Assembly: GCA_902801295.1 (NCBI GenBank)
Contig: CADCHN010000032.1
Coordinates: 1 to 33,897, forward strand
DNA: 33,897 nt
Source: Oscillospiraceae bacterium
GTDB lineage: Bacteria > Bacillota > Clostridia > Oscillospirales > Oscillospiraceae
Reading direction: 5' to 3'
Shown here: piece by piece, positions 1 through 33,897 of the stretch
Position numbering within the stretch: position 1 is the stretch's first letter
How the letters are laid out: every line of letters begins with the position of its first letter
Made by a program: the position numbers and the translations under genes
The notes under the pieces: generated by a model
What the model was told of the DNA's origin: nothing
Seen by the model: the letters and a program-made list of their open reading frames with translations, nothing else
The model's database searches: none

Positions 1-12
1 TTTCTTGCCCAT
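1..12 (-). CDS. 5' end of an unidentified leftward gene
   Basis: Only four codons are visible, reading Met-Gly-Lys-Lys on the minus strand. A purine-rich ribosome site (GGAAGGGAG) sits 7-8 bases before the ATG, which is why the start is believed. The product cannot be named. The gene lies downstream of a promoter, a structured RNA and two terminator hairpins, so its expression may depend on read-through. Confidence 0.5.
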
Positions 13-45
13 TGGTTCACTCCCTTCCTTTCTCTTATCTTACAA

Positions 46-85
46 TAAAAAATGAAAGTAGGCACTTTTTCGTGTCTACTTTCAT
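46..85 (-). terminator. Intrinsic terminator in front of the leftward edge gene
   Basis: The arms 52-65 and 72-85 pair over 14 positions with one wobble, and on the minus strand the hairpin is followed by six T residues (complement of 47-52). It lies between the small RNA unit and the start codon at position 12. I see no promoter between this hairpin and that gene, so it could act as an attenuator. Confidence 0.7.
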
Positions 86-145
86 CTTACCAGATGCAAC
101 CGGCCTTGCCGGTGGATGGTTTTTATGTTTAGGCAAGCATAAGAA

Positions 146-182
146 AACAGCCTGTCTTCCCAAGAGGGGAATACAGACTGCT
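146..182 (-). terminator. Terminator of the small RNA
   Basis: The arms 146-161 and 167-182 form a hairpin with 15 of 16 positions paired (including wobbles), followed on the minus strand by a TTTTCTT tract. It closes the RNA started by the promoter at 340-368. Confidence 0.7.
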
Positions 183-334
183 TTCAATAACCGGTTTTAA
201 TGCCAGCCTTGACTGATTGGCGCGTTGCCCGTTCAACGTACCGCCTACGATGCCGACGGTGGGCCCACAAGTAACCGTTGCTTGCTTTCCGGGTTTAGGT
301 GCCGATCTCACCGATGGGTGCCGCCCATCTCCTG
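146..334 (-). ncRNA. Unidentified structured small RNA, about 190 nt
   Basis: The minus strand shows a consensus promoter, no ribosome site or convincing reading frame, a dense set of short helices and a terminator. Visible helices, in RNA order, include a perfect 6-bp hairpin opening GAUGGG and closing CCCAUC, a GGUG/CACC stem, an AACC/GGUU stem, an ACCG/CGGU stem, a GUUG/CAAC stem and a GCCA/UGGC stem. The terminator hairpin is 146-182. It does not form the single long rod of 6S RNA and lacks the SRP, tmRNA and RNase P hallmarks. The size, host group and promoter-terminator setting would suit a raiA-type RNA, but I could not confirm that from memory. It could also be the leader of the gene at the left edge. 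Confidence 0.55.
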
Positions 335-339
335 TATTA

Positions 340-368
340 TGTATACCACACTTTTTCCCCGATGTCAA
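340..368 (-). promoter_or_regulatory. Sigma-A promoter of the small RNA
   Basis: The minus strand carries TTGACA (363-368) and TATACA (340-345) separated by exactly 17 bases. The predicted start is near 334. The -35 box is perfect and the -10 box is one base off consensus, which fits a highly transcribed non-coding RNA. Confidence 0.8.
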
Positions 369-494
369 GAGAAAATTGTTAAAAATATATAATTATCACA
401 TGCTTTTACGCAGATAGATGGATAAAGTGCACAAAAACAAATGACACACAAGATATAGCGATTTGCCGCGCTAAATCAAACAAAATCTTGAAAT

Positions 495-528
495 AAGCTC
501 ACGTCCTCCGGAGAGGACGTGAGCTTTT
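495..528 (-). terminator. Terminator downstream of the 5'-nucleotidase gene
   Basis: A near-perfect hairpin with arms 495-508 and 513-526 and a four-base loop lies just past the stop codon of the leftward lipoprotein gene. The minus strand continues with TTATTT. A T-run also follows on the plus strand, so it may work in both directions. Between this hairpin and the promoter at 340-368 (369-494) I see no gene. Confidence 0.7.
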
Positions 529-545
529 AACGTTCAGGGAGAGCC

Positions 546-2342
546 TCAGGGCTGCTCTTCGACGATCACGATGCGGCCCTGGCCGTAGGGATCGGCATAC
601 TCGTCGCCGATCACGCCGCCGAGAGACTCGGTGATGTAGTCGATCAGGACCTGGTTGTCGAGCTTGACGCGATCCTGCAGGAGCTTTGCGCCGGCGAACA
701 TGGAGTAGCCGTCGCCCTTGTTGAGCAGCATGTAGTCATGGCTGGCCAGGGTGTAGGTGGCGTTCGGGTCGATGGGCTCGCCGCCGACCAGCACATTCTG
801 CACGCGGCGCTCGCCGGTGATGCCGGCGAACATGGTGTTCTCGTCGGTCACGCAGCTGCTTTCAATATAGCTGTGGATCTCGTAGCTCAGACCGGAGACC
901 TGCAGGAAGCCGCCGTTCTCGCCGGGGACGTTGCGGGCGCCCCACTCGAGCGCGTCGAGGATCTGCTGGCCGGTGACTTCGATCACGCACATGGCGTTGC
1001 CGAAGGGATGGACCTTCAGGATGCTGCCGAGGGTGATGTCGCCGGCCTGGATGCTGACGCGGATGCCGCCGCCGTTGACGAAAGCGATGTCAGCGCCGGA
1101 CTGGATGCGGTAGGCATCGGCGCAGAGGTCGCCGAGGTTGGTCTCGGCGCGGCGCACCATGCGGATCGGGTTGCCGGAGTCGTCAACGGCAACAGGGTCG
1201 CTGATGGTCAGTTCCACCGTGGAGCTGGCGACAACGTCACCCAGCATATCGTTCAGGCTGGCGGAGGCGGCCTTGACGGCCTCGCCCATCTCGTTGTCGA
1301 TGCCCAGCAGAGCGGGGGCGGAGACCTTGTTGGGCCAGCTGTAAACGCCGGCCGTGATCTTGCCCTCGGCGTCGATGCGGCAGTAGCCGACGCAGGCGAG
1401 CTTGGTGCCGCAGGCGGAGCGGATGACGTCGTCGCCGTCCTTGTTCTTCATGACGACCTGCTCGGTATCATGGCTGTGGCCGTCGAGGAACACGTCGATG
1501 CCGTTGGTGTTTTCAATGACGTCGGCATAGGTCCAGGGGCGGCACTCTTCCTCGTTGCCCATGTGGCCCATGACGACAACGATCTCGGCGCCCTCGGCGC
1601 GGGCGGCGTCAACGGCGTTCTGCACGGCGGTGTAAAGGGCCTCGCCGGTCTCGTCCTGGCAGAAGCCGTAGACGAAGTCACCGGCCTCGTTCATGAAGTA
1701 GCGCGGGGTGGAGGAGGTGAGAGTTTTCGGGGTGGTCACGCCGACGAAGGCGACCTGGCGGCCGGCGAGCTCGCGGATGACGTAGGGCTGGAAGACCGGC
1801 TCACCCTCGTGGTTGAAGTTGCAGCTGATGTAGGTGTACTCGGCCTTCTCGGCCAGCTCCAGGAAGCGGTCCATGCCGTAGTCGAACTCATGGTTGCCGG
1901 GGATTGCGATCTCATAGCCGGCGGCGTTCATCAGCTCGACGATGGCTTCGCCCTTGCTCATGGTGCCGATGGGCTCGCCCTGGATGGCGTCGCCGTCGTC
2001 AATGAGGATGACGTCGTCGCCGTTGGCGCGCAGGGAATCGCGGATCTGGGCCAGTCCGGCGTAGCCGAAGCCCTGGTCGATGCCGCAGTGTACGTCGCTG
2101 GTGAAGAGGATCACGGCCTCACCGCTGGGATCAACGGGGGCGGGCTCTTCAACAGGCGTTTCCGCGGGCTGTTCGGCAGGCTCTTCGACCGGCTGCTCGG
2201 CGGGCTGTTCCGCGGGCTGTTCCGCGGGAGCTTCGGCCGGCTGCTCAGCCGGAGCCTCGGTCTGTGCGGCAGGAGCTGCGCCGCAGGCGGCCATCAACAG
2301 CATAGCCGCGGCCAGGAGGAATGCGAGGAGTTTCTTTTTCAT
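546..2342 (-). CDS. 5'-nucleotidase / metallophosphoesterase lipoprotein (UshA family)
   Basis: This 598-residue protein is predicted to hydrolyse nucleotides or related phosphoesters outside the membrane. It starts with a lipoprotein signal (lipobox L-M-A-A-C, Cys20), then a Pro/Ala/Glu/Gln-rich linker of repeated PAEQ units to about residue 70. The metallophosphatase domain shows TSDVHCG near residue 82, then DDGDAIQG, PGNHEFDYG, VVMGHMGN and DGHSHD, the metal-binding blocks of the family. The C-terminal 5'-nucleotidase domain shows NLGDLCADAYR and FVNGGGIR. The start was chosen at the signal peptide because GAGAGG precedes that ATG. The frame stays open far upstream, but that stretch is antisense to the carbonic anhydrase gene. 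It has its own promoter, and the substrate is not certain. Confidence 0.92.
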   Translation of the reverse strand: MKKKLLAFLLAAAMLLMAACGAAPAAQTEAPAEQPAEAPAEQPAEQPAEQPVEEPAEQPAETPVEEPAPVDPSGEAVILFTSDVHCGIDQGFGYAGLAQIRDSLRANGDDVILIDDGDAIQGEPIGTMSKGEAIVELMNAAGYEIAIPGNHEFDYGMDRFLELAEKAEYTYISCNFNHEGEPVFQPYVIRELAGRQVAFVGVTTPKTLTSSTPRYFMNEAGDFVYGFCQDETGEALYTAVQNAVDAARAEGAEIVVVMGHMGNEEECRPWTYADVIENTNGIDVFLDGHSHDTEQVVMKNKDGDDVIRSACGTKLACVGYCRIDAEGKITAGVYSWPNKVSAPALLGIDNEMGEAVKAASASLNDMLGDVVASSTVELTISDPVAVDDSGNPIRMVRRAETNLGDLCADAYRIQSGADIAFVNGGGIRVSIQAGDITLGSILKVHPFGNAMCVIEVTGQQILDALEWGARNVPGENGGFLQVSGLSYEIHSYIESSCVTDENTMFAGITGERRVQNVLVGGEPIDPNATYTLASHDYMLLNKGDGYSMFAGAKLLQDRVKLDNQVLIDYITESLGGVIGDEYADPYGQGRIVIVEEQP

Positions 2343-2375
2343 TGCGATACCTCTCTTTTCTACAGAATATGGATA

Positions 2376-2405
2376 ATTATAACATAACGGAAAATGTTTC
2401 CGCAA
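2376..2405 (-). promoter_or_regulatory. Promoter of the 5'-nucleotidase gene
   Basis: The minus strand shows TTGCGG (2400-2405) and a perfect TATAAT (2376-2381) with an 18-base spacer, about 34 bases before the start codon. Confidence 0.65.
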
Positions 2406-2455
2406 GACAAAGACGCACATTCTGCCGCTTTCGGCGGAAAAAGCGCGGCAGGGGC

Positions 2456-3019
2456 TCAGAGCCAGCGGATGTCGCCGCTGCGGATGTCGTAGACGGCGCC
2501 GAGAACGTCCAGCTCCTGCGCGGGAATCTCCGGGTGCTCGGCAAATTCGCGGCGGATGAGCGCCACGGCGTGCTGCACGTTGAGGCAGCAGGCGCGGTCG
2601 GGGTCGCGCTCCGTGCCGACGGCGCGCAGGATCTCGTCGGTGATGGCGGCAATCGTGCCCTCGCCGCCGCCGCTCAGGGCCGCCGCGATCGCACCGCAGC
2701 CGCTGTGGCCGAGTACGACGACCAGGCGGCAGTGCAGGTGCGCGGCGGCGTACTCGATGCTGCCGAGCTGGTGCTTGTCGAGGACGTTGCCGGCGACGCG
2801 GATGACGAACAGCTCGCCGAGCCCGGCGGAGAAGAGGCTCTCCGGGATGACGCGCGAATCCGAGCAGCTGATCACGATGGCGCAGGGCTGCTGCCCCTCG
2901 TCGGCGGTCCGCCGCCGCAGGGCGGGGGAGACGTCGCCCAGGGGGCGGCTCTCGGCGAGATAACGCCGGTTCCCCTCGATCAGGCGGTCGAGGACGCGTT
3001 GATTCTTCGGGTTGTTCAT
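2456..3019 (-). CDS. Beta-class carbonic anhydrase
   Basis: This 187-residue cytoplasmic enzyme should interconvert carbon dioxide and bicarbonate. It shows the zinc-binding CSDSR block (Cys52, Asp54, Arg56) and GHSGCG (His105, Cys108), the canonical Cys-His-Cys ligand set and Asp-Arg dyad of beta carbonic anhydrases. Length is normal for the short bacterial form. The ATG overlaps the stop of the upstream amylosucrase-like gene by four bases (ATGA), and GGAAGAG lies just before it, so the two are translationally coupled. It is the last gene of the operon that begins with the DUF4298-like gene. Bicarbonate supply for biosynthesis is the usual role; the link to the sugar enzyme is unclear. Confidence 0.92.
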   Translation of the reverse strand: MNNPKNQRVLDRLIEGNRRYLAESRPLGDVSPALRRRTADEGQQPCAIVISCSDSRVIPESLFSAGLGELFVIRVAGNVLDKHQLGSIEYAAAHLHCRLVVVLGHSGCGAIAAALSGGGEGTIAAITDEILRAVGTERDPDRACCLNVQHAVALIRREFAEHPEIPAQELDVLGAVYDIRSGDIRWL

Positions 3020-4878
3020 GTCTCTTCCTCTCCAAAATCGCACAGCAGCCAGCAAAAACCGCCGGAGGGAACGGAAATGCTGTATTTATCCACCGCCTCG
3101 CCGCTGAGCAGATCGGTATAGTCACCGAGCTCGCTGACGGAGACGCAGCGCTCCTGCTCGCCGAAATTGAAGAGCGCCAGCAGCTTCTCGCCGCGGCAGT
3201 AGCGCCCGATGCCGAGGACGCTGTCGTCCCGGGTGTCCACGATCCACACGTCGGCCGTGCCGTCAAAGACGCGGTGCTCCGCGCGCAGCGTCTCCAGCTG
3301 ACGGATCCCGGCGAAGAGGCGCCCCTCGGGCGTCGTCTCGTCGTGCCGCAGCTCGGCGGCCTGCCAGTTCATGTTTCCGCGGTGCAGATAGCGGCTGTCG
3401 GCGGCTTTGAGCGGGTCGTCGTGATAGGAATAGTCGTTTTCCTGCGCGATCTCGTCGCCGCTGTAGAGCACGGGAATGCCGCTGAGCGTGAACATATAGG
3501 CGTGCAGCATCAGGTCCAGGCGCAGCGCCCAGTCGAGCCGGGCTTCATCGGCCTCGGCGCGTGCGCTCTCCACGCCGCAGAGCGAGGCGGTCGTGCCGCA
3601 CAGGCGCGCGTCGCCGAGGCGCGGATCGTCGTTGTACAGCTCGCCGCGCGCGGGGCTGCCGGGCCATTTGCCTGTGAGGTAGTCATTGAGGAACTTCTTG
3701 TGCGGGATCTGCTGCATGCCGAAGCGGTCGAGGTAGTCGTAGTCCAGCCCCCAGCCGATGTCGTCGTGGCAGCGCAGATAGTTGAGGAAGGTGTATTCGC
3801 CGGGCAGGGCAAAGACCTGGCCGAGCTGATGGCGCAGCAGGCTCACATTTTTCGTGGCCACGGTGTGCCAGGTGCTGGCCATGGTGGTCACGTTATACAG
3901 CAGATGGCACTCGGGCTTGTCCACCGAGCCGAAGTAGGGCACCACCTTGCTCGGCTCCATCACCACTTCGCCGAGCAGCAGCGTGCCCGGGCAGACGATC
4001 TCGCACACGATGCGCATCATGCGCACCAGCGTATGGACCTGCGGCAGATTGCGGCAGTTGGTGCCGAGCTCCTTCCAGATGTAGGGCACGGCGTCCAGGC
4101 GGATGATGTCCACGCCCTGGTTGCAGAGGTAGAGCATGTTTTCCGTCATGTCGTTGAACACCGTGGGATTGGCGTAGTTCAGATCCCACTGGTAGGGATA
4201 GAAGGTCGTCATGACGACCTTGCCGGCCTCTGCGCACCAGCTGAAGTTGCCGGGCGCGGTGGTGGGGAAGACCTGGGGCACGTTTTTTTCGAATTCGTTG
4301 GGCACGCTCCAGTCGTCGTAGAAGAAATAGCGCTCCTGGCAGGCGCGGTCGCCGGCGCGGGCGCGGCGGGCCCACTCGTGATCCTCGCTCGTGTGGTTCA
4401 TCACAAAGTCGAGGCAGACGGCGATACCGCGCGCGTGACAGTCGTCGGCCAGCGCCGCGAGATCGGCCATCGTGCCAAGCTCGGGCTGCACCTTGCGGAA
4501 GTCAGCCACAGCATAGCCGCCGTCGCTGCGGCCTGCAGGGCTTTCCAGCAGCGGCATCAGGTGCAGATAGTTGACGCCGGTGTCCTCAAGATAGCCCAGC
4601 TTTTCTCGCACGCCGGCGAGCGTGCCGGCAAAGGCGTTGACGTACATCAGCATGCCGACGAGGCTGTGGCCCTTGTACCAGTCGGGCCGGGCAAGACGCT
4701 CCCGGTCGAGCGCTCGCAGCGCCTCGGGACGCGCCTCATAGCTGCGGCGCAGCATGTCGAGAAAATAGCCGTAGGCTTTCGCGTCGTTATGATACAGACC
4801 GAAAAAGAGCTCCTTCAGCTCAGCTTCCCGGGCGGCCAAGCGCTCGGAAAATTCGTTGTTCTCGCGGCGTTGTTTCAT
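3016..4878 (-). CDS. Amylosucrase-like GH13 glycoside hydrolase/transferase
   Basis: This 620-residue protein has the layout and length of amylosucrases (GH13 subfamily 4), which use sucrose to extend glucans or simply hydrolyse it. The all-helical N-terminal region (about 1-90) is followed by a TIM barrel with LDFVMNHTS, the nucleophile in RLDAVPYIWKELGT (Asp262), the acid/base in LLGEVV (Glu304) and CHDDIGW (His371, Asp372). The block NCRNLPQVH after the nucleophile is a close match to amylosucrases and unlike ordinary alpha-amylases. The C-terminal beta domain ends near Phe-Gly-Glu-Glu-Glu-Thr. No signal peptide is present, so it acts in the cytoplasm. AGGAGG lies 8 bases before the ATG. 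Sucrose hydrolase or sucrose phosphorylase-like activity cannot be excluded. Confidence 0.85.
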   Translation of the reverse strand: MKQRRENNEFSERLAAREAELKELFFGLYHNDAKAYGYFLDMLRRSYEARPEALRALDRERLARPDWYKGHSLVGMLMYVNAFAGTLAGVREKLGYLEDTGVNYLHLMPLLESPAGRSDGGYAVADFRKVQPELGTMADLAALADDCHARGIAVCLDFVMNHTSEDHEWARRARAGDRACQERYFFYDDWSVPNEFEKNVPQVFPTTAPGNFSWCAEAGKVVMTTFYPYQWDLNYANPTVFNDMTENMLYLCNQGVDIIRLDAVPYIWKELGTNCRNLPQVHTLVRMMRIVCEIVCPGTLLLGEVVMEPSKVVPYFGSVDKPECHLLYNVTTMASTWHTVATKNVSLLRHQLGQVFALPGEYTFLNYLRCHDDIGWGLDYDYLDRFGMQQIPHKKFLNDYLTGKWPGSPARGELYNDDPRLGDARLCGTTASLCGVESARAEADEARLDWALRLDLMLHAYMFTLSGIPVLYSGDEIAQENDYSYHDDPLKAADSRYLHRGNMNWQAAELRHDETTPEGRLFAGIRQLETLRAEHRVFDGTADVWIVDTRDDSVLGIGRYCRGEKLLALFNFGEQERCVSVSELGDYTDLLSGEAVDKYSISVPSGGFCWLLCDFGEEET

Positions 4879-4898
4879 ATTTAGATCCTCCTGCCTGA

Positions 4899-5201
4899 TT
4901 ATTCAGGCCGCGTGTCCCCGGCCAGCTCCCGGAGCTGTTCCTCCAGCGCGTCCCAGTCGCTCAGCAGGTCGTAGGCCTCGTCCTCGGACAGGACGCCCCG
5001 CTTCAGCTCTGCGGGCAGCAGCCCGGCACGGTCGCAGTCAAGGTCGTAAAACCAGAGCTCGCTGCCGTAGTAAGCGCCCAGCGCTTTGACTTCGTCCCGC
5101 AGCGCCCCGTAGTCTGCCAGCGCGTGCTCCAGCGCGCGGCAGGCGGCCTTGGCCCGCTGCAGCACGTCCTCCATCGTTCGGATGCGTTCGACCTGTTCCA
5201 T
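4899..5201 (-). CDS. Small DUF4298-like protein
   Basis: This 100-residue acidic, mostly helical cytoplasmic protein begins Met-Glu-Gln-Val-Glu-Arg-Ile and ends Asp-Thr-Arg-Pro-Glu. The opening followed by a tyrosine/aspartate-rich centre (YYGSELWFYDLDCD) resembles the DUF4298 family of Firmicutes, whose function is unknown. The start at 5201 is preceded by GGAGG; the longer open frame upstream crosses the promoter and is not used. It is first in the leftward operon, 20 bases before the amylosucrase-like gene. Confidence 0.75.
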   Translation of the reverse strand: MEQVERIRTMEDVLQRAKAACRALEHALADYGALRDEVKALGAYYGSELWFYDLDCDRAGLLPAELKRGVLSEDEAYDLLSDWDALEEQLRELAGDTRPE

Positions 5202-5229
5202 GCGCAATCCCTCCGTTTCGTACAGCAAA

Positions 5230-5258
5230 AGTGTATCACAAAAGTTTCGCCCCTGCAA
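5230..5258 (-). promoter_or_regulatory. Promoter of the DUF4298 / amylosucrase / carbonic anhydrase operon
   Basis: The minus strand has TTGCAG (5253-5258) and TACACT (5230-5235) with a 17-base spacer. It is back to back with the rightward promoter at 5272-5300, with only 13 bases between the two -35 boxes. Confidence 0.6.
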
Positions 5259-5271
5259 CGGTCGAATCACA

Positions 5272-5300
5272 TTGACAAGTGACGCGGAAGCGGATAAACT
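5272..5300 (+). promoter_or_regulatory. Promoter of the iron-sulfur flavoprotein gene
   Basis: A perfect TTGACA (5272-5277) and TAAACT (5295-5300) are spaced by 17 bases, 42 bases before the start codon. Confidence 0.7.
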
Positions 5301-5341
5301 GTAAGTACCTGAAAAATGGTTCATAAACAAGGAGGAAGTTT

Positions 5342-7948
5342 ATGCAAGTGAGAGAGAATCTGATCAAGCTCTGCGAGAAGATCAACGACGGGCATTACAA
5401 AATCACGCCAGACTGCGCCGAATACAAGGTATTCGAGAAGTGGATCACCGACGAGCAGATCACCGTGATGCTGGCCCTGACCAGCATGAAGCCGGGCTTT
5501 GTGCCCATTATCGCGCACAAGGCCAAGATGCCGGTCAAGAGAACCCGCGAGGTTCTGCACGAGCTGACCGACATCGGCCTCGTCGTACAGGTCGTGGTGC
5601 CGAAGGTCAATCTGGAGATCTATCTGCTGCCGCCCTACACCCCCGGTATTTTTGAGTTCCTTCTCATCAACGAGAAATTCTGCATCGCGCATCCCGAAAT
5701 CGCCTATGCCTTCCAGCAGCACGCCACCACCAGCCAGATCGAGCATGCGCCGAACACCCCGATGGGCGCCGGCATCATGCGCGTCATCCCCGTGGAGAGC
5801 GCCATCCCCGCCGAGGCCGAGCAGATCGACAACGAGCGCTGCAGCAAGTACCTCGAGGAGAACGAGGGTCATCTGAGCATCACGCCCTGCCAGTGCCGCC
5901 GTGTGCGCCGCATGATGGGCGAGGGCAGCGGTGACCTCGACGAGGGTCTGTGCATCTTCATGGGCCATGTGGGCGATATGTTCAACCGCACCGGCAAGGG
6001 CAAGCCCGTCTCCGTGGCCGAGGCCAAGGAGCTGCTCAAAAAGTGCGAGGAGCGCGGCTGTGTCCACCAGATTACGACGCTCCACCAGGGCGAGACCTTC
6101 GCCATCTGCAACTGCATGACGGAGAGCTGCCTGGCGCTGGGCCTGAGCCAGTACTACAACACCCCCGCCACCTCCGCGAGCAACTATGTGGCCGAGATCA
6201 ACCAGGAAAAGTGCGTCGCCTGCGGCCAGTGCACCGATCACTGCGCCAACAACGCCATCCAGATGGGCCAGAAGCTCTGCGCCAAGACCCCGATCGTGCA
6301 CGAGCCGCATGAGCTGCCCGACGACATCGAGTGGACGCCGGAGCACTGGAATCCCGAGCACCGCAGCAACCGCGAGTACATCGCCCCCGAGGGCACCGCG
6401 CCCTGCAAGACCGCCTGCCCCGCGCACATCGCCGTTCAGGGCTACCTCAAGCTCGCCGCCCAGGGCCGCTACCTCGATGCGCTCGAGCTCATCAAGAAGG
6501 AAAACCCGCTGCCTGCCGTCTGCGGCCGCATCTGCAACCGCAAGTGCGAGAGCGAGTGCACCCGCGGCAGCATCGACCGCGCCGTCGCGATCGACGAGGT
6601 CAAGAAGTTCATCGCCGACCGCGAGCTTGACCGCGACACCCGCTTCGTGCCGAAGAAGCTCTATGATTTCAGCGACAAGAAGATCGCCATCATCGGCGCC
6701 GGCCCTGCCGGCCTGAGCTGCGCCTACTTCCTCGCCGCCGACAACTACAAGGTCACCGTGTTCGACAAGAACGAGCAGCCCGGCGGCATGCTGCGCTACG
6801 GCATCCCGAACTTCCGCCTGGAGAAGACCGTGCTCGACGCCGAAATCGACGTCCTGAAGGAGCTGGGCGTCATCTTCCGCTGCGGCGTGGAGATCGGCAA
6901 GGATCTGACGATCCAGCAGCTGCGCGAGCAGGGCTATGACGCCATCTATCTCGCCGTCGGCGCGCAGAAGTCCGCCGCTCTGGGTATCCCGGGCGAGGAG
7001 CTCGAAGGCGTATGGGGCGGCATCGACTTCCTGCGTGAGGTCAACGCCGGCGCCCGTCCCGCCATCGGCAAGAAGGTCGTCGTGGTCGGCGGCGGCAACG
7101 TTGCGATGGACGTCGCCCGCACCGCGGTGCGTCTCGGCGCCGAGGTGACGGTGGCCTACCGCCGCAAGGAGAGCGACATGCCCGCCGATCCGGACGAAGT
7201 CGCCGAAGCCAGGGAAGAGGGCGTCAAGTTCCTCTTCGAGCACAAGCCCGTCTCCATCGAGGGCAAGGACGGCAAGGTCACGGCGCTGGTCTGCGAGGCA
7301 GGCCGCGTCGAGTGCGACGCGATCCTCGCCGCCATCGGTCAGCGCATCGACCTCAGCGGACTGGATCTCGGCGAGCTCAAGACCGACGAGAAGGGCCGCG
7401 TGCTGGCCGACGGAATGACCTACCAGACCGCCCAGCCCGACATCTTCGTCGGCGGCGACGCCTACACCGGCCCGAAGTTTGCCATCGACGCCATCGCGCA
7501 GGGCAAGCAGGCCGCCATCTCCATCCACCGCTACGTCCATCCCGGCCAGAGCCTCACGCTGGGCCGCGACCGCCTGACCTACCGCTCCTTCGACAAGGAG
7601 AACGTGGACTTCGACACGGTCAAGCGCGACTACAACGCCGGTGCGCGCCAGGTTCCCGGCAAGGACGCCGCGAAGGCCTGCACCTTCAAGGACGACCGCA
7701 AGACCTTCACCGAGGAGCAGGTGAAGCAGGAGACTGCCCGCTGCCTGGGCTGCGGCGCCTCCTTTGTCGATCCCAACAAGTGCCTCGGCTGCGGCGTGTG
7801 CACCACCCGCTGCAAGTTCGACGCCATCCACCTGCGCAAGCGCACGAACGTCGAGAGCATCGAGTACTTCGACCGTCCCAAGGTGCTGCCCGAGTTCATC
7901 GCCCAGCGGCAGAAGAAGATCGAGATCCGCAAGATGCGCGAGAAGTAA
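5342..7948 (+). CDS. Multidomain FAD/NAD(P)-dependent oxidoreductase with 4Fe-4S clusters (GltD-like)
   Basis: This 868-residue cytoplasmic flavoprotein combines several electron-transfer modules. Residues 1-140 look like a winged-helix-type region. A cysteine-rich part follows (CQCRRVRR, CNCMTESC), then a ferredoxin-type cluster site CVACGQCTDHC starting at 291. Next comes the helical GltB-interacting type domain with CKTACPAHIA and CGRICNRKCESECTRG. The FAD-binding GAGPAGLSCA lies near 448 and the NAD(P)-binding GGGNVAMDVA near 580. The C-terminus has CLGCG at 801 and CLGCGVCTTRC at 814. The core resembles the small subunit of glutamate synthase and NfnB-like enzymes, but no large subunit gene is nearby. 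AAGGAGG precedes the ATG and a strong terminator follows. The physiological substrate is not evident. The 895-residue open frame antisense to it is a codon-bias shadow. Confidence 0.88.
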   Translation: MQVRENLIKLCEKINDGHYKITPDCAEYKVFEKWITDEQITVMLALTSMKPGFVPIIAHKAKMPVKRTREVLHELTDIGLVVQVVVPKVNLEIYLLPPYTPGIFEFLLINEKFCIAHPEIAYAFQQHATTSQIEHAPNTPMGAGIMRVIPVESAIPAEAEQIDNERCSKYLEENEGHLSITPCQCRRVRRMMGEGSGDLDEGLCIFMGHVGDMFNRTGKGKPVSVAEAKELLKKCEERGCVHQITTLHQGETFAICNCMTESCLALGLSQYYNTPATSASNYVAEINQEKCVACGQCTDHCANNAIQMGQKLCAKTPIVHEPHELPDDIEWTPEHWNPEHRSNREYIAPEGTAPCKTACPAHIAVQGYLKLAAQGRYLDALELIKKENPLPAVCGRICNRKCESECTRGSIDRAVAIDEVKKFIADRELDRDTRFVPKKLYDFSDKKIAIIGAGPAGLSCAYFLAADNYKVTVFDKNEQPGGMLRYGIPNFRLEKTVLDAEIDVLKELGVIFRCGVEIGKDLTIQQLREQGYDAIYLAVGAQKSAALGIPGEELEGVWGGIDFLREVNAGARPAIGKKVVVVGGGNVAMDVARTAVRLGAEVTVAYRRKESDMPADPDEVAEAREEGVKFLFEHKPVSIEGKDGKVTALVCEAGRVECDAILAAIGQRIDLSGLDLGELKTDEKGRVLADGMTYQTAQPDIFVGGDAYTGPKFAIDAIAQGKQAAISIHRYVHPGQSLTLGRDRLTYRSFDKENVDFDTVKRDYNAGARQVPGKDAAKACTFKDDRKTFTEEQVKQETARCLGCGASFVDPNKCLGCGVCTTRCKFDAIHLRKRTNVESIEYFDRPKVLPEFIAQRQKKIEIRKMREK

Positions 7949-7964
7949 TCCCAAACATAAAAAA

Positions 7965-7994
7965 AGCAGCCGTTCTTCGGAACGGCTGCTTTTT
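7965..7994 (+). terminator. Terminator after the flavoprotein gene (bidirectional)
   Basis: A perfect 11-bp hairpin (arms 7965-7975 and 7980-7990) with a TTCG tetraloop is followed by T residues and preceded by a run of A, so it can also end the leftward PIG-L transcript. Confidence 0.92.
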
Positions 7995-8004
7995 GTGTCT
8001 GTTG

Positions 8005-8775
8005 TCAAAGACCTGCCTCGGGGAGACAGTGCATCTGCGTTTTGCCGAGCACGCGAAAGCCCTCGGCGCGGCCACGGAAACTGCGCAGGCCGAAATCCGC
8101 GGCGCGCAGCTTCAGATACAGCTCCAGCGAGCGCAGCGCTTCGGAACCGGCCGGAAACTGGCTCCCGTGGCAGCGGATGGCTGCCAGCTGCCGCTCAAAA
8201 GTGCCGGACGCGCCGACAAAACGGTTTGGATGCGCGGTCATGTAGCAGGCGAGAGCCTCCACGGGGGCGCTCTGCGCGCCGTAGGCCGCCATGATCTCCG
8301 GAAACGGCGCGAAAAAGGCGAGCTGCCGGGCGGCCTCGCCCACATTCAGGTGGTCGGCGTGGCACTCGCTGGCCACAAAGGGGTCGGGCGCAAAGAGGAT
8401 CTCCGGCTTCACCTCACCGATCACGCGCGCCATGCCGCGCAGCAGCTCCTCCCTGTCATAGAGCCCGCCGTCCGAGAGACCGAGAAAACGCAGGTCGCTT
8501 ACGCCGAGCGCCGCGGCAGCGCGGAGGCTCTCTTCGCGCCGGATCTCGATCAGCGCCTCCGGCGTCGTGCCCGCGGGGGCGTTTTCCAGCCCGAAGCGCC
8601 CGTCGAGACAGATCAGGAAGCTGACCTCCTTGCCCTCGGCGGCAAAGCGAGCGGCGGTTGCGCCGGCGCCGATCTCAATGTCGTCCGGGTGCGGCCCGAT
8701 GAACAGGCAGCGCCGGAACTTCTCCGGCCGGGGGAGCGGGGCGGCCAATGCCAATGCCGCGCGTGTGAGTCCCAT
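8005..8775 (-). CDS. PIG-L / LmbE family deacetylase
   Basis: This 256-residue zinc-dependent hydrolase belongs to the family that deacetylates N-acetylglucosamine-type groups, as in BshB, MshB and PIG-L. The signature PHPDDIEIG (His29, Asp31, Asp32) and the later HADHLN (His139, His142) supply the metal ligands and catalytic aspartate. No signal peptide or membrane segment is seen. A weak purine-rich site (AAAGGG) lies about 12 bases before the chosen ATG. It stands alone between two terminators. Its substrate could be a cell-surface glycoconjugate or a bacillithiol-like precursor; there is no neighbour to decide. Confidence 0.87.
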   Translation of the reverse strand: MGLTRAALALAAPLPRPEKFRRCLFIGPHPDDIEIGAGATAARFAAEGKEVSFLICLDGRFGLENAPAGTTPEALIEIRREESLRAAAALGVSDLRFLGLSDGGLYDREELLRGMARVIGEVKPEILFAPDPFVASECHADHLNVGEAARQLAFFAPFPEIMAAYGAQSAPVEALACYMTAHPNRFVGASGTFERQLAAIRCHGSQFPAGSEALRSLELYLKLRAADFGLRSFRGRAEGFRVLGKTQMHCLPEAGL

Positions 8776-8895
8776 GCGATCATCGCCCTTTCCAAACAGA
8801 TTTCATCTGCAGTTTATCATAAAGCGCACGCCATCGCAACGGAATCGATCATAAAAAAGACGCATCCCGGCGGCAGCAGCGCCTGACGCGGAAAA

Positions 8896-8925
8896 AGCTC
8901 CGGTACAGTCCCGTACCGGAGCTTT
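8896..8925 (-). terminator. Terminator of the ABC importer operon
   Basis: A perfect 11-bp hairpin with arms 8896-8906 and 8913-8923 is followed on the minus strand by five T residues, 37 bases past the last permease gene. It also has a short T-run in the other direction. From the PIG-L start to here (8776-8895) I see no gene. Confidence 0.85.
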
Positions 8926-8961
8926 TGCGTTTCTGCGGCTTAGTTGGCGGCTGTTGACGTC

Positions 8962-9822
8962 TCAGCCTTTGACCGCGCCGCTGGTCATGCCGCTGATGAT
9001 CTGCTCCTGGAACAGGATGTAGCCCAGGATGGACGGCACAATGGAGATCACGATGGCGGCGTACATCGAGACATAGTCGGTCGAAAACTGGTTGGTGAAG
9101 TATCGGATGCCGACCTGGATCGTCCGCAGCTTTTCAGACGATACGATCAGGTTGGCGAAGACGAACTCGTTCCAGCAGGTGAGGAACTCGAAGGTGGCGG
9201 CCGTGACGATGCCCGTGCGGCTGAGCGGCAGGATGATATGGAAGAAGCGCCCGTAGAAGCCGCAGCCGTCGATGTAGGCGGCCTCCTCCAGATCCATCGG
9301 GATGGAGTCCATCAGACCGCGGATCAGGAAGGTGGACATCGGGATACCGATGGCACAGTAGAGCAGAACCATGCCGCCGTAGGTGTTGTACAGGCCCAGC
9401 TTGTTGATGATGACGAAGTAGGGCACCATCAGCGCGTTGAGCGGCACCAGAATGCCCGCGGTGAAGAGCGTGTAGATCCGCTCGCGCCCGTTGAAGCGGA
9501 AGCGGGAGATGCAGTAAGCGCTCATGCTGGCCACGATCACGTTGAACACGGTTGCCAGCAGACCCACAAACACGGAGTTGAGCAGCATCCGCCCGAGACC
9601 CGCCACCGACAGGGCGTTTGCGTAGTTTTGCCACTGGGGCACGGCGGGGAGGGCGAAGGGGGAGAGCGCCAGAAATTCAAAGTTGGTTTTCAGCGAGGAG
9701 ATCGTCAGCCAGATCAGCGGGAACAGCGTATAGGCCGCAAAGAAAAGGATCAGGAACCAGCGCAGGATCCCGAGAACGATCTCTTTGGGGGAGAGCTTGT
9801 GATGAACGCGACTTTCTGTCAT
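8962..9822 (-). CDS. Carbohydrate ABC transporter permease, MalG/UgpE type
   Basis: This 286-residue inner-membrane protein is the second permease of a sugar importer. It has about six hydrophobic segments and the cytoplasmic EAA loop (EEAAYIDGCGFYGRFFHIILPL region, near residues 175-195) that docks onto the ATPase. Its ATG overlaps the stop of the partner permease by four bases. No ATP-binding subunit is encoded in the window, so a shared MsmK-like ATPase elsewhere is expected. The operon context points to sulfoquinovose or sulfoquinovosyl glycerol as cargo, which is an inference. Confidence 0.9.
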   Translation of the reverse strand: MTESRVHHKLSPKEIVLGILRWFLILFFAAYTLFPLIWLTISSLKTNFEFLALSPFALPAVPQWQNYANALSVAGLGRMLLNSVFVGLLATVFNVIVASMSAYCISRFRFNGRERIYTLFTAGILVPLNALMVPYFVIINKLGLYNTYGGMVLLYCAIGIPMSTFLIRGLMDSIPMDLEEAAYIDGCGFYGRFFHIILPLSRTGIVTAATFEFLTCWNEFVFANLIVSSEKLRTIQVGIRYFTNQFSTDYVSMYAAIVISIVPSILGYILFQEQIISGMTSGAVKG

Positions 9823-10730
9823 TTCACTGCCCTCCTCATTTTCTTCTGTGCCCGGACTTCATCGTTGCCGATGTTGAACAGCGCACGGATGCAGACAATG
9901 AAGATCACGCCCACGATAATCAAAATCACCGCGGATGCGCTGGCCATGCCGTAGTTGGTATCCTGCAGCTTTTTATACATATACAGCACCATGGTGCTGG
10001 TGCGGTTGGCCGGGCCGCCGTTGGTGAGCATGTAGACCTGCTCGAACTGCCGCAGGCCGAGAACGCTTGCCAGCGTGACGCAGGTGAGCAGGGAGGTGCG
10101 CTTGATCAGGGGAATGGTGATATAGATGGCCTGCTGAAAATCGGAGGCGCCGTCAATGGTGGCGGCCTCATAGTAGGAGCTGTCAATGGTGGTGATATCC
10201 GCCATCATAATGACCATGTAGTATCCCACATAGAACACCCAGTAGATCAGCACTGCCGGGAATGCCGTGTCTACGGTTCCCAGCCAGTCCCTTGCCAGGT
10301 CGCCGAGGCCGATGGAGCGCAGCAGACCGTTGAGCAGGCCGGTATCGGCGTTGTAAATGGCCCGCCAGAGGGTAGCCAGCGCGATGCCGGAAATCACCTG
10401 GGGGAAGAAATAGACCGTGCGGAAAAACTTCCAGCCCGCGGGCTTCCGGGAGAGGATGATCGCCATGACCATGGCAAGCGGCACCTGGATAAAGCCGGCG
10501 ACCAGCGCCCAGATGACGTTGTTGGTCACCGAACGGACGAAAGCCTTATCCTTGAACAGCTTGGCAAAGTTCTGAATATCGGTGAATGTTGCGGTAGAAA
10601 TGCCGTTCCATTTCAGAACGCTGACCACGACCACATAAATCACCGGAATCACGAAAAATACCAGCATGATAATCAGTGCTGGCGCCATAAACGCGGCGAG
10701 GGCGCTTCGGTCGGAGCGCGTCGGTTTCAA
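9819..10730 (-). CDS. Carbohydrate ABC transporter permease, MalF/UgpA type
   Basis: This 303-residue membrane protein is the first permease of the importer. It shows an N-terminal transmembrane segment (ALIIMLVFFVIPVIYVVVVS), further membrane spans and the EAA motif (YYEAATIDGASDFQQAIYI). It overlaps the next permease gene by ATGA. A hairpin separates it from the upstream binding-protein gene, a common arrangement giving more binding protein than permease. Confidence 0.9.
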   Translation of the reverse strand: MKPTRSDRSALAAFMAPALIIMLVFFVIPVIYVVVVSVLKWNGISTATFTDIQNFAKLFKDKAFVRSVTNNVIWALVAGFIQVPLAMVMAIILSRKPAGWKFFRTVYFFPQVISGIALATLWRAIYNADTGLLNGLLRSIGLGDLARDWLGTVDTAFPAVLIYWVFYVGYYMVIMMADITTIDSSYYEAATIDGASDFQQAIYITIPLIKRTSLLTCVTLASVLGLRQFEQVYMLTNGGPANRTSTMVLYMYKKLQDTNYGMASASAVILIIVGVIFIVCIRALFNIGNDEVRAQKKMRRAVK

Positions 10731-10760
10731 GCTGCCACCTCCTTGAGAGAATTACGCAAC

Positions 10761-10785
10761 AGGGTGCGGCATAGTACCGCACCCT
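10761..10785 (-). promoter_or_regulatory. Intercistronic hairpin between binding-protein and permease genes
   Basis: A perfect 9-bp inverted repeat (10761-10769 and 10777-10785) with a 7-base loop lies between the two genes. There is no T-run after it on the minus strand, so it is more likely a 3'-end protecting or processing hairpin than a full terminator. Confidence 0.55.
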
Positions 10786-10807
10786 GAGCATTGGCTTGTT
10801 GTTAAAA

Positions 10808-12127
10808 TCAGGCGGCGTTGTCGATGGCGGTCTGGAGCATATCGACAAAGCCCTGCTCGTCCACTTCACCCAGGACCAGAGCGGAAACTGCGGCGGGGAA
10901 CTCGGTGGAGAAGGCGGTGGGGAAGGCACCGTTCACGTGCAGGATGGTGAACTCGGCGCTGTTGGCAACCTCGGTGACCTTCTGGGAGATCACATTGGTG
11001 TCGGGGGACGGGGTGTACTTCACGAAGAACATGGCGCCGGAAGAGAGGGCCAGCTCAGAGACGTGGGCGGGATCGGTGACATACTGGAGGAACTTCACAA
11101 CAGCGGCTTCCTTCGCAGGATCATCCTGCTTGGCAGCGGCCAGGAAGCCCTGGACGGTGGTCACAAGACCGCCGACACCCTTGCCCTCGCCGTAGCCGGG
11201 GTTGACAGCAACTTCGCAGACGTCGGCCAGCAGCTTGCCGTCGACAGCGTTGTCTTCTTTGTAGAAGTTGGCGATCCACCAGGGGCCGTTGAGGTAGATG
11301 GCAGTGTCGCGGGCGATGAAGTGGCCGTTCACGTCACCGGCGGTGGCGGAAACAGCACCGTCGAAGGTGTAGTTGTACATTTCCTTGAGGACCTTGGCAG
11401 CCTCGACAAAGGCGGGATCGCTGAGACCGTTGGCGTAGACGTCCTTGCCGCCGATGGCTTCAACAATCAGGGAGTACCACAGCATGGAGGACCAGGCGTT
11501 GTCGCCGGCCATCTGGCCCATGACGTTGTAGCCGGCGGCCTTCACGTCTTCAGCCATCTGGAAGAACTCGTCATAGGTGGCGGGGAAGTGATCCCAGCCG
11601 GCAGCGGCCAGAATCTCGGTGTTGTAGATGGGGGTGAACACAGCGCTCTCAAAGGGCAGGATGCTGACCTTGCCATCCACGCTCCAGGCGTCAAAGGCGC
11701 CGTCGGTGAAGGTGTCGCCCCAGCCGGCTTCCAGATAAGGAGTCAGATCCATGAACTTGCCGGACTCGGCATAAGCCTTGATATCGAAGGTGGTGTCCAG
11801 AATGCAGATGTCGGGAGCGGAACCGGTGGTGATGGTGGTGCGGATCTTGTCGCGGTAGGCCTGGTAGTCGGTCTGCTCTTCGACGACGACCTTGATAGCA
11901 CCGGCGTTCTCTTCATTGAACGCCTCAATCAGCTTGCCCATGTACTCGGCCTTGGAGTCGGTGCCGACCCAGATGCTGGGGAAGTTGATGACGATCTCGC
12001 CGGCGGGCTGCTCGGCGGCGGGCTGTTCGGCAGCGGGCTGCTCGCCGGCGGGAGCGGTCTGCTGGCCGCAGGCGGCCAGAGCAAATACCATAACCATGGC
12101 CAGAAGCAATGCGATGAGTTTCTTCAT
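10808..12127 (-). CDS. Sugar ABC transporter substrate-binding lipoprotein
   Basis: This 439-residue lipoprotein captures sugar outside the membrane. It starts with a signal peptide and lipobox (A-L-A-A-C, Cys20), a short PAAEQ linker and a binding fold of the ABC sugar-binding family 1 type. Family features include NFPSIWVGTD near the start, GSAPDICILD and a central Trp-rich block (NGPWWIANF). GGAGAAACGAC precedes the ATG. The gene starts a leftward operon with the two permeases and has its own promoter and operator-like palindrome. Its location beside sulfoquinovosidase and sulfoglycolysis genes suggests a sulfoquinovose-type ligand, but sulfonate-binding residues cannot be read from sequence alone. 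Confidence 0.9.
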   Translation of the reverse strand: MKKLIALLLAMVMVFALAACGQQTAPAGEQPAAEQPAAEQPAGEIVINFPSIWVGTDSKAEYMGKLIEAFNEENAGAIKVVVEEQTDYQAYRDKIRTTITTGSAPDICILDTTFDIKAYAESGKFMDLTPYLEAGWGDTFTDGAFDAWSVDGKVSILPFESAVFTPIYNTEILAAAGWDHFPATYDEFFQMAEDVKAAGYNVMGQMAGDNAWSSMLWYSLIVEAIGGKDVYANGLSDPAFVEAAKVLKEMYNYTFDGAVSATAGDVNGHFIARDTAIYLNGPWWIANFYKEDNAVDGKLLADVCEVAVNPGYGEGKGVGGLVTTVQGFLAAAKQDDPAKEAAVVKFLQYVTDPAHVSELALSSGAMFFVKYTPSPDTNVISQKVTEVANSAEFTILHVNGAFPTAFSTEFPAAVSALVLGEVDEQGFVDMLQTAIDNAA

Positions 12128-12143
12128 GTCGTTTCTCCTTTTT

Positions 12144-12164
12144 AATTAACTTCGTTAATCAACT
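12144..12164. promoter_or_regulatory. Operator-like palindrome A in the importer leader
   Basis: Arms TTAATTAAC and GTTAATCAA flank a TTC centre and match each other with one mismatch. The site lies about 25-45 bases downstream of the predicted start of the importer mRNA, where a bound repressor would block it. Related AT-rich motifs occur at 16388-16401 and 16494-16503. The ROK regulator encoded at 20723 is the most likely ligand, by inference. Confidence 0.55.
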
Positions 12165-12195
12165 TGCCACAAAAAAAGATGTGACTACTGGACTT

Positions 12196-12224
12196 ATTAT
12201 AGGGAAATGTTTCAAATTTGTAAA
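12196..12224 (-). promoter_or_regulatory. Promoter of the ABC importer operon
   Basis: The minus strand shows TTTACA (12219-12224) and a perfect TATAAT (12196-12201) with a 17-base spacer, giving a leader of about 60 bases that contains palindrome A. Confidence 0.7.
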
Positions 12225-12286
12225 GAAGATTAGCTCCGTGATTCTGTAGATTTTCAAGAGACGTTTTTAGTGAAAGTGACGATGAA

Positions 12287-12320
12287 AAGAGGCAGAGCGC
12301 CGAAAAACGCTCTGCCTCTT
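12287..12320 (-). terminator. Terminator of the isomerase / YesL / sulfoquinovosidase operon
   Basis: A perfect 13-bp hairpin with arms 12287-12299 and 12308-12320 follows the sulfoquinovosidase stop codon. On the minus strand it continues into a short T-run (TTTTCATC). Confidence 0.85.
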
Positions 12321-12332
12321 TGTCGAAATTGA

Positions 12333-14330
12333 TTATATTTCCTGCACCAGGCTGCGGAACACCTGACTCCAGCCCGATTCCTCCCGCCAGAATACCGGAG
12401 GCTGGCCGAGCGGGGAGGGGACGCTGACCTCGCCGCCGGAATAGCGTTTTCCGCTCCAGAGGTGAACCCAGCTGCCCTCCGGCAGCCAGAGCGTCCGGCT
12501 TTCCCCGCCGGGCTTGACCACCGGGGCAACCAGCACATCTCCGCCCAGCAGATAGCTGTAAAGCCGGTGATCGTAGGCGCGTGGCTCGTCGGGAGCGGCC
12601 AGAAACAGCGGGCGCATCACCGGCAGTCCGCGGCTGGCATTCTCCTCCACGCAATGCCGCAGATACGGCAGCAGCGCGTCGTGGATGCGTGTCAGCCGGG
12701 CCGCGGCGGCGATCAGCTCGTCGCTGTCGTACAGCTGCACGTTGCTGTCGGGGCGATTGCCCTCGTGGGTGCGCATGACCGGTGTGAAACAGGCAAATTC
12801 CAGCCAGCGCAGCAGCAGTTCTTTGTCCCGCTTCAGATGGAAGAGCGTCGTATAGCCGCCGATATCGCTGGTGTGGAGGCCAAAGCCGCTCATGCCCAGG
12901 CTCAGGGCCGCCGTGATGACCGAGGGCAGACCGTCGTCCTCCGACCAGTCCACGCATTGGTCGCCCGCCCAGGCGAGCGTGGAGTAACGCTGGCTGCCGG
13001 CGGCGCCGGCGCGCATGAAGAACACGCAGTTGCCCAGCATTCCGGCCTCTTCCACCGCTTCGCGGTTGCACTTGGCCCAGAGCATGGGCCAGGCGTTGTG
13101 CAGCTGCCTGCCGCTTCCGCCGCAGCAGACCGCGTCTGCCGGCAGATATTCGCCGAAATCCGCCATCCAGCCCCGGAAGCCCAGGCCGATCAGGTTGGTT
13201 TTGATAACGTTTTTATACCAGGCAAAGGCCTCCGGCATGGTCAGATCCACCACGCCGCAGTCATACTCGCCAAAATCGAACAGGTACTCGCTGCCGTCGG
13301 CTCTCCGGACGAAGTAGCCCTTCTCCCGCGCCTCGGCAAACAGCACGCCGCCCTCTACCAGATAGGGATTGATATAGCCCATCCAGGCGGTGCCCGGATC
13401 CTCGGCAATCACGCGGTCCAGGCCCGGGTACAGATCCCGGTTCCAGCGCCAGTCCCATTGCAGGCGCTTTCCGAAGGAGGTGACGCGGCGTCCCTCCCAG
13501 TCCTGGATCCAGACGGCGGAGATATCCATGCCGCCGTCTTTGCAGCGCTTTTCCAGCGCCGCTGCGCGCTCAGTGCCGCCCTGCACGCCCAGCCACAAGC
13601 CCTTCATGGCCCAGTCCGGCAGCATCGGCTGGCGGCCGAGACAGCCCGTCAGCTTTTCAAGCAGCGCCTCATAGCTGTCCGCCGCGCCGAAAACGAAGCG
13701 GGCTTCATGACTCCATACGGCGATCTCGTGATAGTCGCGCTCCCGCAGATCCAGCTCGGAGTACTCATAGTTTTCCAGATGGACAAACAGCAGGCGGGAG
13801 GAGACCAGCGTCGGCTGGGGGAAGAAGGTGGTGTGATAGTCCCCGCCGCTGCCGTCGAGTGCATCGGCAAGCCGGGTGACCTCCGTCAGCTTGTTGCGGC
13901 CCACACCCTGCTCCCGGGTCCAGATCGGCCAGAGCCGACCGCGCAGATCCAGCGCGGAAAACTGCTCGCCGCCGCCGGTCAGGTGTTCCTCCGGCTCCGC
14001 CGCCAGACGGATCCACAGGCGGTTGACAGTCGGGTCAAGCCCGCGCAGCGTGAGAAACAGAAGGCCGTCCCGCTCTTCCGCCTCCAGGCACAGCTCCCCC
14101 TTCAGATCGGGGTGAGTAAAACGCAGACTGTTCTTTTCCGCGGCCGTCAGACGCAGGGCCAGGCGCTCGTCGATCCGGTCGCGGATCTCAAAATTGCCCC
14201 GGTACATCCGGATATCCTCGTTGCCGCGGCCGCAAAACAGAGCGGGGGCCTGAGAGCTATGCTGGAGCAGGAGCCGGCCGTCCAGCCAGATACTGACGGC
14301 GGCGCTTCCCTCGGGACGAATTTCAAACAT
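12333..14330 (-). CDS. yihQ: Sulfoquinovosidase (GH31, YihQ type)
   Basis: This 665-residue cytoplasmic GH31 enzyme should release sulfoquinovose from sulfoquinovosyl glycerol or lipid glycosides. The nucleophile lies in GWMADFGEYLP (Asp391) and the acid/base in WAGDQCVDWS (Asp457). The three residues that read the sulfonate in E. coli YihQ (Arg301, Trp304, Tyr508) are matched by Arg289 and Trp292 in FGKRLQWDW and Tyr493 in DIGGYTT. The blocks AVWIQDWEG and RTHEGNRPDSN are also YihQ-like, and length is close to the E. coli enzyme. I chose the ATG at 14330, not the one ten codons upstream, because AAGGAG lies 6 bases before it. It is the last gene of an operon with the isomerase and a YesL-like protein. 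An ordinary alpha-glucosidase is unlikely. Confidence 0.93.
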   Translation of the reverse strand: MFEIRPEGSAAVSIWLDGRLLLQHSSQAPALFCGRGNEDIRMYRGNFEIRDRIDERLALRLTAAEKNSLRFTHPDLKGELCLEAEERDGLLFLTLRGLDPTVNRLWIRLAAEPEEHLTGGGEQFSALDLRGRLWPIWTREQGVGRNKLTEVTRLADALDGSGGDYHTTFFPQPTLVSSRLLFVHLENYEYSELDLRERDYHEIAVWSHEARFVFGAADSYEALLEKLTGCLGRQPMLPDWAMKGLWLGVQGGTERAAALEKRCKDGGMDISAVWIQDWEGRRVTSFGKRLQWDWRWNRDLYPGLDRVIAEDPGTAWMGYINPYLVEGGVLFAEAREKGYFVRRADGSEYLFDFGEYDCGVVDLTMPEAFAWYKNVIKTNLIGLGFRGWMADFGEYLPADAVCCGGSGRQLHNAWPMLWAKCNREAVEEAGMLGNCVFFMRAGAAGSQRYSTLAWAGDQCVDWSEDDGLPSVITAALSLGMSGFGLHTSDIGGYTTLFHLKRDKELLLRWLEFACFTPVMRTHEGNRPDSNVQLYDSDELIAAAARLTRIHDALLPYLRHCVEENASRGLPVMRPLFLAAPDEPRAYDHRLYSYLLGGDVLVAPVVKPGGESRTLWLPEGSWVHLWSGKRYSGGEVSVPSPLGQPPVFWREESGWSQVFRSLVQEI

Positions 14331-14363
14331 GGCAATCTCCTTATTCTTGATGCTGAACACATC

Positions 14364-14987
14364 TTATTCATTATACCAGGCGTCCCCGTTTTCGGCCTCC
14401 TGATCGGCCGTGTAGACGCGAAACACCGGCTCGATGGTCAGCGACATCAGCAGGGCAAACACGCCGGGCAGCAGCGGCAGGATCTGGGGCAGCATCCAGC
14501 TGATGCCCAGAAACAGCGCCAGCTCGCCCGTCAGGATCAGGCTCCTTCCCAGATGGCGCGCCGCCAGATAGCAGACAAATTTCAGGCTGCCGCCGAAGGA
14601 ATTGGAAAAGCGGGAAATGTAGGCGAACATCCAGGGGAAGGTGAGCAGGGCGGGAAGCGCCAGGATCCCGCTGAACGCGGAGAGCGGGCCGCCGACAGAC
14701 AGCCCCATGTGCCGGTAGGCGTAGAAATCAAACGCCGCCAGGCACATCACGGCCAGATACAGCAGCCACATGGGAAAGCTCTGCCGGAAATTCCGCCGGA
14801 AGCCTGCAAAAAACACCTTTGACAGATGGCCGCGCTCATGCCGGATCCGCTTGACCGTCGTGTAATACAGCGCCGTGGTGGCCGGCCCCAGCGTCAGGAT
14901 GGGGAGCGAGCACAGCAGCCACAGGATGCCGGCGTAGAGAATATCCGTGACGGCGGTCAGCGCGGTTTTCAGCTTGGATTCTTTCAT
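14364..14987 (-). CDS. YesL-like membrane protein (DUF624)
   Basis: This 207-residue integral membrane protein has about five hydrophobic segments. Its opening, with GILWLLCSLPILTLGPATTALYY near residues 18-40, matches the DUF624/YesL family. YesL-like genes often sit beside sugar ABC importers in Firmicutes, and their biochemical role is not established. It lies between the isomerase gene (40 bases upstream) and the sulfoquinovosidase gene (33 bases downstream) and should be cotranscribed with both. It may assist the importer. Confidence 0.85.
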   Translation of the reverse strand: MKESKLKTALTAVTDILYAGILWLLCSLPILTLGPATTALYYTTVKRIRHERGHLSKVFFAGFRRNFRQSFPMWLLYLAVMCLAAFDFYAYRHMGLSVGGPLSAFSGILALPALLTFPWMFAYISRFSNSFGGSLKFVCYLAARHLGRSLILTGELALFLGISWMLPQILPLLPGVFALLMSLTIEPVFRVYTADQEAENGDAWYNE

Positions 14988-15027
14988 AAGCCGTCCTCTC
15001 CCGGATCGCGTTGTGCGGAAGGTCGCT

Positions 15028-16377
15028 TCAGTATTTGCAGACCTCGAAGCCGAACATGTCGGCCAGAGCCTCCAGCGTCTGGGCGTGACGGCCCTTCATC
15101 ACCACGAAGTGGGGCTCGAAGCCGTCCAGCACGCTCTGCTCCACCACACCGCGGCTGTCAGAGTCGGTTTTCACGACGATCGAGGTGCCAATGAACTGCC
15201 GGGGCTTGTCCAGCGCCTCGCCCTCGGTGATGAAGAAGCGGAAGCTGCCGTCCGGCTCGCGGCCGATGCGGAAGACCGTTGCCTCGGGGAAGGCCTCGCA
15301 GCCGAAGTTCATGGCCGGGCCGATCTTGCGGTTGGGATGTACGCCGATCTCGGCGCCGGTGTCCTTCCGGGCCAGACCGCAGGCTGCCGCGCCGCAGTGC
15401 CAGAAGGTGACGGTGTTTTCCCCCTCGTCCAGGGAGACGGGATCGCCGAAGAAGACCGGCTCGCCGCTCAGCTGCATGCCGATCCACATGGACAGGGCGC
15501 CGTAGATGTCCGCCTCGCAGGCAGCGGCCACGCCGTCGTCATTGAGGAGGCTCAGCACCGTGCAGACCGGGGTGCCGAAGGCGGTGAAGAAGTCCGGCCA
15601 GCAGCGGGAGGCGAGGGCGCCGATGCCGTGGCTGCGGACGTACTCGGTATAGGCCTTGTAGAGCCGTGCGTGATCCAGGCGGTTGTGCTCCGGGGTCTTG
15701 TCCAACCCGCAGGTCATGCAGGCGGTCTTGCTGAGATAGTCGGCGCAGTCTTCGTCGGTGTAGCCCTTCGCCATGTCGATGAGCTCGCGCGCCTCGATGG
15801 CCTCCAGCTCCACGCCAAAGGTGTTCATCAGCTCGCTGTCCAGCGCGCGGCCGAAGCCGAAGCCCTGGGGGGTGTGGCCCACGGCGGCCATTTTCAGGCT
15901 GCGCATGGCGCACTTGATCCTGGCGGCGGCGGTGCTGGCGCGGACGGCACGGATCACCGCTTCCTCCTCCGGCGCGCCGAAGGCGTAGGCGAAGGGACGG
16001 TAGTCAAAGGCGCGCAGGGTGTTGGCGGCGGAATAGGCGCCGGTCAGGGAGTTGAGACGCAGGCGGCCTCCGTCGATGACAGGCTCGCGCAGCGTCCACA
16101 GCAGCACCGGGCAGTTGAAGCGGCGCAGCACCTCGGACATGTAGGCGGCGTTGGCAAAGGTCAGGTTCTGGAACACGATCAGATCGGGCTGCAGCCCCTC
16201 CAGATAGGCGCGGAGCTTGTCAAGCGAGAGCAGCATCTCCTCAGGGCAGACGAAGCTGTCGTCCACGCTCCTGAGCATCTTCACGCTGCGCTCAAACTGA
16301 TCCTGTGCGCTTTCCAGATGGAAGGTTGGCACACCCACAGGAACATAAACAGGGGTAAAGGTTTTGGTAGTCATCAT
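15028..16377 (-). CDS. sqvD: Sulfoquinovose isomerase (L-fucose/arabinose isomerase family, SqvD type)
   Basis: This 449-residue protein belongs to the metal-dependent L-fucose/L-arabinose isomerase superfamily. It shows the block AACEADIYGALSM (Glu288), VFFGDPV (Asp312) and TFWHCGAAACG (His337), which fit the Glu-Asp-His metal site. In sulfo-transaldolase and sulfo-transketolase loci a protein of this family converts sulfoquinovose to 6-deoxy-6-sulfofructose, and its place next to the sulfoquinovosidase and split transketolase supports that role. Two ATG codons start the gene in tandem; the second (16374) has better spacing from GGGAGG. It is first in its operon and its promoter is back to back with that of the transketolase genes. 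A true fucose or arabinose isomerase is less likely, since no kinase or aldolase for those sugars is present. Confidence 0.85.
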   Translation of the reverse strand: MMTTKTFTPVYVPVGVPTFHLESAQDQFERSVKMLRSVDDSFVCPEEMLLSLDKLRAYLEGLQPDLIVFQNLTFANAAYMSEVLRRFNCPVLLWTLREPVIDGGRLRLNSLTGAYSAANTLRAFDYRPFAYAFGAPEEEAVIRAVRASTAAARIKCAMRSLKMAAVGHTPQGFGFGRALDSELMNTFGVELEAIEARELIDMAKGYTDEDCADYLSKTACMTCGLDKTPEHNRLDHARLYKAYTEYVRSHGIGALASRCWPDFFTAFGTPVCTVLSLLNDDGVAAACEADIYGALSMWIGMQLSGEPVFFGDPVSLDEGENTVTFWHCGAAACGLARKDTGAEIGVHPNRKIGPAMNFGCEAFPEATVFRIGREPDGSFRFFITEGEALDKPRQFIGTSIVVKTDSDSRGVVEQSVLDGFEPHFVVMKGRHAQTLEALADMFGFEVCKY

Positions 16378-16387
16378 ATATCCTCCC

Positions 16388-16401
16388 GTTAATTATTAAA
16401 C
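16388..16401. promoter_or_regulatory. Operator-like AT-rich motif B
   Basis: GTTAATTATTAAAC lies at about +4 to +17 of the leftward isomerase transcript. Read on the minus strand it contains AATTAACGGG, close to half of palindrome A and to motif C. It is a candidate site for the ROK regulator. Confidence 0.45.
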
Positions 16402-16411
16402 TTTGGAAACT

Positions 16412-16440
16412 ATCATAGACTTGCCGCCGCTTTCTGTCAA
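16412..16440 (-). promoter_or_regulatory. Promoter of the isomerase / sulfoquinovosidase operon
   Basis: The minus strand shows TTGACA (16435-16440) and TATGAT (16412-16417) with a 17-base spacer. Its -35 box forms one arm of the palindrome at 16435-16454, whose other arm is the -35 box of the opposite promoter. Confidence 0.8.
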
Positions 16441-16448
16441 CAAAAATG

Positions 16449-16477
16449 TTGACAAGCGCCGTGGATAGCGTTACACT
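16449..16477 (+). promoter_or_regulatory. Promoter of the sulfo-transketolase operon
   Basis: TTGACA (16449-16454) and TACACT (16472-16477) are spaced by 17 bases. The perfect inverted repeat TGTCAACA-AAAA-TGTTGACA (16435-16454) ties it to the opposite promoter, so polymerase or a regulator binding the centre would affect both operons. Confidence 0.8.
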
Positions 16478-16493
16478 GTGTTTGCTTAAACCC

Positions 16494-16503
16494 TTTAATT
16501 AAA
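16494..16503. promoter_or_regulatory. Operator-like AT-rich motif C
   Basis: The perfect palindrome TTTAATTAAA lies at about +10 of the rightward transcript, just before the ribosome site of the transketolase gene. It resembles the left arm of palindrome A (TTTAATTAAC). Confidence 0.45.
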
Positions 16504-16522
16504 TTGCAGGAGGATACTCGAA

Positions 16523-17350
16523 TTGGATCACAACATTAGAGAAATCTGCAAGGATATCCGCTGCGACATCATGACCACCATCGGTCATCTTGGCGTGGGG
16601 CATATCGGCGGCTGCCTCTCCCTGGTGGAGCTGCTGGCCGTGCTGTACTTTGAAGAGATGAACATCGACCCGCTTAACCCCAAAATGCCCGGCCGGGATC
16701 GCCTGGTCTGCTCCAAGGGTCACGCCGGTCCCGCGGTTTACGCCACCCTTGCCAACCGCGGCTATTTTTCCAAGGATGAGCTGCTCACCCTGAACCAGAG
16801 CGGCACGCATCTGCCCAGCCACTGCGACATGAATCTCACCACCGGCATCGACATGACCACCGGTTCTCTGGGCCAGGGCTTCAGCTGCGCCGTGGGCGTT
16901 GCGCTGGGTTCCAAGCTGGAAGGCGACGGCGCCACCGTCTATGCCATCATCGGCGACGGCGAGAGCCAGGAGGGCCAGATCTGGGAGGCCGCGATGTTTG
17001 CCGCCTCGAAGAAGCTGGATAACCTGATTGCCTTTACCGACTACAACAAGCTCCAGATCGACGGTACCGTGGAGCAGGTCAACGGCATTGCGCCGCTGGC
17101 GGAGAAATGGGCCGCCTTCGGCTGGAACGTGATCGACGTGGAGGACGGCAACGACGTGGAACAGGTGCAGGAAGCCCTGAAGCACGCCAAGCTCGGCCGC
17201 GGCAGCGAGAAGCCCACCATGGTGATCCTGAACACCAAGAAGGGCTGCGGCGTCAAGTGGATCGAGGATCTGGGCGCCGGCAACCATAACACCAACATCA
17301 GCGAGGAGCAGGCCAAGGCCGCCGTCGCCGAGATCAGAGGGGAGGCTTAA
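16523..17350 (+). CDS. sqwG: Transketolase N-terminal (thiamine diphosphate-binding) subunit, sulfo-transketolase
   Basis: This 275-residue protein is the first half of a split transketolase. It has the conserved histidines in GVGHIGG (His27) and SKGHAGP (His67) and the thiamine diphosphate motif from GDGESQEG (144) to DYNKLQIDG (173). The start codon is TTG, supported by AGGAGG 9 bases upstream. The second half follows after 3 bases. In the sulfo-transketolase pathway this enzyme moves two-carbon units from sulfofructose, and then from sulfoerythrulose, onto glyceraldehyde 3-phosphate, giving xylulose 5-phosphate and finally sulfoacetaldehyde. A role as the housekeeping split transketolase is possible, but the locus argues for the sulfosugar role. 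Confidence 0.87.
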   Translation: MDHNIREICKDIRCDIMTTIGHLGVGHIGGCLSLVELLAVLYFEEMNIDPLNPKMPGRDRLVCSKGHAGPAVYATLANRGYFSKDELLTLNQSGTHLPSHCDMNLTTGIDMTTGSLGQGFSCAVGVALGSKLEGDGATVYAIIGDGESQEGQIWEAAMFAASKKLDNLIAFTDYNKLQIDGTVEQVNGIAPLAEKWAAFGWNVIDVEDGNDVEQVQEALKHAKLGRGSEKPTMVILNTKKGCGVKWIEDLGAGNHNTNISEEQAKAAVAEIRGEA

Positions 17351-17353
17351 ATC

Positions 17354-18224
17354 ATGGAAATGAGAGCTGTTTACGCCCAGTGCCTGGCGGAAATGATGGA
17401 GCAGGACAAGCATGTCGTCGTCCTGGATGCCGACCTTGCCAAGGCCAGTGGTACCCGCAACCTGTATGAGCGCTTCCCCGGCCAGATGTTCGACTGCGGC
17501 GTTGCCGAGCAGAACATGGCCTCCATCGCCGCCGGCCTGTCCAGCTACGGCTTCAAGCCCTGGATCGAGAGCTTCACGCCCTTCGCCACCCGCCGCATCT
17601 GCGACCAGATCGCCATTTCGATCTCCTATGCCAAGCAGAACGTGAAGGTCGTCGGCACCGACCCCGGCATCTCCGCCGAGCTCAACGGCGGCACCCACAT
17701 GAGCATGGAGGACATCGGCGCTGCGCGCCGCGATGCCGGTGCTCAACGACTACAAGGGCTGCGTGTACATGCGCCTGTTCCGCAAGGTTCAGCCCGTGAT
17801 CTTCCCCGAGGATTACAAGTTTGACCTCTTCAAGGCCGACCTTCTGAAGGAAGGCAAGGACCTGAGCATCTTCGTCTCCGGCATGATGACCAAGGACGCG
17901 CTGGACGCGGCCGAGCTTCTGAAGGCCGAGGGCATTGACGCCGAGGTCATCAACGTCCACACCATCAAGCCCATCGACCGCGAGACCGTGATCGCCTCCG
18001 CCCGCAAGACCGGCGCTGTGCTGACCGTGGAGAACCACAACGTCATCGGCGGCCTCCATTCCGCCGTGCTCGAGGCGCTGGCTCAGGAGAAGATCCCCGC
18101 CTGCGCCGTCGGCGTTCAGGATCGCTTCGGCGAGGTGGGCAAGCTGCCCTACCTGCGCGAGGCGATGGGCCTCACGGTAGAGAATATCGTGGAGACCGCG
18201 AAGAAGGCAGTCAGCCTGAAATAA
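17354..18224 (+). pseudogene. sqwH: Transketolase C-terminal subunit with a frameshift, sulfo-transketolase
   Basis: Two overlapping frames together make one transketolase C-terminal subunit of about 290 residues. The first (17354-17824) carries VAEQNMASIAAG with the catalytic Glu52 and is normal up to THMSMEDIG, after which it turns into nonsense. The second frame carries the rest, from about ALRAAMPVLNDYKG, and has its first ATG at 17733. The switch is a +1 shift (one base gained or two lost) near 17718-17722, inside a GC-alternating stretch prone to slippage. The downstream ATG has no ribosome site. Codon use and protein similarity on both sides look undamaged, so the lesion is either recent or a sequencing error. 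If real, the sulfo-transketolase would be inactive. Confidence 0.85.
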
Positions 18225-18234
18225 CAATCACCAA

Positions 18235-18264
18235 GGGCGGCCCCGTGCGGTCGCCCGCTTTTTT
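18235..18264 (+). terminator. Weak internal terminator or attenuator
   Basis: GGGCG (18235-18239) pairs with CGCCC (18252-18256), with a further internal CC/GG pair, and six T residues follow at 18259-18264. It lies between the transketolase and the isomerase gene with only 15 bases to the next start, so partial read-through is likely. Confidence 0.5.
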
Positions 18265-18279
18265 GAAAGGAGTAACATT

Positions 18280-18825
18280 ATGAAAATTGCAATCGGAAGC
18301 GACAAGTCCGGTTTTTCCGCCAAAGAGGCCATCAAGGCCTATCTGACCGAAGCAGGCGTTGAGTTCGACGACCTTGGCACTGTGGATCTGGAGCATGTGC
18401 ACCCCTACTATGAGGTTGCCAACACCGTGGCTCCCCTGGTGCAGAAGGGCGAGTATGACCGTGCGGTGCTGATCTGCGGCACCGGCGCCGGCATGAGCGT
18501 CGTGTCCAACAAGTTCAAGGGCGTCTACGCCGTGGCCTGCGAGGGCGTGTACTCTGCCAAGATGGCCCGCGCCATCAACAACGCCAACATCCTCTGCATG
18601 GGCGGCTGGATCGTCGGCCCCGAGATGGCCGTGGAGATGACCAAGACCTTCCTGGCCACCGAGTGGTGCCGTCTATGGCAAATGAATTTGTGTACGCCCA
18701 GCCGGTCAAAATCTGGTTCGGCGAGGGTAAATTTCAGGAGCTGGGCTCCGTGCTGGACGAGCTGGGGATCGGCAGGGCCGTGCTGGTCTGCGGCCGGCAC
18801 TTCGCGCCGCAGGCGCAGGCCATGA
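18280..18825 (+). CDS. sqwI: RpiB/LacAB-family isomerase (probable sulfoerythrose isomerase) with run-on C-terminus
   Basis: Residues 1-129 are a RpiB/LacAB-type sugar isomerase, with the active-site Cys66 in LICGTGAGMSVVSNK and the block INNANILCMGG. In the sulfo-transketolase pathway such an enzyme converts 4-deoxy-4-sulfoerythrose to sulfoerythrulose for the second transketolase cut. Position 99, usually His in RpiB (HNDANVL-like), is Ile here. The family would normally end about 20 residues after FLATE. Instead the frame runs into the next gene, out of its frame, and ends in 50 low-complexity Arg/Ser/Trp/Gly residues. This points to a small deletion near 18664-18674 that removed the natural end and stop codon. 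GAAAGGAG precedes the ATG. Confidence 0.8.
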   Translation: MKIAIGSDKSGFSAKEAIKAYLTEAGVEFDDLGTVDLEHVHPYYEVANTVAPLVQKGEYDRAVLICGTGAGMSVVSNKFKGVYAVACEGVYSAKMARAINNANILCMGGWIVGPEMAVEMTKTFLATEWCRLWQMNLCTPSRSKSGSARVNFRSWAPCWTSWGSAGPCWSAAGTSRRRRRP

Positions 18826-19775
18826 TGGACGCCGACAGCCGCTTTGCCGCCATCTTCTCCCGGGTGGAGCAGAACCCGCAGCTCTCGGGCATTGAAGAGA
18901 CCGTTCGCCTCTGCCGCGAAACGGCTGCCGAGGCCGTCATCGGCATCGGCGGCGGCAGCGCCATGGATACCGCCAAGTTTGCGGCCGCGGTTGCTCCCAA
19001 CGACGGCGACGCCATCGACTACTACGAAGGCCGCCGCGCCTTCAACGCCGGGAGCCGCCTGGCGATTCTGGCGGTGCCCACCACCGCCGGCACCGGCAGC
19101 GAGGTGACCCAGGTCTCCGTGGTGAGCCACGACAAAGAGAAAAAGACCATCAACAATCCCGCGTTCATGCCCACTGCCGCGATCGTCGACCCGTGCCTCA
19201 GCCTGGGCGTTCCGCCCCGGACCACCATGTGCACCGGCCTGGACGCCATGGCCCACGCCCTGGAGGGCTACTGGAGCAAAAACCACCAGCCCATCCCCGA
19301 CCTGACGGCGATTCAGGCTGTGCGTCTGGTGCTGGAGAATCTGGAGACGGCTTACCGCCACGGCGAGGACCGGGAGGCTCGCGGCAATATGGCGCTGGCA
19401 GCGCTCCTGGGCGGCCTGAGCTTCGCTCTGCCCAAGACCGCCGCCAGTCATGCCTGCAGCTATCCGCTCAGCGAGGACTACCATCTGCCCCACGGGGAGG
19501 CCTGCGCCTTTACGCTGGACAGCCTGGTGAAAATCAACGCCGACGAGCGGCTGGAGTATCTCTGCCGCGCCGTGGGTCTGAAGGATACCGACGAGCTTTC
19601 CGCGCGCATCCGCGCCTTCAAGGAGATGGCGGGTCTGCGCACGAGACTCGGCGATCTGGGCGAGGTGGATCTGGACAAGCTCTGCCGGGACTGCGCCAGG
19701 CATCCCCTGATGAACAACAACCCCGTGAAGCTGGATGAAAAGGCTCTGCGGGAGATGTTTGAAGCCCTGCGATGA
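18675..19775 (+). CDS. Iron-containing alcohol dehydrogenase, probable sulfoacetaldehyde reductase
   Basis: This 366-residue group III alcohol dehydrogenase has the NAD-binding GIGGGSAMDTAK, PTTAGTGSEVTQ and the metal ligands in GLDAMAHALEGYW, SHACSYPLSEDYHLPHGEAC. In known sulfoglycolysis and taurine fermentation loci, enzymes of this family reduce sulfoacetaldehyde to isethionate, which recycles NADH. The ATG at 18675 was chosen because MANEFVYAQPVKIWFGEG looks like a natural N-terminus. It has no ribosome site, and a GTG at 18663 is an alternative in frame. The missing site agrees with the deletion inferred at the end of the preceding isomerase gene. It overlaps the exporter gene by ATGA. 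Another aldehyde substrate cannot be excluded from sequence. Confidence 0.87.
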   Translation: MANEFVYAQPVKIWFGEGKFQELGSVLDELGIGRAVLVCGRHFAPQAQAMMDADSRFAAIFSRVEQNPQLSGIEETVRLCRETAAEAVIGIGGGSAMDTAKFAAAVAPNDGDAIDYYEGRRAFNAGSRLAILAVPTTAGTGSEVTQVSVVSHDKEKKTINNPAFMPTAAIVDPCLSLGVPPRTTMCTGLDAMAHALEGYWSKNHQPIPDLTAIQAVRLVLENLETAYRHGEDREARGNMALAALLGGLSFALPKTAASHACSYPLSEDYHLPHGEACAFTLDSLVKINADERLEYLCRAVGLKDTDELSARIRAFKEMAGLRTRLGDLGEVDLDKLCRDCARHPLMNNNPVKLDEKALREMFEALR

Positions 19776-20689
19776 AGCACGCCAACCGAAACGCCGTGGG
19801 GATGATCGGCGGGATGGTGCTCGCCTGGTCTATCTACTATGCGGTCAGCAAGGTAGTGGTGAACGCAACCGGCTCGGCACTCCTGGCGGGCTTTCTGCTG
19901 CGTACGGCGGCGCTGGTGTTCCTCACGGCCCAGCTTCTGCTGGACGGCAGCTTTACGCGGCTGTTCCACCAGGGGAAGGCCATGCGGATCCTGCTGATGA
20001 TCGGCGTGTTCGGCTTCCTGCTGGATCTGTTTGCCAACCTCGGCTACGCCGGCGGCAGCCTCAGCACCGGTACGGCTCTTTTAAAGACCGACGTGCTGAT
20101 GGTGAACCTGGTGTCGGTGATCCTGTATAAGAAAAAGCTCTATGCCTCCGACTGGCTGGGCACCTTCGTGATGCTGCTGGGCGTACTGCTGGTGCTGGGC
20201 GTGGATTTCGGCAGCATGAGCCTGAATCTCTACGATCTGTTTTTCATCCTCAGCGCCATGTGCGTGACCGCCAACGCCTTTATCATCAAGCGCGCCCAGG
20301 ACAAGTACCATGAGGACGCGGATATGATCTCCTACTATAATAACTTTGTGGTGCTGCTGCTCTTCGGCACAACCGCCGCCGCAACGGGGGATCTGGGAGG
20401 CTTTGACTGGGCGAGTCTCGGCAAGCTCTGGTGGCTGGTGCTGCTGGGCGGCCTGGCTCAGACGGGGATCTACTTCTTCTACTACCGCAACCTGAAAAAG
20501 TACGAGGTCTGGGTGGTGAAGCTCTGCCTGCTGCTGATGCCGGTCGTCAGCTGCTTCATCGGGGTCTTCTTCCTGAGCGAAGAACTCACCGCGAAAAAGA
20601 TGCTGGGCATCCTGATCGTGCTGGCGGGCGCGGCCGTGCTGCTGCTGCGCAGCCGCATCCACCATGAGGCCGGGACCGGTCAGAATTGA
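19772..20689 (+). CDS. EamA/DMT-superfamily transporter, probable isethionate exporter
   Basis: This 305-residue protein has about ten hydrophobic segments in two repeats, typical of the drug/metabolite transporter superfamily. The blocks ALLKTDVLMVNLVSVIL and FFLSEELTAKKMLGILIVLAGA are at the positions expected in each EamA half. It is translationally coupled to the dehydrogenase gene by a 4-base overlap. Since the pathway ends in a sulfonate that this bacterium shows no gene here to break down, export of isethionate is the simplest role. That role is inferred from position only. Confidence 0.83.
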   Translation: MKHANRNAVGMIGGMVLAWSIYYAVSKVVVNATGSALLAGFLLRTAALVFLTAQLLLDGSFTRLFHQGKAMRILLMIGVFGFLLDLFANLGYAGGSLSTGTALLKTDVLMVNLVSVILYKKKLYASDWLGTFVMLLGVLLVLGVDFGSMSLNLYDLFFILSAMCVTANAFIIKRAQDKYHEDADMISYYNNFVVLLLFGTTAAATGDLGGFDWASLGKLWWLVLLGGLAQTGIYFFYYRNLKKYEVWVVKLCLLLMPVVSCFIGVFFLSEELTAKKMLGILIVLAGAAVLLLRSRIHHEAGTGQN

Positions 20690-20722
20690 GGCATCTATTT
20701 CAAAAGGAAAGGAGAATGTGAT

Positions 20723-21946
20723 ATGCCGTTCGAAGGCGACAATATGATGGGCGTCAAGCGCAACAACCGGAGTGCGGCGCTGCGCATTCTCCACAAAAAA
20801 GGCGGCATGTCCCGCAAACGCCTGGCCGAGGCCATCAAGCTCACGCCCGCCGCCATCACAAAAATTGTGGCCGAGATGATGAACGACGGCCTGCTGCGGG
20901 AGGGCAAGATCCTTCCGGGCGACGGCGCCGGACGTCGGGAGATCCTGATTGAACTCGATGCCTCCGCCGGGGTGGCGCTGGGGGTGCTGATTAACCTGCG
21001 GCAGACCATTGTTTCCGCGGTGCGCCTGGACGGCACGGTACTGTTCTCGGAGGAAATCGCCATCGAGCCCCGAGCGGACGCGGACAGTACGACAGCCATG
21101 CTGGCGCGGCGACTGCTTGAGCTGACCGAGGCGCACCATGTCCCCCGGGAACGGATCGTGGGTCTCGGGCTGGCGCTGCGAGGCATCACCTCCGCGGACG
21201 GACGCCGCGTGAGCAACAGCTTCGGCTCGCTGCGGCAGAAGAATTATCCGATATGCGATCGCTTTGAGGCGCTCACCGGTATTCCCTGTGTTCTTGACAA
21301 CAATGTCCGCGCCCTGTTTGCCGCACAGATGTTTCTGGATGATGACGACGGGCGGGGGTCGCAGTTCTTTCTCCGCTGCGAGTACGGCATCGGCGCCGCT
21401 CTTTCGATGAACGACCGCATCTGGCACGGCGTCACGGAGCAATGCGCCGAGATCGGGCACATCCCGGTCATCAAACGCGGCGGCAAGCCCTGCTCCTGCG
21501 GGAAGAGCGGCTGCTTGGAAACCATCGCCTCTCCCGCTGCCATTCGCGAGGATGCGCTGGCGCTGCTGTCGCCGGAGCGGACGCCTGTTCTCTGGAAGCT
21601 CAGTCAGGAGCGGGGGAGGGAAAATCTGACGGTGGACGATATCCTCAGCGCCGCCCGCAATGGAGACAACGGCGTGGCGACGGTGGTGGATCGGGCGGTC
21701 TCCGCCCTGGGAAGCGCCCTGAAATCCGTCATTTACCTTGTTGACCCCGGGAAAATCGTCCTCTATGGCGGTATTTTCGAGAATCCGTACTATCTGTCCC
21801 GGCTTCTGAGCGAGATGCGGGAAGGGGTAGACAGCGGCCACGTCACCGTGGTGGAGAAAAGCCGCTATAATCACCGGCTGGAGGATAAAGCGGCCGGCCT
21901 TCTGGCAGTCCAGCGCTTTTTTGAAAACGGCGGGATCCGCCTCTGA
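20723..21946 (+). CDS. ROK-family transcriptional regulator
   Basis: This 407-residue protein has an N-terminal winged helix-turn-helix (about residues 12-60, NRSAALRILHKKGGMSRKRL onward) and a C-terminal ROK sugar-kinase-like domain. The ROK zinc motif is complete in GHIPVIKRGGKPCSCGKSGCLE. An AAAGGAG site lies 8 bases before the ATG. Repressors of this class (XylR, NagC) respond to sugars or sugar phosphates. It is the last gene of the rightward operon and the only regulator in the locus, so it probably controls the importer, isomerase and transketolase promoters through motifs A, B and C. The effector would be sulfoquinovose or an early intermediate. Confidence 0.9.
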   Translation: MPFEGDNMMGVKRNNRSAALRILHKKGGMSRKRLAEAIKLTPAAITKIVAEMMNDGLLREGKILPGDGAGRREILIELDASAGVALGVLINLRQTIVSAVRLDGTVLFSEEIAIEPRADADSTTAMLARRLLELTEAHHVPRERIVGLGLALRGITSADGRRVSNSFGSLRQKNYPICDRFEALTGIPCVLDNNVRALFAAQMFLDDDDGRGSQFFLRCEYGIGAALSMNDRIWHGVTEQCAEIGHIPVIKRGGKPCSCGKSGCLETIASPAAIREDALALLSPERTPVLWKLSQERGRENLTVDDILSAARNGDNGVATVVDRAVSALGSALKSVIYLVDPGKIVLYGGIFENPYYLSRLLSEMREGVDSGHVTVVEKSRYNHRLEDKAAGLLAVQRFFENGGIRL

Positions 21947-21994
21947 CGGTGACGGCAGGCAGCCGGGCGCCTTTACAGTCGAATCCCTCACCAA

Positions 21995-22035
21995 AAAAAG
22001 AAAGACAGGCATGTGGCCTGTCTTTCTTTTTGGCT
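21995..22035. terminator. Strong bidirectional terminator after the ROK gene
   Basis: A perfect 16-bp hairpin with arms 21995-22010 and 22016-22031 has A-rich and T-rich outer ends. It ends the rightward sulfoglycolysis operon and the leftward transglutaminase transcript. Confidence 0.92.
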
Positions 22036-22070
22036 TTTTTCGATATTGACGGACTATCCGGGCGTTTCGC

Positions 22071-22181
22071 TCACCAGCCTGTATAGTCAAAAGTCATGGC
22101 GACCAGCTGATTTTGTTCATTAAACGCGGAATAGGTCAGGATGTGATTCTCATGGTCGAACTCCATGAAACGGCCCTGCTA
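22071..22181 (-). other. In-frame coding extension beyond a TAG codon
   Basis: The minus-strand codon at 22179-22181 is TAG. The same frame then stays open for 35 codons and ends with TGA at 22071-22073. The extension begins Gln-Gly-Arg-Phe-Met-Glu-Phe and ends Asp-Tyr-Thr-Gly-Trp, with ordinary amino-acid composition, and stops naturally 36 bases before the shared terminator. It looks like the true C-terminus of the transglutaminase-like lipoprotein. Confidence 0.6.
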
Positions 22182-23183
22182 GATTGCACTGAAGCTGTCG
22201 TCGTCCGCCGTGTAGTCGGGGTGCGGGTTGTCCCGGGAGTAGTGGGAGCAGATGGTGTATTTGTCCCGGAGATAGCCGTCTGCCGCCTCACGCTGATCGT
22301 CGGTCATCATGAAGTAGCTGAGCGAGTCACAGTCACCGATCACATAGGTGGGATCGATGTGGAAATTGTGCCCGTTGATCTTGACATAGCTCCACTGGTG
22401 CAGCTCGTTATCATAGCTGCGGCGTCCGCTCATGGTCGAAGCGTCCACGCCCGCCTGCAGCAGCAGATAGGAGTAGGCGACCGAGAACTCCTGGCAGATG
22501 CCGGTCCCTGTCGTCAGTACGCGGTAGCTGGAGAGATAGTCTGCGTAGACATCCGGGTTGGCGGCCTCATAATCGTAGATATAATGATGCGAGAAGTAAA
22601 TGTACAGGGCCAGCGCTTTTTCCAGATCGGAGTAGTCGTCGGCCAGCGTTTCATTGAGGATGTCCTCCACGAGCGCGGCAAAGTCCGCGATCCGCGCGGC
22701 AGCCTCCTCCTGCGGCACCAGGTACGTAAAGCTTGCCACGCCGTCAATGACGGGATTGTTCCTGTCGTAGCAGTAGTCGATCAGCTCGGGGAGTATCGGG
22801 AAGCATTTGTCGGGGAACTGGCCCATCACCCAGTCGTAGGTGTACGCATCCGGACAGGCAAAGGTGTCCTCTCCGGCCATGACCGCGTCCACCAGGTTAA
22901 ACCAGGTTTCCACCATCGTCTCGCCGAAGACCTCTGTCATATAGGACGAGCAGACCTTGGGCTGAAAGGTATAGTGGCCGCGCACATCCTCCGGCTCGTC
23001 AGAAGGAGCAGGCGATTCCGTCGCCTCCGGCGCAGGCTCCGTTTCGGCGGGCGTCTCCGTCGCCTCCGGCACAGACTCCGTTACAGCAGGGGTTTCCTCT
23101 GCGGCTTTGGGAGCGGCGGCGCAGCCGGGCAAAAGCCCTGCCAGCAGCGCCAGGCATATCAAAAGAGCAATTTGTTTTCTCAT
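22179..23183 (-). CDS. Transglutaminase-like lipoprotein, probably interrupted by an amber codon
   Basis: This 334-residue lipoprotein has a signal with lipobox ending at Cys21 and a Glu/Ala/Thr/Pro-rich linker to about residue 66. The C-terminal transglutaminase-like domain has the catalytic triad in GTGICQEFSVAYS (Cys230), ELHQWSYV (His262) and FHIDPTY (Asp277). The start at 23183 follows GGAAAGGAA. The frame stops at a TAG and would continue 35 more residues in frame. No other chromosomal gene in the window ends with TAG. Family members act as cell-surface proteases or cross-linking enzymes; the target is unknown. A promoter lies at 23242-23270. Confidence 0.85.
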   Translation of the reverse strand: MRKQIALLICLALLAGLLPGCAAAPKAAEETPAVTESVPEATETPAETEPAPEATESPAPSDEPEDVRGHYTFQPKVCSSYMTEVFGETMVETWFNLVDAVMAGEDTFACPDAYTYDWVMGQFPDKCFPILPELIDYCYDRNNPVIDGVASFTYLVPQEEAAARIADFAALVEDILNETLADDYSDLEKALALYIYFSHHYIYDYEAANPDVYADYLSSYRVLTTGTGICQEFSVAYSYLLLQAGVDASTMSGRRSYDNELHQWSYVKINGHNFHIDPTYVIGDCDSLSYFMMTDDQREAADGYLRDKYTICSHYSRDNPHPDYTADDDSFSAI

Positions 23184-23241
23184 GAAGCGTTCCTTTCCGC
23201 TCATGCCGATGAACCGGCATGACATGACGTCTCTTTTCTTT

Positions 23242-23270
23242 TATATACCGCGCCGCGCCGCAAAAAGCAA
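23242..23270 (-). promoter_or_regulatory. Promoter of the transglutaminase-like lipoprotein gene
   Basis: The minus strand shows TTGCTT (23265-23270) and TATATA (23242-23247) with a 17-base GC-only-rich spacer. A small perfect inverted repeat (CATGCCG/CGGCATG) lies in the leader. Confidence 0.5.
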
Positions 23271-23315
23271 CGCAAGAATTCTTAAGCTTTTGTCCGGCCC
23301 GCGAGGCGGCAAAAA

Positions 23316-23352
23316 AACAGCACCCCAAATCGGAAGAAAATGGGGTGCTGTT
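23316..23352 (-). terminator. Terminator of the InlB-repeat lipoprotein gene
   Basis: A perfect 12-bp hairpin with arms 23316-23327 and 23341-23352 is followed on the minus strand by seven T residues, 26 bases past the lipoprotein stop codon. Confidence 0.92.
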
Positions 23353-23377
23353 CACGGGCGCGAATTGACAGGGACGG

Positions 23378-24739
23378 TCAGACAGGGATGAGCACGAGTT
23401 CCTCGCCCGTCTGGTCGTTGACCCAATGGAGCTTGCCGTCCTCCAGATAGAAGCTGCCGGTCAGCCCGGCAGCTTCGTCCGAGACGGTATAGCTGCCGTC
23501 CTCGGCATAGGTCTCGACCCAGGAGCGGCCGTTGTCATAGACCATCATGTTGTCGCGGTAGACGTCGGCCGTCATCTCCCAGCAGGCGTATTCAGCGGCG
23601 GAAACGGACCAGCTGATCGTCACGTCCATGCGGCCCTCGCCGCTGTAGACGAACTCAGCCGTGCAGCGGCCGGCGTTTTCCTCGGCCCAGAGACCATCAA
23701 AGCCGGTGCGCTCCTCTTCGGGCAGGCGCTCGAACACCATGTCGGTGCCGTATACGGACTGATCCTCGTGCCAGGTGAAAGTGCCGTCCTCGTTGAAAAC
23801 AACGGTGCCGGTGCCGTCGTCATACTCCGTGACCTCGCTCTCCTCGCTGCCGTCCTCGCTGGTGGTGACGATCGACTTTGAGCAGTCGGAATAGGCAAAG
23901 CTCATCGTCTCCGGGTCAAGACGGCCGTAGACGAACCAGCGGGCCATCTCCCAGGCGCTGCTGCCCCATTCAATCGTAATCAGGACATCCTCGTTGCCGA
24001 TGGTGTCCACGTGAGCGTGGGCCCTGTCGCATTGGTATTCGCCGACGTAGGCGTCGAGGGGATTGACCCAGTCGGGATCCTCTTCAAACACGGCGATGAA
24101 GTCCGCGCTCTCGTCGAGCAGCACGGTGATCTGCGGCTCGGTGGAGAAATCTTCGCCATTCTTTGTCCACTTGACGAACAGATACCCGGTGTCCGGCCAG
24201 GCAACGATGGTGTGTGTCGCGGGCTCGGCCAGATTGATCACAGCGGACTGGAACGGATATTCCGGATCGATCTCCGGGGCTTCCTCGCCCTCGGCGTAGG
24301 CAATGTTGCCCATGCCCTCGGTGTTGATCGTCACGAAAATCGTGGCCGTCGGGATCTCCAGCTGCTTGAAGTGATAGCTCTCGCCGCCCTCAACGACAAG
24401 AAGCAGGCCGTCCTCGCCCTCTTCGGAGATAGTGACGGTCAAATCACCCTTGCTGCCGTCCGAGGGCAGGCTGCCGTGCAGGCTGTTGCCTTTCTGAGGC
24501 AGCATGCCGCCGTAGCCGTCTTCAATCCAGTCCTCACCCAGCACCAAACCGACGTACCAGCCGGGATCGGCCACGTCGTCCATCCGGGTGACGGAGAGGA
24601 AGTTCTCGTTTTCGTCCTGATAATAGCCGGCGCGCGTCCAGTCCTTGATCTCCGGCTCCGCCTCCGGGGCCGCGCCGCCGCAGGCGGCCAGCGCCAGCAC
24701 CATGGCCAGCGCAAGCAGCAGACAAACCATCTTTTTCAT
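23378..24739 (-). CDS. Large lipoprotein with an InlB B-repeat-like domain
   Basis: This 453-residue acidic lipoprotein has a clear signal with lipobox A-L-A-A-C (Cys20). Residues about 130-220 (from ATIFVTINTEGMGNI to DFIAVFEEDP) look like a divergent InlB B-repeat, a beta-grasp fold in many Firmicutes surface proteins. After it come two copies of a beta-rich unit with Gly-Glu-Tyr-Gln-Cys and Gly-Leu-Trp-Ala-Glu openings, followed by Thr-Trp/Ser-Trp strands, resembling lipocalin-like quantification domains. No catalytic motif is visible. GGAG lies before the ATG. In the chromosome without the element it would have followed a tRNA-Ala gene. Its function is unknown. Confidence 0.8.
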   Translation of the reverse strand: MKKMVCLLLALAMVLALAACGGAAPEAEPEIKDWTRAGYYQDENENFLSVTRMDDVADPGWYVGLVLGEDWIEDGYGGMLPQKGNSLHGSLPSDGSKGDLTVTISEEGEDGLLLVVEGGESYHFKQLEIPTATIFVTINTEGMGNIAYAEGEEAPEIDPEYPFQSAVINLAEPATHTIVAWPDTGYLFVKWTKNGEDFSTEPQITVLLDESADFIAVFEEDPDWVNPLDAYVGEYQCDRAHAHVDTIGNEDVLITIEWGSSAWEMARWFVYGRLDPETMSFAYSDCSKSIVTTSEDGSEESEVTEYDDGTGTVVFNEDGTFTWHEDQSVYGTDMVFERLPEEERTGFDGLWAEENAGRCTAEFVYSGEGRMDVTISWSVSAAEYACWEMTADVYRDNMMVYDNGRSWVETYAEDGSYTVSDEAAGLTGSFYLEDGKLHWVNDQTGEELVLIPV

Positions 24740-24786
24740 TGTTCTGACTCCTTTTCGGATGCTTTTTTGCTCCGAGTTGTAAAGAA

Positions 24787-24839
24787 AAAAGTCCTCACCG
24801 AATCCCGCCCTTGCGACAGGAATTCTAATGAGGACTTTT
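24787..24839 (-). terminator. Terminator of the tRNA-Ala (fragment) gene
   Basis: The arms 24787-24797 and 24829-24839 pair perfectly over 11 bases, and six T residues follow on the minus strand. It sits directly after the tRNA CCA end and was probably the terminator of the intact gene. Confidence 0.75.
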
Positions 24840-24899
24840 GGTGGAGACGGAGGGATTCGAACCCTTGACCTTACGGATGCGAACCGTACGCTCTCCCAC
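24839..24899 (-). tRNA. 3' part of a tRNA-Ala(CGC) gene: integration-site remnant
   Basis: Read on the minus strand, the fragment has the end of the D arm (GGGAGAGCG), an anticodon stem TACGG/CCGTA with loop TTCGCAT (anticodon CGC), the T loop TTCGAAT and the 3' acceptor strand CGTCTCC followed by ACCA. The matching 5' acceptor strand GGAGACG is absent upstream, where instead an unrelated hairpin starts at 24900. This is what tyrosine-recombinase integration into a tRNA 3' half leaves at the distal end, with the intact gene at the other end of the element. Confidence 0.75.
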
Positions 24900-24970
24900 G
24901 CGGGCCAGTTTTAGCTAACTTCAAACACAAGCAAAAGGTTTGAAAGATGCTGAAACTGGCCCGCTTTTTT
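24900..24970 (+). terminator. Long nested hairpin with T-run at the element boundary
   Basis: A perfect 12-bp stem (24900-24911 and 24953-24964) encloses a second CTTCAAAC/GTTTGAAAG stem, and six T residues follow at 24965-24970. It starts exactly where tRNA similarity ends. It may insulate the element from outside transcription or be part of the recombination site. Confidence 0.65.
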
Positions 24971-25144
24971 CGTTTTTAGCACCTTCCAGCAAGACTACTC
25001 ACAAAGTATCACATTTTGATCGCAAGAAGTCAATACGAAATGTGAATCGCTTGGTCCCTGCGCGTGCCACATCGCAATCATTGAGCACAATATGCGAACG
25101 GTATCCGTATCGTTGCGTTTGCATCCCAAAACTCAAATTGACCC
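24971..25144. other. Boundary region without a recognised gene
   Basis: I see no convincing gene here. The frame open from 25092 into the ParB gene has no ribosome site and crosses a terminator hairpin, so it is not used. Confidence 0.4.
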
Positions 25145-25175
25145 AAAGGAGTTGATGAAAATCAGCTCCTTTTTT
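25145..25175 (+). terminator. Attenuator-like terminator in front of the ParB gene
   Basis: AAAGGAG-TTGAT pairs with ATCA-GCTCCTTT around a GAAA loop (one mismatched position), and T residues follow directly. The ParB ribosome site begins 3-5 bases later, so this hairpin could limit transcription coming from the boundary. Confidence 0.65.
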
Positions 25176-25190
25176 CTTGGAGGTGAACAA

Positions 25191-26054
25191 ATGGCAAGAG
25201 CTAAACCAATAGATCATATTGTTGAGCTTCCTTTATCGGAACTGCACGACTTTCCCAATCATCCCTTTAAGGTACGGGACGATGAAGCTATGCAAGAAAC
25301 AACGGATAGCATCAAGCAGTATGGCGTGCTTGTCCCCGCTATCGTCCGTCCCCGTGAGGGTGGCGGGTATGAGATCATCGCCGGACACCGCCGAAAGCAC
25401 GGCAGCGATTTGGCGGGCCTTTCGACAATGCCCTGTATCGTCCGTGAAATGGACAACGCAACTGCTACCATTCTCATGGTGGACAGCAATATCCAGCGGG
25501 AGAATATCCTTCCCAGCGAGCGAGCGCAGGCGTACAAAATGAAGCTGGAAGCCCTAAAGCAGCAGGGTGTGCGTAATGACTTAACTTCGCCGCAAGTTGC
25601 GGCGAAGTTCCGCGCGGATGATGAAGTGGCAAAGGATGCCGGGATCAGCGGCGATACGGTACGACGCTATATCCGGCTTACAGAACTTGCCCCGGAGCTT
25701 CAGCAGATGGTGGACGATAAGAAAATCGGTATGACCCCTGCCGTTGAGATTTCCTATCTCAAACCGGAGGAACAGAAAATGCTCCTGACGGCCATAGACA
25801 GCGAGCAGGCCACGCCGTCGCTTTCACAGGCACAGCGCATGAAGAAACTCTCGCAGGACGGAAAGCTCGATGACGATACCATGCTTGGTATCATGATGGA
25901 GCAGAAAAAGCCGGAGACGTACAGCGTCACCATTTCCGGGGATAAGCTGCGAAAATACTTCCCTCGCTCATATACCCCGCAGCGTATGGAAGAAACCATC
26001 CTGAAACTGCTGGACGGCTGGCTGAAAAAACGGCAGCGCAGCCAGGAAAGATAA
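25191..26054 (+). CDS. ParB/RepB/Spo0J-family partition protein
   Basis: This 287-residue DNA-binding protein has a ParB N-terminal nuclease-like domain, with IVELPLSELHDFPNHPF, then RPREGGGYEIIAGHRR and NIQRENILPSERAQAYKM, followed by a helix-turn-helix region (VAKDAGISGDTVRRYIRL). The block GHRR is the CTP-binding box of ParB proteins. GGAGG lies 8 bases before the ATG, and the frame upstream of it is not used. This is the type carried by conjugative elements of Clostridia, usually next to ParA, but no ParA is seen here. It probably helps maintain or replicate the excised element. Confidence 0.88.
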   Translation: MARAKPIDHIVELPLSELHDFPNHPFKVRDDEAMQETTDSIKQYGVLVPAIVRPREGGGYEIIAGHRRKHGSDLAGLSTMPCIVREMDNATATILMVDSNIQRENILPSERAQAYKMKLEALKQQGVRNDLTSPQVAAKFRADDEVAKDAGISGDTVRRYIRLTELAPELQQMVDDKKIGMTPAVEISYLKPEEQKMLLTAIDSEQATPSLSQAQRMKKLSQDGKLDDDTMLGIMMEQKKPETYSVTISGDKLRKYFPRSYTPQRMEETILKLLDGWLKKRQRSQER

Positions 26055-26074
26055 ATTGAATACTGCACCACCAT

Positions 26075-26110
26075 AAGCCGGGCAAGGATCGTTCCTCGCT
26101 CGGTTTTTTA
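26075..26110 (+). terminator. Terminator after the ParB gene
   Basis: AAGCCGGGC pairs with GCTCGGTTT through two G-U pairs, with an inner GGA/TCC stem, and six T residues follow. It is 20 bases past the ParB stop codon. Confidence 0.65.
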
Positions 26111-26135
26111 TTACACCGAAGATTGGAGGAACACC

Positions 26136-26750
26136 ATGTTTATCTGTACCTTTAAGCACACGCCCGAAACTGTGGACTGTAAATACTGCCTGCTATATCA
26201 CCACCGCCGCTGCACGTCGAAAAACGGCTGCCCCTACCTTGCTGAACGCATTGAGGCCGGGGCCGTGGACTATGGCACCATCGTGAGGGATATGTTCAAA
26301 AGCCCTACGACCGTCCTCCGCTGGAGGCTGGTCAATCTCATCGAGGATTTCCCGAATACCATGTGGGAGAGCAAAGATCATGAAAAACGCTTCTTCCGTA
26401 TCTGGACCGAGATCGGCACACGCAAACGACGCGACACGCCCCGATTCTTTGCTGCCCTCTACCTTCTCACCTCTAACGAGGATGTGTATTACAGGGCTTA
26501 TAACGCTTTTACCTCGGATGGCGTTGATCCGAGCTATATCCGCATGAGCGGTATCGAACCATCGGGGTATGCGCTGGTGCAGGCAGCAAAGAGCATCTAT
26601 CTCGGTACGGATCATTTTACCGTTATCGATCTTTCAGACTGTGAGGCCATCGGCTCTGAAGCGTTCCGGGTCATCGTAAACGCCCTGCTCATCGCCAGGT
26701 ATGGAAGGAACGTCATGAGCATCAAAGGGAAAAGGCAGGCAGCCGTGTAG
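26136..26750 (+). CDS. Cysteine-rich conserved element protein
   Basis: This 204-residue protein has a cysteine/histidine-rich N-terminus (CTFKHTPETVDCKYCLLYHH, then CTSKNGCPYL), which may bind zinc. The rest is mostly helical with no known catalytic motif. Proteins of this layout lie between ParB and the replication initiator in Tn1549-like elements of Clostridia, but I do not know a function. TTGGAGGAAC precedes the ATG and the gene ends with TAG. Confidence 0.75.
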   Translation: MFICTFKHTPETVDCKYCLLYHHRRCTSKNGCPYLAERIEAGAVDYGTIVRDMFKSPTTVLRWRLVNLIEDFPNTMWESKDHEKRFFRIWTEIGTRKRRDTPRFFAALYLLTSNEDVYYRAYNAFTSDGVDPSYIRMSGIEPSGYALVQAAKSIYLGTDHFTVIDLSDCEAIGSEAFRVIVNALLIARYGRNVMSIKGKRQAAV

Positions 26751-26784
26751 CTGCCCGAAAGGAAATTGCAGGAGGTGAAGGACA

Positions 26785-27123
26785 ATGGCTGTGTGCCGCG
26801 TTGAGAAAACGAAAAACTATACCGTCATGGCCAACTATCATCTGCGGGACAAGCGCCTTTCCCTGAAGGCAGTCGGCTTGCTCTCGAAAATGCTGTCTCT
26901 GCCGGAGGAATGGGACTACACCACGCGCGGGCTCGCAGCCATCTGTAAGGACGGTGTGGACGCTATCGGCGCGGCGCTCAAGGAGCTGGAAAACTGCGGC
27001 TACCTTGTACGGCACCGCCTCCGCGATGATAGAGGCCGGATGCGGGATACGGAGTATGTGATCTATAGAATTCAGAACCTGCCCATGGAGAAAGTGGAGG
27101 GCTGTTCAATACCCTTTCGATAG
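26785..27123 (+). pseudogene. N-terminal fragment of a helix-turn-helix replication-initiator-like protein
   Basis: The 112 residues begin MAVCRVEKTKNYTVMANYHL and contain LSLKAVGLLSKMLSLPEEWDYTTRGLAAI and DTEYVIY. This is the winged helix-turn-helix start of the DUF6017-like proteins in clostridial conjugative elements, which are normally much longer. After DTEYVIY the frame loses similarity within some 20 residues and overlaps by 18 bases the end of a lipoprotein gene on the other strand. The true gene has lost its 3' part, at about 27065-27110. GGAGG lies before the ATG. Confidence 0.75.
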
Positions 27124-28515
27124 ATCGATCACGCTTCCGTCAATGGCGTTTATGGTTAAGACGCTTTCATATCCGTCATACCCATACCCATCTTTGTACA
27201 TTCGATCATCGACATCTATCACCCCATAAAAGATCCACGCCGGGACAAGATACCCGGCATCCACATCGCCTTGCTGCGCCACGCGGACCAATCCGAGCTG
27301 TATCCTCGTCACTTTGATGGAAGCGTCTGCTTTGACATATGCGCCTTCCTCTTTTGCGTATACATACCCTATCATACGCTCGAAACGAGAGAGGACTTCT
27401 TCAAACGGCAACAGCTTTGCGCTTGGCGTTATGACCTCGTTTTCGACATATGGCCCGTCCCACAGGAAGGCGTATATGCCTTCATCATCGATGAATATCC
27501 TGATTCTTTCATAATACCAAGGCGGCGCATAGCTATCCAAACTGGTGCTGTCATTGGAAAGGCTTGTATTTGTAAACAGGACAGGGACGGAATGTATCTG
27601 CCTGGTGTATAGAAACTCATATACGCAGGGAAGGTTTTTCCGCAGCGTCTCATCCCATTCTCGAATGCCCATTTCACACAATGGCGCTACACGACAGCCG
27701 GCGCAAGAAAAAGTCGAGAGACCCAACGCCGCTATAGTTCGATCAGCAATCGTCCTGGCGTCGGTTTCCGTAATTTGAGGCATGGATAGATGGATGTCTC
27801 CACGTTCTATCATGGGCCACAGCGTATTGATAGGGTTTCCCTGTATGACATAGTAACTGACTTTGCTGTCATCATACAAATCGCGGACATAGGAAAGCTT
27901 GTCTTCTCTATCGACAAACAGATCTGATATCGTCTGGTTCTTTTCGTTTGATACAAATCTAAAACTTTCCATTCGTTCATCAGAGGAAAAGTCAACCGGT
28001 TTTGTCACGGCTGTTTCCGGGGCAGCGGCCACGTCAGACATCATCGCCGCGATAGCTGCGTCCAGTTCTTCCATTGAGCTGTATTTCAAGTCGTCGAGTT
28101 CTCCCGATTGGCGCTGTTGAAGTAATTCATCTAAACCCCTTTGCTCAAATGCTCGTGGAAAAACCACCACCTGTTCACCTCCGCCACAAATGACTTGATG
28201 TACAGCCTCCAGCATTTCCCTGGTAACCTTTCCACGCGTGACGCGAACGACCGGAACCTCGCTTGTATCAGGAAAAACGATGTCAGCATCAATGGAAACG
28301 GTTAATTCCTTTCGGTTTGTTTCCACTTCTTTCTTGAGATGATTCTCTTGAGAAAACTGTATCATAGATTCCATCGGTTCCTGATTGCCTGATACGGCCA
28401 TAGTGATCATTTCCTGTGAGTTTTTGGCGATGACCACTTCCTCCTCCGGCGTGGGCTGACAGGCAACTATCATCAAGATAAGGAATGCTAACAACGCAAA
28501 AAAAACTTTTTTCAT
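27106..28515 (-). CDS. Lipoprotein of a DUF6034-like family
   Basis: This 469-residue protein has a lipoprotein signal ending at LMIVAC (Cys19) and no enzymatic motif. The C-terminal part (about 330-469) is built of IRIFIDDEGIYAFLWDG, a helical stretch, YLVPAWIFYGVIDVDD and LTINAIDGSVIDL, reminiscent of PepSY/YpeB-type domains. I recall similar lipoproteins under DUF6034, which has no known function. The gene is AT-richer than the chromosome. Its upstream neighbour overlaps it by ATGA and is related in sequence, but headless. I see no promoter of good quality for it. Confidence 0.75.
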   Translation of the reverse strand: MKKVFFALLAFLILMIVACQPTPEEEVVIAKNSQEMITMAVSGNQEPMESMIQFSQENHLKKEVETNRKELTVSIDADIVFPDTSEVPVVRVTRGKVTREMLEAVHQVICGGGEQVVVFPRAFEQRGLDELLQQRQSGELDDLKYSSMEELDAAIAAMMSDVAAAPETAVTKPVDFSSDERMESFRFVSNEKNQTISDLFVDREDKLSYVRDLYDDSKVSYYVIQGNPINTLWPMIERGDIHLSMPQITETDARTIADRTIAALGLSTFSCAGCRVAPLCEMGIREWDETLRKNLPCVYEFLYTRQIHSVPVLFTNTSLSNDSTSLDSYAPPWYYERIRIFIDDEGIYAFLWDGPYVENEVITPSAKLLPFEEVLSRFERMIGYVYAKEEGAYVKADASIKVTRIQLGLVRVAQQGDVDAGYLVPAWIFYGVIDVDDRMYKDGYGYDGYESVLTINAIDGSVIDLSKGY

Positions 28516-29120
28516 GCTTCGATCTCCTCGATTATTTTCTTAAGTTTCTCCTCTGTAACCCGGGGTTCAATATAATCACCATTTATGGCATTGAAAATAA
28601 TGGTGTCATTTTCCCAGTTCTTCTCTTGATCCTCACTTGAATCCCATTTGTATCGCAAGCTAACATACCAAGAGGGAACATATTGACCGCCATATTTGTC
28701 GTGAGACAGCAGTGACAGACCAAGACAAACGTCTGTTATTTGAATATCTATTTTATCTTTCTCGCTGGGTATTCCCGAAGCAAAAACCTCTTTGACTTTC
28801 TCCTCTATGCAGTCGTTTAGTTTTTCTGCATCAGAAAACAGTGGCGCTGTTAGCTGCTCTCGATCTGTTGAAGCACCCTCCCAGAAAAACTGGCATAGTC
28901 CTATATCATCTATCACGATTACACAAAACTCGGAATCCCAGGGCGCTGCCGCAACCGGAGGATATTCCGGATTAATATAGTACCATTGACCGTCCTCGAA
29001 ACGTGATTGAAGACCATTAATTTGTTTTGTGAATATAAACTTCCATCCATAAGATAAAATCTCATTTTCCGAAATAACGGTGCATTTTGTTGTGTATATA
29101 GGTGAAAGGCCTTTACGCAA
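28512..29120 (-). pseudogene. Headless paralogue of the neighbouring DUF6034-like lipoprotein
   Basis: The 202 residues match only the C-terminal part of the neighbouring lipoprotein: FCVIVIDDIGLCQFFWEG, YVPSWYVSLRYKW and IIFNAINGDYIEP align with IRIFIDDEGIYAFLWDG, LVPAWIFYGVIDV and LTINAIDGSVID. No Met codon is present inside, the only start is a TTG without a ribosome site, and no signal peptide exists. The open frame runs into the start region of the divergent sigma factor gene. It is therefore a 5'-truncated copy left by duplication or recombination. Confidence 0.75.
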
Positions 29121-29136
29121 CAGAAAGGAGGACGCA

Positions 29137-29697
29137 ATGGAGGATCATGAAATAATTGATCTGTACTGGGATCGGGACGAAACTGCCATCGTCAGAACGT
29201 CAAAAAAATACGGCAGCTACTGCCATACCATTTCCTATAATATTCTGAATAATAACGAGGATGCAGAGGAATGTGTCAATGACACATGGATGGGCGCATG
29301 GAAGTCCATGCCGCCGCAGCGCCCCAACAATTTGGCTACATACCTCGGCAAGATCACGCGGAATCTTTCTCTCAACCGATTGAAGCAGCACATGACTGAA
29401 AAGCGTGGCGGTTTTCAAACCGATTTAGCACTGTACGAGCTTGAGGATTGTATTCCATCATCCACGACAGTGGAGCAGATCGTCGAGGGAAACGTGCTGG
29501 TTTCTTCTCTTAATCGGTTCCTCTACTCTCAGCCGGAACAGAAACGCAATATCTTTATTCGCCGCTACTGGTATCTCTACTCCATCCGCGACATTGCCGT
29601 GGCGTATCAGATGAGTGAGAGCAAAATTGCGTCCATGCTATTCCGTATGCGAAGTGAATTGAAAGCACATCTTGAAAAGGAGGGCATATCTTTATGA
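29137..29697 (+). CDS. ECF-type RNA polymerase sigma factor
   Basis: This 186-residue protein has region 2 in residues about 10-75 (EIIDLYWDRDETAIVRTSKKYG, NEDAEECVNDTWMGAWKSMPP, TYLGKITRNLSLNRLK) and region 4 near the end (IFIRRYWYLYSIRDIAVAYQMSESKIASMLFRMR), the layout of small sigma-70 factors of Clostridia. GAAAGGAGG precedes the ATG. It overlaps the next gene by ATGA, as sigma/anti-sigma pairs usually do. It would direct polymerase to a few genes, possibly the exported proteins downstream. Confidence 0.9.
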   Translation: MEDHEIIDLYWDRDETAIVRTSKKYGSYCHTISYNILNNNEDAEECVNDTWMGAWKSMPPQRPNNLATYLGKITRNLSLNRLKQHMTEKRGGFQTDLALYELEDCIPSSTTVEQIVEGNVLVSSLNRFLYSQPEQKRNIFIRRYWYLYSIRDIAVAYQMSESKIASMLFRMRSELKAHLEKEGISL

Positions 29698-31379
29698 AAA
29701 GCGAAAAACTGCTCCAGGCGATTGGCAAAATTGATGATGAGCTGGTTTATGGCGCGGTCAATGATACGAAAGCGAAAAAACATAAAATGCCGAGTTGGGC
29801 TAAATGGTCATCCGCCATCGCTGCCTGTCTGTGTGTGGTAATCGGAGGAGTATTTCTATTTGCTCGTATGGGAGAAAATTCCGCTCCTAGAGGCAGAGCG
29901 GGCGGCAGCGGTCATGATGAGGGCTGCGTATTTATGTCCTATGCCGGACCTGTGTTCCCACTAACGCTGCAAGAAGAAAATGCTGCGATTTCTGCTAATC
30001 GAAATATTACCATGGACTTTGCTCCGTGGATTCCAGTCTGGATTTCTAATGAAGAAGAAGCCGCTTCCCGCACGGAGCTGACGGAAGCAGAACGACAAGA
30101 TGTTTTGCGTGACTACAATGAGTGGTATCCGGAAGGAGGACGATTTCAGTCATCCGGTAACATCCAGGTGACAGATTCCTATACGCTGACCAACCAGAGC
30201 ACAGAAGATCAAAGCGTTCGCATTCTCTATCCTTTTGCATCCAGTGTTCATTATCTGAATAGCAATCGCCCTACGCTCACTTTGAATGGTGATGCTTTGG
30301 ACAACACACTTCATGCAGGCAGCTACGCGGGCGGTTTTGAGGGTGCATGGGAAAACTGGCCGGAAACACAGGACAATCCGGGAAGTCTGAATCTCGACCA
30401 TTTTGAGAGCTGGGAGGGTTATCGAGACCTGCTTGCCGATGGAACATATCTACAGCGTGCTTTGGGAGAGTTTGCCGATCTCAGTGAGATTCCTGTCACT
30501 GTCTATGAATTCACCGATGCTTGGGGTCCGGAGAGAGACAAAGATGCTGACATTCTCAATCCGACAATCAGAGTGATGTTTGATCTGGATTATGCACAAA
30601 CTAAGATTCTGTCCTATGGTTTCAATGGAGGACTGTACGGCGAAGAAGAAGGAATCATGGGAAGAGATTTTAGTATTCCTCAACCCGGAGGAACCGGATA
30701 CGGTGTTTCAAAATACATTATCGTGATCGGTGAAGATGTCGAGAACATGAATTATCAAGGCTATGCTACCGGCGGCTGGGATACGAAGAAAACCATAGAA
30801 TCCGGCGTGACGATAACCCGCACAGAATCAAATCTGGAGGATGCGCTTCGGACAGCGGCAACATATCAATATCAGGAACTGATTGATGTGTGGAATTATT
30901 TTGAAGATGAGCCCGTCTATGGGTTTGAAATGTATTTCGGATTGATGAAGGAACATCTGATGGAATACGGCGTTCTCTCTGAAAACGGCGCTGAGCGCTA
31001 TGACAATGGAATGATCGAAGATCTGGATGTGGCTGGAGTCGCCCGCGTATTCTGGCTGGAGGCAGAAATCATGATCCCTGCCGGAATGAGTGTGAAACTG
31101 GATGCTACGTTTGAAAAGACACCGAGCTTTGATTTCGACTGCATAACGGAGAACAAAGGAATCAGTGGGTATGATTTGGTTACCAAACTCGGCAGCAATC
31201 TGACCTTCACCGAACAAACAACCAAGCTGGAAGATCGTGGCCAAATTGAAATCGTTCGTCAGAATTTCGGCTTTGATCTAGTAAATGGTATCACCAAGGT
31301 TGAACTGGATTTGAACGAGCCGCACTATTACTTGGAAGTTAGAGCATTAGAAGTCGAAACAAAGAAAGAAAAGTCGTAA
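29694..31379 (+). CDS. Membrane-anchored anti-sigma-like protein
   Basis: This 561-residue protein starts with about 40 cytoplasmic residues (KLLQAIGKIDDELVYGAV) that could hold the sigma factor, one membrane segment (about 41-62, SAIAACLCVVIGGVFLFARM) and a large extracytoplasmic beta-rich domain of about 500 residues. It is translationally coupled to the sigma factor gene. No enzyme motif is seen. By position it is the sensor or inhibitor of the sigma factor, which is an inference. Confidence 0.75.
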   Translation: MKSEKLLQAIGKIDDELVYGAVNDTKAKKHKMPSWAKWSSAIAACLCVVIGGVFLFARMGENSAPRGRAGGSGHDEGCVFMSYAGPVFPLTLQEENAAISANRNITMDFAPWIPVWISNEEEAASRTELTEAERQDVLRDYNEWYPEGGRFQSSGNIQVTDSYTLTNQSTEDQSVRILYPFASSVHYLNSNRPTLTLNGDALDNTLHAGSYAGGFEGAWENWPETQDNPGSLNLDHFESWEGYRDLLADGTYLQRALGEFADLSEIPVTVYEFTDAWGPERDKDADILNPTIRVMFDLDYAQTKILSYGFNGGLYGEEEGIMGRDFSIPQPGGTGYGVSKYIIVIGEDVENMNYQGYATGGWDTKKTIESGVTITRTESNLEDALRTAATYQYQELIDVWNYFEDEPVYGFEMYFGLMKEHLMEYGVLSENGAERYDNGMIEDLDVAGVARVFWLEAEIMIPAGMSVKLDATFEKTPSFDFDCITENKGISGYDLVTKLGSNLTFTEQTTKLEDRGQIEIVRQNFGFDLVNGITKVELDLNEPHYYLEVRALEVETKKEKS

Positions 31380-31411
31380 ATGTAAAATGCGAAATTTATA
31401 GGGGTGTTAAA

Positions 31412-31849
31412 ATGAAAAGGAAAACACTATCGGTCGCGATATGTGCTGTGTTCATAATTGTAGTTGTGGCAGTAGTCCTTGTGTTGACTTCAAATAAAGG
31501 AAATATATCTAATGTCAATCGTGTTATTGGCTACTCTGCACTCTATGATGATACGCTTATCAACGAAGCTTGCAGAGTGGTTGAAAAGAAGTTTTCAGAA
31601 GAATTTGAGGGATGCACATTAACTGAACTTCGATATGATGAAGAAGTCGAGAATAGATTTGCAGACGAAATTGCAGCGTTTGCAACCGAAAAAGGCCAAG
31701 AGATTATTATACTGCTATCTGCTTTCAACACTGATAAAAAAGGTGGAGACGGTAGTTTTAATCCCAATGATACCTATACCAACTGGCAATGGCATTTGGT
31801 GAGAACAGCAGATAAAAAAAGCTGGGAAATAATCAGTTGGGGTTATTAA
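31412..31849 (+). CDS. Small membrane-anchored protein (DUF4829-like)
   Basis: This 145-residue protein has one N-terminal membrane segment (about 8-27, VAICAVFIIVVVAVVLVLTS) and an extracytoplasmic domain with EEFEGCTLTELRYDEE and a Trp-rich end (NWQWHLVRTADKKSWEIISWGY). This resembles small DUF4829-type proteins of Clostridia, of unknown function. It follows the anti-sigma-like gene after 32 bases and is ended by a strong hairpin. It is probably in the sigma operon. Confidence 0.7.
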   Translation: MKRKTLSVAICAVFIIVVVAVVLVLTSNKGNISNVNRVIGYSALYDDTLINEACRVVEKKFSEEFEGCTLTELRYDEEVENRFADEIAAFATEKGQEIIILLSAFNTDKKGGDGSFNPNDTYTNWQWHLVRTADKKSWEIISWGY

Positions 31850-31875
31850 GCAAATTCCTGTTTTGCGCTCACATA

Positions 31876-31912
31876 GCAAAGCGGTCATGCACCCACGGCA
31901 TGACCGCTTTGC
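31876..31912 (+). terminator. Terminator-like hairpin after the sigma operon
   Basis: A perfect 15-bp inverted repeat with arms 31876-31890 and 31898-31912 and a 7-base loop lies 26 bases past the stop codon. The T-run after it is poor. Confidence 0.7.
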
Positions 31913-32202
31913 CTGTTGCGTCCTATTTTCAAAGAATCAAAAACCTGTAGGCTTATAAATTCTTTTCTGATAGTTGTAACCTGTTTTGTGGTTTGCGCCG
32001 TTATATAGACAGAAGCTGTTAATAAGGAACGGCAGATAGTACGAGGAGGTGGTGCTATGATTGTATAGTGATTAGCACACGAGTTTAATCAATGGCCACT
32101 GGCCACTTAAGCAATGATTATGCTGTGCGCCGCTTGATGGTTGCTATTTTCAAAAAATTCATGCTTTCAATGAGTATTGACAGCGAACGAAAGGAGCTTT
32201 TT
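31913..32202. other. AT-rich intergenic region with an isolated ribosome site
   Basis: No sizeable gene is seen. At 32041-32066 a strong GAGGAGGTGG site precedes ATG-ATT-GTA-TAG, a three-codon reading frame. It may be a remnant of a damaged gene start. Confidence 0.4.
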
Positions 32203-32733
32203 ATGAAAAAAACACTATGCGCCCTATTATCGGTTGTGATGTTACTTTCCATGAGCGTTACTGCCTTTGCCGAATCAACTGTTCCGAGTACGGAGCAATG
32301 CAATACGATTCTATATATTTCGCCTGCAATGCGTTATGACACTCTGAATGCTAACACAAAAGGTACTTCAGTTCCAAAAGAATTCTACGACCTATCCCAG
32401 GGCAGCTATTATGCCACGCTTGAGGTAGTCGGCGTGTCCTGGCTCTATACGAACTATTACTTCTACGCCAATTCTGATGGGAAACTGAACGTTACTTACA
32501 CAATTTACTCTGATACAGGGAGACCTACAAAAATGAAAGTAGGTTTGTACGATCTGGAGGCTAAAAAGATTGTAACAACATGGACAAGTAGTGGCTCGAC
32601 TTTGGCTGGAATTACTGAAAGCTTCAGCTTTATTAATTGCGATTTAACGCATCGTTATGCGGTGGCCTTTGTTGCAGTATTTGATGGATTTTCGCATGAT
32701 TCCATACATGGAAGTGCCTCGGTCTCACATTAA
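32203..32733 (+). CDS. Secreted protein of unknown function
   Basis: This 176-residue protein has a clean signal peptide (MKKTLCALLSVVMLLSMSVT, cleavage after AFA near residue 23) and a beta-rich mature part with many Tyr residues (YTNYYFYANSDGKLNVTYTI). No lipobox, anchor or enzyme motif is seen. The start follows AAAGGAG by 6 bases; the longer open frame upstream is not used. It is likely released or wall-associated. I do not recognise the family. Confidence 0.75.
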   Translation: MKKTLCALLSVVMLLSMSVTAFAESTVPSTEQCNTILYISPAMRYDTLNANTKGTSVPKEFYDLSQGSYYATLEVVGVSWLYTNYYFYANSDGKLNVTYTIYSDTGRPTKMKVGLYDLEAKKIVTTWTSSGSTLAGITESFSFINCDLTHRYAVAFVAVFDGFSHDSIHGSASVSH

Positions 32734-32769
32734 TGGGCAAGGCATACAAATGAACCATGTTTCAGAGGG

Positions 32770-33204
32770 GTGTGTGTTATTGAGGGGTGTTTCAAAAAAA
32801 GCAAAATGCTTACTGTGTATTACAGGCATTGCCTATGCATAGGGGAGACATATCCATGGACATATGCTGAATACTTGGAAGCAATGCACAACTTTATTCC
32901 GCTTAAGAGTGTGTATGTTTTGCTTACAACTCCAGTGATTTCTAAATGGGTGATAATGCGTTTCATCGTAAATTTTTTGGGGAATATCGTTCTTTTTATA
33001 CCCTGGGGCATTTTACTCCCGTTTTATCTTAAAAAGGTTCAATCGTTCAAAAGATTTATTGCCTTGACAACTGTAGCACTTTTTTCCATCGAAACGATTC
33101 AGATTTTCACCATGCTTGGAAGTTTCGACATTGAGGAAGGATTCGCAGGATTTTGTGTGATTATTAGGAAAAACAAATTTCACGACAAAAAGGCAATGAA
33201 CTGA
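32770..33204 (+). pseudogene. Damaged VanZ-like membrane protein gene
   Basis: The middle part (NFIPLKSVYVLL, then FLGNIVLFIPWGILLPFYLKK and ETIQIFTMLGSFDIEEG) is the VanZ pattern of two membrane helices and the GSFDIDD-like loop. The normal N-terminal helix is missing in this frame, whose only start is an unsupported GTG. A hydrophobic stretch that could be its remnant (CLLCITGIAYA) lies in another frame just upstream. After the GSFDIEE block the expected last helices are replaced by a short charged tail. The gene therefore looks both frameshifted and truncated. Confidence 0.6.
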
Positions 33205-33218
33205 AAGGAGAAAATACC

Positions 33219-33653
33219 ATGCTCAAAAGAAAAAACTTATTCTGCTTACTGATTGCCATCTTTCTGATGGTATCCGCATCAACGGCCGCGATGGCGGCTT
33301 CACCGTCTGGAACAAAGTACAACAATACCGTGACGGCAAGCAGCGTTGCATCCATTTCCAACAGCGGACTATTGACCGTTACCAATCAGTATAAGGGTAT
33401 TAAGGGTACGACGACCAAGGGCGAGATCACAACTTATATTGAGAAGAAAACGTTGGGCTTGTTTTGGACGCGCGTTGACATTGGGCAGCCTAATAATCAA
33501 TGGTACGATGTTGTAAATGATTATTTCTACATAGGGGATCATACTTTTCAGTTGGATTCGCATGGAACATATCGCATTACGGTCGTTTATGTCATTTCCG
33601 GATCTGGCGGGGATGCTGACACTATCACGCAAACCATGACAAAGACATACTAA
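33219..33653 (+). CDS. Small secreted beta-rich protein (DUF6147-like)
   Basis: This 144-residue protein has a signal peptide (cleavage after AMA near residue 26). Its mature domain begins with SSVASISNSGLLTVTNQY and ends with a Tyr/Thr-rich beta pattern (GTYRITVVYVISGSG). The start follows GAAAGGAG by 8 bases. It resembles small secreted DUF6147-type proteins of Clostridia, of unknown function. It is 14 bases after the damaged VanZ-like gene. Confidence 0.7.
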   Translation: MLKRKNLFCLLIAIFLMVSASTAAMAASPSGTKYNNTVTASSVASISNSGLLTVTNQYKGIKGTTTKGEITTYIEKKTLGLFWTRVDIGQPNNQWYDVVNDYFYIGDHTFQLDSHGTYRITVVYVISGSGGDADTITQTMTKTY

Positions 33654-33732
33654 AAATAACGGTTCTGGTACTCTTTCTATGGTAGGTGTTGTCTAAGGGG
33701 TCAACCATCGAAGATATCTAATCTATCATAAG

Positions 33733-33787
33733 CCTCCCCTTTGTATGTTATTCTTCACAGCATACAAAGGGGAGGTTCTTATTTTTT
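33733..33787 (+). terminator. Strong terminator after the last secreted protein gene
   Basis: A perfect 15-bp hairpin with arms 33733-33747 and 33761-33775 and a 13-base loop is followed by TTCTTATTTTTT. Beyond it (33788-33897) I see only a small GC-rich hairpin at 33823-33844 and no gene. Confidence 0.88.
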
Positions 33788-33897
33788 GTTGAAACTATGT
33801 AAGCGTCAAACGGAATAGAAAAGGAGCTCGCAGGATGCGAGCCCCAAGATGTGGACGCCTGTTAAGTTGAATCAGCCCTGCACAGCGGCGGGGCATT

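What the first reader, a model, noticed from the sequence alone, without database searches (positions are those of the whole stretch)
8962..21946. Complete sulfo-transketolase type sulfoquinovose locus in a GC-rich Clostridia relative
Seen directly: GH31 protein with YihQ-type sulfonate residues (Arg289, Trp292, Tyr493), fucose-isomerase-family protein, split transketolase, RpiB/LacAB-like isomerase, group III iron alcohol dehydrogenase, EamA transporter, ROK regulator, sugar ABC importer. Established: the sulfo-transketolase pathway uses this enzyme set to turn sulfoquinovose into two xylulose 5-phosphate plus sulfoacetaldehyde, reduced to isethionate. Inference: this bacterium imports and ferments plant sulfoquinovosides and releases isethionate, feeding sulfide-forming gut bacteria. 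The ABC importer and YesL-like protein in the locus add to the described designs.
Basis: partly seen in the sequence, partly recalled or inferred. Interest (0 to 1): 0.93.

Follow-up and report, generated by a model that had tools for sequence, protein, structure and literature searches.

The report
Sulfoquinovose gene cluster, two genes interrupted
This bacterial genome, likely from a gut, carries the published set of genes predicted to turn the plant sulfur sugar sulfoquinovose into isethionate, an ordinary new member of a known pathway, except that two of its core genes are interrupted in this assembly.

Summary
The gene set is real. Window 8962-21946 holds an ABC importer (binding protein, two permeases), a DUF624/YesL protein, a YihQ-type GH31, an SQ-isomerase-family protein, transketolase genes, a RpiB/LacAB-type isomerase, an iron alcohol dehydrogenase closest in the PDB to the sulfoacetaldehyde reductase BkTauF, an EamA exporter and a ROK regulator. 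This is the sulfo-transketolase layout; sqwG, sqwH and sqwI lie beside SqvD in 60 of 60 sufficiently long named relatives. The pathway, its rumen hosts and ABC importers in such clusters are already published (PMC13219744, PMC11659671), so it is a new member of a known kind.

One correction: the cluster is not complete as written. sqwH lacks 53 bases and falls into two frames, and 71 bases are missing across the sqwI end. All 72 testable named relatives are intact at sqwH. An intact public protein is identical over the second half. I judge local assembly error somewhat likelier than a true strain lesion; reads would decide.

One lead beyond the finding: relatives, and this genome on another contig, carry a second GH31 class that passes the YihQ model but has Gln and Phe where YihQ has the sulfonate-contacting Arg and Tyr. 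It largely replaces YihQ among related genomes, so it may be an unrecognised sulfoquinovosidase type.

The parts
8962..9822 (-). ABC importer permease A
   Evidence: PF00528, 65.9 bits
9819..10730 (-). ABC importer permease B
   Evidence: PF00528, 49.8 bits
10808..12127 (-). sugar-binding protein of the ABC importer
12142..12149 (+). TTAATTAA, operator-like site ahead of the importer operon (role inferred)
   Evidence: 2 in window, 0.14 expected; TTAATTA/TAATTAA just upstream of the binding-protein gene in 13 of 16 relatives
12333..14360 (-). YihQ-type GH31 sulfoquinovosidase, predicted
   Evidence: NF007746 883.6 bits over cut-off 553; Q260, Q286, R299, W302, Y503, D401, D467
14364..14987 (-). 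DUF624/YesL-like membrane protein, role unknown
   Evidence: PF04854 64 bits
15028..16377 (-). SQ isomerase SqvD/SftI, predicted
   Evidence: NF048012 sulfoquinovose isomerase E 3e-113, residues 10-447; Fucose_iso_C weak
16389..16395 (+). TTAATTA in the divergent promoter region, near sqvD (role inferred)
   Evidence: sequence; motif in 19 of 76 sqwG-sqvD gaps against 1.05 expected
16495..16502 (+). TTAATTAA, operator-like site ahead of sqwG (role inferred)
16523..17350 (+). sqwG, transketolase N-terminal subunit
   Evidence: PF00456 161.9 bits
17354..17824 (+). sqwH first piece (pyrimidine-binding domain), reads out of frame after 17720
   Evidence: PF02779 88.6 bits
17720..17721 (.). junction where 53 bases present in relatives are missing (frame break)
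17733..18224 (+). sqwH second piece (C-terminal domain)
   Evidence: PF02780 100.8 bits; 163 of 163 residues identical to intact 307-aa P0010
18280..18671 (+). sqwI, RpiB/LacAB-type isomerase, 3' end missing
   Evidence: PF02502 144.6 bits; relatives 157-160 aa where not cut by a contig end, here about 130 codons then an out-of-frame tail to 18825
18671..18672 (.). junction where 71 bases present in relatives are missing
18675..19775 (+). sqwF, iron alcohol dehydrogenase, predicted sulfoacetaldehyde reductase
   Evidence: best PDB match 6jko (BkTauF) E 2.2e-80
19772..20689 (+). EamA exporter, predicted isethionate export
   Evidence: PF00892 87.8 bits; role inferred from position
20723..21946 (+). 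ROK-family regulator
   Evidence: PF00480 122.9 bits with HTH

Best explanation
Window 8962-21946 is a sulfo-transketolase type sulfoquinovose gene cluster that would feed plant sulfoquinovosides to fermentation and release isethionate, but in this assembly sqwH is frame-broken by 53 missing bases and sqwI is cut short by 71, so the copy as written is predicted not to run the pathway unless those gaps are assembly errors, which I think likelier than not. Inferred steps: the ABC importer brings in sulfoquinovosyl glycerol or a like glycoside; the YihQ-type GH31 frees sulfoquinovose (SQ); SqvD isomerises it to 6-deoxy-6-sulfofructose; SqwGH moves a two-carbon unit to glyceraldehyde 3-phosphate, giving xylulose 5-phosphate and sulfoerythrose; SqwI isomerises that; SqwGH takes a second two-carbon unit, leaving sulfoacetaldehyde; SqwF reduces it to isethionate, regenerating NAD+; the EamA protein exports it. 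The ROK protein likely controls the importer and core operons through a shared TTAATTA-type site. The reaction order is taken from published work on other bacteria (PMC11659671, PMC12890257; passages). Shown here: gene families, residues, gene order, conservation and the two gaps. Not shown: any activity.
For: Families at every position. GH31 is YihQ-type by model score and residues. SqvD matches the sulfoquinovose isomerase model. SqwF is closest in the PDB to BkTauF and keeps 5 of its 7 listed active-site residues; the other two (Q196 to His, F265 to Tyr) are changes that PMC6616044 reports in a number of natural homologs (residues read by eye). sqwG, sqwH and sqwI present in 60 of 60 named loci with at least 6.5 kb on that side; ABC + YesL + GH31 genes in 14 of 55 with at least 7 kb on the other. 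TTAATTA-type sites ahead of importer and core. No transaldolase, no PFL-family lyase found in the genome. For assembly error: an intact 307-aa homolog with an identical second half and 122 of 125 residues of the first half exists (P0010); the gaps lie just behind the stretches most shared with other species (25-mers at 17601-17700 shared with a mean of 7.8 loci and at 18501-18600 with 6.5, the two highest of 33 bins; the first sharing runs up to the junction, the second peak ends about 60 bases before it); the other genes of the cluster read through without a break.
Against: No activity was measured. SqvD is below the strict NCBIfam cut-off. For SqwF the best NCBIfam model is PsrA (211.8 against 423.7) and the sulfoacetaldehyde reductase model SarD scores 167.7 against 700, so no curated model names it. 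The binding protein is not specially close to the known SQ-binding protein, so the imported sugar is inferred from position only. Against assembly error: the genome is clean elsewhere where compared (over five blocks, 128.6 kb aligned to relative G060, this genome lacks no stretch of 15 bases or more, and G060 lacks two, of 18 and 34 bases; longer differences fall between the blocks and were not counted), and both gaps fall in the same pathway, as a true decay would. Contig ends of relatives are not enriched in the core: 13 of 26 within 2.4 kb of SqvD on the core side against 12 of 31 on the other (counted from the lists).
Confidence: 0.8

Rival explanations
1. The two gaps are real: this strain has lost the sulfo-transketolase core by small deletions while its importer and sulfoquinovosidase stay intact, so it is losing SQ use or uses only the glycerol part of SQ-glycerol.
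For: Two gaps within 1 kb, none of 15 bases or more in this genome in 128.6 kb compared elsewhere; at the upper 95% background rate, two or more in 6.9 kb has probability about 0.012. Parts of the cluster are lost in relatives too: permease remnants lie beside SqvD in G032 and L047, beside GH31 in L027 and beside a broken GH31 in L049.
Against: SqvD, SqwG, SqwF, EamA and ROK are intact, unlike a decaying operon. No other relative has a broken sqwH (72 of 72 testable named loci; 21 related genomes with a full-span match of 75% or more, plus 2 cut by contig edges). The gaps lie just behind the stretches most shared between species.
Confidence: 0.35
2. The transketolase here is a working three-piece enzyme, or sqwH is read through by programmed frameshifting.
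For: The second piece begins with an ATG at 17733 and overlaps the first.
Against: 53 bases are missing, not just a frame change; 72 of 72 testable named relatives have one frame.
Confidence: 0.02
3. The cluster handles a non-sulfonated sugar; GH31 and isomerase are ordinary alpha-glucosidase and ketose isomerase.
For: Pfam names are generic; the binding protein's nearest folds are chitin- and xylo-oligosaccharide binders.
Against: GH31 scores and sulfonate-pocket residues; SQ isomerase model; BkTauF-like reductase; the same set is the published sulfo-TK cluster (PMC13219744, PMC11659671).
Confidence: 0.03
4. SQ goes by another branch, such as a mixed transketolase/transaldolase route or oxidation of sulfoacetaldehyde to sulfoacetate.
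For: Mixed routes are published for Faecalicatena and Caproiciproducens (PMC11659671, PMC13219744).
Against: No transaldolase-family gene found in the genome; a reductase and not an acylating dehydrogenase sits in the cluster. The genome is 95.5% complete, so absence is not proof.
Confidence: 0.05

Closest known systems
Sulfo-transketolase pathway of Clostridium sp. MSTE9 (SqvD, SqwGH, SqwI, SqwF, SqwE), as described in PMC11659671 and PMC12890257 (passages)
   Same: Same kinds of enzyme: SQ isomerase, two-subunit transketolase, sugar isomerase SqwI, metal-dependent alcohol dehydrogenase, GH31, exporter
   Different: sqwH and sqwI interrupted in this assembly; EamA-type exporter; DUF624 protein; MSTE9 sequences were not compared here
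Rumen sulfo-transketolase clusters of Ca. Limivicinus, Caproiciproducens and Neosphaerochaeta (PMC13219744; abstract, sections 3, 14, 16 and search passages read)
   Same: Uncultured rumen bacteria, isethionate route; YihQ in Limivicinus; SmoFGH/SmoE transporter genes listed in the Fig. 4 legend
   Different: Whether the window's genus is Ca. Limivicinus was not established; figures were not visible
Faecalicatena sp. DSM22707 bifurcated pathway (PMC11659671, passages)
   Same: Sulfo-TK genes with an ABC importer next to an SQase gene
   Different: It also has transaldolases; none found in this genome
E. coli YihQ and E. rectale SftG (PDB 5aed, 6pnr)
   Same: Full-length GH31 with the same catalytic and sulfonate-site residues as YihQ
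   Different: Activity not tested
BkTauF sulfoacetaldehyde reductase (PDB 6jko, PMC6616044, passages)
   Same: Best PDB match, 5 of 7 listed active-site residues identical
   Different: Two positions carry His and Tyr, as in a number of natural homologs

Membership tests
Sulfo-transketolase SQ pathway (isethionate variant) | SQ isomerase SqvD | tested here: met
   NF048012 E 3e-113 over residues 10-447; below its strict cut-off (378.9 against 700)
Sulfo-transketolase SQ pathway (isethionate variant) | Two-subunit transketolase SqwG + SqwH, both intact | tested here: not met
   SqwG intact; SqwH in two frames with 53 bases missing. The rest of the set is present, so this is filed as an interrupted copy
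Sulfo-transketolase SQ pathway (isethionate variant) | SqwI, RpiB/LacAB-type isomerase | tested here: inconclusive
   Family met (PF02502) but the 3' end is missing: 157-160 aa in uncut relatives
Sulfo-transketolase SQ pathway (isethionate variant) | SqwF sulfoacetaldehyde reductase of the metal-dependent ADH family | tested here: met
   Best PDB match BkTauF with 5 of 7 active-site residues; no NCBIfam model reaches its cut-off
Sulfo-transketolase SQ pathway (isethionate variant) | Isethionate exporter | tested here: inconclusive
   EamA protein in the operon; substrate unknown
Sulfo-transketolase SQ pathway (isethionate variant) | Isethionate formed from SQ | not testable with these tools
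   Needs culture and metabolite measurement
YihQ GH31 sulfoquinovosidase | Score above the family cut-off and above other GH31 models | tested here: met
   883.6 against cut-off 553; next model 203.7
YihQ GH31 sulfoquinovosidase | Sulfonate-site residues Gln, Gln, Arg, Trp, Tyr (motif recalled) and catalytic Asp pair | tested here: met
   Q260, Q286, R299, W302, Y503, D401, D467
YihQ GH31 sulfoquinovosidase | Hydrolysis of alpha-sulfoquinovosides | not testable with these tools
   Needs enzyme assay
SmoF-type SQ-binding protein | Closer to SmoF than to other sugar-binding proteins | tested here: inconclusive
Sulfo-transaldolase pathway | SF transaldolase | tested here: not met
   No PF00923 match in the 95.5% complete genome

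The most novel reading that the evidence does not exclude
Sulfoquinovose users of this genus have two exchangeable cleavage enzymes, and the second is an unrecognised sulfoquinovosidase class inside GH31 that grips its substrate differently. It passes the YihQ model (589 to 631 bits in five tested; cut-off 553) but has Gln in place of the sulfonate-contacting Arg and Phe in place of the Tyr in 30 of 30 locus copies and in all 120 listed database relatives. It is found in 9 of 22 SqvD-carrying same-genus genomes and 0 of 14 others (9 of 25 against 0 of 11 if three genomes with SqwH only are moved over), and almost never beside YihQ (both 1, only the second class 8, only YihQ 12, neither 1; Fisher p 0.0002). 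The window's genome has both, the second on contig C42. Much of what is counted as rumen yihQ could then be this class, cleaving SQ glycosides through a new anion site or cleaving a related acidic lipid headgroup.
Probability: 0.35. Interest if true: 0.6.

Novelty: new member of a known kind. Interest (0 to 1): 0.36.

Why it matters
The cluster itself adds one more genome to a published route by which green-plant sulfolipid becomes isethionate, which other gut bacteria turn into hydrogen sulfide. The check matters because the copy was called complete and is not, as assembled. The altered-pocket GH31 class matters more if it holds: yihQ is used as a marker gene for sulfoquinovose degraders (PMC13219744), and a group that passes the YihQ model without its sulfonate-contacting Arg and Tyr would change what such counts mean, or reveal a second way to recognise sulfoquinovosides.

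Tried and rejected
Neutral alpha-glucosidase: rejected by scores and residues. Sulfo-transaldolase route, desulfonation by the same cell, and phosphoketolase use of xylulose 5-phosphate: no PF00923, PF02901 or PF03894 match in the genome. Three-subunit transketolase or programmed frameshift: no testable relative is split and 53 bases are missing. Contig ends as proof that the core assembles badly: no enrichment (13 of 26 on the core side, 12 of 31 on the other, within 2.4 kb of SqvD). A GTCAAC...GTTGAC palindrome in the window's sqvD-sqwG gap is not conserved (0 of 76 relatives). Fold comparison of the binding protein does not single out the SQ-binding protein: Foldseek's first 50 rows do not show it and VIA-align lists it 26th. 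Glucuronate genes beside the second GH31 class, which hinted at a glucuronidase, occur within the fetched stretch of 1 of 30 loci only (L064). Paper searches for the sulfonate-site residues found nothing useful (no paper; 104 papers, the five listed unrelated). No paper holds two of the terms YesL, DUF624 and sulfoquinovose. A first guess at a wider promoter pattern gave no match. Not done: comparison with MSTE9 protein sequences, read mapping, taxonomic placement beyond the relatives' titles.
Full report
What is there. On the minus strand: two permeases, a sugar-binding protein, GH31, DUF624/YesL, and a Fucose_iso_C protein (a weak match, 27.0 bits against a cut-off of 29.3). On the plus strand: transketolase N, transketolase pyrimidine and C domains, LacAB_rpiB, Fe-ADH, EamA and ROK. 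The two operons diverge from 16378-16522.

The glycosidase. It is YihQ-type by score: 758 bits to E. coli YihQ and 646 to 756 to the five other YihQ-like chains, against at most 193 for any other GH31 listed from the PDB; 883.6 against a cut-off of 553 on NF007746. Every residue of the sulfonate and catalytic set is present. The role of these residues is recalled from the YihQ literature, which is not held here. PMC11968277 (passages) says that E. rectale SftG, PDB 6pnr, is an active sulfoquinovosidase; what 8r56 is was not looked up.

The other enzymes. SqvD matches the NCBIfam sulfoquinovose isomerase along its length but below the strict cut-off, and has no significant PDB match. The Fe-ADH has BkTauF (6jko) as by far its best PDB match, 273.5 bits against 164 for the next. 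No NCBIfam model reaches its cut-off for it; the best is PsrA. Read by eye from the alignment, with positions, the seven BkTauF active-site positions given in PMC6616044 (D192, Q196, F252, T257, H261, F265, H275) are D190, H194, F250, T255, H259, Y263 and H273 here. The paper says that Q196 is His and F265 Tyr in a number of homologs.

Relatives. A scan of named genomes with SqvD gave 255 relatives, of which the best 80 were kept. Of their titles, 21 name a ruminant host or gut part and 36 more bear RUG labels (recalled to mean rumen genomes; my count by eye); the other 23 do not show a source. Of the 60 with at least 6.5 kb on the core side, 60 have sqwG, both halves of sqwH, and sqwI; 36 also have sqwF, the EamA gene and the ROK gene. 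Of the 55 with at least 7 kb on the other side, 14 have ABC + YesL + GH31 genes as the window has (order may differ), 1 has ABC + GH31 without YesL, 7 have a same-strand GH31 without the full ABC set, 23 have a GH31 elsewhere only, and 10 have none. The same kind of cluster in rumen bacteria is in print: PMC13219744 reports it for Caproiciproducens, Ca. Limivicinus (35.5% of 313 genomes) and Sphaerochaetaceae, with isethionate and sulfide measured in microcosms, and names SmoFGH and SmoE transporter genes in its Fig. 4 legend (section 16). PMC11659671 reports an ABC importer beside the SQase in Faecalicatena (passages). The importer is therefore not a new design. I found no paper joining YesL or DUF624 with sulfoquinovose.

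The two gaps. In the window, sqwH stops making sense after 17720 and resumes in another frame at 17733. Against L004 the window lacks 53 bases, and G032 (locus L124) gives the same 53. In one search, 83 rows had both halves; 80 keep one frame, 79 of them with a 57-base spacer and one, this genome's own housekeeping transketolase L103, with 48. The three that do not keep the frame are all the window itself (L002, L083, L104). 72 of the 80 are named loci (recounted); the rest are L103 and seven loci from related genomes, some of them repeats of L004 and L084. Between sqwI codon 128 and sqwF every relative with both genes has 79 or 82 bases, the window 11; this cuts sqwI from 157-160 aa to about 130 codons and an out-of-frame tail. 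Among 60 related genomes searched with an intact SqwH, 21 have a full-span copy of at least 75% identity, 2 are cut by contig edges, and only this genome shows two pieces.

Error or lesion. For error: the public protein P0010, intact at 307 aa, equals the window over all 163 residues of the second half and 122 of 125 of the first, and the gaps sit just behind the two 100-base bins (of 33) that share most 25-mers with other species' loci, where an assembly graph would branch; the sharing runs up to the first junction, and the second peak ends about 60 bases before its junction. Against: the genome is clean where compared elsewhere. In five blocks, 128.6 kb aligned to G060, it lacks no stretch of 15 bases or more, while G060 lacks two, of 18 and 34; longer differences between blocks were not counted. 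Two gaps in 6.9 kb is unlikely at the upper background rate (about 0.012). I put error at about 0.6. Either way the word 'complete' needs the reads.

Regulation. TTAATTAA occurs twice in the window (0.14 expected), ahead of the binding-protein gene and ahead of sqwG; TTAATTA lies near the sqvD start. In relatives TTAATTA or TAATTAA lies in 19 of 76 sqwG-sqvD gaps (1.05 expected) and just upstream of the binding-protein gene in 13 of 16. That ROK binds it is inference.

Central metabolism. The genome has a second, housekeeping transketolase (C1:125621) and a second RpiB, but no transaldolase, phosphoketolase or PFL-family match. Xylulose 5-phosphate would have to re-enter glycolysis without transaldolase; the route is unknown.

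The second GH31 class. Of 57 GH31 genes in the named loci that span the pocket, all 27 that are at least 45% identical to the window's enzyme keep QQRW-DD-Y, and all 30 below 45% read QQQW-DD-F. Twenty-five of these 30 loci also have a GPH-type symporter gene. They still pass the YihQ model (589 to 631 bits in five tested), and the one searched in the PDB matches below E 1e-60 only the same six YihQ-like chains. A protein search with it gave 3934 relatives at E up to 1e-80, and all 120 listed carry the same substitutions. In 36 same-genus genomes the class occurs in 9 of 22 with SqvD (at least 75% identity) and 0 of 14 without (Fisher p 0.006); three of the 14 (G002, G015, G026) have SqwH but no such SqvD, and moving them gives 9 of 25 against 0 of 11 (p 0.034). 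With YihQ it is nearly exclusive (both 1, class only 8, YihQ only 12, neither 1; p 0.0002). In these genomes the classes were assigned by identity to the query, not by reading the motif, and the genomes are related, so the p values are guides only. The window's genome has both (C42:2910-4880). PMC13219744 notes that some Ca. Limivicinus have two yihQ copies, and that 64% and 47.5% of rumen amplicon variants in its two libraries sit on a long branch with a Mariniplasma sequence; whether that branch is this class was not tested.

Verdict. A known pathway in a new genome, with an interrupted copy as assembled, and a lead on an altered GH31 class in its relatives.

Noticed in passing
L064:12886-14865 and 29 other named loci; G000:C42:2910-4880 (L154): Second GH31 class that passes the YihQ model but has Gln for Arg299 and Phe for Tyr503 of the window enzyme; often beside a GPH symporter; nearly exclusive with YihQ among SqvD-carrying genomes of the genus.
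   Followed up: partly
G032 (L084, L124), L027, L047, L049; in G032 matching window 8962-9226: 3' remnants of permease A lie beside SqvD (G032, L047), beside GH31 (L027) or beside a broken GH31 (L049), so the importer module seems to have been deleted more than once while the core stays.
   Followed up: partly
G000 whole genome: No transaldolase, phosphoketolase or PFL-family match found, so how xylulose 5-phosphate re-enters glycolysis is open.
   Followed up: no
window 27106-29697: Two neighbouring DUF6034 genes (469 and 202 aa) next to an ECF-like sigma factor gene.
   Followed up: no
window 5342-7948 and 5321-8008: Large open frames on both strands; only the plus-strand one has domains (4Fe-4S and pyridine-nucleotide oxidoreductase), so the 895-aa minus frame is likely spurious.
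   Followed up: no
L077: SqvD homolog (73%) with no sqwG found in the 5.3 kb before it, unlike the 60 longer loci.
   Followed up: no
G002, G015, G026: Same-genus genomes with a SqwH of 75% or more but no SqvD of 75% or more; contig gaps or another isomerase.
   Followed up: no
P0122-P0124: SqwI homologs annotated at 197 aa with a 39-aa N-terminal addition, probably a wrong start.
   Followed up: no
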